From Chamaelirium japonicum (taxonomy: Eukaryota; Streptophyta; Magnoliopsida; Liliales; Melanthiaceae): DNA of 64,000 nt. The stretch covers positions 12,282,073 to 12,346,072 of the forward strand of contig OX393549.1 of the NCBI GenBank assembly GCA_947650365.1, read 5' to 3'. The notes under the pieces were generated by a model. The model did not search any database and was not told where the DNA came from. It worked only from the letters and a program-made list of their open reading frames with translations. Below, piece by piece: positions 1-64,000 of this stretch. A program made the position numbers and the translations under genes. Every line of letters begins with the position of its first letter. Positions within the stretch are counted from its first letter, which is position 1.

Positions 1-43
1 TTCCTCTTCCCGTCGATTTTTTCTCCGTCGTCATCTATCGACA

Positions 44-290
44 TCCAAATCTTACGTTCGGCCGACCAGAGTCGAACATTATACAGTACGTTCGGCCGAC
101 CATGGCCGAACATGGTACAATAAGTTTGGCCACCCAAACATGGTACAACATGTTCGGCCATTGTCGGTCGAATGTACTATACAATGTTAGACTCTGGTCG
201 GCCAAACATACTGTACCTTGTTCGGCCCTGGTCGGCCGAACATACTGTACCATGTTTGGCCCTGGTTGGCTGAATATGTCTCGAACAGAA
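44..290. repeat. short palindrome-rich tandem repeat (GGCCGAAC motif)
   Basis: A motif of about 25-40 bases recurs five or six times. Each unit holds TTCGGCC or TTTGGCC, then a TGGTCGGCC-like block, then an ACATACTGTACC or ACATGGTACA block. TTCGGCC and its complement GGCCGAA alternate, so the stretch is rich in small palindromes. Open frames across it exist on both strands but only mirror the repeat, so no gene is called. It may be the edge of a minisatellite or of a transposon terminus lying left of the window. Confidence 0.6.
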
Positions 291-945
291 AAAAAAGAGA
301 GAGGATGTTTTGGTCATTTTACTTGAGGGTAATTTTGTAATAATTTTTTTTTTTCAAACGGTGTTTGGAGAGCAAATATTGGTGTGCCAATAGCACCACT
401 CCCATCAAGTGGGAGTGTGAATGCCAAGAATGCCCAGCTTGTTGGGTTTGGCAGCATACGAGTTCAGCCCAACTCGACTTGGCTCGTTAGGATTACTTGG
501 AGTGCAAGCCAAGCAACTATTTTGACCTCTATTTAAAGAGAAAGATGCTCTCAGATATGAAGACGACGAAGAGACATTGAGGAGTCGCTGCGAAGATTCG
601 AGGGTGTTCAAAAGAACCCTATGTTGGGCTTTGTGTTTGACAATCCCAAATACCATTGTAATAGATCTTGCTTTTTCGAATAATAGACATCGTATCTTTT
701 TTTAGCTTACTCAATTATTACTTACCGGCCATTTGTCATCTGAGTTGTGCTAGGTGACTCAAATGTATTGATGAGATCAGTACACAGGAGATTTGAGTGC
801 GTCGGTTCACACATCTCAGAAGGTTCGCAATTAGTAATCGGATTGGACTCCCAATTTGAAAGACTAACACTTTGGTTTTCTTGTAATGGAGATGGTCTAT
901 CTCGACTATTGGAATAGTTAACTCTAAACCATACATGTTGGTGTG
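291..945. other. no gene; LTR- or promoter-like debris
   Basis: No coding region is recognisable. A short block at about 492-516 (TTACTTGGAGTGCAAGCC) followed by a TATA-like CTATTTAAAG is matched at about 58497-58521, where the same block precedes CTATTTAAATAG. Both look like promoter pieces of one LTR family. AT-rich sequence around 655-720 could be a polyadenylation region. Inference only. Confidence 0.35.
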
Positions 946-2325
946 TGTTGAATACACCAAATAAAATCGAGAGAGTAAACCAAGTATAATAAAGCTGTCG
1001 CTAAAACTATGGTCACTCTGCTATCGGTTGACTAAACCCTAAATCTTAGGATGTCCTTTGGACTCAGGATTTGGTACTTGTCACTTTAATCTACCAAATA
1101 ATACTGTATATCGCTGACCTAAATCTGGATAGGTTGGGTGGCTTTCACTAGATACTGAAGAATGAAGGCATGTTTGAGAATTCCTTACTCCATGAGAGGA
1201 GCAAGGTGTCTCCTTGAGTAATTTCCATGAAAGGCTAATCATCAAGTCTGATTAGATGTTTCTAAGTAAAGATGATGATCACAAGGAATTCGAAAGTTAG
1301 AACTCAAGCGGGTGTACTATATTGGGAGGGGCAGTCTTTTGATCCCGGATAGTTTCATGGACAACGAAAGTGGGGGGTTATGTACAACATAGTGGAGAAG
1401 GGTTCTTGCATAATATCAAAGGGACCACAAAGTGCAGAGTGTAGTCGTAACCTAGTAGTGGTTGTGATCATGGCTAACTGAGGATGATATGATTATGAGA
1501 TAGTCGCACGTATCTTCAGTTGGAGCTGAGGTCATGTAGGTTCCCATAGATTCCATCTCCTAACCTATTCATACAAATGAGTTGCCCCGGTCCTAGTACA
1601 CGGTTAGTGCATGGGGAGGATTAGGATTTACTTGAGTCAGGTTTACCTGATCGAATCTTCTAAAGTCTATTCCTTGGGGAATCCTAGTTGGACTAAGAAT
1701 CCTAGGTGGCACCACTAGTAGGACCCATTAGGGTTGCTTAAGTGAGATATGCTCCGTAAAACATACCAAAGTGCAGGTGGTTATGTCGCATGGGATATGA
1801 CATGTGATGTGCATCATTGGACCATATAATAGATGAGAGAGTGATGCAAGATTAACGAGGATTCCCTCTCTCTCGGGGATTAGTCGCCAAACGGTACGAG
1901 TCATATCATGGCCGACCATAATAATAGAGAGAGAGGGGATACTCCTCTCTCCATTAAGTGGCTGGCCATATGGGGCCCACACCAAGTGGTGACTGGCTTA
2001 TTAATGGGGAGGGGATCCCCCTTCACTATTAATAAAAATCGCTCCCCCTAAAGATGCCTACATTCTAGGGATTTCGGATAAGGGGGTTAGGAGAGTTTTA
2101 TCTTATCCCTATCTTTATCTCAATCTTCATCTCTATCTCAATCATTATCTCTTGGATAGGTTTTAACAAATCCTAGCCGCCCCTCTCATGGCTTGAACCC
2201 TTGCAAATTTCGGACAAGGCGAGAAGGAGAGAGGAGAGAAGAAAAAAAGAGAATATAGAGAGGAGAAGAGAAGAAGAAGAAAAGGGAAAAGAGAGGCGCC
2301 TCACACAGAGTCTTCCTCGCGGGAT
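946..2325 (+). repeat. left LTR of the old Copia fossil
   Basis: Direct repeat with 5114-6485. Shared landmarks are ATCGAGAGAG near the start, GGTGGCACCACTAGTAGGAC in the middle, and a purine-rich GAGAGGAGAGAAG tract followed by GAGAGGC near the end. The right edge is where similarity fades and may not be the true LTR end. Confidence 0.65.
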
Positions 2326-3768
2326 GTGTTGTATTCTTGCACTCTGGGATGTGTTGCATTCATATGATTGATATGGAAGTCCTATGATCCTCTATTGATT
2401 ATTATTACCACTTGTAAGGGACGAGTATAAAAACTCGATCTCCCAGCCTTTGTTTTTTTTCTCCTTTAAGAGTTAATGTAAACCCCACATATGATGAGGG
2501 TATATTATTTTTTTTTTCTGGATCAGATCGATACACCATTGCTACGAAGATGGAGGACATGTGGTGGACCCTTGAAGCGAATGAAGTAATCCGAAGCGGA
2601 AGAAGATGAACCATCAAGAAGAGTACTCGAAAAATCCTGAGGGCAACTTAGAGGATGCTTGGAGCTTCTTCCAGACAAGTTGAAGACCAGTTCAATTTTT
2701 TCTCTTTCTTTTTGGTTGGAGGATCATGGGCAATGAGCATGCATTATATTTTCCTTTTTTTTGGATGATTATTTTGCTATGATCTGGATGTTAGGATTTT
2801 ATGTTAGAGAACATAACAATATATAAGGGAAATCATCCGGTCAAGTTGTGAATGTGAAGCATAAAAAATAATTGATCGCCATAACTTTACATGAGATGCA
2901 TAGTAGATTAATTATGTTCAACATGAGATATCATAGTTTCGTACATATAATCTTTCTTGGTTATATGATGCAACTATGTGATGGTTGCATGTCTACATAC
3001 AACTGTCATATGGTTTGTATGGTAGAACCCCCATCCATGAGATGAATGTCTTTAGATAAAACTTGTATAATAGTAATCATCGAGTGGGATCGGGATTCTT
3101 ATGAGATTCCTACGGCCTTTCATTGCCATTCCACAGTAAGCTAGTTAGTGGCTTGCCTCCCCCACGTGAGAGCTCGCAATCAGGGTGTCATTACCTGGTG
3201 GCTACAAGTATGGATTCCCTGAAGTGATAGGTGACATTGAAGGGATATGATTGACCCACTACAGTGGCATATCTTATTCTTTCAGGTGTTACCCAAGGCA
3301 ATGGTGGACGCTTGACTGGAGGGCATCTCCACCAGAGGCCAAAGATAACTCAAATTCTGATTGCTCGCTTGGCATGAGATCTAGATGCCTAGACAGTGGG
3401 AGTTGGTGGGTGAAATGCCCGTTTAACTAAGTGAGAGTATTAGGGTCCTATGTCCCGGTGCTTTTACAGGGTTGAATTTTTGGATTTTTTTTCTTCTTTT
3501 ATTGGTTTAAGAGAGGACCACAGCTTATAAAGAAAACATAAGTCTAATCTTTTAATAGTATTGATTGATGCATGCCTATGTCCTTTTCAGGGCAGTTATC
3601 CCACAGATCTATTCTCTAGAAGCCTATCCAGTTGCACCGACTAGACCCAGCCATGTAGACTAGTTCTTTAATTCATGTCACATGCTAATGGCCAAAATAG
3701 ACTCGACCCATAAAGGTAAGAATAATTGCACGTGAAATCTCACCATGTTGATTGCCGAAATATGTTAA

Positions 3769-5060
3769 GTGGATCAAACTACTAATTCTTGGTGTGTAGA
3801 CTCAGGGGTCACAAATCACGTGTGCAACTCGTTGCATGATTTCCAAAAAACCACAGGACTAAATGATGATAAGATTTACCTGACTTTGGGTTCGGAAGCA
3901 AGAGTCGCAGCAGTGTCAGTAGGAATAGTTAGACTATGGTTTGAGGGTGATGAGAGTTTAGTACTAGACAACTGTCTCTATGTACCAGATATATGAAGGA
4001 ATTTAATGTCAGTTTTTATCATTGGTTAATATTAGGTTGGACCTCTCGTTTGACACTAAGGCGACCATTAAGAAGTATGGCAAGTTCATGTGTTCGGGTA
4101 CAATGAGTAATGATTTGTACTGGGTAACTCTCGCACAACCCTCACTATATGATACTAAAATGCTAGAGCCATTAATTCTCGTTTCCAACAAAAGAAAATT
4201 CACTTAGAAGAATTCTATCAATCTTTGACATCTTAGTTTAGGTCACATTAACCTTGATCGGATACAAAGGCTGGTGAAGGGTGGGTATTTGAGCTCGCTC
4301 GAGGACTCATCACCACTAACCTATAAATCTTGTCTGGAGGGTAAGATGACCAAGAGATCTTTCACTAAGAAGGGAAAAACATCCAAAAATATGCTAGAAG
4401 TGGTGTATACAGACGTATATGGACTGTTTAGTATAAAGGTTAAAGGAGGGTACAAGTATTTGGTCACTTTCATAGACGTATATGTCTATCTATTACATCA
4501 TAAGTCTAAAACATTTGAGAAATTCAAATTATTTTTGGCGGAGGTGGAGAAGTAGACAAACAAAAGCTTGAAGTCTCTCCGATCGGATCGGGGAGGCGAA
4601 TACTTCCTAGCGGACTTTCGGAGCTACTTGCCAAAGAGAGGGATAGTATCCCAGTTCACTGCACCAGGCACACCACAACAAAATGGTGTTGCAGAGAGGA
4701 GAACTAGAACCTTGATGGAGATGGTAAGATCTATGATGAGCTTTGCGACTCTTTCTCAATCATTCTGTGGAGACTTGCCATGGAGAGTGCGCAACATATT
4801 CTGAATGTGGTTCCATCCAAATCTGTTGAGGGCATACCTCTGAAATTATGGTCTGGACGTAAGCCTTGTCTATGATATTTACAGATTTGGGGTGCCCTGC
4901 TTATGTCAGTAAGGACAAGTTTGATAAGTTAGAATCAATGTTAGAATTGTGCCGCTTTGTGGACTATCCCAAGGGAACAAAAGACTATTTATTTTATAAA
5001 CCTCAGAATCAAAGGATGATAGTTAGTACTAACGCTATTTTTCTTGAAGAAGATTAAATC
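3769..5060 (+). pseudogene. Copia pol remnant (protease, GAG-pre-integrase, integrase parts)
   Basis: The first segment holds the Copia protease-type motif WCVDSG with a following TNHVCN. The middle holds the SCLEGKMTKRSF motif typical of the GAG-pre-integrase/integrase border. Next comes the integrase core sequence SLRSDRGGEY with TPQQNGVAERR downstream. The end matches the post-integrase linker of Copia pol. It is fossil sequence with several disruptions and is not expected to make protein. Confidence 0.8.
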
Positions 5061-5113
5061 ACAGATAGGAGACCCAAGGATGTAGTAGTTCTGGATAAGA
5101 TTCAGGATAGTCC

Positions 5114-6485
5114 TGTGCAAGAATAGAATCGAGAGAGAAAACCAAGTCTAATAAATCTATCGCTAAGACTATCATCACTCTTCTACTGGTTGACTAAATC
5201 CTAAATCTCAGGATATCCTTTGGATTCTGGATTTGGGACTTGTCACTTTAATCTGCTAAACAGTGTGGTCTATCGCAGACCTAAATTTGGGTAGGTTGGG
5301 TGGCTTGCACTAAATCCTGAATAACGGAGGTATGCTTTGAAATTCCTCACTCCTTAAGGGGTGCAAGGTGTCTCCTTGAGTAGCGTCTATGAAACATTGA
5401 TCATCAAGTCTGGCCAGATGCTTCTAAGTAAGGATGATAATCACAAGGACTTGGAAAGTTAGAACTCAAGTGGGTGTACTATACTGGGAGGGGCAGTCTT
5501 TTGATCCCAGATAGTTTCACGGACATTGGAAGTAGGAGGGGTTAAGTACAACATAGTGAAGAAGGGTTCTTGCATAATATCCAAAGGACCACGGAGTGCA
5601 GTCATGACCTTGTAGTGGTTGTGGTCATGGCTAACTGAGGATGATGTTATCATGAGATGGTCGCACACATCTTTAGTTAGAGCCGAGGTTCTGGAGGTTT
5701 CCATCGATTTTATCTTCTAGCCTATTCATACAGATAAGCTGCTCGGTCCAAGTGCATAGTTAGTGCATGGGGAGGATTAGAGTTTACTTGAGTCATGTTT
5801 ACCTGATCGGACCTTCTAAAGTCCATTTCTTGGGGAATCCTAATTGGACTAAGAATCCTAGGTGGCACCACTAGTAGGACCCATAAGGGTTGCTTAAGTG
5901 GGCCATGCTCCGTAAAGCATACCAAAGTATATGTAGTTATATCGCATGGGATATGCACATGAGATGTGCGTCATCGGACCATGTAATAGAAGAGGGAGGG
6001 ATCCAAGCTTAACGAGAATTCCCTCCCCCTCGGGGATTAGTCGCCAAGTGGTGCAAGCCACATAGTGGCCAACTATATTAATGGAGAGAGAGGGGATACT
6101 CCTCTATTCATTAAGTGGCCAACCATGTGGGGCTCACACCAAGTTGTGGCTAGTCTAATAACGGAGAGGGGATCCCCTCTCTCTATTAATAAAAACCGCC
6201 CCCTAAAAATGCCTACATTCTAGGAATTTTGGATAAGAGGGTTGGGGGAGTTTTATCTTATCTCTATCTTTATCTTAATCTTCATCTCAATCTCAATCTC
6301 TATATCTTTGGATTGGTTTTAACAAACCCTAGCTACCCCTCTCATGACTTTAAGCCTTGCAAATTTCGGCCAAGGAGAGAAAGGCAGAGGAGAGAAGAAA
6401 AAGGGAGAAGAGAGAAAGAGGTGAAGAGAAGAAGAAGAGAATGAAAATGAGAGGCATCTCGCACGAAGTCTTCATCGCAGGAGAA
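5114..6485 (+). repeat. right LTR of the old Copia fossil
   Basis: Direct repeat of 946-2325 in the same order and orientation, including the purine-rich block near 6360-6450. It begins immediately after the pol remnant. It may extend further right, because 6486-6650 could be LTR sequence deleted or diverged in the left copy. Confidence 0.65.
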
Positions 6486-7049
6486 GAAGGACATGGATCC
6501 AGAAGTTGGCTCCCACAAGCCATCCAAGCTCATGGGTTGCGAGGTGTTCTTGCTTCATCAACAAATTCATCTTCTACAATGATGAATTCGTGCGGCTCTT
6601 CACCTTGGGCATTCATAAGACCCGAGAGGTAATTCTCTAATAATCTTAGATGGTTGAATGCACTTTTAATTTGATTGAAAACCATCTATTCACGATCTAG
6701 AAAAAGAATGTAGCACGACCATGACCTTTATTGTATCACGACATATGAATCGCTTCCACCGTGCACACCGATGCACCACATTTAAACTAACACCCTAGTC
6801 ATCAAAGAGTGCGAGAGCAAGGGGGAGGCGCAAGGGGGAGACGCCGTTGGTGCGCCTCCCCCCCCAGAGTGCCATGGAGCGACTTAGAGGCTAGGGTAAA
6901 ATATTGGCAGAGGCTGAGGGGAGGCGGTGCGATGCTGCTCCCCCCGAGCGGTTTAAATAACTAAAGGAGACCCCAGGGGAGATCGTGATGCAGCACTGCT
7001 CCCCCCAGGGTGGTTCGTGTTGCAATATTCATGAACAACCCGGGTAAAG
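6486..7049. other. no gene; C-rich short repeats
   Basis: No coding region. Between about 6830 and 7015 a block containing a run of C (CTCCCCCC) and GCGATGCTGCT or GTGATGCAGCACTGCT recurs two or three times, which looks like a small degenerate tandem repeat. The rest is unassigned. Confidence 0.4.
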
Positions 7050-7633
7050 AGCATTAAAAAGCTGTGAAGTAGGTTATAAGGTATCTAAGCGGTATCAAGG
7101 ACCTAGCTATGTGCTATGGTGGTTATGAGCAGACTACAGGGTTACGTCGATGCAGACTATATAGGAGATTTGGATGGCAGGAGAAGCACGACATGGTTTG
7201 TGTTTATCTTGGGCAGTGGAGCCATTAGTTACATCTCAAGGTTATAAGAAGTCGTGGTACTTTACACTACTGAAGCAGAGTACATTGCTAGAACAAAAGC
7301 TAGCAAGGAGATGATATGTTTTAAAAGATTCATGAAGGAGTAGGGAAAGGAGCAGGGGGAATGAATAATGTACAATGACAATTAGAGCGTGGTTAATTTA
7401 TCTTGTGAAGAATCTGGCCTTTCATGCAGGGACAAATCATATCGATATCATTTTTACTTTATTTAGAGGAACATGAAGGAGAAGGTGATAACCTTAGAGA
7501 AGAATCACACAAGTCAAAATCCTATGAATAGGTTGATAAAGGTTGTCACATTTGACAAGATGAAGACCTATTCAGCTTCCATCAACCTTCAAGACTTAAG
7601 ACAAAGTACCACATCGTTTACCACAAGCAGAGA
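7050..7633 (+). pseudogene. C-terminal RNase H end of a second Copia pol (fossil)
   Basis: Translation shows the Copia RNase H signature in order: [32 protein letters not shown] and TTEAEYIA, then the tail with KNLAFHAGTNHIDI-like and ENPMNRLIKVV-like sequence that normally closes Copia pol. It is broken. It belongs to a different Copia lineage from the fossil on its left. The Gypsy element at 7639 inserted immediately downstream, so the Copia 3' LTR should lie beyond that insertion (see 20183-20960). Confidence 0.75.
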
Positions 7634-7638
7634 GGAAG

Positions 7639-8297
7639 TATGGGTGCAAAATTTGGCCAACACCCGACAACGGGACCCACCAGCCCTGCCTGGGGAGTCC
7701 ACAGAGATGACAACGAGACCCACCAACCCAGCCTAGGGGGTCCTCAGAGACAATGGGACCCACCAACCCTGCCTGGGGGGTCCACAGAGACGACAACGGG
7801 ACCCACCAGCCCTGCCTGGGGGGTCCACAGAGACAACACCGGGATCCACCAGCCCCCGCCTGGATCCCGATGATAGCTGTAGAAAACCGCCCTTTACCCT
7901 GGTTCCCGTCCAAAAAACTCTATAAATAGCAGACCCGACAAGTGTAATGGATCGAATATCTGATTTCTGAATCAGACTTCCAAAAAATCTAGAGCTCTGA
8001 CATTCTAAACTTTTGATCTTCTTTTCAAAGAAAAATCAATGGCACTCGGCCTGTCGAGGTCACTCCAGTTCAAGTATTAGTGAATTCAGGTTGCTCCTTA
8101 TAGCACGGAGACGTAGGCTTAGGCTGAACTCCGAGATCATACCTCGTGTCAATAATCTTTCAACTATTCAGAAATTCAACTCCAAGTCACCACTATCCGA
8201 ACCTACAGACCAGACAAACATCCGATCGGACTTTCGACTCGACTCGATTGACTAGTTGGGCAGAATCTTGGGGTCAGCATGGAGATCATCCTCCATA
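7639..8297 (+). repeat. 5' LTR of the Gypsy/Tat element
   Basis: Direct repeat of 19530-20182, both about 655 bp. Its first 230 bases contain short repeats of a GGGACCCACCAGCCCTGCC-like block alternating with GGTCCACAGAGA. CTATAAATAGCAG near 7919 is a likely TATA box. Terminal inverted bases are TATGGG...CTCCATA here and TGTGGG...CCCCACA in the partner. Confidence 0.9.
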
Positions 8298-8299
8298 GT

Positions 8300-8316
8300 T
8301 TGGCGCCGTCTGTGGG
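8300..8316 (+). other. primer binding site of the Gypsy/Tat element
   Basis: TGGCGCCGTCTGTGGG lies three bases after the 5' LTR end. This is the usual sequence after the 5' LTR of many plant Ty3/Gypsy elements, complementary to a tRNA 3' end. The exact tRNA was not determined. Confidence 0.8.
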
Positions 8317-8423
8317 ATAGATCGAAAAGCTTAGTTCTCTCGATGACAAAATTAGATCGATTGAGCAGACAACCGATCTTGATAATCATACTTCCCAGCC
8401 CCCTTGGTTGAGCAGATAACCGA

Positions 8424-10034
8424 TTGGACACCAGCGATCTGGTTGCTTTCCTTCGCTTTCCCAAAATGGCGAAGACGAGGCATCAGGATCAACCAGAGAG
8501 AAGCAATACTCAACGGAACCAACCTTGTCTAGAAACTCGATCGATGAGTCAGCGACTCAACTTCGGGTTGCCTCTTACTCACCCAGACGTAGCGGCTCAT
8601 TCTGAAAATGGGATATCAGTTGACCGATCGATCGCTCCGCCATTTCGACAATCAATTGGGCAAACCACTCCCACTCTAACAGAATATCCTTCGCCAACTT
8701 ATCAGATCTCGGCGCTCGACTTCTAGCTACTGCAGTTGGAGAAACAGAACGCCACTCTCACTGCTGAGAGGGACATTATCAAGAAAGCAGCCTCCGATCC
8801 TGGGGTTGTTCTTCCTATCCCTTCCATCAATGAAGGGGTCGATCCACTCGATAATCCATCCACTCTGAACAACGGAGGTCTATGGGCCTTGGAACCCAAG
8901 AGAAAAATCATCGTGAGCCCACCCCCTCGGCTGGTCTTCGAAAGCAGAGCATCAAGGATCGTATCGATGACCAATCCTCGCAATCATCCTCGGGTCGTAA
9001 CTATGTTAGGCAGGCACCGGCAAAACCCAGCCTGCGAGTGAGGCATCGGATGAAAGAGGCTGCGTCGAAAGGCCGGACCTCTCCATCTCTCCCCTTCTTT
9101 CGAGATTCCCAAATCGACCTTCCTCACCGGAGCTACTCGACTGCAATTCAAGGTGGAGACTAAGACCCCTCGATCTTGCCCCAGGACCAACAGCAATGTC
9201 GGGGACTCAGTCGCAGGGAGGGATACTCTTCAGCCGGACCTCTCAATCGAAGCCTATTTCAAGTGCCTTTCCCGAAGAGCTGGAGAACTCTGACTTTACC
9301 GAAGTTCAATTGCTTAAAGGGAGATCCGACTCTTCATATTCTAGCGTTCAAACAAGCTTTGACGCCGCATGAGAAGGAGAATAATGTGCTCTGCCGAACC
9401 TTCGCCGGTAGGCTCGACGAGCCTTCTCTCGATTGGTATCACAATCTTTGGGCAGGATTGATCACCCAGTTCAGAGTCCTTGCGAACCATTTCATCCACC
9501 ATTACCAACTTAACCTCAAACCAAAGAAGAAACTGGATTCTCTGTATCGATTAAGGATAGGAGCTTATGAGAGTCTTTGTAATTTCACGCGAAGATTCTG
9601 CAAAGAGCATGCCACTCTCTCCGGACGATATCTTGATGACGAAGCCATTATGTTGGCCTTCCAAAATGTCCTTTGATTCGACCTGTATATCTATAACGAC
9701 TTCATCCGAAATCCTCCGCATTCTCTCGGCGTGATGTTCGATTGGATCCAGCGGGAGATAGAGGTCGAAGATGACCAAATTGCCCGTAAGGGACGCGAGT
9801 CCAGACGGCGACTTGCCGAAAGGGAAGCGCCTAAGTATATGGCCAAAACCCACAACACAAAGGCACCAGCACCTCCGCCTGCCAAGCGACCAAGAGAGGA
9901 TGATCGCAGATCGCCTCCAAAGAAAACAACATTCATCGATTGAACCATTCCGATCGAACAGATTTTTGATTAGATTCAACATGAAGAGTTTCATCGCAGT
10001 CATGGCCATCCAACCACTCGATGCTTTCGACTAA
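8424..10034 (+). pseudogene. gag region of the Gypsy/Tat element
   Basis: The segment around 9250-9676 resembles the plant retrotransposon gag domain. It has LPKFNCLKGDPTLHI near the start, a LDWYHNL motif and a SLCNFTRRFC motif. A charged, arginine-rich stretch follows to about 10034. The upstream part (8424-9170) is polar and unassigned. Fossil with several breaks. Confidence 0.75.
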
Positions 10035-10369
10035 AGTATCATTTGGAGGACTTGCTGTGTGAAGGCCATCTCCAAGAATTTGTGAAGAATAGACGGGATC
10101 AACGCCAACCCTCTTCAGCAAAAGGGAAGGAAGCCTATTGGATCCACCATATCTCAACTAGCTCATCATCAATCGTTGTACGGGCCAACATCTTCAACAT
10201 CCACAGAGCATTGTACCACCAAATGCTGATCGGGAAGGAGGTCAATCGGCAAGTTCACCGCATCTTCAATGTTCACTCTGCAGCAAACAAGGAAGACACT
10301 TGGGTTGAGAAACCCATCAAGGGCTTGGCGTAGCCATCTATCTTATTCAACGACTCAGACCTTCAACGA

Positions 10370-13300
10370 GTGCATACTCCGCATTGGGATCCCCTGGTCC
10401 TATGGCTCATCATTGACGAGAGTACCATTAACCAAATCCTCATCGACACTAGCAGCTCAATCGATATTATGTTCTCAGATTGATTTAAGCTTCTAGAGCA
10501 TAATTATTCAAGCCTAGACATCATCCCCACCATCATTACAGGCTTTAATGGTAAGCAAAGTATGACCATGGGAGAATCAAGATTCACCTTGGACCTAAGC
10601 AGAGAGACCCGAGTCTCTGTGAGGTTTGCCATCATTGAAGGTACGTCCAACTAAAACATCATTCTAAGGTGACCTTTCCTCCACCAGATCAATATCATAT
10701 CCTCCTCATACCATCAACTCCTCAAATTTGCAATGGGGGAGAGCATTATCTGTATTTGAGGTGGTCAACAAGCCGGACGATCTTACGAAGTCACTGCAGC
10801 AAAGATGGATCGCAGAGTGGATCTCGTACCACCAAAGTGCCCAAGAGATGAAGCTGGCCCTTCTGTGAGCTAGCAACCAAAAGAGCCCCTACCGCCATAA
10901 CCTCCGCCTGCCAAGTGGGAGGCTTCACCTTCAATCGAAGAGATCACCCGAATAAACATTGGCAACGATGATCTCCTTCGAGAGACATTCATCGGTACTA
11001 GTCTCTACGATGCAGAAGCACGAGACATGGCATCCTTCCTCCAGTCCAATATTGACGTTTTCGTATGGTGTTTCGAAGACATGCCCAGGATCAATCAGGA
11101 CGACGCATGCCACTGACTCGCCATCAAAGGAGCAAAACCTATCAAACAAAAGCTCTGGACGATCCGGCCTGAGCGTTTAGCTGTAGTTTAAAAGGAGATC
11201 AACAAGTTGCTCGTGGCAGGCTTCATTCATAAAGTAGAGTACCCAACTTGGATCTTCAATATCATTGCAGTTCCTAAGAAGAACGGAAAGATCAGAGTCT
11301 GCATCGACTTCACCAACCTCAATAAGGCTTGCCCAAAGAATCCATTCCCTATGCCAAGAATAGACAGACTCGTCGATGCCACTGCTGGGCACGACCTCCT
11401 ATCCTTTATGGATGGTTATTCGGGATATAACCAGATTCATCTATATATTGACGATCGAGAGAAGACATGCTTTGTAATAGATAGAGGCCTCTACTGCTAT
11501 AATGTCATGCCTTTTGGCCTTAAAAATGCTGGATCTACTTATCAGAGGCTGGTCACGAAGATGTTTGAAGAGCAAATCGACCGTAATATTGACGTCTATA
11601 TCGACGATCTCCTCACCAAGAGCCTCAGTCATGAGAATCATGTCTCTGACCTCGCAGAAACATTCCAGGTTCTCCGAAAGTATCGCATGAAACTGAATCC
11701 AGCCAAGTGTGCCTTCGGAGTTCAATCGGATAAATTCCTAGGTATCTGGTGACCAGGAGGGGCATCGAAGTAAATTCTGACCAAATTTGAGCTATCCTCG
11801 AAATACCTTCGCCCACTAATTGGAAGGAGGTGCAACACCTCATGGGAAGACTAGCAGCTCTTAATCGAATCATCTCTAAGTCTTCTGACATGTGCAAACC
11901 CCTCTTTCATAAGCTACGAAAAACAGACACTTCAGGATGGAATCCAACATATGAGCAAGCTTTCCAAAGTGTCAAATATTATCTTACTCGGGCTCCTATC
12001 TTAACAGCTCCACTGGCAAAAGAAAACCTCTGGCTCTATCTGGCTGTCATTGATCAAGTCATCAGTGCAATTCTGGTTAGTAGAAGAGAAGGCATTGAGC
12101 GTCCCGTTTACTACATCAGCCATACTCTCCTTCCGGCAGAGACTCGATATTTGAAGATCGAGAAAATCACACTGGCTCTACTAATAGCGACACGGCGACT
12201 CCGACCCTACTTCGTTTCTCACTTGATCACGATCGTCTCGAAACGTCCACTGAAAGACATCCTCGATTAGGCAGGTCGAGCAGGCCGGATGACTAAGTGG
12301 GTGATCGAGATGAGCTCCCTCGGTATTCAGTTCGAACCTCGTGTTTCGCTCAAGGGGCAAGCTATTGCTGATTTCCTCGCAGATTTCCCTGTGGAAGATC
12401 CTATCTCCTTGGAGGATGACCTCAAGATGCATCTCGACGACAGTGACGAACCTCATCTCAATTCATGTTCTGTGGCCTTTAATCCGAGCCCTGTGGCTCC
12501 CAATACTTCATCTACTCAATGGAAACTCTATGTAGATAGAACTTCAAGTGCGATTGGTTCAGAAATTGGGATAATTTTAATATCCCCCGAACTCGAACAT
12601 ATTCAAAAGGCAGTTCTTCTCGGATTCAACACTACCAACAATGAAGCCGAGTATGAAGCCTGGTTAGACATTGCCAAGACCCTAGGGGTAGATTATCTCA
12701 CTGTCTATAGTGATTCCTAGTTGATAATCAGGTAGATCAACGGAGTTTATGAAGTGTGAGGAGAGATGATGCAACATTATATAGCTCTGGTGAAGCATCA
12801 CTAACAATGATTCTCTGATATCAAATTCATGCAAATTCCCAGGGTAGAAAATCAAAAAGCCGATGCTCTAGCCAACGCGGCCTAAGTGCTCGGAGACCCT
12901 ATCAAAGAAAGTCAAATTCAAATCGACTATCAAGAGCTATCTAAAAATACCATCGGATAACAACTTATTGCCACAACGAAGGGTTGTGGGGGTTGAAGAC
13001 AGCCAACCTTCCCTTTTGCCTTAGCTAATGGACATTCATATTGAAGACAACTAATCTTTGACTTTTTCAAACAAGGGAGAATGCCTGAAGATCTGATCCA
13101 AGTCAAAAAACTCCAAAGAAAGCTTTCGCTCTATAGCCTCCGAGAAGAAGATCTTTACTTCAAATCACATGGCGGAACGCTTCTCAAATGTTTTAGCCCC
13201 GGGCAAACAGAAGCGATCTTAGCCAACATTCGCTCTGGAGCTTGTAGCAATAATTCTTGTGGAAGATCCCTTGAAGCCAAAGCCAAACTTCAAGGCTACT

Positions 13301-14276
13301 ACTGGCCCACCATGGTAAAAGACGCTCATCAACTTGTTCAAAGATGCGATCATTGTCAACGACATGTGCGGGCGATCCACCTCCCGGCAGATGAACTTCA
13401 TCCTTTGACGAGTCCTTGGCCTTTCCATCAATGGGGGTTGGACTTCCTAGGCACATTTTCTTTGTCACCAAGCAAGAAGAAATATTTGTTGCTGGCCACC
13501 GACTACTTCACTAAGTGGGTCGAGGCCGTGCCACTCTTCCGAGAGACCGACGATGAGGTTATTAAGTTCATCAGACATAATATACTCTCCAGGTTTGGCA
13601 CACCTTAAGTACTTATCGCCGATAAAGGAGCTCAATTCGACTCAGATAAATTTCGAGAATTTTGTTCAAATCACGGGATCAAGCTCTTCTATTCTACACC
13701 GAGATATCCCAGTGCAATGATCAAGCTGAAGACTCCAACAGAGCTATCCTCGGTCTACTAAAAAAGAAGCTGGGTGATAACAAAGGGTTGTGGGAAAAAG
13801 TCCTCCTGAAGGTCCTATGGGGCTATCGGACCACTCCATGACGATCGACTAGATTTTTGCCCTTTCGGCTAACCTATGGGTCAGAAGCAATTCTTTCAAC
13901 CGAGGTTTTTTCTCCAACTCTGAAGACTAAGGCAATCGAAGAAGGAATCAACAGCGAACTTCGGATCAATGATCTTAATTTCTCGGAAGAATTATGTGAT
14001 CAGGTAGCTATTCGTATCGCCAACTATCAATAGAAGATCAAGCGAGCCTATAATCAAAAGGTTAGCAGAAGACAATTCCACATTGGAGATCTAGTTCTCA
14101 TAGTCGTTTTCTCCAACACATGGGAGCAGGGTACTGGAAAACTAACTCCCAACTGGGAAGGACCCTACATCATCGAATCCGTAGGAGGCAAAGGATCCTA
14201 TCACCTAATCTCGCCAGAAGGAGATAGGCTACTAAGGGCTTGGAATGTTAGACATCTCAAACTGTTTTATCCCTGA
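10370..14276 (+). pseudogene. pol region of the Gypsy/Tat element (PR, RT, RNase H, second RNase H, integrase)
   Basis: Visible in order: a protease with ILIDTSSSIDIMF (about 10430-10480); reverse transcriptase at about 11150-11750 with VPKKNGKIRVCIDF, MPFGLKNAG and the catalytic-type YIDD; the first RNase H at about 11830-12270; a second RNase H-like domain near 12510-12720 with KLYVDRTSS and TTNNEAEYEAWL; and integrase at about 13081-14276 with CDHCQRH zinc residues, WGLDFLG and a C-terminal WNVRHLKLFYP. The second RNase H matches the extra archaeal-type domain known from Tat elements. Broken in many places. Confidence 0.85.
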
Positions 14277-14354
14277 TGTAAATCTTGTAATAAATAGTGT
14301 TTGTTCCAACTTCAATCTTGTCCATACCAGTTTTATGACTTCAAATAACTAATG

Positions 14355-14697
14355 GTTTTGATGTTGCGAGGTAGTGCAACTCTTAACTGGCAGATCGACT
14401 AATAGTTTGGGTGTTTGTGTTGCGATACAACCCCTCATAGGCAGAAACAAATAGTTTTGATATTGTGAGGTAGCACAACTCTTAATTGGCAGATCGACTA
14501 ACAGTTTGGGTGTTTGTGTTGCGACACAACCCCTTACAGGCAGAAATAAACATTTTGGGTATTTGTGTTGCAACACAACCCCTCACAGACAGATATAAAT
14601 AGTTTGGGTGTTGCGAGACGATGTAACTCCTAACTGACAAATTGATAAATAACTTGGGTGCTTGTGTTGCGACACAACCCCTAGTTGGCAGAAACAT
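14355..14697 (+). repeat. 49-bp minisatellite in the Gypsy element
   Basis: Seven units start near 14355, 14405, 14454, 14504, 14553, 14602 and 14652, a period of about 49.5 bases. Two unit types partly alternate: one with GTTTGGGTGTTTGTGTTGCG and CACAACCCCT, the other with TTGCGAGGTAG and CAACTCTTAACTGGCAGA. Each carries a small hairpin-like GTTGCG...CAAC. It lies between the integrase end and the antisense ORF region. Confidence 0.85.
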
Positions 14698-14830
14698 TCA
14701 TTCATCCATTCAACACCAAACATCAACCATTCAATTCAGAGCATTCAATATCAAAGAGACATTCACATTCCAAACGTTCAAAAAAAAATTATTATTTAAT
14801 TCAAAGTATAGGTATAAAAGTTAGAATACA

Positions 14831-17634
14831 TCAAGGCTTAGCTACGCTATGCGCCATAAACCTATCTCCGTCGGAACTGCCGCGAGCCTTGCTTGCCACG
14901 AATGCCTTCGAAGATTGGGCACCACTGCTGTGAGCTAGCATGATGGCTTCCACGACTTTTTCGGCAGTCGACTTGTAGCTCGTCAAGTCAAAATTTAGCT
15001 GCTCGATCTCGAGCGCGTAAGTCTCCTCCCTCTCAGCTGCCGCAGCCTTCAGCTGCTTGATCTCCTTGTTGCATTTGAAGGTGAGGTTCTCTATCTTGAA
15101 GAACATGTTCTTCAGACTTTGGAGCTCTTTATTTGCAGAGACGTACTCAGCCTCCATCTTCTTTTTCATATGCGCTTCATCGCGAGTTGATTGCTGACTC
15201 GAGGATAGCTCCGCTGCTAGCTTTGCCCTCTCGTCATTAGCCTCCTCCAAGAGGGCATTCAATCGGGAGATCTCGGCTGCAGCCTCCCTCTCACCAGCCT
15301 TCTTGTAAAGCCTGCCGTTTAGTTTTAGCAAGGCAGACATCTGCAAATCAATAGAGGCAAGTCAGAAGCATATCAGATGAAGTATCATCTAAGACAAAGT
15401 CGAACTACTCACCATCACATCAAGCCTTTTCGAAGACTCTTCAAGAGTCGCGTCGGGCAAGTTGCAAAGCTTCCTTAACACCCCCGTAGGACGGTTGATG
15501 TCCACTTCGCCTAAGTCCCACAGCATAGGCTACAGGCTGCCGGGTGCACCTGCAGGGAAAAAATTCAAAGTACTCAGACATGTTCAACTATTAATTCAAT
15601 CAAAATGAGATATGAGATTAAGAGTTAGAATTTACTCTTGCCGACAGAGCATCTGTGCAAAGATTGAGCCGGTCCCTTCCACGATCAGATCCCTTCCCCT
15701 TGGGGGTGGGAGTCTTCTTCGTCGGGACAGCGAGCTCCTTCTCCCTAGGGGTTGGAGCCGGCTCGGCCATCCCTTCTCCCCCTGACCCTCGTCCCCCTTT
15801 GGTTCGGGAGGAGGGACGTCGAGAGGTGACAAAGCTCTACCTTTATCCTGCATTCCGTCTGCCCCCTGGAAGAGGGCATACATCAGAGCAGTGCGGCCTC
15901 TGCTATCACCTTGGTCGCGTCACTCCGAGGGGCCAAAATCGGCTTATCCACCTTCGGGCCTCCGCTCGCTGAGGCCTGCCCCATCAAGGCCTCGCCCTAG
16001 CACTGGCCTTCTAGCGCCACTTGGGCGATAGGCGTCGGGTTGAGGACGACGTCACTCCCTGAGTACTTCACCCTGATGCGCGTGGGATGCTTCAGGGTCT
16101 CAAATTGGTAGACAATCAGCACTTTCTTGCCGTCGTCTACCGTGTCGAGCTCATCCTCCATTCGACGGGCCTTGGTCTCATCAATTAGAGGAACTTGGCT
16201 TACACCCGGTGGGGTGGGGGGCACATCACCCTGATCTCTCCCCCTTCCTCTTCACCTTCTTCTTTCTCCTCCTCCTCGTCATCCTCCTCTTCTCCTCCTT
16301 CCTCTTCTTCTTCCTTCCCTTCTTCTTTCTCTTCTTCCTTCTCCTCCTCATCCTCATTGTCCTCCTCTCCCTCCTCCTCCTTTTCTTCTTCCTTCTCCTC
16401 CTCCTCTTCTTCTCTTCTTTCTTCTCTTCCTCCTTCATCACCTTTCTTTTCTTGACTTGGCCTCGCCTAGTGATAACCAGCCTTTGTTCGCCTGGCCTCG
16501 AGCGTCTTCTCTTGCCGTAGACCTTTTTATCAACCCTGATGTATCAGACCAGTCCGACTGTCTCTAGGTCCTCCTCGTAGTCCAAGTATATCGTATCGCT
16601 GTCCTCATACCTCACCGGCAGCCTGTGCATTAGGTTGGAGTTGCTGTGACGGACCGGGTAATTGGCAAACTGCTTCCATGATCTGGTCCCGCAGGTCAAC
16701 TCTAGGAACAGATTGTTGATCGATCCGACTTGCTTAGACGACCAACAAAGATCGCCTCCCGGCCCATACCGCTTGACCTCCTTGTGGACTTAGGTGTGAG
16801 GGGTCTCCGGCACTGAAAGAGGAGTCTAAGCTCCCGAGATGGAGATTGGCCAGTCGGTGTATAACTTATCGGAGGGGACTGTGTCGGTGATGGGACGAAG
16901 GGCAGAGACGCCATGAAGATTGAAGAAGGGGCTGTCCTTCCTCAAAACCCATTGATAGTGGTAGAAGAAGTATCCCAACTCGATCCTGACCTGCTCGCCA
17001 TCGGGAATGCTAGAGTAGCAGGCCTTTATCTTGTCATGGTGATCGGTCTCTGCCCTACAGAAGGCATAGATGATCCTCCACGCGTTTCCTGTCAACTGTC
17101 CGGGGCAGAGTCCGGACGTATTTAGTAACCTAGCCATGAAGGGGAACAGGGGCAGACGCAGCCCGCAGTTGAGCTGTCCGATCGTCACGATCGTGCCTAT
17201 AATCTTCTTCTTGATGGCCACCTCGGTGTAAACTGATTGCTTGTCGATCTCGAAGGTCGCCTGTACAACAGCGAGCGTTAGGCGATGGATGCCTTCGGTA
17301 AAAACCCCAGAAGCCTTTCCCATTTCTCCCTCTTGGCGTTAGTAGGCTTTCGGCCGATCCCGTATTCGAAGATGGGCTCCTCAGACAGAGGCTTCAACGG
17401 CCTCAGAACGAAATCGGACTTGGGGATATGCTCCGGCTTAGTGGGAGCAGATGCAAACCCGACACCTACGTGCCTCTTGCCAAGAAAGTCGAGGCTACGT
17501 TTTGCCTTACCCTTCCCCGTGATCATTGGCAATGAAGGCTCAGCAGTAGCCTTCCCCTTCTTCGACCCATAGCGCTAGGGCTGCTTCACCTTGGGGGGAA
17601 CAATATTCTTGGTGCAATTTGAAGAAGCCATCGT
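14831..17634 (-). pseudogene. antisense extra ORF region of the Gypsy/Tat element
   Basis: On the minus strand, opposite to gag-pol, a run of coding-like segments begins near 17634 with MASSNCTKN. The 17323-16826 segment (CGLRLPLFPFMARLLN, TGNAWRIIYAFC, YFFYHYQWVLR) resembles the 'putative gypsy type transposon' family (Pfam Transposase_28) reported from antisense ORFs of Tat elements. A lysine/arginine/glutamate-rich block follows at 16441-16226. The last part, 15346-14831, is a 171-residue segment rich in A, E, K and L with heptad-like spacing, probably a coiled coil. The function of such ORFs is unknown. It is broken. Confidence 0.65.
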
Positions 17635-17934
17635 AAACGAACGAAAGGACAGAAAGCAAGAATAGGAAGCAAGAGTAGAGAGCAGAAAGCAGAGAAGTCA
17701 GAAATTTTCTAACAGTGCGGGGAAGAATGAACTCCGGGACGGGATTTATATGCTCTGAAAAACTTGGCGGTAAAATCTATGCGACACGTGGCACCACCAG
17801 ACTGGCGGATGACGAAGCGACATGCCAGGCAAAACGACAAGACAGACGAAGCGACAAGCCAGGCGAAATGATAAGCCAAACAAAGCGGCAGGCCAAGCGA
17901 AGCGACGGGAAAACGAAACGCCAACTCCACCTCA

Positions 17935-19425
17935 CTCGATCGATAGGCAAATGATCGGGTGAAACTTCAAAGTTCGGCCAAGAAGACATCACCCAATCAA
18001 CAGGCAGATGATTTGGTGAATTTTCAAAGGATCGAACAAAAAACATAGTTTTTTACCCAATCACACCAAGCTCCACCGGTTGAAAATATCTTATCGGTTA
18101 AACTTAACCGATCGGACAAATTTGACTAATCGGTCAAAAAGACTTCACCCAATCAACAGGCAGACGATCGGGTGAATTTCTAAAATATTAGGCAACAAAT
18201 GTAGTTTTCTACCTGATCGCCCAAGCTTCACCGGTTGAAAATATCCGATCGGTTAAACTTAACCGATCCAACAAATTTGACTGATCGGCCAAAAAGACTT
18301 CACCCAATCGACAAGCAGACGATCGGGTGAATTTCCAAAGGATCGAGCAAAAAATATCGTATTTTACCCGATCGCACCAAGCTCTACCGGTTGAAAATAT
18401 TCGATAGGTTAAACTTAACCGATTGGATAAATTTGACTGATCGGCCAAGAAGACTTCACCCAATTGAGATGCAGACGATTGGGTGAATTTCCAAAGGATC
18501 GAACAAAAAACGTAGTTTTTAACCCGATCGCACCAAGCTCCACCGATTAAAAATATTCGATCGGTTAAACTTAACTGATCTGACAAATTTGACTGATCGG
18601 CCAATAAGACTTCACCCAATCGACAGGCAGACGATCGAGTGAATTTCCAAAGGATCGGGCAAAAAATATAGTTTTGTACCCGATTACACCAAGCTCCACC
18701 GACTGAAAATATCCAATCCGTTAAACTTAACCGATCAGACAAATTTGACTGATCGGCCAAGAGGACTTCACCCAATCGACAAGCAGATGATTAGGTGAAT
18801 TTCCAAAGGATCAGGCAAAAAAAAGTAGTTTTTTACCCGATCGCACCAAGCTCCACCGGTTGAAAATATTCGATCGGTTAAACTTAACCGATCGGACAAA
18901 TTTGACCGATTGGCTAGAAAGACTTCACCCGATCGACAGGCAGACGATTGGGTAAATTTTCAAAGGATTGAGCAAAATAGTAGTTTTTTGCCCAATCGCC
19001 CCAAGCTTCACCGGTTAAAAATATCCGATCGGTTAAACTTATCCGATCGGACAAATTTGACCGATCGGCTAGAAAGACTTCACCCGATCGACAGGCAAAC
19101 GATTGGGTGAATTTCCAAAGGATCAGGCTAAAAACCTGGTTTTTTGCCCGATCGCCCGAAGTCCAACCGGTTGAAATCATCCGATCGAACAATTTTGACC
19201 GATCGGTCAACTTTGACTGATCGATCGAAGAATTCATCCTGATTGACAGGCAGATGATCGGGTGAATTTCCAAATGATTGGGCAAAAAACTTGGTTTTTT
19301 GTCCGATCGCCCGAAGTTCAACCGATTGAAAGCACCCAATCGGACAATTTTGACCGATCAGTCAAAATTATCCGATCGATCAATCTTGACCGATCGGTGG
19401 CCAAAGTCCTATCAGCCATCAATGT
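17935..19425. repeat. 156-bp tandem array before the Gypsy 3' LTR
   Basis: About 9-10 head-to-tail units. The block GACTTCACCC recurs near 18143, 18298, 18454, 18610, 18766, 18923 and 19078, steps of 155-157. Each unit holds GATCGGGTGAATTTCCAAAG, a TTTTTACCCGATCGC block, a GGTTAAACTTAACCGATCGG palindrome and AAATTTGACTGATCGG. Units at the right end are more diverged. It lies between the antisense ORF start and the purine tract of the 3' LTR, the place where Tat elements are known to carry satellite-like repeats. Confidence 0.9.
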
Positions 19426-19529
19426 TCAATGAGATCTCGACGACACCAGCCCTTGGCAAGGGGTTTTGGATTTCACACTAGGATTCCAAGTCAACCGGAT
19501 CAGCCTTCAACTAAATTGGAGGGGGTAGC

Positions 19530-20182
19530 TGTGGGTGCATAATTTGGCCAACGCCTGACAACGAGACCTACCAGCCCTACCTGGGGGTCCACAGAGACGA
19601 CAACGGGACCCACCAACTCTGCCTGGGGGGTCCATAGAGACGACAACGGGACCCACCAGCCCTGCCTGGGGGCTCCGACAATGAGACCCACCAGCCCTGC
19701 CTGGAGGGTCCACAGAGACAACACCGGGATCCACCAGCCGCCGCCTGGATCCCGATGACAGCTGTAGAAAACCGCCCTTTACCCCGGTTCTCGTCCCAAA
19801 AACTCTATAAATAGCAAACCCGACAAGTATAATGGATCGAATATCTGATTTCTGAATCATACTTCCGAAAAATCCAGAGCTCTGACATCCTAAACTTTTG
19901 ATCTTCTTTTTAAAAAAAAACCGGTGACACTCGGCTTGTCAAGATCACTCCAGTTCAAGTGTTAGTAAATTCAGGTTGCTCCTTATAGCACGGAGACGTA
20001 GGCTTAGGTTGAACTCCTAGATCACACCTCATTTCAATAATCTTTCAACTATTCAGAAGTTCAACTCCAAGTCACCACTATCCAAACCTACAAACTGGAC
20101 AAACATCCGATTAGACTTTTGACTCGACTCGATTGACTGGTTGGGTGGAGTCTTCGGGTCGGCACGGAGATCATCCCCCACA
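19530..20182 (+). repeat. 3' LTR of the Gypsy/Tat element
   Basis: Begins TGTGGGTGCA right after a purine tract (TTGGAGGGGG) and ends CATCCCCCACA, followed by the GGAAG target duplication. It matches 7639-8297 along its whole length. CTATAAATAGCA near 19804 is the TATA-like box. Confidence 0.92.
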
Positions 20183-20960
20183 GGAAGTCTAGAGTAAGTG
20201 AACATCCTATAAAGTTGTATCTCTCTTAGTCTCAAAGTGGAAGAGCCTAAGTTCGAGGAGCCATATGAAGCCCATAACCAAGAAAGAAGGAGCAAAGAGC
20301 TAGGTGGAAGGGACTATAGTCTTGGAACATGGAGCAACAGACCAAAACATAAGTGCATAAATAAATGTGTGCATGATGGAAAAAACATACGCACGATATG
20401 GAGGTACAGGCGCGATCAGCTCACGTAGTCCCCATTGTGCGTACGATCTGGAACTATAGGACCGCACGATTTTCCCATTGTGCGTACGATCTTGGATGCA
20501 GGAAAGATCAACATTGAGACAATTTTTTTTTTTTGGATTAGGGAAAATGTGCACAATATTCCCATCTTGCCCATGATCCCTTCATGCAGCACGGGTGCCA
20601 GACCTACGTGTTCAAGTTTAACTCAGTATCTTTGGGGGATCCTATAAAAAGACTATTAGAGTTTCTTGGGGTGGTATGAGGGTATCGTTGTGATGTATCT
20701 TGTGAAGGAGAGGAATATGAATCTCTTGTAATCGAGCGATTTCCTCTTAGATTTGAAGAATAGTGGAATCGACGGATGTAGTGAGAGAACGTAGGAAAGC
20801 TGCTGAACCTATGTAAATCTCTGTGTTCTTTCTCTGTGCTTTTCTTGTATGATTTTGCATCGTTCTACCTTCTGCTTTTTATATGTTGCATGCCTGGATG
20901 AATTATTCTTTGCGATTGTCTGTGATCGTTTGTCTATTCGCTCTCGCTTCGAATGACTTA
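20183..20960 (+). repeat. probable 3' LTR remnant of the split Copia
   Basis: This flank resumes after the Gypsy insertion. It has three related blocks of the form CCCATTGTGCGTACGATC, a TATA-like CCTATAAAAAGAC near 20641, and a GGAATATGAATCTCTTGTAATC block followed by AATAGTGGAATCGACGG, the usual look of a Copia LTR R/U5 region. Position and style suggest it is the LTR of the Copia pol fragment at 7050-7633. No second LTR is available to prove this. Confidence 0.45.
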
Positions 20961-21727
20961 ATTGCAAATCGCGTGCCATAAAGAGGGTAGGCCAATCCTC
21001 AATAATTACACTATTTGTAAAATTACTATCAAGGGAGTTAAGGATCCATATAGAATATCATTAATGTGCTTCTATAAAATAAAATTAGGGGGAGTCGTAG
21101 ATGGTTTGGCGAGAGATCCATCAACAAAACATATATTATTCTTAGCGCTAAACACCATATGTTATATTTTATCCTGAACATCATTTTTGTTAGCGAAATT
21201 TGAAAGTGCAAACCAACTCGGTGAGGTTTGTGTAACTTGTGAGTTAGGACGTACACTTTCACAACCCTAATGAAGACTTTAGAAATGCCACATAGTATCG
21301 AGATGAGATCGGATTGCCTAGTTCGCACACCTACTCACTCATTACTACAATTCCTATCCTTTAGGGTGTAAAAGGGTCTTTATTTTAGGTCTCATTCAGA
21401 GTTTTTACTTTACCTCGACTTTTTGTCAAAAAGCTAAAAAAATCATTATTCTGAAATTGGGCTAAGTCCGGAGGAAAAATGAGTTGTGAAATAAATTTTT
21501 TGTAGATTCAAAATATTTGATCGTTCTTTGGGTTTCTTAGTTGATCGAGTACTTCTAGATTTTATGATATTTTTTCTAGTCTAAAATGTTTTGAGGTTTT
21601 TGTTCCACTGGACTTTCTTTTTTAGCAAAAACTGAAGCTCCCAATTTTGTATAGAATTTGAAAAGTTACATTTGATTCCTTTGGATTTTGAATTTTTTTG
21701 ATATTTTTATTAAATCCAAATGTGTGT

Positions 21728-21758
<31 letters not shown>

Positions 21759-21867
21759 GGGGGTATTTGCTTATTTATATAAAATAACTCAAAATAAATG
21801 GAGTTATTTACGTGAATATTTTTTTATATAAATATTTGTTAAGAAGTCTCTGAAATATCCCTTATCC
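20961..21867. other. no gene; AT-rich, with a (TG)n-(G)n run
   Basis: Nothing coding is recognisable. A simple repeat at 21721-21763 consists of eleven TG units followed by about 21 G. The stretch 20970-21180 has weak Copia-tail flavour but no clear motif. Confidence 0.5.
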
Positions 21868-23640
21868 TTGATCCATCCTGTTTTTTTTCTTCTTAGTGCT
21901 AATCCTACTGCCACTGTGGGTCCAAACCCAGTTTCAGTGGTATGGACCGCTCACTGTGGAGGGTGTTGTGGCTTGGGTTTGAAGTCAAGACAGGGGTCGA
22001 GATCGTGGATGGCTAGATTTGACGGATATATCCTTCGCTGGGCAAGACACCTATTTAAACCATACCTTTCACTATTAGGATAAGGTCAAAAGGTTATTTT
22101 TGGGAGTTGGATTGTGCCTTCAAGAGAAAACCTTGTTCCTCCCCTCCTCTTGTATCAAGGATATCATCTAGTGCCAATTTGAATATGTCGTTGAAGTTTT
22201 GAGGACATTTGTACACTTTTTGCTCGAGACCTTTAGTTTAATTCAAAAAGTTTTTTTTCGGACCATTTTTTGTTCCCTATCCTCGTGTGATGGATGTTGC
22301 TTGAAGTTGGATCTTTCTGCCGATTTGACTCTTTCAAATCAAATCTTTGAAATCCCATGGAATTGGCCAGGTCGCTCCTAGTGTCGGGGTAAAAAATCTC
22401 TCGTCGAGGGTCCTTCATAAGGAATTTGGGTAAGAGAAATCCTTTTCGTGTTTCCATAATTGTGCATTCGGTGGGGTAGGATCATAGGGTCCTCCCGTAA
22501 GGAATTGAGAGAGAGAGAAATCCTTTTAGAGTTCCCATTATTGTGTATTCAGTGGGGTAGAATCCCAGAGTCCACCCTTAGGGACTAGGGTGGTGCTGTC
22601 TTGTGGGGATGAGTGCTCTGTGCGTGCATATGCGAGCTGAGTGTGGAAGCTAGCAGTGCTTAGGAGGCTGAGGCAGAAGGATAAGCTATTTAAGCAAAGG
22701 AGGTTGCAAGGGTTTGTGAGCGATGGTTGCGGTGCATTAGGCTAAGCAACGACGTGGACTGCCGCCTGTTCGTGGATTCATCAGGGTTGGGTTAAATATG
22801 AATCACCGTAAATCTATCGGGATAACTCTCTGGACACTTGTTCCTTTATTTTTCTATTGAATCACTTGCATCTCCGGGATCATTGTCCCGACCTGATTTT
22901 TTCCTTCGGGGTTTCCACGTAAAGATATATATCACTACGTTCTTTACTTTACTGCTTAGCCTTGAATATTCAAACCCTTGAGCACGTAGCTTACCTCCTA
23001 AGTCCTCACTTTGCTTGAGCCTTGAGAGGAGAGGAGCACACTATGCCTTGCATGCAATGATAAAATCTAAAAAGAAGCGTTAGTTAGCTATCGAACATAA
23101 TCAAGCTTAAAAGAGTAGCACAACGAACTATTTGTATTGTGCCGCTGAGACAGGTGATCATGTGAAAATTTTATTAGGTCAAGTGTTCCCTTTGTACTAT
23201 GGGAACCTCTCTATTGGATCCCCTCTTTAGCGAATTTCAATTGGTATAAAAGTGCATTTTCCTGTCATTCTGTTTAGACTTTGCTTGATGTTTATTGAGT
23301 GCTTGCATGCTTATTTACTTGTGTTGTTCTGCTGTCTTTTGTTTACAACAATGGATGTCCAATGTGAGGATAATGCTATCAACATGACACCATGTCTCAA
23401 AGGGCCTGATTACCCCTTCTAGAAAGCTCGGATGAAGGGGTTTCTTTTATTGATCGATGTCTGTGTTTGGGAGGTTGTCGAATCAAGATGGACTGATCAG
23501 TGTGACTGTTGTGACATACAGTATTGACAAGGTGATTCCTAAGCCAAGCTATGAGTGGACCGATCGAGTTTGAACAAGAACAATGCTCGTTTAACAAGAA
23601 ATGGCCAAATGCCATCTATTGCGAAGTCATCGAAAATGAG
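21868..23640 (+). mobile_element. Copia-like remnant: LTR-like leader, primer-site-like sequence and gag start
   Basis: A TATA-like CCTATTTAAACC near 22050 is followed by a long non-coding leader. Near 23243, TTGGTATAAAAGTGC resembles a decayed tRNA-Met primer site. At about 23350 a reading begins MDVQCEDNAINMTPC, continues with GPDYPF.KARMKGFLLLIDV and WEVVES, and has KVIPKPSYEW downstream, matching the N-terminal part of Copia gag (DUF4219/UBN2 type). Nothing of pol follows. A broken fossil; the left limit is uncertain. Confidence 0.5.
22389..22570 (+). repeat. two-copy tandem repeat of ~85 bp
   Basis: Two direct copies share GGTCCT, TAAGGAATT, GAGAAATCCTTTT, TTCCCATTATTGTG (or near variant) and ATTC.GTGGGGTAG. 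They lie in the leader of the Copia-like remnant. Confidence 0.7.
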
Positions 23641-24278
23641 TTTCTCGATAGATTTGTCAATAAGGTACTCATAGTTGGTGGCTATAGGCAGAAGGGAATT
23701 TTGGTTATCCTGCCTTGTACTATCATACCTAACTCAAAGGAACTCTCTACCGTAAATGCATAAGATTATTAGTGACAAATCCATATTCTTTATTACATTG
23801 GATTGATACAAAAAATCATATTAAACTCGAAATATCACACACAATATCAACACCACAAAATTGAAGTCAAAACAAGTTAACATATGTCAAAGCAATCCAA
23901 ACGCAGTTTCAATCGGCCTCTTTACTCCTAAATGCTATCCAAACGTAACTTGACACAAGTTAAACACAACTTAACGTGGCTCGATGCAACCAAACCGCAA
24001 CATGATGAAATCAAACGCAACCTGACCCAAGACAAAGGAAAATAAACGTAAAGTTTAGGATTCTACATGTTTTTGAGGTCATGTGATCTACGATAAACTA
24101 GGTTCTGATGAGTGCTCGCTCACTGTCGAATGTACGATGAGGGTTTCCAAACAAGACTGGCCGTCTGGCAACTTCTCGATAACAATGTTCGTCAAGCCTA
24201 ACTATCTAAGAAGATTTTTCATTGAGATTTCACGACTTCCGACATGGTAAAAAAAAATACGTCTATGTTTTTGGAGTT
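23641..24278. other. no gene recognised
   Basis: AT-rich sequence after the gag remnant. Several short CAAACGCAAC- and CTTAACG-like words recur between 23880 and 24050. No coding motif and no clear repeat border. It ends at the CAAAC target site of the Copia at 24284. Confidence 0.4.
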
Positions 24279-24283
24279 CAAAC

Positions 24284-26238
24284 TGTTGTAGCTCGTGTGT
24301 CCTTAGCGTGGATTTTCTGTATTAACATTAATAAAGATGACTTTGGTTATTGCTTTAATTAGAATACTACTCTGGTGTATGATAATACTCATATAATAAA
24401 AGGACCCTAGGGAACACAATAGGCCACTGAGGCGCATGGAGGATCCATGCTTGGGAGACCCAGTGGACCAGTTCTGTGTAGACCTAGAACTAGTTCACGG
24501 CTTTGGTGATGCTGGTCACTTCACCGAGCATAAGCTGTTGGCAGGTAGAGGATGTGGTGAAGTCTACACCACGGGAATGTGGGATTCCCATTCACCTGAC
24601 CAAGCACGATGATCGTGTTGAACAGGAACCAAGACGGTGCACAGTTCAGTGATTCAGACACTGGTGCAGAAACCGTCTTACTACTAAATATAATCTGTCC
24701 TTAACCCTGAGGGACCATGCTCACTGGGCCAACCAGTTGAGTGGTGCTTTGATGTGCCAACGTATGCGGACCTTCCATAGTCTAATACCACGGTACATTG
24801 GGTTACCCGGATGGCGCTTGAGTGACATGTAATCCCTACAGGTTATCCGACGTCCAGTGTTGCATGGGTGCGTTTTGATGAGTCAATCTGTCCACACAGT
24901 TAACCCAGGCCTGGTGGTTGTCAGTATGACTGACGATGTTCCGGATGCTAGGCATAGCACTGGAAGGTGTGTGGTGTTATAGATGACAAGTCATCAAACC
25001 CTAGTCAGATGATCGATCGGGATCTGACGGTGCTCCCCACCGCCCGAGTCGTATCATGGCACCAGTAATAGAAGGGATGAGGATTATCGGAGTATAGTAG
25101 AGAACAGGGTTACGAGGGAGTAATATAAGTTTAGGATCACTAGAATTCAACTCGCGTCGCACTCTGGGTGGCTACGCGGGTTAATCGGATTAGGGCTGAT
25201 TAACGAAACTTTTGGTGTGTCACCGGAACAGTTAATCAGGGATCCGGTTGCAGCTAGAGATCCCGAACCCTGAAGGTTCCACCCTGTCATTGTGTATAGG
25301 AATTGTTCCCCGACCTAGTTGGATACCTTGGATGCAAAGTAGCGCGATGGAGCGCAAGCCCGGAGCCAAAGAACCTAATTCACATGTGTTACGGGCCATA
25401 GGGGTATTTTGGTAAATACTAAAATATGGCTCAGAACATATTGAATATGGATCTTAGATTGAGCGGAATAATTCTAGGAGCTCACAGGTGCTGACGGAAC
25501 TCGATTCCGAGTAGCGCACCTCACTCAGTCTCACTTTCAGTTTTTCGCTTTTCGTGAAGGGCGTTTTCGTCCAGACTTCACGATAGACACCCGGAAGACC
25601 TAAATCCGACCCCCCCTCATCCCTATCCACCTAGGGGCCGGCCCTAGGCTCCTTGGAGCCATTAGAGACCGGCCCTATAAAGGAAATAGGGAGGGGAGGG
25701 CCGACCCTAATGGTTCTACTCCCTCCCCTCCAAAAGTCCGACCCTTTGTGCTCCTCCTTTGTGGTTTCGGCCAAGGAAAAGAGAGGAAGAAGAAGGGAGA
25801 AGGAAGAGGAAGGAAGGAGAAGGAAGAAAGGAGAAAGAGGAGGAGAAAATCTCACGGCTCGCCATCGTCTTCGCAACGGATTCCTCCGTCGGCTCGAAAT
25901 TCTTGCACTCAGAGACGGGATTTCGAGGATTCTTCAATTCGCAAAGGACAAGGTGCTATCCGACAGTTTCCCTTGCGATTCAAGTACGGTTCTTCATCGT
26001 TCCATCATCTCCGGATCATAGATCCATAAGGTATGATGAATCTAAACATCAAAGTAGATGCATGCATGTCTTCCGTAGATCGTAGTATGCCTCTAGGGTG
26101 TTCGCATATATGCTAAGATCATAGATTTGCATGTAGATTGTTTTGTATCACAAAATTATAATGAAACATATACCGTATGATCTTCGGATCTTTCTTTTGC
26201 TTTCGCTGCGACTCCGATACACGGATCCAATTCCAACA
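24284..26238 (+). repeat. 5' LTR of the complete-length Copia
   Basis: Starts TGTTGTAGCTCG and ends TTCCAACA. It matches 32150-34124 nearly base for base. A purine-rich GGAAGAGGAAGG repeat near 25800 has one unit fewer than in the partner, which accounts for the 20-base length difference. Confidence 0.93.
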
Positions 26239-26240
26239 AT

Positions 26241-26252
26241 TGGTATCAGAGC
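26241..26252 (+). other. tRNA-Met primer binding site
   Basis: TGGTATCAGAGC two bases after the 5' LTR. This is the classic initiator tRNA-Met primer site of plant Copia elements. Confidence 0.95.
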
Positions 26253-28173
26253 ACGCTTTGGTGTATGTTTCATGCATGAATTCGTGAAAACATCATGTGA
26301 ATATATGATGGTATATATTTTCGTCAGGGTTCGGCGTAGATCATGCATATGGATTGTGCTATGTATCGTCATTTTGCAGGTGCCGCGCTGAATAGTAATC
26401 TGTGATTGCATGCATCCGGAGGTCGGACCCCGGATTTAATTTTGCATTGATTATTATTGTGGATTGTAAGGCTCTAGATGGGCGAGGGTGGGGGTTGACC
26501 ATTCTCGGTTCCCTGGCCATGTTTCTAGGATTGTTTCTTTTTCTTTCTAGCAAAATTGTACACGAACGAGCACTTGCTCGGAGTGTGTTAGTTTTTCGAT
26601 CACAGAAAGAAGAAGATGATGTTACATCCACGTTTCGGGCAAGCGGTACCATGGCGTGCAAAGACCCGGCGAAAGCGTGCATGTTGGCGATGAAGGGTAT
26701 CGTTGTCAGAGATCGTGCAGAACGGAAAAGCAGGATATCTTGGTTGTGCTATTCAGATTCAGGGGTCGGACCCTGGACTTGATTCAGTTTGGATGTTTTT
26801 CTGTTGTTTCTCTTTATTTCGTATTTAGAGAACCGCGATGATAATATGATTATCTAGCTTGTGAGTTTGTCTCTAGATCAGGCTTAGGGTTAGTACTAAG
26901 CTTATGGATTTATCAGTGTCTCTAAATGCTTCTAACACGTGCGAATCCGGTGGCTAGCAAAAAGAAAAGGTGGTAACCGCCCTCGTGGTAGTTCAGGTAG
27001 ACAAGTACTGTGCACCGAGATAGACGCAGTGTTAGATTTGTTTAGTGATAATTAACTAATGTCTCCATAAGAAGTATGATAACCCTAGTGGGATGCCCTT
27101 TCCCCACGTGGTCCTAGCGACCAAGTTAGGTTAGGATTTCACTGTGTGATACCCGTTTCTAGATGACATTTGATGGTAGTATGAACTCATCACGATTTGG
27201 TTATGCCACCATTAGGTTGAGGTCCGGCGAAGGTTGTCGGATGTCCCTATTTGGCCACAATCAAAAGCTGTAATGAGATGAGGTCTACTATGACATCAGG
27301 TATCAAATTGTGAACGAGGCATCATCGTAGTGGGAGTCCTTTCCACGTTGACCTTAGGCTAGGCTCCAGATCTTAGGATTATGGACAAACTAGTGAAGTA
27401 TCGGGATCCTTGGAATCTATGTAATGTGATCCTTGCAAGAAAGGCGAAAGCTGAGTATTCAAGGTAGGGACTATGATATTTTCCGAGGATACTAATGCTT
27501 TGCGGGAAGGTTTATAATCCTAGTGGGAGCACGGTAGACCAGGGTCTAAGTCTAGGAGGTCGTGACCTTTCTAGATATGCATAAAACCTCATAAAGAAGG
27601 GATATGTAAGAGGTTCCCTCCAAAGGAGAGCCCCTGGCCTCCATAATCAACCGGCTAAGGGTCTGGGTGGGAGGTACGCAGTTCGATATTCCCACTGGAT
27701 GAGAACTGTGTTTCCTTCCATGCTGGTTCGCCTAGTGGTTTCCTTCGGGACATGGAGGATGCCGGTGGCAGTGGGTGACGGTTTTATCCTGCACCGCGGG
27801 AGCCTATGAACCCCCCTGCCGACACCACCTAGATTTGTGGGAAGCATCCGAAAGCTTGTGTGAAGCCGCTGTTGCTGCGCACGCGGGTCATATAAAGCTG
27901 GCCAAAAGGAGACTGGGAGGTCTTTCAGTTTGCCGTGGATAATTCTGATGAAGACTGGGTCATAAAAACCCCGTTGGCAGAAGCGGTTGCATGCTCTCAC
28001 CGAGATGCTGTCTCCAATTCAGGGCCGATAGTCTCAGTGCTCGAGCCCAGAGAATTTAGATTCCTGGATGTCTCCACTTGAGGTGGTGAAGACATAGCGG
28101 CTGGAGTAGACATTATCTATTTCTAAATTCCATGAAATAGATTGTAGTAGACCCTAACTATTGCTTTAAACCA
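26253..28173. other. long non-coding leader of the Copia element
   Basis: 1.9 kb between primer site and gag with no recognisable domain and no long frame in the gag orientation. Copia leaders are usually far shorter. It may be a retained structural leader, or it may contain an unrecognised acquired segment. Confidence 0.6.
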
Positions 28174-28985
28174 TTGTTTATAAAAATCATGACCAAGCTC
28201 GACCCCCTTGCCTCCATACTTAATGATAACAAACTTACGGGACCAAACTACGAGGACTGGAAGCGTAACCTAATGCTCGTCCTAAGGGTTGGCAAACACA
28301 CAATTGCCCTAAGTACCCCTCAACCGGCCATGCCGAGACCAAGTGCAACTGAGGCCCAGTTAAAGGAATAGAAAGACTGACTAGATACTGATGAGATGTG
28401 CAAGTGCTATATAGTGGCATCCTTGCAGACCGTCCTTCAGAAGCAAGTCGAAGACATGGCCTTTGCTTCAGACATGATGCTCTACCTGAAGGAAATATTC
28501 GAGGGTCGTAGTCGGGTAACTCGTTACCTAACCATCAAAAAATTGGTGTCCACGAAGATGGCAGAGGGGACTTTAGTTCGGGATCATATGCTGAAGTTGT
28601 TTGGCTATGTGAACGAGCTTGGTTCCTTTGATGTCATCTTGGATACAGAGATCCAGACCGATATTTTCCTCGCATCTCTGTCAGGAGCGTTTGATGGCTT
28701 CGTTACCAACTTCAACCTTAACCGGTTAGAGATATCTAACGCAGAGCTCCTAGCGGCGCTCCAGGCGGCAGAGGATGGGATGAAGGCAGGAGCCCAATCC
28801 CTAAATATGGAGCGGAATTCTTCTCTGAAAGCTAAGGGCAAGTTTCAGAAAAGAAAGTCTAAGAAGCCCGTGAAGATGGGCCAGTTGCAGTTGCAGGTTC
28901 GCAAGCAGAATGGTCCGACGAAGCCCAAAGGAAAGTATTTCTGATGCGGCAAGAAGGGGCACTAGAAAGGCGACTGCCGCGCGGC
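28174..28985 (+). pseudogene. gag of the complete-length Copia
   Basis: The N-terminus (LDPLASILNDNKLTGPNY, DWKRNLMLVL) and the middle (KKLVSTKMAEGTLVRDHML, NRLEISNAELLAALQ) match plant Copia gag of the UBN2 type. Lysine-rich sequence and zinc-knuckle residues (CGKKGH, then DCR) close it near 28985. Part of a fossil element with disruptions. Confidence 0.85.
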
Positions 28986-29025
28986 TCCCAAGAAGGCTGA
29001 GACAGGTATATCTCAAATCCACATA

Positions 29026-32000
29026 GTGGAATCCCTAGTAGCATCCAGTTGTTCTCCAGTCTCATGGATTGTGGATTCTGATTCCACTAACCATGCTTGC
29101 AATAATTTGCAGGGGTTCAAGGAGACAAGAAAACTGGCTGATGGGGAGATAATCCTAAGCATGGGAATTGAGGCCGTGGCAGAGGCTGAAGCAGTTGGAG
29201 ATGTCATCTTGCAGTTCCTTGATGGAAGAAGTTTATTACTTAGAGACATACTTTATGTACCGTCCTTGAGACGTAATTTAATTTCTGTTTCCTTATTGAA
29301 TAATGAAGGTTTTTCAGTTTTATTTGATTCTTCTGGTGTGTCAATTAAATTGAATGGTTCCTTTGTTTGTAAGGGAAAGATACAGAATAGTCTCTATGTA
29401 ATTAACTCCAATCATAAGCAGGATAACATAACTGAAGCTTGTGTGATTAATTCATCTAAAAGGAAAAATCCCTCAGATAATCCAACACTTCTTTGGCATC
29501 TAAGGCTTGGACACATAGCCTCAGACAGGATTCACTGGTTGGTTAAGGTAGGACTCTTAAGTCCAAATGTTTCAGAAAGCCTACCGACGTGTGAGTCTTG
29601 CCTGGAAGGCAAGATGACTAAAAGGTCTTTCGGAGCCAAAGGTAGCAGATCTAAGGAGGTATTGGAGTTGGTACACACTGATGTATGTGGGCCCATAAGT
29701 GTTTGTGCCATAGGAGGCTTCGAGTATTTCATCACCTTCACGGATGATCACTCGAGGTTTGGATACATATACCTAATGCGGCGGAAGTCTGAATCCTTTG
29801 ATGAGTTCAAGGAGTTCAGAGCTGAAGCAGCAAAGCAGATGGGTAAAAGTATCAAGTCTCTTCGATCGGATCGAGGAGACGAATACCTTTCGGATGAATT
29901 TATTGGGTACCTGCATGAGCATGGGATCGTATCCCAGTTGACTGCACTAGGGACACCATAACAGAATGGTGTATCTGAGAGGAGAAACCGAACTTTGTTA
30001 GACATGGTTCGGACTATGATGAGTTATGCAACATTGCTACCTAGTTTTTGGGGATATGCCCTAGAGACGGCAGCATATACTTTGAACTTTGTTCCATCAA
30101 AGTCAGTACCCCTAACTCATTGGGAGCTGTGGTTGAAGCGAAAGCCAAGCCTACAACACTTTAGGATTTGGGGTTGTCCAGCACATGTACGGAAGGACAA
30201 GCGAGATAAGATGGAGTCAAAAACAAAGGTATGTCTGTTCGTTGGGTATCCAAAAGGGACAAAGGGTGGTTTATTTTATGATCCTGAGGATAGAAAGGTT
30301 ATCGTCTCGACGAACGCCGTATTCCTGGATCAGGATTATTTAATAGACCATAAGCCCACCAGTAAAGTAGTTCTTGAAGAATTGCTTGGTACTGATGGGA
30401 GTACACAGACAGAAAACGTAGTGGGAGCCGATACCACTAAGATTAACGGTACTGTAGAATCGACTCCTATGGAACCACCGCAGGTTCGTCGCAGTTGGAG
30501 GACCACAAGTGCTCCTGATAGATACATTGGAGAAGCCTTTATGGTTGATCCAGAGTTTCAGGAGAATGATCCTCTGAACTATGACGAAGCGATGATATCC
30601 ACTGACCATGCAGTATGGCAGGAAGCCATGGAGGCAGAACTGACATCAATGTCCCAAAACTCAATTTAGACACTTGTAACACCATCTCACAACATTAAAC
30701 CTGTTGGGTGTAAGTGGGTGTACAAAAGGAAAAGAGGTCCAGATGGTACCGTTGAGACTTACAAAGCTAGACTAGTCGCTAAGGGTTATACCTAGCGAGA
30801 AGGGATCGACTATGACGAAACCTTTTCGCCAGTGGCTATGCTTAAGTCTATCTGGATCCTCTTGTCCATTGCAGCCCATTATGATTGGGAGATCTGGAAA
30901 ATGGACGTCAAGACCGCATTCTTCAATGGGGATTTGGAAGAAGACATCTACATGTCTCAGCCTCCAAGCTTTGTCGCAAAAGATCAGGAAGGTCTGGTGT
31001 GCAAAGGTCCATTTATGGACTGAAGCAAGCATCCAGAAGTTGGAACATGCGTTTTGATCAGGCTATTCAGTCTTATGGATTTGAACAAAACGTGGATGAA
31101 CCATGTGTTTATAAAAGGAGCGATAAGACTGCAGTAGTTTTTCTAGTGCTTTACGTGGATGATATCCTACTCATCGGAAATGATGTTGGAATGTTGTCTA
31201 CAGTAAAGGTGTGGTTATCCTCTCAATTTGACATGAAAAACCTGGGTGAAGCGAGTTATGTTCTGGGGATCAAGGTAACTCGAGATCGCCAGAACAAGAT
31301 TCTCTCGCTGTCACAGTCAGCCTACATAGATACTATCTTAGTCAGATTCAGAATGCACAACTCCAAGAAGGGACTGGTTCCATTCAGACATGGAATGAAG
31401 TTGTCCAAGGATCAGGGTTCTAAGATTCCTGAGGAGAGGGCAGAGATGCAGAAGATACCTTATACTTCGGCTGTAGGGAGTCTGATGTATGCCATGCAGT
31501 GCACGAGACCAGATATATGCTATGCAGTAGGCATGATGGGCAGGTATCAGTCAAATCCGGGTCCAAGGCACTGGACTGCTGTGAAAAGTATACTCAAGTA
31601 TCTCCGTAGGATGAGATATTATGAGTTAGTTTACTCTTCACAGGAACTGATGTCGATTGGATATACGGATTCTGACTTTGCGTCAGATCCGGAATCCAGG
31701 AGATCGACGTCAGGGTTTGTGTTTTCATTAGGAGGAGGAGCTGTCAGTTGGAGGAGCGTGAAGCAGGGATGCATCGCGGATTCGACGACAGAGGCTGAGT
31801 ACGTTGCGGCGTGCGAAGCAGCTAAGGAGGCGGTGTGGCTCAAGAAGTTCCTCACGGACTTAGGATGCGTACCGGGAGCTCAAGATCCTATTGTCCTTTA
31901 CTGCGACAATAGTGGAGCGGTAGCACAATCCAAGGAGCCAAGATATCACCAGTAGAGCAAGCATATCGAGCGAAAATACTGCATAATCTGGGACTTGCAG

Positions 32001-32135
32001 AAGCGAGGGGTGGTAGTAGTGACTCAGGTGGCATCTGTAGATAACATGGCGGACCCTTTCACAAAGGTGTTACCGACCAAGGCTTTTGAGAAGCACGTGG
32101 ATGCCATGGGAGTTAAGACTGTTGTTCCCCGCTAG
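29026..32135 (+). pseudogene. pol of the complete-length Copia (protease, integrase, RT, RNase H)
   Basis: In order: a protease region with SWIVDSDSTNHAC; GAG-pre-integrase with LWHLRLGHI and CESCLEGKMTKRS; integrase with ELVHTDVCGP, FTDDHSRFGY and SLRSDRGDEY; RT from about 30700 with GCKWVYKRK, ARLVAKGY, DVKTAFFNGDL and the catalytic LYVDDILLIG near 31150; and RNase H from about 31660 with DSDFASDPESRRSTSG and TTEAEYVAACEAAKEAVWL. The pol tail (NMADPFTKVLPTKAFEKHV) ends just before the 3' LTR. Only a few breaks are apparent. Confidence 0.9.
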
Positions 32136-32149
32136 GCCAAGTAGGAGAT

Positions 32150-34124
32150 TATTGTAGCTCGTGTGTCCTTAGCGTGAATTTTCTGTATTAACATTAATAA
32201 AGATGACTTTGGTTATTGCTTTAATTAGAATACTACTCTGGTGTATGATAATACTCATATAATAAAAGGACCCTAGGGAACACAGTAGGCCACTGAGGCG
32301 CATGGAGGATCCATGCTTGGGAGACCCAGTGGACCAGTTCTGTGTAGACCTAGAACTAGTTCATAGCTTTGGTGATGCTGGTCGCTTTACCGAGCATAAG
32401 CTGTTGGCAGGTAGAGGATGTGGTGAAGTCTCCACCACGGGTACGTGGGATTCCCATTCACCTGACCAAGCACGATGATCGTGTTGAACATGAACCAAGA
32501 CGGTGCACAGTTCAGTGATTCAGACACTGGTGCAGAAACCGTCTTACTACTATAGATAATATGTCCTTAACCCTGAGGGACCATGTTCACTGGGCCAACC
32601 AGTTGAGTGGTGCTTTGATGTGCCAACGTGTGCGGACCTTCCATAGTCCAATACCACGGTACGTTGGGTTACCCGGCTGACGCTTGAGTGACATGTAATC
32701 CCTACAGGTTATCCGACGTCCAGTGTTGGATGGGTGCGTTTTGACGAGTCAATCTGTCCACACAGTTAACCCAGGCCTGGTGGTTGTCAGTATGACTGAC
32801 GATGTTCCGGATGCTAGGCATAGCACCGGAAGGTGTGTGGTGTTATAGATGATAAGTCATCAAACCCTAGTCAGATGATAGATCGGGATCTGACGGTGCT
32901 CCCCACCGCCCGAGTCGTATCATGGCACCAGTAATAGAAGGGATGAGGATTATCGAAGTATAGTAGAGAACAGGGTTACGAGGGAGTAACATAAGTTTAG
33001 GATCACTATAGTTCAACTCGCGTCGCACTCTGGGTGGCTACGCGGGTTAATCGGATTAGGGCTGATTAACGGAACTTTCGGTGTGTCACCGGAACAGTTA
33101 ATCAGGGATCCGGTTGCAGCTAGAGATCTCGAACCCTGAAGGTTCCACCATGTCGTTGCGTATAGGAATTGTTCCCCGACCTAGTTGGATACGTTGGATG
33201 CGAAGTAGCGCGATGGAGCGCAAGCCCGGAGCCAAAGAACCTAATTCACATGTGTTACGGGCCGTAGGGGTATTTTGGTAAATACTAAAATATGGCTCAG
33301 AACATATTAAATATGGATCTTAGATTGAGCGGAATAATTCCAGGAGCTCACTGGCGCTGACGGAACTCGATTCCGAGTAGCGCACCTCACTCAGTCTCAC
33401 TTTCAGTTTTCCGCTTTTCGCGAAGGGCGTTTTCGTCCGGACTTCACGATAGACACTCGGAAGACCTAAATCCGACCCCCCCTCATCCCTATCCACCTAG
33501 GGGCCGGCCCTAGGCTCGTTGGAGCCATGGGAGACCGGCCCTATAAAGGAAATAGGGAGGGTAGGGCCGGCCTTAATGGTTCTACTCCCTCCCCTCCAAA
33601 AATCCGACCCTTTGTGCTCCTCCTTTGTGGTTTTGGCCAAGGAAAAAAGAGGAAGAAGAAGGGAGAAGGAAGAGGAAGGAAGGAGAAGGAAGAGGAAGGA
33701 AGGAGAAGGAAGAAAGGAGAAAGAGGAGGAGAAAATCTTGCGACTCGCCATCGTCTTCGCAACGGATTCCTCCGTCGACTCGAAATCCTTGCACTCAGAG
33801 ACGAGATTTCGAGGATTCTTCAATTCGCAAAGGACAAGGTGCTATCCGACAATTTTCCTTGCGATTCAAGTGTGGTTCTTCATCGTTCCATCATCTCCGG
33901 ATCATAGATCCATAAGGTATGATGAATCTAAACATCTATGTAGATGCATGTATGTCTTCCGTAGATCGTAGTATGCCTCTAGGGTGTCTGCACATATGCT
34001 AAGATCATAGATTTGCATGTAGATTGTTTTGTATCACGAAATTATAATGAAACATACAAAGTATGATCTTCGGATCTTTCTTTTGCTTCCGCTGCGACTC
34101 CGACACACGGATCCAATTCCAATA
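32150..34124 (+). repeat. 3' LTR of the complete-length Copia
   Basis: Begins TATTGTAGCTCG after the purine-containing AAGTAGGAGA and ends TTCCAATA, directly followed by CAAAC. It is 20 bases longer than the 5' LTR through one extra GGAAGAGGAAGGAAGGAGAA unit near 33690. Confidence 0.93.
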
Positions 34125-34189
34125 CAAACAAACGGTGGGAAAAGAGAGTAGTACATAGGATAGGGTGAAAGATAATGAGAGGGCTGATT

Positions 34190-34552
34190 GGTTGCGTTGT
34201 GAGCTGCCAGGGGGGAAAGTGAGATGCGGGTATTTTGACCCCCCAAAAAGTTTTGGAATTTGATAAAAATTGATGAGGTTGTTGTCTAGGATAAGATGAA
34301 CATCCTCACCAATTTTTATCAAATTCCAAAACTTCTAAGGGGGTCAAATGGTCGAACCAATTTTTATTAAAATCTGCAGATTTTGCTTTGACCATTTGAC
34401 CCCCCTAGAAGTTTTGGAATTTGATAAAAATTGGTGAGGATGATCATTTTATCCCAGACAATAATCTTACCAAATTTTATCAAATTTCAAAACTTTTTGG
34501 GTGGTCAAAATACCCACAGCTCACTTTTCCCCCGACAGCTCACAGCACACTG
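34190..34552. mobile_element. foldback MITE of ~0.36 kb
   Basis: Terminal inverted repeats of about 28 bases: GTTGTGAGCTGCC followed by GGGGAAAGTGAG on the left, with its complement CTCACTTTTCCCCC...AGCTCACAGC on the right. Inside, a second inverted repeat pairs GGGTATTTTGACC plus TTTTGGAATTTGATAAAA with its complement, and the same TTTGGAATTTGATAAAAATTG block occurs several times in alternating orientation. No coding capacity. The target duplication is not clear, so the superfamily is open. Confidence 0.8.
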
Positions 34553-35286
34553 TAACATTCCTCAAGATAATGAAATTTTATGTAAAACTAATACAAGAAT
34601 TGATAGTCATTTAGAAAAAAAAAACCCTCCATAAAGAGCAAACCAATAACCAAACATTGTGAGGACAACAACTGCCCACTTGCCGCCGAAGTGTTTGGCT
34701 GCTGGGCCGACCTAGTCCGCCCCGAAGGTGGCCGCACTAAGAAGAGAAATGCTATTCATGTCAAAGGTTTTTCCGATTCGTTTACACAGAATGATATGGC
34801 ATCCAATCACATCGTCCTTTTGCCTACTGTTCAGTGCTGAGTGTGATTCACTGATTGAGTCTGGGTGAAATGGACGGTTGTGATCATGACACATCATTCC
34901 GTGTAAATGAATCCATAAGAACTTGGGGGTAAACAGTATTTTCCCACTGAGAAATGTTCATAGGGCATGAAGTGGGTAGCAAGAATTTTGCTCGCATGCA
35001 TTGTGGAAGAAATGTTGTAGTGGATAAAATGAAAGGAGTGAAACTAATAAAAGATGGCGTGACTTTATCAACCTCCTTTCAGCAATGAGTGTGAGAGGGG
35101 TGAGTACAGGTGTGTGCTAGTTGGATGGGCAGTTACCTACTTGCCTTCCTTTGTGCATCTCTTTTTCTACTTTGGCATTTAATGGCAAGGGTTAGTTGTC
35201 TTACAAACCAAACAAACTTTTGGGAGTAGTAACCTAATACACCTCTTTCTTGGTGGCTCTTAGAGAGAGAGAGAGAAGAGAGAGAG

Positions 35287-35329
<43 letters not shown>

Positions 35330-35440
35330 CTTTCCGTGGATGCAATGCCACCTCTGGTTCTAAAGGGAAGACAAAAGATGAAGCTATCCCAGTGGCCCAG
35401 TGGGTAAGATATCAAGGGCTGAAAAGAATAAAATATAATT
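34553..35440. other. no gene; contains a GA microsatellite
   Basis: Nothing coding recognised. A (GA)n microsatellite with small interruptions lies at about 35261-35327. The rest is AT-rich intergenic sequence. Confidence 0.5.
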
Positions 35441-35683
35441 GGATAAATTACACTTTACCCCCTGAAGTTTTGCTCAAAAACACTTAACCCCGCCCTATAC
35501 TTAGAAAGCTACATTTTGCCTCCTTCAAGTCAGATAAAAATCACCAAATGAGAAAATTAAGTAGTTGGTAAAATGGGTGCTGTGCTAACAGCTCAGACTT
35601 TAGGGAGTGATTTGGAACAAAATAAAGTACAAAGAGTTAAGTGTTTTTGAGCTAAACTTCAGGAGGTAAAATGTAATTTATCC
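35441..35683. mobile_element. 243-bp MITE with ~45-bp inverted ends
   Basis: The left end GGATAAATTACACTTTACC and the block TTTTGCTCAAAAACACTTAA are matched in inverse order by GTTAAGTGTTTTTGAGC and ATGTAATTTATCC at the right. No coding capacity. It lies about 170 bases beyond the 3' end of the zinc-finger gene. The target duplication was not resolved. Confidence 0.85.
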
Positions 35684-35853
35684 TAAAAGAATTTAATTAA
35701 TCGACCATTAAGGGGTAGAAACATATGATATAATTCACATGAGCCTTCATAATATTTTTCGAAGGAAAGAATTTTATAAGAAGCGATTTTTCTTTTTTCT
35801 TTTTTCTTTTTTCTTTTTGAAGAGTACAGCTGTGTTTCCATTGGCCGTTGCCC

Positions 35854-36675
35854 TTAGTAATAACAATCCACCAGTGCTGTCGCCGCCGTGAAGACCGCCG
35901 GCCGCTTGCCAGCGAAGGTCAACCCCACGGAAGACGATCTCAGGAACTCCCCTCGATCGTCATCGGAAGGCGCCGGGAGATTCAGATCCAACGAGAGGAA
36001 GCTGTCCTTCTTCCCTTCCGGCGAGACCGCCGGCCTGTGCCGCCGCATGTGGCCCCCCAGGGCCTGCCCGGAGGAGAACTCCGACCCGCATATCGAGCAC
36101 TCGTGGACCCTCGACTTACTTCCGCCGCCGGTGATGTTTCCGCCCGGAGGCGCCGTCGGCTTCGCGAACGAGTTCATACTGATCCGCAGATGATCGCCAT
36201 CCAGCGCCGCTCTCCGTTCCTCCGTCGCCGCCGCCGCCGCCGGGATCGAGATCTTATGCTTCTTGTGGCTGGCGCGGTGCCCGCCGAGCGCCTGGAACGA
36301 CGGGAAGCACTTGTTGCAGGTCTTGCACTCGTAGACGTAGAACCCCGCCTTCCCGGCTGTGGTGGTGGCCGCCTCCGCGAACCTCCGGCTGGTGAACTTC
36401 TCCTCCTCGGCCGGGGGCGGCGGCAGGGACCGCCCCTGCGCGAGGAGGATGAGGCAATTGGCCATGTCCTCCTCCTCCTCCGTGGCGGCGGCGCTCTTGC
36501 TCTCGGCGGAGGAGGCCGAGGAGGTGGGCGCGTCCGCGGGCGGGGGGAGGACCCGCTGGCGCTTGGTCCTCTTCCCCTTCACGACAGCGATGGCGGGTGG
36601 CGGGGGGAATTCGCCGTTGCTGTTGGTGCTGCTGCTGCTGATGTTGGATCCCATGGCCTCTTCCGTGACTTCCAT
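35854..36675 (-). CDS. ZAT5-like: C2H2 zinc-finger transcriptional repressor, ZAT5-like
   Basis: Intronless gene for a 273-aa nuclear DNA-binding protein of the plant C1-2i/ZAT family, whose members bind DNA through QALGGH fingers and repress stress or developmental genes. Residues 33-41 (KGKRTKRQR) are a basic nuclear-localisation box. Residues 67-81 (EEEDMANCLILLAQG) are the L-box. Finger 1 starts at C117 and C120 with QALGGH at 128-133. Finger 2 starts at C193 and C196 with QALGGH at 204-209. The DLNLPAP at 230-236 is an EAR repression motif of the DLNxxP type. The methionine at 36675 was chosen because MEVTEE is the family-typical start and lies downstream of a TATA box; an in-frame upstream ATG at 36741 would add 22 atypical residues. 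MGSN at residue 8 is an alternative. The coding GC content is high compared with the AT-rich flanks, as is common for such genes. It looks intact and is the only clear host gene in the window. Confidence 0.95.
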   Translation of the reverse strand: MEVTEEAMGSNISSSSTNSNGEFPPPPAIAVVKGKRTKRQRVLPPPADAPTSSASSAESKSAAATEEEEDMANCLILLAQGRSLPPPPAEEEKFTSRRFAEAATTTAGKAGFYVYECKTCNKCFPSFQALGGHRASHKKHKISIPAAAAATEERRAALDGDHLRISMNSFAKPTAPPGGNITGGGSKSRVHECSICGSEFSSGQALGGHMRRHRPAVSPEGKKDSFLSLDLNLPAPSDDDRGEFLRSSSVGLTFAGKRPAVFTAATALVDCYY

Positions 36676-36781
36676 GCACCTTCTCCTCCTCCTTATGGTG
36701 AGGCTAGAGAGAGAAAGAGTTGGCCGGAGAAAAAAAAACAAGAGATAGAGTGATGGAGAAAGCTAGGTGAATGGAGTGCAA

Positions 36782-36792
36782 TGTATATATAG
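36782..36792 (-). promoter_or_regulatory. TATA box of the ZAT5-like gene
   Basis: On the minus strand CTATATATACA lies about 107 bases upstream of the chosen start codon, with a (CT)n/(GA)n tract directly upstream (36793-36820), a common plant core-promoter arrangement. Confidence 0.75.
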
Positions 36793-36820
36793 AAGAGAGA
36801 GAGAAGAGAGAGAGAGTGAA

Positions 36821-37368
36821 TGGAAGGTCAAAAGCCGGCCTCAGCATCCCCGTGAGAGGAGTGGCCGTGAATTAGTCCGCCAACTCCTCACTTGTATGTG
36901 AGGAATTGGTTGGAAAGAGGGGGTGGTGTGGAGTGAAGGGAGGGGGAGTGGGAGCAACAAATAGAAAGGGACAGAGGGTGGTGGGGGAGGGGGGGAGGAG
37001 GAGGGGGGAGGGGCTAACGGAAATGTAGGCCCCACCTTTTTTTTAGATGGAGTGTGTGTTTGTACACTCCACACTTCGCTGAGGTGGTTATGAGGTTGGC
37101 CGACGGAATTCCAAGTAGTGTAGGAATGGGGGAGGAATTAATCATGCTTGGCATATTGGAGGTCCACCACATGTGAGCTATGTGTGTTAGGAAGACATTA
37201 TATGGGCTATGATAGTTGTTGGATTAGTATCTAATTCCCACCTAGATTATGCTCATCCACAATTTTTAATTTTGGAGTGCGTAGGAAAACTTCCAAGTGG
37301 ATCGGTGTGGATTCATGGAGGGATTGGTCCTAGCTAGCCCGAAGTAGGTCAATTGTTCGAATGGTTTT
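36821..37368. other. upstream region of the ZAT5-like gene; purine-rich
   Basis: No gene. A GGGGAGGGGGGGAGGAGG-type low-complexity tract lies at 36935-37015 and probably belongs to the promoter region. Beyond about 37100 the sequence is AT-rich and unassigned. Confidence 0.5.
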
Positions 37369-37975
37369 GAGCTAGCTTGACACCCGCCGATGTCAAAAAG
37401 CAGAAGCAGAAGCAAAAGTAGAACACTGCGCATAGTCAGAGAGGAAAACGTACGTGTTGTGATGCAGGAGGCCACCACTGACTGCTAGCTAGGGAGGCGA
37501 GGATGCTGATCCACATTGGATGATAGTTCAATGGCAATGAAGGGATGTCATCATTTCTAGGAAGATATAGTTGGTGTGTGTACATCCGAAATCCCCTATC
37601 GATCGAATTAATGTTCGGTTAGCCTGGAGGGTAATAGTGTTGAGGATGGTTCAATTTTCTAAGCATCATCATCTAGAGGAAACCCCCTGAAGAAGTGATA
37701 TTCGAAGACGAGCACAACACAAACTTATTAAGCGTGCGACTGCCAATATGTGGTGCGCACCACTTGCTGGCAGGCGCCCAATTTGCTCTTTGTCCGGGTG
37801 GTGGTCGGCATGTGCGCCACCCGACGTCATGGCTTGGGATTAACCTATTTTTTCTGGGTTATTTTAGGCCTTTGGATGGGGGGTTTTAATGGGAGTCAAG
37901 TTGGAGACTTATCCTACTATATAAAGGGGTGTTTAGGATTTCTTTATATGCAAATAAGAGACACATGGAGCTCAG
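37369..37975 (+). repeat. 607-bp tandem repeat, copy A (LTR-like)
   Basis: Direct, adjacent duplicate of copy B. Landmarks are AGAACACTGC, GGTCAGAGAGGAAAA-like, CACATTGGATGATAGT, AAAATCCCCTAT-like, GTATGTGGTGCGCAC-like, and a TATA region CTATATAAAGGGGTGTTTAGG near the right end. The TATA followed by a short transcribed-looking block suggests it is part of an old LTR. A third relative lies at 59672-60130. Confidence 0.75.
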
Positions 37976-38486
37976 CCCAAATCCCTCCGATGACAAAAAA
38001 GAAATGAAAAAGTAGAAGCAGAACACTGCTCATGGTCAGAGAGGAAAATCTGTCATCATGTTGGAGGCCGCTGATTGCTAGGGAGGCGAGCATACTAATC
38101 CACATTGGATGATAGTCCAATGGCAATGAAAGATGGTATCATTTCTACCAAGATATAGTTTGTATGTGTACACCCAAAATCCCCTATAGATCGAATCACT
38201 ATTCGGTTAGTCCAGTGGATAATAATGTTGAGGATGGCTCAATTTTCTAAGCACCATCGCTGAGAAGAAACCCTTGAAGAAGCGGTATTTGAAGAGGAGG
38301 GCAACACACCCTTAACGGTGACTGTCCAGTATGTGGTGCGCACGACTTTTTGGCAGACGCCCTGTTTGCTCTTTGTCTGGGTGGTGCTGGGGATGAGCAT
38401 GGCCACCCGACGTCATGGATTGGGGTTAACCTATTTTTCTGGGTTATTTTAGGCCTTTGGATAGGGATTTTTACTGAGGTTTAAGT
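37976..38486 (+). repeat. 607-bp tandem repeat, copy B, left part
   Basis: Continues the tandem from copy A. Similarity stops near 38486 in GAGGTTTAAGT and resumes at about 58367 with AAGTTAGAGACTTATCC. Everything between therefore entered copy B later. A possible 5-bp duplication TAAGT sits at the two break points. Confidence 0.75.
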
Positions 38487-38886
38487 CTGGGGGATCCGAC
38501 GCTGATGCCTATTCCTTCTGCTACGGAAGCCTTCAGCTCTCAGGATGACACTCAAGGTTCGGATTAGAGCCCTACATAGATCTCCATACAGAGAATACGA
38601 TGGACAAATACATGAAGGATACCACGGATCATATGCAATCAAGGACTTGGATTATCACTATACACCTAACAGTGGTCTCCGTTTGTCGGACCCCACTAAC
38701 CCTAATCTTGCTCCTTTTACACATCATACATACACGAAGTAGAGAACCACCGGCCACTACTGAGAGATACACAAATATTATCGAAGAATCACTAAGTGAT
38801 GGAAGCACCCTAGAGAAGAAACCCGTACCAAAGAAATCGGAGAAGATCCGCACACCATATCCTCTGCCTTTCCTCTCCGATTGCCA
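38487..38886. other. 400 bp between copy B and the minus-strand LTR element
   Basis: Starts TGGGGGATCCGACG. Near 38838-38878 it holds a partial extra copy of the adjoining LTR end (GGAGAAGATCCGCACACC). No gene. It is either part of the inserted element or a separate small insertion. Confidence 0.4.
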
Positions 38887-39559
38887 CGCTGAAGAACTTG
38901 GAGAAGATCCTCACACCGTATCCTCCTCCTTTCCTTTTTTTCTTCACTTCCTCTTTTCCTTCCTTCTTCCACTTTACTTTTCTTCTACTCTCCCCTCTTT
39001 ATGCGGCAAACCCTAGGTCGGATTTCCGTTCTCTCCTCATCCATGACTTGATCTTAATCATCTACCAAGAAGAACCACTCATCGTGTTATCGTCGCCTTA
39101 AGCCTCCAAGAACCTGGGGGGAGCATCGCGCAGCGCTGGCGCCCCCCGGATCCTTCACCTCTCCCCGTGACTTCCTTTTCTCATAGATGATCTCTGATCA
39201 CCACGTACCCATCGTTAACGATTCCCATATGTTCTTGACCTAACCATAAAGCCACCATTGCTTCCCTTAAATAGAGAAGAAAGCACATACCAAAGGAAGA
39301 CATACAAATCGCCTTAAATTTTGGCCAAAGCAACTCTAATCTGTAGCCCGTCCAACCTGAACCTGTTGCTAACAAACCCAGGTCGTGCGCAAGATATGTA
39401 CAAGTCATGCACACGATTTATCCATGAATTCGCTCGTCACTTTTTATGTCGATTCACTTGTTCGCACAACTTCTGCAGAAGTACGTCTTGTGCACGACCA
39501 GATGAAGTCTTGTTCACAATCTTGTCAAGGCATTGGCTTTTGCAATACAAAACCCAACA
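38887..39559 (-). repeat. 3' LTR of the minus-strand element
   Basis: Direct repeat of 40577-40741 plus 57911-58362. Shared blocks include GAGAAGATCC.CACACCGTATCC, AAACCCTAGG, TTCTTGACCTAACC, TTGTTCGCA/TTGTTCGAA-like and GGCATTGGCTTTTGCAA. Confidence 0.8.
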
Positions 39560-40576
39560 ATCTTCATCTTGGCTTGAAAAAGCTAACTCTGCCATCCCCG
39601 CTTAAAATTGTCGTCACCGCTATTGAGAACTTTTGATAATCTATTGCATTCCTTGTCGGCACTTTGCACCCTGCACCAGGTGCCTGATCAACTACACCGA
39701 TGATTGACTAAGTCCAATTTGCTTTGGACTTGATTCGAACCCGCCTCTTCTTAATCTTTTTGGCACCCGAATATGCTCTACCGGTAGACTTCTTCTTCAT
39801 GTATCAAATCCCCTGCCTTCGAAGCTTTCCTCACAGCAACCATATTCTGGTCTCCACTGAAGACTCCCTCCAAGATCGAGGAAGCACGATCCAAAAACTC
39901 AAGGACTCCACTTAAATCGATGGTCCTACACCTGAGAGAATCTAATCCAGAGAGACATATTTAGTTTTGCTTCTCAAAACCCAGAACATGGTGATCATCA
40001 TAGATAGACCGAACAACCATTAGCCCTCACCTGAATTTTTTGAATACCCAAGTCAGCATCTCAGAGCCATCTCCAATCACTATCCTGCCACCATCACAGC
40101 TCGTATAGCTGCTGGATTACACCTTGTGTGAACAAACGTGGCCCCGCTATCCGGTACTAGTCCTGATTTGATTCTTCAGTGGATGCCAAGATAATATATT
40201 ATCGTCTGAACCAAATGATCCAATCAAATTAGCATCTTCCTTCGACCTAAGAATATCCAATTTCTTTCAGCCGACTTGGAGCCTTTTTTGGAACTTGCTC
40301 CACCTCTCCGTCCTGCATTCATGTGCCGGGGCTTCAAGCCCATAATGGTTTCTTCTCCTTGGAGATGCTTGAGGTAAGAGAGAAATAAGTCAAACCCCTA
40401 TATTGTTAAGAACCATCTAATCCGGCCTTCTTGGACATCCTCTATGGTTTGTCCATTTTTCTGCCTTCCAATCCAAAGTATGTACCATTTATTTTTCTTG
40501 ATCCTCATCATTGCATTGTCTACCATTGCTTCACCCTCTTCGCAACCTAACACCGAACCTTCAGCCCTGATACCAT
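39560..40576 (-). other. internal region of the minus-strand element; no protein domain seen
   Basis: About 1 kb between the LTRs. The minus-strand frame beginning at the primer site is short and shows no gag or pol motif. Typical of a non-autonomous, TRIM- or LARD-like derivative. Confidence 0.6.
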
Positions 40577-40741
40577 TGTTGAAAAACTTAGAGAAGATCC
40601 GCACACTGTATCCTCCTCCTTTTCTCATTTTCTTGTCTTCCTCTCTAGTTCTTTCTTCCTCTTTACTTTCAGTCTACTCTCCCCTGTCTACGTGGAAAAC
40701 CCTAGGCCGGGTTTTCATTCGCTCCTCGTCCTACTCAATCT
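40577..40741 (-). repeat. 5' LTR of the minus-strand element, inner part
   Basis: Primer-site-proximal portion of the LTR. The CACTA transposon starts at 40742, and the LTR continues at 57911 after the TCT target duplication. Confidence 0.8.
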
Positions 40742-41215
40742 CACTACAAAAAAAACAGTTATTACCGACGGACAATATCCGTCGATAATATTAACATTCC
40801 GTCGGTAATGTTCTATAGCGACGGAAGATATTTCCGTCGCTGGCTGTCGGGAAAAAAGGCGTCGGGGAAAACAATACGACGGACCAAATATTACCGTCGG
40901 TAATAATAATTAATACCGACAGTAATATTAAAGCCGTCGGTAATATTTAATCAATTAAAAATTAATATAATATATTATTACCGACGAAACTTAAGAATCC
41001 GTCGGTAATATATAAGCATTTTACCGACGGTTATGGTCTATACTGTCGGTAATACTATATATATTACCGACGAATATATATATTGCCCGTCGGTAATAAT
41101 ATATATATTACCGACGGATATTATATGCCGTCGGCAAATTATTTATAATTTAAAAAATATAAAAACATTATTACCGACGAAATAATTAATTTTCGTCGGT
41201 AATAAGTATGTTTTT
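40742..41215. repeat. left subterminal repeats of the CACTA
   Basis: About twenty copies of TTACCGACGG or its complement CCGTCGGTAA, mostly paired as small inverted repeats with AT-rich loops. In En/Spm such subterminal motifs are bound by the TNP1/TnpA-type protein; that role here is inferred. Confidence 0.9.
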
Positions 41216-41474
41216 TTTTAAAATAAATTTACCTAAATAATGTTATTTAATTCTTGTGATTTACAATAATACCACAATATATTACCACAATTTATCAAAT
41301 ATTACCATAATTTATAAAATATTACCGCAAATTTTAAAATTTTACCTAAATTGATAAAAAATTACAGCAAATTATCAAATATTACCACAGTACCCGGCCG
41401 ACAATTATAGACAAAAACAAAAAATAACCACATTAGAAAATAATATTTACACAATCCAGAACTGAGAGATGATA

Positions 41475-41665
41475 CATGCCCTATTTCAACCACCCCCGCC
41501 CGCCATCAACACTGGTGCTCTCATCGATCCCCTGACGCCGCCCTATCTCAACCACCCTCGCCCGGCACCAACGCTGGTGCTCTCATCGATCCCCAGACGC
41601 CGCCCTATCTCAACCATGCCCGCCCACCACCAACGCTCTCTCATCGATCCCCTGACGTCGCCCTG
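41475..41665 (+). repeat. three-copy ~60-bp minisatellite in the CACTA
   Basis: Units share GCTCTCATCGATCCC, TGACGCCGCCCTATCTCAAC and a CGCCCGCCA/CCACCAACGCT-like block. GC-rich in contrast with its surroundings. Confidence 0.75.
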
Positions 41666-41714
41666 CTCCTGCAATTAACATGTATTTGTTAAAAAAATGG
41701 TTTATATCTATAAC

Positions 41715-44700
41715 TGAGTCTAAGCGTTAAAAAATGATAAGTTAGCGTGTTTCGGTTTTGAAATAGGTTTGGATTCGATCGGATCGGCATCCGATAATTC
41801 GAAGTTGGAATTATTCCGTATTTCAGACTTGCGAGCGGGTTCTAATTGGATATTTGACCAATTTACGCTCCGATTCACCGATTTAGAGTCTAAGTGTTGG
41901 AAAATCATAACTTAGCGTGTTTCGGATATGAAATAAGTTTGGATTCGATCCGATCATCATCGGATCGGCATCCGATAATTCGAACTTGGAATTATTCCGT
42001 ATTTCGAACTTGCGAGCGGGTTCTAATTGGATATTTGACCAATTTACGATTTGATTCACCGATTTAGAGTCTAAGTGTTGAAAAATCATAAGTTAGCATG
42101 TTTCGGATATGAAATAGCTAGGTTTGGATTCGATCGGATCGTCATCGGATCGGCATCCGATAATTCGAACTTGGAATTATTCCGTATTTTGGACTTGCGA
42201 GCGAGTTCTAATTGGATATTTGACCAATTTACGCTCCGATTCACCGATTTAGAGTCTAAGTGTTGGAAAATCATAACTTAGCGTGTTTCGGATATGAAAT
42301 AGGTTTGGATTCGATCCGATCATCATCGGATCGGCATCCGATAATTCGAAGTTGGAATTATTTTGTATTTCGGACTTCCGAGCGGGTTCTAATTGGATAT
42401 TTGACCAATTTACGCTCCGATTCACCGATTTAGAGTCTAAGTGTTGGAAAATCATAAGTTAGCGTGTTTCGGATATGAAATAGGTTTGGATTCGATCCGA
42501 TCGTCATCGGATCGGCATCCGATAATTCGAACTTGGAATTATTCCGTATTTCGGACTTGCGAGCGGGTTCTAATTGGATATTTGACCAATTTACGCTCCG
42601 ATTCACCGATTTAGAGTCTAAGTGTTGGAAAATAATAACTTAGCGTGTTTCCGATATGAAATAGGTTTGGATTCGATCCGATCGTCATCGGATCGGCATC
42701 CGATAATTCGAAGTTGGAATTATTCCGTATTTCGGACTTGCGAGCGAGTTCTAATTGGATATTTGACCAATTTACGCTCCGATTCACCGATTTAGAGTCT
42801 AAGTGTTGGAAAATCATAAGTTAGCGTGTTTCGGATATGAAATAGGTTTGGATTCGATCCGATCGTCATCGGATCGGCATCCGATAATTCGAACTTGGAA
42901 TTATTTCGTATTTCGGACTTGCGAGCGGGTTCTAATTGGATATTTGACCAATTTACGTTCCGATTCACCGATTTAGAGTCTAAGTGTTGGAAAATCATAA
43001 CTTAGCGCGTTTCGGATATGAAATAGGTTTGGATTCGATCCGATCATCATCGGATCGGCATCCGATAATTCGAACTTGGAATTATTCCGTATTTCGGACT
43101 TGCGAGAGGGTTCTAATTGGATATTTGACCAATTTACGATCCGATTCACCGATTTAGAGTCTAAGTGTTGGAAAATCATAACTTAGCGTGTTTCGGATAT
43201 GAAATAGCTAGGTTTGGATTCGATCGGATCATCATCGGATCGGCATCCGATAATTCAAAGTTGGAATTATTCCGTATTTTGGACTTGCGAGCGAGTTCTA
43301 ATTGGATATTTGACCAATTTACGCTCCGATTCACCGATTTAGAGTCTAAGTGTTGGAAAATCATAACTTAGCGTGTTTCGGATATGAAATAGGTTTGGAT
43401 TTGATCCGATCGTCATCGGATCGGCATCCGATAATTCGAAGTTGGAATTATTCCGTATTTCGGACTTGCGAGCGGGTTCTAATTGGATATTTGACCAATT
43501 TACGCTCCGATTCACCGATTTAGAGTCTAAGTGTTGGAAAATCATAACTTAGCGTGTTTCGGATATGAAATAGGTTTGGATTCGATCCGATTGTCATCGG
43601 ATCGGCATCCGATAATTCGAAGTTGAAATTATTCCATATTTCGGACTTGCGAGCGAGTTCTAATTGGATATTTGACCAATTTACGCTCCGATTCACCGAT
43701 TTAGAGTCTAAGTGTTGGAAAATCATAACTTAGCGTGTTTCGGATATGAAATAGGTTTGGATTCGATCCGATCGTCATCGGATCGGCATCCGATAATTCG
43801 AACTTGGAATTATTCCGTATTTCGGACTTGCGAGCGGGTTCTAATTGGATATTTGACCAATTTACGTTCCGATTCACCGATTTAGAGTCTAAGTGTTGGA
43901 AAATCATAACTTAGCGTGTTTCGAATATGAAATAGGTTTGGATTCGATCCGATCGTCATCGGATCGGCATCCGATAATTCAAACTTGGAATTATTCTGTA
44001 TTTCGAACTTGCGAGCGGGTTCTAATTTGATATTTGACCAATTTACGATCCGATTCACCGATTTAAAGTCTAAGTGTTGGAAAATCATAAGTTAGTGTGT
44101 TTCGGATATGAAATAGGTTTGGATTCGATCCGATCGTCATCAGATCGGCATCCGATAATTCGAACTTGGAATTATTCCGTATTTCGGACTTGCGAGCGGG
44201 TTCTAATTGGATATTTGACCAATTTACGTTCTGATTCACCGATTTAGAGTCTAAGTGTTGGAAAATCATAACTTAGCGTGTTTCGGATATGAAATAGGTT
44301 TGGATTCGATCCGATCGTCATCGGATCGGCATCCGATAATTCGAACTTGGACTTATTCCGTATTTCGGACTTGCGAGCGGGTTCTAATTGTATATTTGAC
44401 CAATTTACGATCCGATTCATCGATTTATAATCTAAGTGTTGGAAAATCATAACTTAGCGTGTTTCGGATATGAAATAGCTAGGTTTGGATTTGATCGGAT
44501 CGTCATCGGATCGGCATCCGATAATTCGAAGTTGGAATTATTCCGTATTTTGGACTTGCGAGCGAGTTCTAATTGGATATTTGACCAATTTACACTCCGA
44601 TTCACCGATTTAGAGTCTAAGTGTTGGAAAATCATAACTTAGCGTGTTTCGGATATGAAATAGGTTTGGATTCGATCCGATCGTTATCGGATCGGTATCT

Positions 44701-47255
44701 GATAATTCGAAGTTGGAATTATTCCGTATTTCGGACTTGCGAGCGGGTTCTAATTGGATATTTGACCAATTTACGCTCCGATTCACCGATTTAGAGTCTA
44801 AGTGTTGGAAAATCATAACTTAGCGTGTTTCGGATATGAAATAGGTTTGGATTCGATCCGATCGTCATCGGATCGGCATCCGATAATTCGAAGTTGGAAT
44901 TATTCCATATTTCGGACTTGCGAGCGAGTTCTAATTGGATATTTGACAAATTTACGCTCCGATTCACCGATTTAGAGTCTAAGTGTTGGAAAATCATAAC
45001 TTAGCGTGTTTCGGATATGAAATAGGTTTGGATTTGATCTGATCGTCATCGTATCGGCATCTGATAATTCGAACTTGGAATTATTCCGTATTTCGGACTT
45101 GCGAGCGGGTTCTAATTGGATATTTGACCAATTTACGTTTCGATTCACCGATTTAGACTCTAAGTGTTGGAAAATCATAACTTAGCGTGTTCCGGATATG
45201 AAATAGGTTTGGATTCGATCCGATCGTCATCGGATCGGCATCCGATAATTCGAACTTAGAATTATTCCGTATTTCGGACTTGCGAGCAGGTTCTAATTGG
45301 ATATTTGACCAATTTACGATCCGATTCACCGATTTAGAGTTTAAGTGTTGGAAAATCATAAGTTAGCATGTTTCGGATATGAAATAGCTAGGTTTGGATT
45401 CGATCGGATCATCATCGGATCGGCATTCGATAATTCGAAGTTGGAATTATTCCATATTTTGGACTTGCGAGCGAGTTCTAATTGGATATTTGACCAATTT
45501 ACGCTCTGATTCACCGATTTAGAGTCTAAGTGTTGGAAAATCATAACTTAGCGTGTTTCGGATATGAAATAGGTTTGGATTCGATCCGATCATCTTCGGA
45601 TCGGCATCCGATAATTTGAACTTGGAATTATTCCGTATTTCGGACTTGCGAGCGGGTTCTAATTGGATATTTGACGAATTTACGTTCCGATTCACCGATT
45701 TAGAGTCTAAGTGTTGGAAAATCATAACTTAGCGTGTTTCGGATATGAAATAGGTTTGGATTCGATCCGATCGTCATCGGATCGGCATCCGATAATTCGA
45801 AGTTGGAATTATTCCGTATTTTGGACTTGCGAGCGGGTTCTAATTGGATATTTGACCAATTTACGATCCGATTCACCGATTTAGTGTCTAAGTGTTGGAA
45901 AATCATAACTTAGCGTGTTTCGGATATAAAATAGCTAGGTTTGGATTCGATCGGATCGTCATTGGATCGGCATCCGATAATTCGAACTTGGAATTATTCC
46001 GTATTTCGGACTTGCGAGCGAGTTCTAATTGGATATTTGACCAATTTACGCTCCGATTCACCGATTTAGAGTCTAAGTGTTGGAAAATCATAACTTAGCG
46101 TGTTTCGGATATGAAATAGGTTTGGATTCGATCCGATCATCATCGGATCGGCATCCGATAATTCGAAGTTGGAATTATTCCGTATTTCGGACTTGCGAGC
46201 GGGTTCTAATTGGATATTTGACCAATTTACGCTCCGATTCACCGATTTAGAGTCTAAGAGTTGGAAAATCATAACTTAGCGTGTTTCGGATATGAAATAG
46301 GTTTGGATTCGATCCGATTGTCATCGGATCTGCATCCGATAATTCGAAGTTGGAATTATTCCGTATTTCGGACTTGCGAGCGAGTTCTAATTGGATATTT
46401 GACCAATTTACGCTCCGATTCACCGATTTAGAGTCTAAGTGTTGGAAAATCATAAGTTAGCGTGTTTCGGATATGAAATAGGTTTGGATTCGATCCGATC
46501 GTCATCGGATCGGCATCCGATAATTCAAACTTGGAATTATTCCGTATTTCGGACTTGCGAGCGGGTTCTAATTGGATATTTGACCAATTTACGTTCCGAT
46601 TCACCGATTTAGAGTCTAAGTATTGGAAAATATAACTTAGCGTGTTTCGGATATGAAATAGGTTTGGATTCGATCTGATCGTCATCGGATCGGCATCTGA
46701 TAATTCGAACTTGGAATTATTCCGTATTTCGGACTTGCGAGCGGGTTCTAATTGGATATTTAACCAATTTACGATCAGATTCACCGATTTAGAGTCTAAG
46801 TGTTGGAAAATCATAAGTTAGCGTGTTTCGAATATGAAATAGCTAGGTTTGGATTCGATCGGATCGTCATCGGATCGGCATCCGATAATTCGAAGTTGGA
46901 ATTATTCCGTATTTTGGACTTGCGAGCGAGTTCTAATTGGATATTTGACCAATTTACGCTCCGATTCACCGATTTAGAGTCTAAGTGTTGGAAAATCATA
47001 ACTTAGCGTGTTTCGAATATGAAATAGGTTTGGATTCGATCCGATCGTCATCGGATCGGCATCCGATAATTCGAACTTGGAATTATTCCGTATTTCGGAC
47101 TTGCGAGCGGGTTCTAATTGGATATTTGACCAATTTACGCTCCGATTCACCGATTTAGAGTCTAAGTGTTGGAAAATCATAAGTTAGCGTGTTTCGGATA
47201 TGAAATAGCTAGGTTTGGATTCGATCGGATCGTCATCGGATCGGATCGTCATCGG
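41715..47255 (+). repeat. 181-bp satellite array (~30 units) with higher-order structure
   Basis: Head-to-tail units of 181 bases, highly alike. Each contains TTAGCGTGTTTCGGATATG, AGGTTTGGATTCGATCCG, a CATCGGATCGGCATCCGAT palindromic block, GAATTATTCCGTATTTCGG, TTCTAATTGGATATTTGACC and GATTTAGAGTCTAAGTGTTGG. One unit type carries a 4-base addition (ATAGCTAGG) at 42117, 43207, 44478, 45387, 45934, 46842 and 47208. These gaps are 6, 7, 5, 3, 5 and 2 times 181, plus 4, within a base. Other variants (ACGCTCC/ACGTTCC/ACGATCC, AGTTGG/ACTTGG, GCGAGTT/GCGGGTT) repeat in a consistent order. The 62-68 codon frames in each unit are repeat artefacts. Confidence 0.97.
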
Positions 47256-47374
47256 GCCAAATATTTTACAACAAAAACATAACTTGAGAGCATCTACATC
47301 AGATTTTTAATCTATGGACAGACCAAACCCAACCTGACCCGACCCGACCCGAACTAATCTGTCCGTTTTTTTTT
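47256..47374. other. junction after the satellite array
   Basis: Contains ACCCGACCCGACCCGA, a short degenerate repeat. No gene. Confidence 0.4.
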
Positions 47375-47705
47375 TTTTAATTTGAACCCTGAACTATGCT
47401 CCGCCTACGTTTAACCCCTCTATCAATTTTTATCCCGAAAACACCCATACCCTTATCCAAGTAAGCATAAGTTAAATATTTCAAAAATCATGAGCCTTTC
47501 GGTACCATTAGCTTTATCCTAATAAGCATAAGTTAAATATTTCAAAAAATCATGAGCCTTTTGGAAATTGATAAGTGTATTTTTGGACAAAAAGTTTACG
47601 GAGGAAGATAAATGCAGACGGAGCATAGTTCAGGGTTCGAATTGTTTAAAAAAACAGCTAAGGGACCAATATGAATAGAGGTGTAAAGTTCAGGGAAGGT
47701 TTTTG
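47375..47705. mobile_element. small foldback or MITE-like sequence in the CACTA
   Basis: TTGAACCCTGAACTATGCTCC near the left end is matched inversely by GGAGCATAGTTCAGGGTTCG near 47618-47640. Between them a block AAGCATAAGTTAAATATTTC with TCATGAGCCTTT occurs twice in direct orientation (about 47464 and 47522). No coding capacity; borders uncertain. Confidence 0.6.
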
Positions 47706-48172
47706 TAATTTTCCCCTTTACTTAATGTTCAATGGATAGGAGGGGGAGATGGATAATATTTTCATACCTTGAAAGATAAATCTTGTGCAGGATTGTTAGT
47801 AAGTACACCTGTTTACTACTCTAGTTTGTATGTAAACCTCTTCTTAAAATAATCCAGTTCATCACCATGCACCTGTAAAAGATTCAGAAGGCTCATTTAA
47901 ACACCGGACAGAGGTGCTGAACATTATTGTTAGCATTTCAGAAATATTTGTAGTACTACTTTATGACCTTATGTAACCGGTTGAACCAACAAATGGATTT
48001 CTCTTGCACCAGTATCCAGTCCATCGCCATCTCGTACTCAATCGTGTTCGGCTGTGAGCAGTGTGACGTTGCCACGGCCTTTTTCTGATAACAAAGTTCA
48101 AGCATTAGAGAAAAAAAAAGCGTCAGTGAATTTAAAATAATTTGCACTTACAAAGCTTCAATCAAAGTTTGC
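47706..48172 (-). other. unassigned; possible further captured exon sequence
   Basis: On the minus strand a splice-acceptor-like TTGTTATCAG near 48089 opens a frame reading KKAVATSHCSQPNTIEYEMA and on to about 47960. I do not recognise it. A second acceptor-like TTTTACAG stands near 47877. Because an Argonaute exon lies just upstream on the same strand, these could be parts of other captured gene sequence, but no family can be named. Confidence 0.3.
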
Positions 48173-48286
48173 CTGTATGCCAGCATAACTGCAGAGATAG
48201 AAATCGAACTCCGTTGGGTGGCATATTGTTGTGTCCACTACAAATGTCACATGAGGGAGATATCCCTCTTCCAACGAGGCACACAC
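48173..48286 (-). pseudogene. AGO: captured Argonaute PIWI-domain exon fragment
   Basis: The minus-strand translation reads [17 protein letters not shown] joined directly to [38 protein letters not shown] is the near-invariant Argonaute signature in the C-terminal PIWI half. The [12 protein letters not shown] form is closest to the AGO1/5/10 clade, perhaps AGO5-like (from memory). It is preceded by an intron-like sequence ending CTAG, and it stops after GIQ, where plant AGO genes are interrupted by an intron. The roughly 25-35 residues that normally lie between VTFVVVQKRHHTR and GTVVD are absent, with GTAGTG at the join, consistent with a deletion between short repeats. Only 38 codons remain, so it cannot encode a working protein. 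It sits between the 181-bp array and TNP1, on the TNP1 strand. Confidence 0.9.
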
Positions 48287-48365
48287 CTAGCATGATTAAA
48301 AAACAAAATTCTATCATTTAAAAGAAAAACAGAGGCTACATCATTACCATGAGAGAGAGAGAGAC

Positions 48366-48414
48366 CATTTACGATCCGATTTACCGATTTAGAGTCTAAG
48401 TGTTGGAAAATCAT
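48366..48414 (+). repeat. isolated fragment of the 181-bp monomer
   Basis: ATTTACGATCCGATTTACCG followed by ATTTAGAGTCTAAGTGTTGG and AAAATCATAAG matches about 50 bases of the satellite unit, in the orientation of the large array. It lies alone, next to a short GA run, between the Argonaute fragment and TNP1. Confidence 0.9.
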
Positions 48415-48494
48415 AAGTGTGATAATATGATCTAAACTCAAATTAGTAAGATTCATATTTTTTGCTATTATTATAAAGATTAGTAAGTACCTGA

Positions 48495-50189
48495 TCATGA
48501 GGATGAGCCACCGCTAGACCGGTTTATGAATTCATAAAATTTACGCTCCAGTTCCCTGCGAGCTTCTCTTTCCTCATCGAGGGCCTTCTTCTCCGCCTCA
48601 ACCCTCTGCTCGAGGGCCTGCCTCTGCTCTCGCTCCACCTCAATCCTCTGCTCGAGGGCCTGCCTCTGCTCTCGCTCCGCGTCTAGCGCAGACTGCAGCT
48701 GAGTGATAGCACCGGTCTGGGTGTCCCGTGCCCTCGAGCGCATACCCTCTCGTCCAAAGTAGGAGGAGGGCGTGACTCCAAGGCCCGTACAGAGGACACG
48801 GCCGTGCGTGGCAGGTCTCAGCACAGTATCCATCGCTGAGTCGACAGATACTGAGCTGGAGGAGGAGCCGGCCTCGCCCAACGGGGTCACCAGAAGTCGC
48901 ATCCTCTCCTATATAAAAACAACCAATGATATTCAATGATATTTTATGGCATATGTATAAGAATATATTAACAGTAATTTAATTACTTACCACTTGCGAG
49001 GCAACCCTATCGTCCAGAAATGCCCCATTGATACGCCGCCTCCTAGAGGCCTCAAAAAGGTCAATCCTATTAGGCTCGTGGCCCAAGGACTGTGTCTGTT
49101 GGACATATAAAATAAATAGATGAGTTAATATAACATGTATAGAGCTTTAAATAATAACAATGTTTGTATCATTTACCAGCTGCTGGGCAAGCTGGGGCAT
49201 GGAGGTCCTCCCCTTCACTGGAGCAGGTGTCGTCGAGGCACTTCTATTCTGCTTGCCTATAGCAGATTTCGCCTGTGTCAATAGATTAAATTTTGAAACA
49301 TCAATACAATTTTTTAGTATAATATTAAAACAAGTACGAATCAACAAAATTATAATTATACCTGAAAGCTAGGGGTGGCCCAGTGAGCGACCAAAAACTA
49401 TAGAATGTGTAGCGGTGGCGCGTCTCTCGTCCCGGCCGCAGCCTGTACCTCCTCAGCCGGCTGGCCGACCAAGTAACCGTAGAGCTGGTAGAGCTCGTGA
49501 AGGTAATCCCTATACCGCTCACCCATCGTCTTCCACAAGTCCTCCCGATGGGTGTCGGTTTCTATGTTCTCCCATTTAAATTTCTCCTGTAAAATTAATT
49601 TAGAAACAAGTCATTTTATCAAATCAAATTATAAAGAAGTACGATATTATTCTAAAATGCTTTAATAAAACTAACGTACCAAAAACTGCTGATACATCCT
49701 CTTCTTATAGGATGCATCAATGTTCTTCCACCCCCTTAACCCCACAATCGGGGCATTCCTCTCCTCCCGTACTATCATGCCGACCCACGTGGCGGCGTCA
49801 GAAGCATGCTCGCCCACAAAGGTCCTGCCGCTCCACTGTAGGGACAGCGACTCGCATAAGGCCGACAAGCGCCGGGCCGTCGTCACGCCCCGATCGCCTA
49901 CGTGCCTGGTCGACCCTGCAAATAAAATATACATCAGTACTGAAGAAGTATTTACAACATGTATAAAACTTTAGATCTAAACATTACCTGTGGGCGTAGA
50001 TGCTGTAGCCGAGTGCTGAGCACTGCTCGAAGCTCCGGAGGCTGCGACCACAGCAGGAGCTGGTGTGGAGAGAGGAACAACACTACCAGATCCGGACGGC
50101 TCAGCCTCGGACCCTGGGGTGGCAGCCGGAGCGCTCCGAGCTACCCCACCCCTGCCTCTGCCTCTACGAACATATGACCGTGATGCCAT
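48495..50189 (-). CDS. TNP1: TNP1-like CACTA accessory protein (Transposase_24 type), six exons
   Basis: Exons on the minus strand: 50189-49988, 49915-49680, 49586-49362, 49272-49177, 49095-48991, 48908-48495. All introns have GT...AG ends and the phases agree, giving 426 codons. The N-terminus MASRSYVRRGRGRGG is basic, followed by a Ser/Pro/Ala-rich linker. Exons 2-5 carry the plant Ptta/En/Spm transposase pattern (RGWKNIDASYKKRMY, FLVAHWATPSFQ, AKSAIGKQNRSAST, EPNRIDLFEASRRRR). Exon 6 is a coiled coil with two EREQRQALEQR repeats. Proteins of this kind bind subterminal repeats and help TNP2 cut the element ends. One in-frame TAG lies in exon 3, just before FLVAHW, near 49400. The methionine at 50189 was chosen because the basic N-terminus follows it. 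Confidence 0.82.
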
Positions 50190-50338
50190 CTGAAACAATT
50201 TAATTTACATATGAAATAGTAAGATTTACATATGAAACAATATGAAACACTTTGATTTACATATGAAACAGTATGATTTACATATGAAACAATATGAACC
50301 CGCTCGCAATATGAAACAATATGAAACAATATGAAACA
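50190..50338. repeat. short repeat (TTACATATGAAACAATATG type), left block
   Basis: Imperfect tandem of CATATGAAACA.TATGATTTA units, about 22 bases, partly reduced to ATATGAAACA. One place (near 50297) contains GAACCCGCTCGCAA, a piece of the 181-bp monomer, embedded among the short units. Confidence 0.85.
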
Positions 50339-51470
50339 GTTAGACTCTAAATCGGTGAATCGGATTGTAAATTGGTCAAATATCCAATTAGAACCTGCTC
50401 GCAAGTTCGAAATACGGAATATAATTCCAAGTTCGAATTATCGGATGCCGATCCAATGACGATCGGATCGAATCCAAACCTATTTCATATCCGAAACACG
50501 CTAACTTATGATTTTCCAACACTTAGACTCTAAATCGGTGAATCAGAGCGTAAATTGGTCAAATATCCAATTAGAACTCGCTCGCAAGTCCGAAATACGG
50601 AATAATTCCAACTTTGAATTATCGGATGCCGATCCGATGACGATCGGATCGAATCCAAACCTATTTCATATCCGAAACACGCTAACTTATGATTTTCCAA
50701 CACTTAGACTCTAAATCGGTGAATCGGATCGTAAATTGGTCAAATATCCAATTAGAACCCGCTCGCAAGTCCGAAATACGGAATATAATTCCAAGTTCGA
50801 ATTATCGGATGCCGATCCAATGACGATCGGATCGAATCCAAACCTATTTCATATCCGAAACACGCTAAGTTATGATTTTCCAACACTTAGACTCTAAATC
50901 GGTGAATCGGAGCGTAAATTGGTCAAATATCTAATTAGAACTCACTCGCAAGTCCAAAATACGGAATAATTCCAAGTTCCAATTATCGGATACCGATCCG
51001 ATGACGATCCGATCGAATCCAAACCTAGCTATTTCATATCCGAAACACGCTAAGTTATGATTTTCCAACACTTAGACTCTAAATCGGTGAATCAGAGCGT
51101 AAATTGGTCAAATATCCAATTAGAACCCGCTCGCAAGTCCGAAATACGGAATAATTCCAAGTTCGAATTATCGGATGCCGATCCGATGACGATCGGATCG
51201 AATCCAAACCTATTTCATATCCGAAACACGCTAACTTATGATTTTCCAACACTTAGACTCTAAATCGGTGAATCGGAGCATAAATTGGTCAAATATCCAA
51301 TTAGAACCCACTCGCAAGTCCGAAATACGGAATAATTCCAAGTTCGAATTATCGGATGCCGATCCGATGACGATCGGATCGAATCCAAACCTATTTCATA
51401 TCCGAAACACGCTAACTTATGATTTTCCAACTCTTAGACTCTAAATCGGTGAATCGATCGGATCGTAAAT
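50339..51470 (-). repeat. second 181-bp satellite array, inverted (~6 units)
   Basis: The same monomer as at 41715-47255 but in reverse orientation. The block CTTAGACTCTAAATCGGTG recurs near 50339, 50522, 50703, 50886, 51071, 51252 and 51433, steps of 181-185. One unit has the 4-base AGCTAGG-type addition (near 51029). Two units have an extra AT (GAATATAATTCC) not noted in the large array. It lies between TNP2 and TNP1. Confidence 0.96.
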
Positions 51471-51473
51471 CGG

Positions 51474-51625
51474 TGAAACGGTATGATTTACATATGAAAC
51501 GGTATGATTTACATATGAATCGGTGAAACGGTATGATTTACATATAAAACAATATGATATACATATGAAACAATATGATTTATATATGAAACAATTTGAT
51601 TTAAATATGAAACAATTTGATTTAC
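51474..51625. repeat. short repeat (TTACATATGAAACAATATG type), right block
   Basis: The same ~22-base unit as at 50190-50338, with GGTATGATTTACATATGAAA forms. The first copies are mixed with AATCGGTGAA from the 181-bp monomer. The inverted satellite array therefore sits inside a short-repeat tract. Confidence 0.85.
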
Positions 51626-51632
51626 ATACGGT

Positions 51633-54600
51633 CTAGTCATTTTCTGTCTCATCTCTGTCACTCTCATCGCTTCCCTCTTCTATTATTTGATCTGCATTCG
51701 CTGTCCAGTTTGTATTGTCGACATCTTTATTTTCGTCGTACACTGCGTCGACAATGATTATCTCATCATTCTGGTATGCATCCAAATCATCATCGACGAC
51801 CCCCACATCCTTGTCTCCCATGTCATAAAAATCTCTGGGTGGTGACCTGACTACAATTTGCCAACCTGGAGAGGTATTATCCGGTGCATAAAATATCTGT
51901 TGCGCTTGAGAGGCAAGAATGAATGGATCTTCATATTGGGTATTCAATCTCTTGCCAGTGTTGATGCTGATAAAACCGTATTTGTCGACATTATAACCAG
52001 TCCCGCGATTATTAACATCATACCAATCGTATTTGAATAATACGATCCGATTTTGGCCAAGGAATTTAATCTCGAGAATCTCGTTGAGGACACCGTAGAA
52101 GTCGATATTTTCTAATTCTTCTTGCTCATCGTTGACGACAACCCCACTATTTTGGGTTCTTCGTGATTTTTCACTATCTTTCGTCCGAAATCTATAACCG
52201 TTCACGATATAACCATCGTACGATATTGCGTCTTGCAAAGGACTACAAGATAAGCGCCAGAGATCCTCATTCATCAGCGGATCGTGGTTGTCGTGCAGCT
52301 CCTGTGCCTATAATAACCATATGACATTCATGATATGAACACATAATTATTGTTCGGTAATGAATGTCAATGAAATTCAGTAATGATGTGAATACTTACA
52401 TGTTTCTCGAACCACGATGGGAATTCACGATCATGAATTTGGGGAGCATTTCGAGTACCCCGATTATTAATGATGGCTTTATGCTTCCTGTTTTACCGGT
52501 TATAAATTAGATTATAATTAGCACATATACTTAATGAATGGACTGAAAGAATGAGTAAATGATCGTAAAATGCTTACTCAATGAATGGCCACACTTCATC
52601 ACATTGGCGCAACACATACATATGTGCCTGTTGAATCTCATCTACAGACAATCGACGGGTTTTGCCTCCTCCTACAGGTCTACCCATTTTGGCAAATATA
52701 GACAGACCCCCATCGAAGTCTATTGGACCACCGTCATAGTTCCGCTCAAGTTGATTGAATCGCGTGTCTATACCATGTAGGTATCTTGAGCAGAATGTTA
52801 GACATTCTTCTGCTAGGTATCCTTCAGTAATTGATCCCTCTGGACGACTTTTATTACGAACATATGATTTCAATGTTCGCAAGTACCTAATTTGAGAAAA
52901 AAATATTTGGATGAATATATCAAGAACGATCAAATACATTGTGCGAATGAGACGAGACGATTACCTCTCGATAAAATACATCCACCGGTAATGAACTGGG
53001 CCGCCGAGTTTGGCCTCATTTGCCAAGTGAACGGTCAAATGCACCATGACATCAAAGAAGGAAGGTGGAAATATCATCTCTAACTTGCACAATGTGAGCG
53101 CAATATCCCTCTCCATCTGTTCAAGTTGGTCCACTCTAAGTACCTTCGAGCACAACTGTCTGAAAAAAGTGCTGAGCTCAATTAACGGACCGGACACCTG
53201 TTCGGTTAAATTCCCACGTATAGCAAGAGATAACAATCGCTGCATAAGAACATGACAATCGTGGCTCTTTAATCCAGACAACTTCCGGCCGTTCTTTTGC
53301 ACGCATCGTGCGATATTCGAAGAATAACCGTCTGGCGTTTTTACAGACCGTAGGAATGCACATAAGGCTGCCTTTTGCTGTGAGCTCATGGTGTAGCATG
53401 CAACTGGCAACACATACTTATCCCCAATCTCTTGGGGATGAAGTGATTTTCGGATGCCTAACTCCTTAAGATCGAGACGAGATTTAAGATTATCCTTCAT
53501 CTTACCGTCGAGATTCAGCAGTGTTCCTATAATATTGCCACACACATTTTTCTCGATATGCATGACATCCAAGTTATGCCGCAAGAGTAGGCTGCTCCAG
53601 TACGGTAGTTTAAAGAAAATACTCTTCTTCTTCCAGTTATGCTCACGCGTAGAATCTTCATGCGTTCTCTTCTTTTTACCTTTTCCAAGTGCCACGGCAT
53701 CAAGCTGATCCAATTCGCACAAGACTTCTACCCCCGAAAGCTGCTCCGGGGCCTTTACAAGTTCCTTCTTGCCGTTGAAAGCTCTTTTGTTCTGCCTCCA
53801 CTTATGTCCGTCAATAAGGAATCTTCGATGGCCCATATAACAGAACTTGCCTCCGTTCTTCAACCGTAATGAATCTGTCTCCTTATTGCATATAGGGCAC
53901 GCCAATTTTCCTTTAGTACTCCACCCGGATAAGTTGGCATATGCAGGAAAATCGTTGATGGTCCATAGAAGTGCCGCATGCATCCGAAAATTCTGGCGCA
54001 ACGAGGCATCATACGTATCGGCCCTAACTTCCCATAACTCGTTCAACTCCTCAATCAACGACTGCAAGTAAACGTCAATATCATTACCAAGCGACCTGGG
54101 TCCGAGAATGAGCAAGGAGAGCATTATGTATGGCTTTTTTAAGCACATCTAGGGAGGCAAATTGTATGGAATTAGGACAACTGGCCAAATGCTGTACGAC
54201 ACACTCATATTCCCAAAGGGATTGAAGCCATCGCTAGCAAGCCCTAACCTGACGTTGCGAACTTCACATGCGAATTCAGGATAGGTATGATCAAAATCTT
54301 TCCATATCAGAGAGTCGGCCGGATGTCTCATAATCCCGTCATCTGTACATTCTCGTGCATGCCACCTCATGTGCTCAGCAGTCTTCGATGACATAAACAA
54401 CCTCTGAAGCCTGTCCCTGAGCGGGAAGTATAGGAGAACCTTTGCAGATACATTTTTCTTTCTTCGACTGGTACTAGACTCGGCATCCGTCTCTTTATAT
54501 CTCGTTGCTCCGCATATGTGGCATGACCGCGCATGTTCATACTCTTTCCGGTACAACATACAATCGTTCACGCATGCATCAATTTTCTCATAACCCAGAT

Positions 54601-55234
54601 CGAGATCTTTAATTGTCTTCTTCGCCTCGTAGAATGATTTTGGTACTGTCTCACCCATAGGAAAAGCCTCTTTCAGCAACTCTACCAACATATTAAATGA
54701 CTTATTACTCCAACCATTGAGGCACTTCAAATGAAGAAGCTTTACAGTGAAAGAGAGTTTTGAAAACTTCTCACACCTTGGGTATAGAGGTTGTTCGACA
54801 TCTTTAAGCAATCTGTAGAACTTGTCCGCTTCGATATTGGGCTGATCACCTGACGGTGTTTCCGTGCCTATTCCACCTTGCAAATCATGTATCATACCCT
54901 GCATGTCATCGTCATCGTCTGTATTAATATTATCATCAGCGATCACTGTGTTTGAAGTTTCACCGTGAGCTGCCATGGGGACTGCATCTAGCTCCTCACC
55001 GTGCGAGAACCAACGGGTATAGCTAATGTCAATGCCACGCATTACCAGATCAACCTCACATTCCTCTCGAACCTTCCTAATCACCCTTCTGCAGTCTATA
55101 CAGGGACACACAATTTTTCCATCAAGCGGTGCAAGACGCTCAAATGTAAAATCCAGAAATTTCCTGACTCCTTCTTTGTACTCTTGGCTCATGCGATTCG
55201 AATTACGCATCCAACTCTTATCGATCGAAGACAT
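51633..55234 (-). CDS. TNP2: TNP2-like CACTA transposase, four exons
   Basis: Exons on the minus strand: 55234-52965, 52886-52578, 52487-52400, 52307-51633. All introns are GT...AG and phase-consistent, giving 1114 codons, a usual length for TNP2. Domains: the N-terminal transposase-associated domain (KSWM.NSNRMSQEYKEGV, CPCIDCRR); the Transposase_21 core (LGLASDGFNPFG, LPP.MCLKKPYIMLSLLI, GNDIDVYLQ, WTINDFPAYANLSGWSTKG, LDVMHIEKNVCGNI); DUF4218 across exons 1-2 (FFDVMVHLTVHL, GGPVHYRWMYFIER, ECLTFCSRYL); a short exon 3 (FPSWFEKH); DUF4216 in exon 4 (EIKFLGQNRIVLFKYDWYDV); and an acidic tail. The protein cuts and moves CACTA ends. Codon 362 is TAG where the family has TGG (LPPW), so one premature stop interrupts the core. 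Otherwise it looks complete. Confidence 0.93.
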
Positions 55235-55965
55235 CTTCGTCTATCTGGCTATACAACACCTGAAGTAATTACAAAATTGTCCAAAACTTATCAAATTGTC
55301 CAAAACTTATCAAATTTACCGATCATACCACTTGTGCATAACTTTATCTTCTAAACAACATCAACTCTCACTAAAAACCAACTTGTGCATAACTTTATCT
55401 TCTAAATTAGCAAAATATATTGAGAGAGGATGGTTCAATATTTCTTAAAAAAAAAAAAAGAGGGGATGGTTCAATAAACTAGTACACCCTTACTATTTAG
55501 AGTTTGGGCGTAAAATGAGCCAAGCTTAACACGACCCGAACGCAGCCCGAACTCAAGTTCGGTCTTGACTGTAGCTCAAAAGCATCCCCTAAAAAGGACT
55601 TTTTACCTGAGTGACTGTTTGGATATGAATATGCTTCAAGATTTTTGGATTATAGGACCCCAAAAGCCCAAAAATTGCACGGAGAGCCCAAAAGACTGTT
55701 TGGTTGTGCCTGTTTTGCTTATTCAGAGAGCCCAAATTGGGAATTTTGTGCTAGTGTGATGCATCCCAAAAGTCTAATGTTAGCAAAAACTAATGTTTAC
55801 TTCGGTGCTAGTGTGATATATGTATCCCAAAAGTCTAAGCCCATGACATATATTTGTGGACTAATATATATAAGTTTGATTCTCGGGTTGGGTCGGGACT
55901 ACCTGGGACTATTTGAACCCCAATTGAAAACCGAACCGTATTGAGTTGAGTTTTCGCAAAATTTA
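55235..55965. other. 5' region of TNP2 in the CACTA; no gene
   Basis: AT-rich upstream and untranslated sequence with two AACTTGTGCATAACTTTATC-like repeats near 55340 and 55380 and a duplicated GGATGGTTCAATA near 55427 and 55460. No coding motif. Confidence 0.5.
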
Positions 55966-55968
55966 TTA

Positions 55969-56222
55969 GTGTCTATTTGGTTGGAGGGTGCTGGAACCGG
56001 CGTGTTCCAACTCACATGTGTTCCGCTAAAACAGTTGTTTGGTTTCGTGCGGAGGCTCCCGACCAGATGAGTTTCAACTCCTCCATGGATTTCGATTGTA
56101 TAGAAAACATGTGAGTTTGTACCCTACGGTTTTTAGGTGGAGTTGCACCTCATTCCGTTTGTACGTATCCCACACATGAGTTAGAACACGCCGGTTCCAA
56201 TTCCCTCCAACCAAACAGGCCC
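55969..56222. mobile_element. 254-bp PIF/Harbinger (Tourist-like) MITE inside the CACTA
   Basis: Flanked by TTA on both sides (55966-55968 and 56223-56225). The left end GTGTCTATTTGGTTGGAGG pairs with the right end CCTCCAACCAAACAGGCCC, and the inverted ends continue through GGAACCGGCGTGTTCCAACT for about 50 bases. No coding capacity. The TTA duplication and GG.CTGTTTGG-type end fit Tourist-like MITEs. Confidence 0.87.
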
Positions 56223-56225
56223 TTA

Positions 56226-57058
56226 GGATCAAACCAACTTATTTAGTCAAAATACCTCTGTGTCGGTTCTCGGTTTACCCGACCCAACTTGCACCACTAG
56301 CTAGGATTAAAGAGTACTATTTGAATCAAAGGGTCGCGACTCTCCCGGGTTTGAAACCGACTGCAACGCTGCCATCTGATGGAAGGTACGCTGAAGGCTG
56401 AATCGGACCGGGCTCGGAATTGAACCCGAAGGCATCACTGCCGTCTGACGGTAGGCACCCTATGAATCACGACCCCTGCTATGAAGGGTTTGATGCCATT
56501 CGGCACCGAATTTATTTTCGGGGGAGTTGTTGAGCGGTCTTCCACAAGAGATCTGTTTTATTTGTATAGCCACTCTAGAGCTGCTCTTAAGAACCTAACA
56601 TAAACATAATCCTAAACCTAAGTTCTATAGGCCTTGGGATTAACTCTAGAACTAAGAATCCTAAACCTAACAGAACCTAAACCTAGGTTATCTTAATGTT
56701 ATGTGTGTTTGAAATTTGTTCAGATTAATCACCAATTAACCCTTTTTTTAAAAAAATAAAATAATTAATGTGTGAGAGGTCCCTGCAACAGAACAATTCG
56801 GTGAATAGGTACTGCATAAGATACGTTTAGCCTAAGGTCCTTGATCCAATATATCGGTTCGGTGAACATGTTCGAAATTTCTAAGGAATCCTAAAAATCC
56901 TAAAAACTTACTTATAGTCACCGGGGGGAGGAGGAGGAGGAGGAGGAGCTGGCCGCCGGTCGCCGGGGAGGAGGAGGAGGAGCCCACGAGGCGGAGGAGG
57001 AGGAGGACCTCGCCGCCGGTCGCCGGGGAGGGGGGGAGGCCGGGGAGGGGGGGAGAAT

Positions 57059-57104
<46 letters not shown>

Positions 57105-57164
57105 GGGAGGGGTTTAGATCGAAACAGAACAAAAGGGGGGATCGCTGAATCTGATTTAAGTCAG
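56226..57164. other. CACTA 5' region with small duplication and GGA-rich tracts
   Basis: About 56345-56470 holds two diverged copies of a block with GCCATCTGATGG.AGG/GCCGTCTGACGGTAGG followed by GAATC. GGAGGAGGA tracts lie at 56930-57055 with two copies of GCCGCCGGTCGCCGGGGAGG, and a (GA)n microsatellite at 57059-57099. No gene. On the minus strand this would be the leader or promoter of the transposase transcripts. Confidence 0.5.
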
Positions 57165-57910
57165 GGTTTTTACCGACGGAACTGTTATATTCCGTCGGTA
57201 ATAATAATCTTTTTACCGACGGTATAATAATATCCGTCGGTAAAAATCGACGACGAAACACATGGTTCCATTTTTTCAGAGGCTCGGTTTTTACCCTGAG
57301 TTTTGTCGGGACACTTTTACCGACGGAAATTTAATTACCGTCGGTATTGTACCGACGGACATATAACGTCCGTCGGTACAAATTCTTTATACCGACGGCA
57401 GTATAAAGTCCGTCGGTAAAAATCAACGACGAAACTCAGGGTTCCATTTTTTCCAGAGGCTCGGTTTTTACCCTGAGTTTCGTCGGGACAATTTTACCGA
57501 CGGATAGTTAATTATCGTCGGTAATTTACCGACGGACATATAATTTCCGTCGGTAAAATTAGTTATACCGACGGAAATATATAGTCCGTCGGTACAATAT
57601 CCCAACGAAACACAGAGTGCCTTTTTTTTCCAGAGACTCGGTTTTTAGCCTGAGTTTCGTCGTGACATTGTACCGACGGACTTTATTTAGCCGTCGGTAT
57701 TAAGTATTTTACCGACGGTATTATACGTGTCGTCGGTATAAAGTATTTTACCGACGGATAATAAGTGACCGTCGGTAATAAATGTGATTAAAAAACTAAA
57801 AAAATTGAAGTTATAATACCGACGGACATTATAGGAACCGTCGGTAAAAAGTATATTATTACCGACGGTGATAATAATGTCCGTCGGTAAAGACCCTATT
57901 TCTTGTAGTG
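57165..57910. repeat. right subterminal repeats of the CACTA
   Basis: About thirty copies of TTTACCGACGG or CCGTCGGTAA, organised in larger direct repeats: a block with GGCTCGGTTTTTACCCTGAG followed by TTTCGTCGGGACA occurs three times (near 57280, 57460, 57640). It ends with TTTCTTGTAGTG. Confidence 0.9.
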
Positions 57911-58362
57911 TCTCAATCCTCTAACAAGAAGAATCACTTACCGTGTCACTGCCTCCTTGAAACTCAAAAGCTTGGGGGAACGTAGCGCGGACGCCCACCT
58001 GGATCATTCACTTCTCCCCACAACTTCCTCTCTCACAAGTTCTTGACCTAACCTTAAATCCACCCTTGTTTCCCTTAAATAGGGAGCAGGCGCATACCAA
58101 AGGGGGACCCAAAAACCACCTCAAATTTCGTCCAAAGCAACTCGAACTCACATCCTGTCCAGCTTGAATCCGTCGTTGTCAGACCCAGGATGTGCGCACG
58201 AATTGTACAAGTTATGCACCTGATTTCTCCACAAATTTGATCACCGCCTTTTCTGTCAATTCACTTGTTCGAAGGAATTCTACAGAAGACATGTGCATGA
58301 CCTGATGAGGTCATGCACGTGATCATGTATGGGCATTGGCTTTTGCAAGTCAAAACCCAACA
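57911..58362 (-). repeat. 5' LTR of the minus-strand element, outer part
   Basis: Continues the LTR cut at 40741. It matches 39040-39559. The outer end reads TGTTGGGTTTTGACTTGC on the minus strand. Confidence 0.8.
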
Positions 58363-58366
58363 ATAA

Positions 58367-58455
58367 GTTAGAGACTTATCCTACTTTATAAAGGGGTGTT
58401 TAGGGTTTCTTTGTATGCAAAGAAGAGACCATGGAGTTCGACCTGAATTTGGCGC
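58367..58455 (+). repeat. 607-bp tandem repeat, copy B, right part
   Basis: Resumes copy B after the 20-kb insertion: GAGACTTATCCTACT, TATAAAGGGGTGTTTAGGG and TTTCTTTGTATGCAAA match the end of copy A (37905-37970). Confidence 0.78.
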
Positions 58456-59671
58456 AGCCCGTCAGGTTGCTTGGCATACAAGCAAATTAACTAGTTACTT
58501 GGAGTGTAAGCCAAACAACCCAGTTTTCCTATTTAAATAGAGGAGGGATTCCAAAATCTGAAGGAGTGTGACACACGAAGGAGTCAAAGGAAATCCTAGA
58601 GTCATCATCATCAAGGAAGGAGCCACCTAGGAGCTCGAGAGATCGAGTCCCCCCTTAGATGCCATAGAGAGATGACAAACGATGAAGATGAGGTCCCGGG
58701 GAGGTGCATGCATATCACTTCCCCACGGTGGTTGCATAAAGGTCGGCGTGGATGATCAGTAGGGGTCGAGGCCCCGAAATCCAACTCGGAGCCGAGCTGG
58801 GATGGTCGGGCACCCAAGAGCCCGTCAAGCAGTGCCCAAGCGAAGAGTTCGCAGCTAGGGGAGGATGACTCGAGCGCCCAGGTGACCGTTTGGCGATGCC
58901 TGAGCGAATTGGAGCTGGTAACCTGGGGGGAAGGCCACAGTACAAAGCCTCTCCCCCGGGTGATTCTAGTCTTTAGAGAAGAGCTCGAGGGGGGAAACTG
59001 TGGTACAACACCCTCTCCCTCAGGGCAGTTCGAGATACCAGAGATTTGGCCGGAGAGAAGAGTGAGATCAAGGCATATCCTCTCTGACACGATGGATCAC
59101 GATGAAGTGTCATGATGGCACGGACATGTGTGGGTGCTTGGATTGAGAGGGAGCACCTTAATGGAACGAAGTCTCCAATGGACAAGTTTTCATTCGTCGA
59201 TGCGCGAGCTGATGCGATTGTCGATGGGTGGCTGCTGGTGGTGCTGACGGGTACCGGTGTGGGTCGCTGAGCAATGTGGGTGTTGACGGGCACTGTGGCA
59301 GCAGGAAACCCATGTGTATGCCTGCTGTGTTGTAGGGTATTGGGCGAAAAGGTGATGACGGTCATGATTACAGCAAGATCAGCCACTGGCACACCTGCGG
59401 TGCAATATGGTGAGACAAGTGCGAAGTATAGGCCAATGGGCAAAAATTTGGAAGCACTGACCATGGATTACGATAAGATCGTCAATGGACAATGAACTAG
59501 AATGCAAGGGCATGGCAGATGGTCGGACGGACCAGATTATTAGGCATGGTGTGCGGTCACCAGAAAGTTGTACCCATGAATGTAACCCAACCAATGAGTG
59601 AATCACGTTAAAAGAAATTGTATTGGCTATGTATGTATCTTCCCTATCATGTTTTTCTGCACAACAGTGAG
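58456..59671. other. no recognised gene; GC-rich stretch
   Basis: Starts with a promoter-like block (ATTTAAATAGAGGAGGG near 58532) related to that near 530. From 58610 to 59250 the sequence is GC-richer and has open frames on both strands, none with a recognisable domain. It may be LTR or untranslated sequence of an unknown element. Confidence 0.45.
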
Positions 59672-60155
59672 CATACACATCCACATTGGTTGATAGTTCA
59701 ATGACAATGAAGGATGATATCATTTCTACCAAGGCATAGTTGGTATCTGTACACCCAAAATCCCGTATAGACTGAATCACTGTTCCGTTAGTCTAGTTGC
59801 TAATAATGTTGAGTATGGATCAATTTTATAAGCACCATACTCTAGAAGAAACCCCAGAAAAAGCAACATTTGAGGAGGAGTGCAACACAACCTTACTAAG
59901 TGACCGTCCAGTATATGGTGCGCACCACTTACTGGCAGGCGCTCAATTTGATCTTTGTCAGGGTGGTGTTGGGTAGTGTTGCGCATCAGCTGACGTCATG
60001 TATCGGGATTATTATATTTTTCTACGTTATTTTTGACCTTAGACAAGGGGTTTTTGATGGGGGTTAAGTTGGATATTTATTCTACTATATAAAGGGTTGT
60101 TTAGGGTTTATTTGTATCCAAAGAAGAGAGAATTCATTGAGATTCATTGTGAGAT

Positions 60156-60201
<46 letters not shown>

Positions 60202-60462
60202 GGTGAGAATCTTGAAAGAAGAGTGTGTCATTGGTGAATAGGGTCTTCTCGTTGAAGTTGAATGTTGATTGTAACTTCTTATTTTCTCCATTATAGTTGA
60301 TCATCTTCACCCATTGTTTTCTCCTACAAGGGTTTCAGTATAAAATGTCTATCTCTTCTTTATGTGACTTTGTTTCTGTTCTGTATTTGAATTTTCTCTA
60401 TTTATTTGTTATTTTCGTTGCTTGAGATTGTGGTTATGCATGATTGATCCGTCAGATCATAA
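59672..60462 (+). repeat. third copy (C) of the A/B repeat, with LTR-like continuation
   Basis: 59672-60130 matches copies A and B (CACATTGG.TGATAGTTCAATG, TATGGTGCGCACCACTTACT, CTATATAAAGGG.TGTTTAGGG). It then continues past a (GA)n microsatellite (60158-60198) to ATAACAAATAGGTATGAGATC near 60460-60480, which resembles a decayed tRNA-Met primer site. Copies A-C are thus best read as pieces of one old LTR family. Confidence 0.6.
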
Positions 60463-60664
60463 CAAATAGGTATGAGATCGTACTCGGATCCTAATAAACT
60501 AGAATCAGAGTTAGAGTTTTTGTTCTTGATCAGATTACAATGGTTACCAATCTCTAGAAGGTGTCGAACCTCAAGCTTGACATGGAACTAGTCTTTGTAT
60601 AGTTTTACTTCGAATAACTTTTAATGCCAGCCCCTTGGATTTCTTAGCGTGAATTACTGTTTCC

Positions 60665-60922
60665 TTAATTATAAGTCTTGAGATTCCCTAAGAGTTCTTC
60701 GGTCAATATTTCATGCACATTCTTTGACTCCTCAATTGCTGTAACGTTTGGTTGGAATCTCTCTAGAAGAGCCCGTAGGATTTTGCAATTCGCTTTTGAC
60801 GAGGGCATGAGTTTTCTCGGGTTGAAGGACTCATGAACCACCTGATTCAGTTTGGAGTAGAATTGATCAAATGATTCATCATCATCCATTGTTAAGTTTT
60901 TGAATGTGGTTGTCAAGCTCAA
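60665..60922 (-). pseudogene. Copia gag (UBN2) fragment, fossil
   Basis: The minus-strand frame reads SLTTTFKNLTMDDDESFDQF then KLNQVVHESFNP, KILRALLERFQPNVTAIEES and LTEELLGNL, the UBN2 pattern of Copia-type gag. Only about 85 residues, cut at both ends. Confidence 0.75.
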
Positions 60923-61006
60923 TAGTTTCGCTCAACTAATGATTTAGGTACCTTCATGGGTGATGAAGACCTGATCAGCACCTTCAGTTCGTATCCGTTT
61001 GGGACT

Positions 61007-62269
61007 TGTTAGACGTTATTTCAGTTTTTGGCCATTTTCCCCTGTTTTTGGCCTTATTTCAGCAATTAGTTTTATTTATGTTTTTGCCCAATTCATGGGG
61101 GATGTCCATGATTTCATCCGAGGGCTTTTCGGATTGAATCCGGGTCTTCTCGGGTGAGTTGCAGCATTATATTAATAAAATTATGGGTGCGTGTGTTTGC
61201 GGGGTGCCGACGGACGAGATTAGATCTCGAAACCGACGGTTAGATGGCGAAATAACACCATTTTGATGACGTGGCAAGTTATGGGCTTCATAGGGCTTTA
61301 GATGGGCTTATCTTAAGCCCAAATAGCATTACCGCCCCTCCCTTTCTTTCTTTCCCGTGAACCGAACGCCCCCCCCCTCCTTGTCCGCGCGGAAGAAGAC
61401 CCGGCCCCACCTTTGTCCGTCCCTTCTCTTCTCTCTCTCTTCTCTCCCTTGTTTCTCTCTCTTTTTCTTGCCTTTCTTGGCCCTTGCATCCACACCATCC
61501 AACCCTAATTGTCCTTTGATCTTAGCCCTCCAAACAAAAACCCTAGCCTACAAAAGATGAAGGAAGAAAAGAGATTTCAGTTTTTGATCAATTGCTGAAA
61601 TTCGTGCCTCTTCGTGAGTGCTTCCGGGCGAGACTCGTGTCCCCGATCCTCGCCGATTCCACGACTTCGCCTCGTGAAGGCTTTGGGCTTCGTTTTCCGA
61701 AGGTTCCGGCTTCTCCCGACGTCCGGCCTTGCTCCGTGTGCAGGATCGTCGGCGCATCCTTGCAATCGACCCATGGCGGGAAACCCCAGGCAGTATCTTT
61801 CCTTTTCCTTTATTTTCCCATCGCATCCGCTTCGTTTTCATTAGTTTTCATCGCCTCCGCTCCGCATCGCAGTCGTCATCATCCTTTTCATCGCTAGTTG
61901 AAGCCATAACTTTGCCTATTTATTAGATTCGCCATATATCGTCTGTCGGTAACCCTAGCAAGCATTCGTAACCTATTTTAGTGAAAATCTGTTGCATGCC
62001 TATTGTCCAATTTACATATCTATTGCTGCGATTGACCCTATTATGTGCTGAAATCAGTTTTTTTGTGATAGTATTGCGCTCTTTAATTGTTTTAAGTCTT
62101 AACCCTGCTTTATGTTGATTGCATAAACTTTAGAACTGCATAAGATAACTTCTGGTTGCTGTCCTTTTGATCTATACGTCGCTATATTGATAAATAAAAC
62201 CTAGTCATTGACCAAAGAAAACCCTAAAAGGGTTCAGGATTATAGTGTGCCTTATTGGTGCCTGCATCA
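61007..62269 (+). repeat. LTR-like segment, first copy
   Basis: Starts TGTTAGACGTTATTTCAG and ends near CCTGCATCA, just before the primer site. It holds a pyrimidine-rich CTTCTCTTCTCTCTC region near 61430 and an AAACCCTAG-type block near 61540, as in plant transcript leaders. Confidence 0.7.
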
Positions 62270-62272
62270 AGT

Positions 62273-62284
62273 TGGTATCAGAGC
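62273..62284 (+). other. tRNA-Met primer binding site
   Basis: TGGTATCAGAGC at the end of the LTR-like segment. Identical to the site in the Copia at 24284. Confidence 0.9.
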
Positions 62285-62441
62285 TCGAAAGAACCTGTTC
62301 GGGTTTCTTTTGAGTGCTGAATTTCAGCAAACCCTAATCTTTTCTTTGCTGATTTTGCATAGGTCATCGTCTTGCGTGCTTGATTTGCATTTAGTGTTAG
62401 GTTTACGTCTAGCGTTAGGATTGCATCGTGTATCTGACGCC

Positions 62442-63515
62442 ATGTCCTATCGTCGCGTCCGATCCCATCCTTATTCGCTTGACCCACTAGATACCCACAC
62501 CTATAAACAATTTGTCAGGCTATATAAATCTCTTGAGCCATGTCCTACCCTTTTCCCGAGATCTTCGATGGAACGTAGATACTCCTCTTCGATTCGAGAT
62601 CAAGCCCATGACCTGGATCTATCTTCTAAACCTTTTGTTCAATGGGTTTTACGGAGTCCTTCAGTGCCAACCTTGAAAATCAGATATATCGAAACCCAGC
62701 TCTTACTTGATGATATTAAGGATGAGTTGGCATGGAGGGAGAAGCAGAACCAGAGGCTTGCCCGATACAGCAGGCCACCACCTCCAGTAGAGCCTCCACC
62801 TCCTGTGGAGTACCCGGTTCCACCAGTGGCCCCACTTGAGAAGCATCCGCCTCCTGTGGAGCTTCCTCGGCCAATGCCTACGGAGGAGCCACCTCTTCCG
62901 TCAGCGACTACAGAGGAGTTCCTTCCGCCTTCTCCAGTGCCTACAGCGGTGCCACCTCCTCCTTCAGTGGCTTCAGAGGAGCTCTTTCCACCTTCAGCAG
63001 TGCCTACAGAGGAGCCACTTCCTCCGGTAGTGACTACGGAGAGGCTTCTCCTACCTTTCACAGAGCTTACAGATGAGGCACCTCCTTCGGCAGTTCTTCC
63101 TACAGCAGAGACACCCGTGGAGCCTTCGACTTCCGCGGAGCTTCCATCACAGCTACAGTCAGAGCCAGTTGGGGAGCTTCAGACAGCTAAGCCACTTGCG
63201 CGCTTTGACTTTGTCGGGACTGACCGACCACCTACAGCTCGTGCGCTTCTGTTTTTGTACTTCAGTACCTTCTGGCCCTCGCTCGACGCCAGCACTCCCT
63301 TCGCGAGAGGCCCAGAGGTTGTTGACTGCCCGAGACATCACTTGTTGGGAATTCATCATCAGATCCAGACACAGCGACGTTCCCACGGTGGTGGTCTCCC
63401 TCCTGCTACCGGCGATGTCTTCCGGCGTAAACTCGAGGACGAGTTTTTCGCAGCGGAAGCGATTGATGAAGACCTGATCAGCACCTTCAGTTCGTATCCG
63501 TTTGGGACTTGTTAG
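62442..63515 (+). CDS. proline-rich 357-aa ORF of the young non-autonomous element
   Basis: Begins MSYRRVRSHPYSLDPLD. The frame is open further up to 62208, but those codons lie in the LTR-like segment and primer site, so 62442 was chosen. Residues 1-108 are polar with a KSLEPCPTLFPRSS stretch and end in a short charged helix-like EKQNQRLARYSR. Residues 109-255 are a Pro/Glu-rich tract of loose 11-13 residue repeats such as PTEEPLPPVVTTE. The C-terminal 100 residues are unassigned. The stop codon TAG is part of TGTTAG, the first six bases of the following LTR-like copy. No gag, zinc-knuckle or pol motif. It may be a gag-like or acquired gene; function unknown. Looks intact. Confidence 0.55.
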   Translation: MSYRRVRSHPYSLDPLDTHTYKQFVRLYKSLEPCPTLFPRSSMERRYSSSIRDQAHDLDLSSKPFVQWVLRSPSVPTLKIRYIETQLLLDDIKDELAWREKQNQRLARYSRPPPPVEPPPPVEYPVPPVAPLEKHPPPVELPRPMPTEEPPLPSATTEEFLPPSPVPTAVPPPPSVASEELFPPSAVPTEEPLPPVVTTERLLLPFTELTDEAPPSAVLPTAETPVEPSTSAELPSQLQSEPVGELQTAKPLARFDFVGTDRPPTARALLFLYFSTFWPSLDASTPFARGPEVVDCPRHHLLGIHHQIQTQRRSHGGGLPPATGDVFRRKLEDEFFAAEAIDEDLISTFSSYPFGTC

Positions 63516-64000
63516 ACGTTATTTCAGTTTTTGGCCATTTTCCCCTATTTTTGGCCTTATTTCAGCAATTAGTTTTATTTATGTTTTTGCCCAATTCATG
63601 GGGGATGTCCATGATCTCATCCGAGGGCTTTTCGGATTGAATCCGGGTCTTCTCGGGTGAGTTGCAGCATTATATTAATAAAATTATGGGTGCGTGTGTT
63701 TGCGGGGTGCCGACGGACGAGATTAGATCTCGAAACCGACGGTTAGATGGCGAAATAACACCATTTTGATGACGAGGCAAGTTATGGGCTTCATAGGGCT
63801 TTAGATGGGCTTATCTTAAGCCCAAATAGCATTACCGCCCCTCCCTTTCTTTCTTTCCCGTGAACCGAACGCCCCCCCCTCCTTGTCCGCGCGGAAGAAG
63901 ACCCGGCCCCACCTTTGTCCGTCCCCTCTCTTCTCTCTCTCTTCTCTCCCTTGTTTCTCTCTCTTTTTCTTGCCTTTCTTGGCCCTTGCATCCACACCAT
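63510..64000 (+). repeat. LTR-like segment, second copy (cut by window end)
   Basis: The first 491 bases of a copy about 99% identical to 61007-61500, with about five differences including two in homopolymer or pyrimidine runs. Confidence 0.85.

Follow-up and report, generated by a model that had tools for sequence, protein, structure and literature searches.

An Argonaute gene fragment captured and amplified by a CACTA transposon of Chamaelirium japonicum is probably carried as a passenger

The capture of gene fragments by CACTA transposons is well known (PMC8903248 and PMC13317346), and conflict through small RNAs common to transposons and genes has been noted (PMC8903248). Rice CACTA elements carry a foldback derived from DRM2, intron included, and miR820 lowers OsDRM2; five miR820 copies are given for Nipponbare and at least 18 for the BB genome (PMC3459959). 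In Drosophila, the telomeric element TART-A captured part of nxf2, and antisense piRNAs were shown (PMC7785250). Here we describe a CACTA element that holds a piece of an Argonaute (AGO) gene and lies in a 64,000-nucleotide stretch of Chamaelirium japonicum DNA, which we refer to as the window. With a probability of roughly 0.8, we read the history of this piece as a single capture followed by a later deletion, amplification, and passive hitchhiking.

The fragment resides in a complete transposon with the following parts:

40742–57910, minus strand: CACTA (En/Spm-type) transposon of 17,169 bp with its transposase on the minus strand (ends, target-site duplication, subterminal repeats, tnp2 domains)
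40739–40741, no strand: left target-site duplication, TCT, 3 bp (sequence)
57911–57913, no strand: right target-site duplication, TCT, 3 bp (sequence)
51633–55234, minus strand: tnp2-type transposase gene in four open reading frames (Pfam Transpos_assoc, Transposase_21, DUF4218, DUF4216)
41778–47244, no strand: 181-bp tandem array, about 30 copies (repeat analysis)
50335–51456, no strand: second block of the 181-bp unit, about 6 copies, opposite in orientation to that at 41778–47244 (repeat analysis)
48495–48902, minus strand: coiled-coil-like reading frame of 135 amino acids just upstream of the AGO fragment (open reading frame; sub-threshold Pfam matches only, to several coiled-coil families)

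The element ends begin with CACTA (CACTACAA...) and read CACTACAAAAAAAAC... and CACTACAAGAAATAGG... at the two ends, where subterminal TACCGACGG repeats are also found (near 40.8–41.2 kb and 57.2–57.9 kb). All the features by which the CACTA superfamily is recognized are therefore present, namely CACTA ends, a 3-bp target-site duplication, a tnp2-type transposase, and subterminal repeats. The original prediction had placed the fragment inside a CACTA element, and the two ends, the TCT/TCT duplication, and the tnp2 transposase bear this out. An in-frame TAG breaks the transposase gene inside its Transposase_21 domain, which together with the division of the gene into four reading frames indicates that the window copy is probably non-autonomous. 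The AGO fragment sits between the two inverted 181-bp array blocks, whose arms are 95–98% complementary. Related 181-bp arrays are present in the long-form relatives (see below) that were read over 10 kb. At another locus, L051, sequence at 9022–9997 that is like the window's element (181-bp array, window 48413–48625) directly adjoins the end of the L051 element, which suggests that one CACTA is nested in another.

The reading frame at 48495–48902 is possibly the tail of a second element gene. A Pfam search of the reading frames around 49.4–50.0 kb for a transposase-type domain gave no match. On its other side, the AGO fragment adjoins a minus-strand reading frame (approximately 47818–48088) with an exon-like look (HCSQPNTIEYEMAMDWILVQEK... 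and VHGDELDYFKKRFTYKLE). This frame is without a Pfam match and has 113 matches in the genome from 117 candidates, several of them beside AGO-fragment sites; no host gene was recognized among the 113, which were surveyed collectively. It is possibly a second captured gene. Outside the element, the window contains nearly nine tandem units of a 156-bp repeat (17974–19331), gag-pol-like reading frames at 9176–13608 and 28396–31955 that look like the remains of two LTR retrotransposons (translations judged by eye), and a minus-strand reading frame of 295 amino acids with two C2H2 zinc-finger stretches (35854–36741; Pfam zf-C2H2_6).

The 38 codons at 48173–48286 on the minus strand are plant Argonaute PIWI sequence. 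Their best match among PDB sequences was Arabidopsis Argonaute 10 (AGO10; E = 3.5e-12), and 24 of the 25 PDB matches at E ≤ 1 were Argonautes, the remaining one being FimU (E = 0.75). The predicted Argonaute origin is thus upheld. The Pfam Piwi model matched the fragment with E = 2.2e-4 and 21 bits, a score below the curated cut-off of 28.9. A functional Argonaute gene combines PAZ, MID, and PIWI domains; the AGO-derived stretch comprises these 38 codons only, all of them PIWI, and makes no Argonaute protein.

A search for the Piwi family in the plant's own genome (1.52 Gb, 3253 contigs) yielded 35 matches from 130 scored candidates. Among the loci that were fetched, one is the clear source of the fragment: L039 (G000:C2:90730001–90740000, plus strand), located at about 90.73 Mb on another contig. 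The other fetched AGO loci share with the fragment pieces of 28–70 bp at 76–86% identity or do not match it. The AGO exons traced in L039 lie between roughly 3.2 kb and 7.46 kb, where the C-terminus is encoded, and can be aligned with three further AGO loci of this genome. Against PDB sequences, the MID domain of L039 scores 157 bits with AtAGO1, 149 with AtAGO5, and 145 with AtAGO10, which places the likely donor in the AGO1/5/10 clade. The three other loci read FANNH where L039 reads FPAVHGNRD; going by these motifs, the FANNH loci may be AGO1/10-like and L039 AGO5-like. The likely parent exons in L039 show 3 mismatches to the fragment over 114 exon bases.

Apart from the fragment, the window's sole match to the L039 locus is 59 bp long (35441–35499) and falls on a stretch of L039 (718–776) that lies upstream of its identified exons. 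This result bears on the possibility that the stretch is a local Argonaute gene or pseudogene, or an artefact of assembly, for which we found nothing in favor. The stretch lies in an element whose two ends and target-site duplication are present, L039-like sequence elsewhere in the window is confined to those 59 bp, and the same join recurs at 203 places in the genome. We consider this reading scarcely credible. An AGO gene or pseudogene at this locus was rejected as a candidate, given a likely donor on another contig and a stretch within a complete CACTA element; the fragment is isolated, as had been proposed.

Comparison with L039 resolves the anatomy of the captured DNA:

48125–48370, minus strand: whole Argonaute-derived stretch, 246 bp (blastn to donor L039 and comparison with L051 and L052)
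48287–48370, minus strand: remnant of the intron preceding the exon, 84 bp, with the acceptor AG at its end (aligned to the L039 intron)
48173–48286, minus strand: two AGO exon pieces in an in-frame fusion, 38 codons (114 bases, 3 mismatches to L039 5813–5864 plus 6042–6103)
48235–48238, minus strand: deletion join with GTGG microhomology, 4 nt (L039 has GTGG at 5861 and 6038)
48125–48172, minus strand: beginning of the next AGO intron, 48 bp (L039 alignment and copy comparison)

The stretch aligns to L039 by blastn in two blocks, introns included (48364–48235, 93.8% over 130 bp; 48242–48125, 94.9% over 118 bp), and its outer edge at 48370 was set by comparison with L051 and L052 at 96–97% identity. 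The AGO piece originally predicted at 48173–48286 is real, but the AGO-derived DNA extends beyond those 114 bp to 246 bp. The flanking introns match those of L039, which agrees with the proposal that capture was from genomic DNA. Sequence is indeed missing at the join, though not from within a single exon, as had been thought: relative to the donor, 177 bp between the two GTGG copies are gone, taking with them the last part of one exon, the complete intron after it, and the first part of the following exon. Judged from the exon borders, 96 coding bases were lost, which leaves the reading frame open. The expected intron acceptor is present on one side of the fused exon. On the other side, the splice site at 48172–48171 is GC in the window and GT in the parent.

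These splice sites raise the possibility that the fused exon is spliced into transcripts of the element, adding a short peptide or an untranslated exon. Among the distinct copies that retain the respective site, the acceptor AG is present in 39 of 39 (43 copies were looked at) and the donor GT in 38 of 39, the exception being the window copy with its GC. Translation of 25 short-fetched deleted copies, three of which are partial long-form copies, showed an open frame in every one. However, at a divergence of only about 1% among copies, their age by itself would account for open frames and unbroken splice sites. The upstream coiled-coil reading frame, moreover, hits a stop before the fragment. 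We regard a role as a spliced exon as very unlikely.

The favored reading, capture followed by passive spread, draws on the other copies of the fragment. A 31-base pattern across the join occurs at 203 places in the genome (≤2 mismatches) and its reversed control at none, which argues against chance and shows that the fragment belongs to a large family. A pattern from the exon middle, which is absent from the window, has 14 matches including the donor (≤3 mismatches), and one from an upstream AGO exon has 32, again including the donor (≤2 mismatches). Long-form copies hold L039 from 5386 to about 6415 (approximately 1.03 kb) or parts of that span. In 19 of 21 such copies, AGO position 5386–5388 is joined to the transposase at window 54373–54377, mostly with a 3-base overlap; the remaining two (L073 and L078) gave no transposase match. 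The copies thus have one common breakpoint, their AGO sequence includes introns, and the likely donor is still present in the genome. In six long-form relatives for which 10 kb was read, no more than about 200–260 bp of transposase sequence is left, and one relative, L049, matches the window transposase over only 114 bp and 81 bp. The shared breakpoint and the transposase remnants point to one capture event into an internally deleted element.

A tree of 31 sequences was built from the donor, 17 copies that share the window's deletion, and 13 that do not, one copy being included twice (L035 and L066). The deleted copies of the window type form one clade with a support of 0.97. Mean divergence from the respective consensus is about 4% for the older copies and about 1% for the sampled deleted copies, which indicates a recent spread. 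Three long-form copies (L073, L077, and L080) have a different internal deletion in common, from about 5925 to 6116 of the donor, and are a second shortened lineage from the same capture.

These observations are consistent with a model in which genomic DNA of an AGO1/5/10-clade gene, about 1.03 kb in length, was incorporated into a CACTA element. Uptake would probably have been as filler while a break inside the transposase gene was repaired, a route suggested by the join overlap of about 3 bases. A 177-bp deletion at the GTGG microhomology later fused two exons, and the clade with this deletion multiplied. The trimmed 246-bp form ended up beside the 181-bp array in transposase-bearing elements like that of the window, likely through recombination. 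Thereafter the fragment would have been carried passively; nothing in the sequence indicates upkeep for a function.

Passive carriage can be compared with function through divergence from the copies' own consensus, calculated separately for the exon and intron parts. The 13 older copies gave 0.042 for exon and 0.036 for intron (p 0.10), and eight deleted long copies gave 0.0128 and 0.0114 (p 0.62). L068 was left out of both counts owing to poor alignment. In 38 distinct deleted copies, exon sites outside the search pattern diverge by 0.0127 compared with 0.0105 for the intron (p 0.44); these are the 43 distinct copies (L066, the same copy as L035, removed) minus L068, L085, L087, L089, and L090. 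When all exon sites are used, the exon is the slower part in 22 trimmed copies (0.0056 versus 0.0105; p 0.06, or 0.03 if a wider stretch of intron is taken). Most copies were located by patterns from the exon join or from the middle of the exon, so that their exon divergence is biased toward low values, and the trimmed copies were picked by the exon pattern or by a query containing the exon. Indeed, they show 0 differences at 594 sites inside the search pattern. Outside it, with the four GTGG bases of the pattern counted as outside, the direction is unchanged but the values are 0.0073 and 0.0105 (p 0.28; wider intron p 0.24). Six copies missing from the displayed zero-mismatch list of the pattern, also a biased choice, go in the opposite direction (0.026 versus 0.007, p 0.01). 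The 38- and 22-copy counts are corrected for the identity of L066 with L035 and for L054 and L070, which are partial long-form copies; the 13-, 8-, and 6-copy counts come from comparisons that precede it, in which these copies were counted among the trimmed class or twice. Selection on the exon was rejected, as it lacks significance when sites inside the search pattern are excluded. With the search bias removed, exon and intron parts diverge similarly among copies.

Relatives that seem to lack the exon provide a second comparison. Searched with ≤2 mismatches, 31-base patterns matched 693 times for the captured intron (48316–48346), 244 times for its 3' end (48289–48319), and 230 times for the exon. 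These pattern counts suggest that about 450 copies have the captured intron but lack the exon. Of the exon-less copies, three were read (L085, L087, and L089), and their breakpoint occurs 11 times. Of 28 zero-mismatch junctions between array and intron on contigs C1 and C2, 24 have the exon (17 from join matches, 6 read, and 1 from exon-pattern matches), 3 are without it, and 1 is cut off just past the join. Such junctions number 608 at ≤2 mismatches and 140 when exact. Exact junctions usually keep the exon, so the apparent exon-less majority, its nature inferred from pattern counts, must lie among junctions with 1–2 mismatches.

The size of this family makes it tempting to speculate that the fragment counters silencing. 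siRNAs from the many copies would hit the mRNA or gene of the donor Argonaute, lower it in the tissue where it is active, and ease the spread of the element, much as has been put forward for CACTA/miR820–DRM2 in rice. The fused join at 203 places, in sampled copies only about 1% diverged, would suit such a role, whereas the approximately 450 relatives indicated by pattern counts apparently manage without the exon. The window exon is identical to the donor mRNA in 43 of 94 21-mers and 37 of 91 24-mers, with a longest exact match of 51 nt; through such matches, siRNAs could reach the donor gene if they are produced. However, the fragment is on the coding strand of the transposase, and read-through RNA would be sense to AGO mRNA. 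The inverted 181-bp array blocks that flank the fragment could give double-stranded RNA if transcribed through, but the region of the fragment yielded no foldback (RNA fold z = +0.58 over 551 nt, no better than shuffles), the fragment is without a second copy in the element, and the element had no Rfam match at the gathering score. A hairpin or miRNA precursor was rejected on these three grounds. The trimmed copies lend a weak, non-significant trend toward a slower exon, set against divergence comparisons in which clear exon conservation was not found. CACTA/miR820–DRM2 and TART-A/nxf2 are published parallels. On balance, we consider the siRNA reading unlikely. It is quite unlikely that these CACTA-borne fragments are an independent counterpart of miR820–DRM2, supplying siRNAs by which the donor Argonaute, possibly of a germline AGO5 type, is repressed and silencing weakened; if true, such a system would need no miRNA hairpin and would act on an effector instead of a methyltransferase. 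The original prediction raised action on the parent gene, which is unsupported so far. Our preference for passive carriage is itself drawn from sequence only.

How, then, does this locus compare with the described systems? It belongs to a known kind, the CACTA element with a captured gene fragment, of which the Argonaute cargo is a new instance. Among the papers listed by searches of open-licence PubMed Central, none described a CACTA element carrying an Argonaute fragment; such an element may still have been published. As in Pack-CACTA and Pack-TYPE elements (PMC8903248, PMC13317346), host gene fragments lie between CACTA ends and are copied by transposition. The six long-form relatives with their short transposase remnants resemble Pack-TYPE elements in this respect as well. 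In contrast, the window element retains a transposase gene, albeit a broken one, and is not Pack-TYPE in the strict sense.

The rice system (PMC3459959) is alike in that a CACTA element multiplied with an intron-containing fragment of a host silencing gene. It differs in that the gene here is an Argonaute, the join occurs at 203 places, and no foldback precursor was found. Of the miR820-like features, the silencing-gene fragment is present, whereas a foldback miRNA precursor is absent by the fold, self-copy, and Rfam tests. TART-A (PMC7785250) is likewise a transposon with captured sequence from a gene in the small-RNA silencing pathway; unlike the present case, which is known from sequence alone, that telomeric element of Drosophila has antisense piRNAs. 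Because a miRNA foldback was sought and not found, we do not file the Chamaelirium element with miR820 and TART-A as a working system, and the present evidence points to no effect on transposon success or donor expression. Its history is well resolved, with a likely donor, a capture breakpoint, a deletion, and an amplification, and the coexistence in one genome of long, fused-exon, and apparently exon-less copies offers a ready comparison for either effect. Together with the rice CACTA elements carrying DRM2 sequence and TART-A carrying nxf2 sequence, the locus is a further case in which a transposon contains part of the machinery that silences it.
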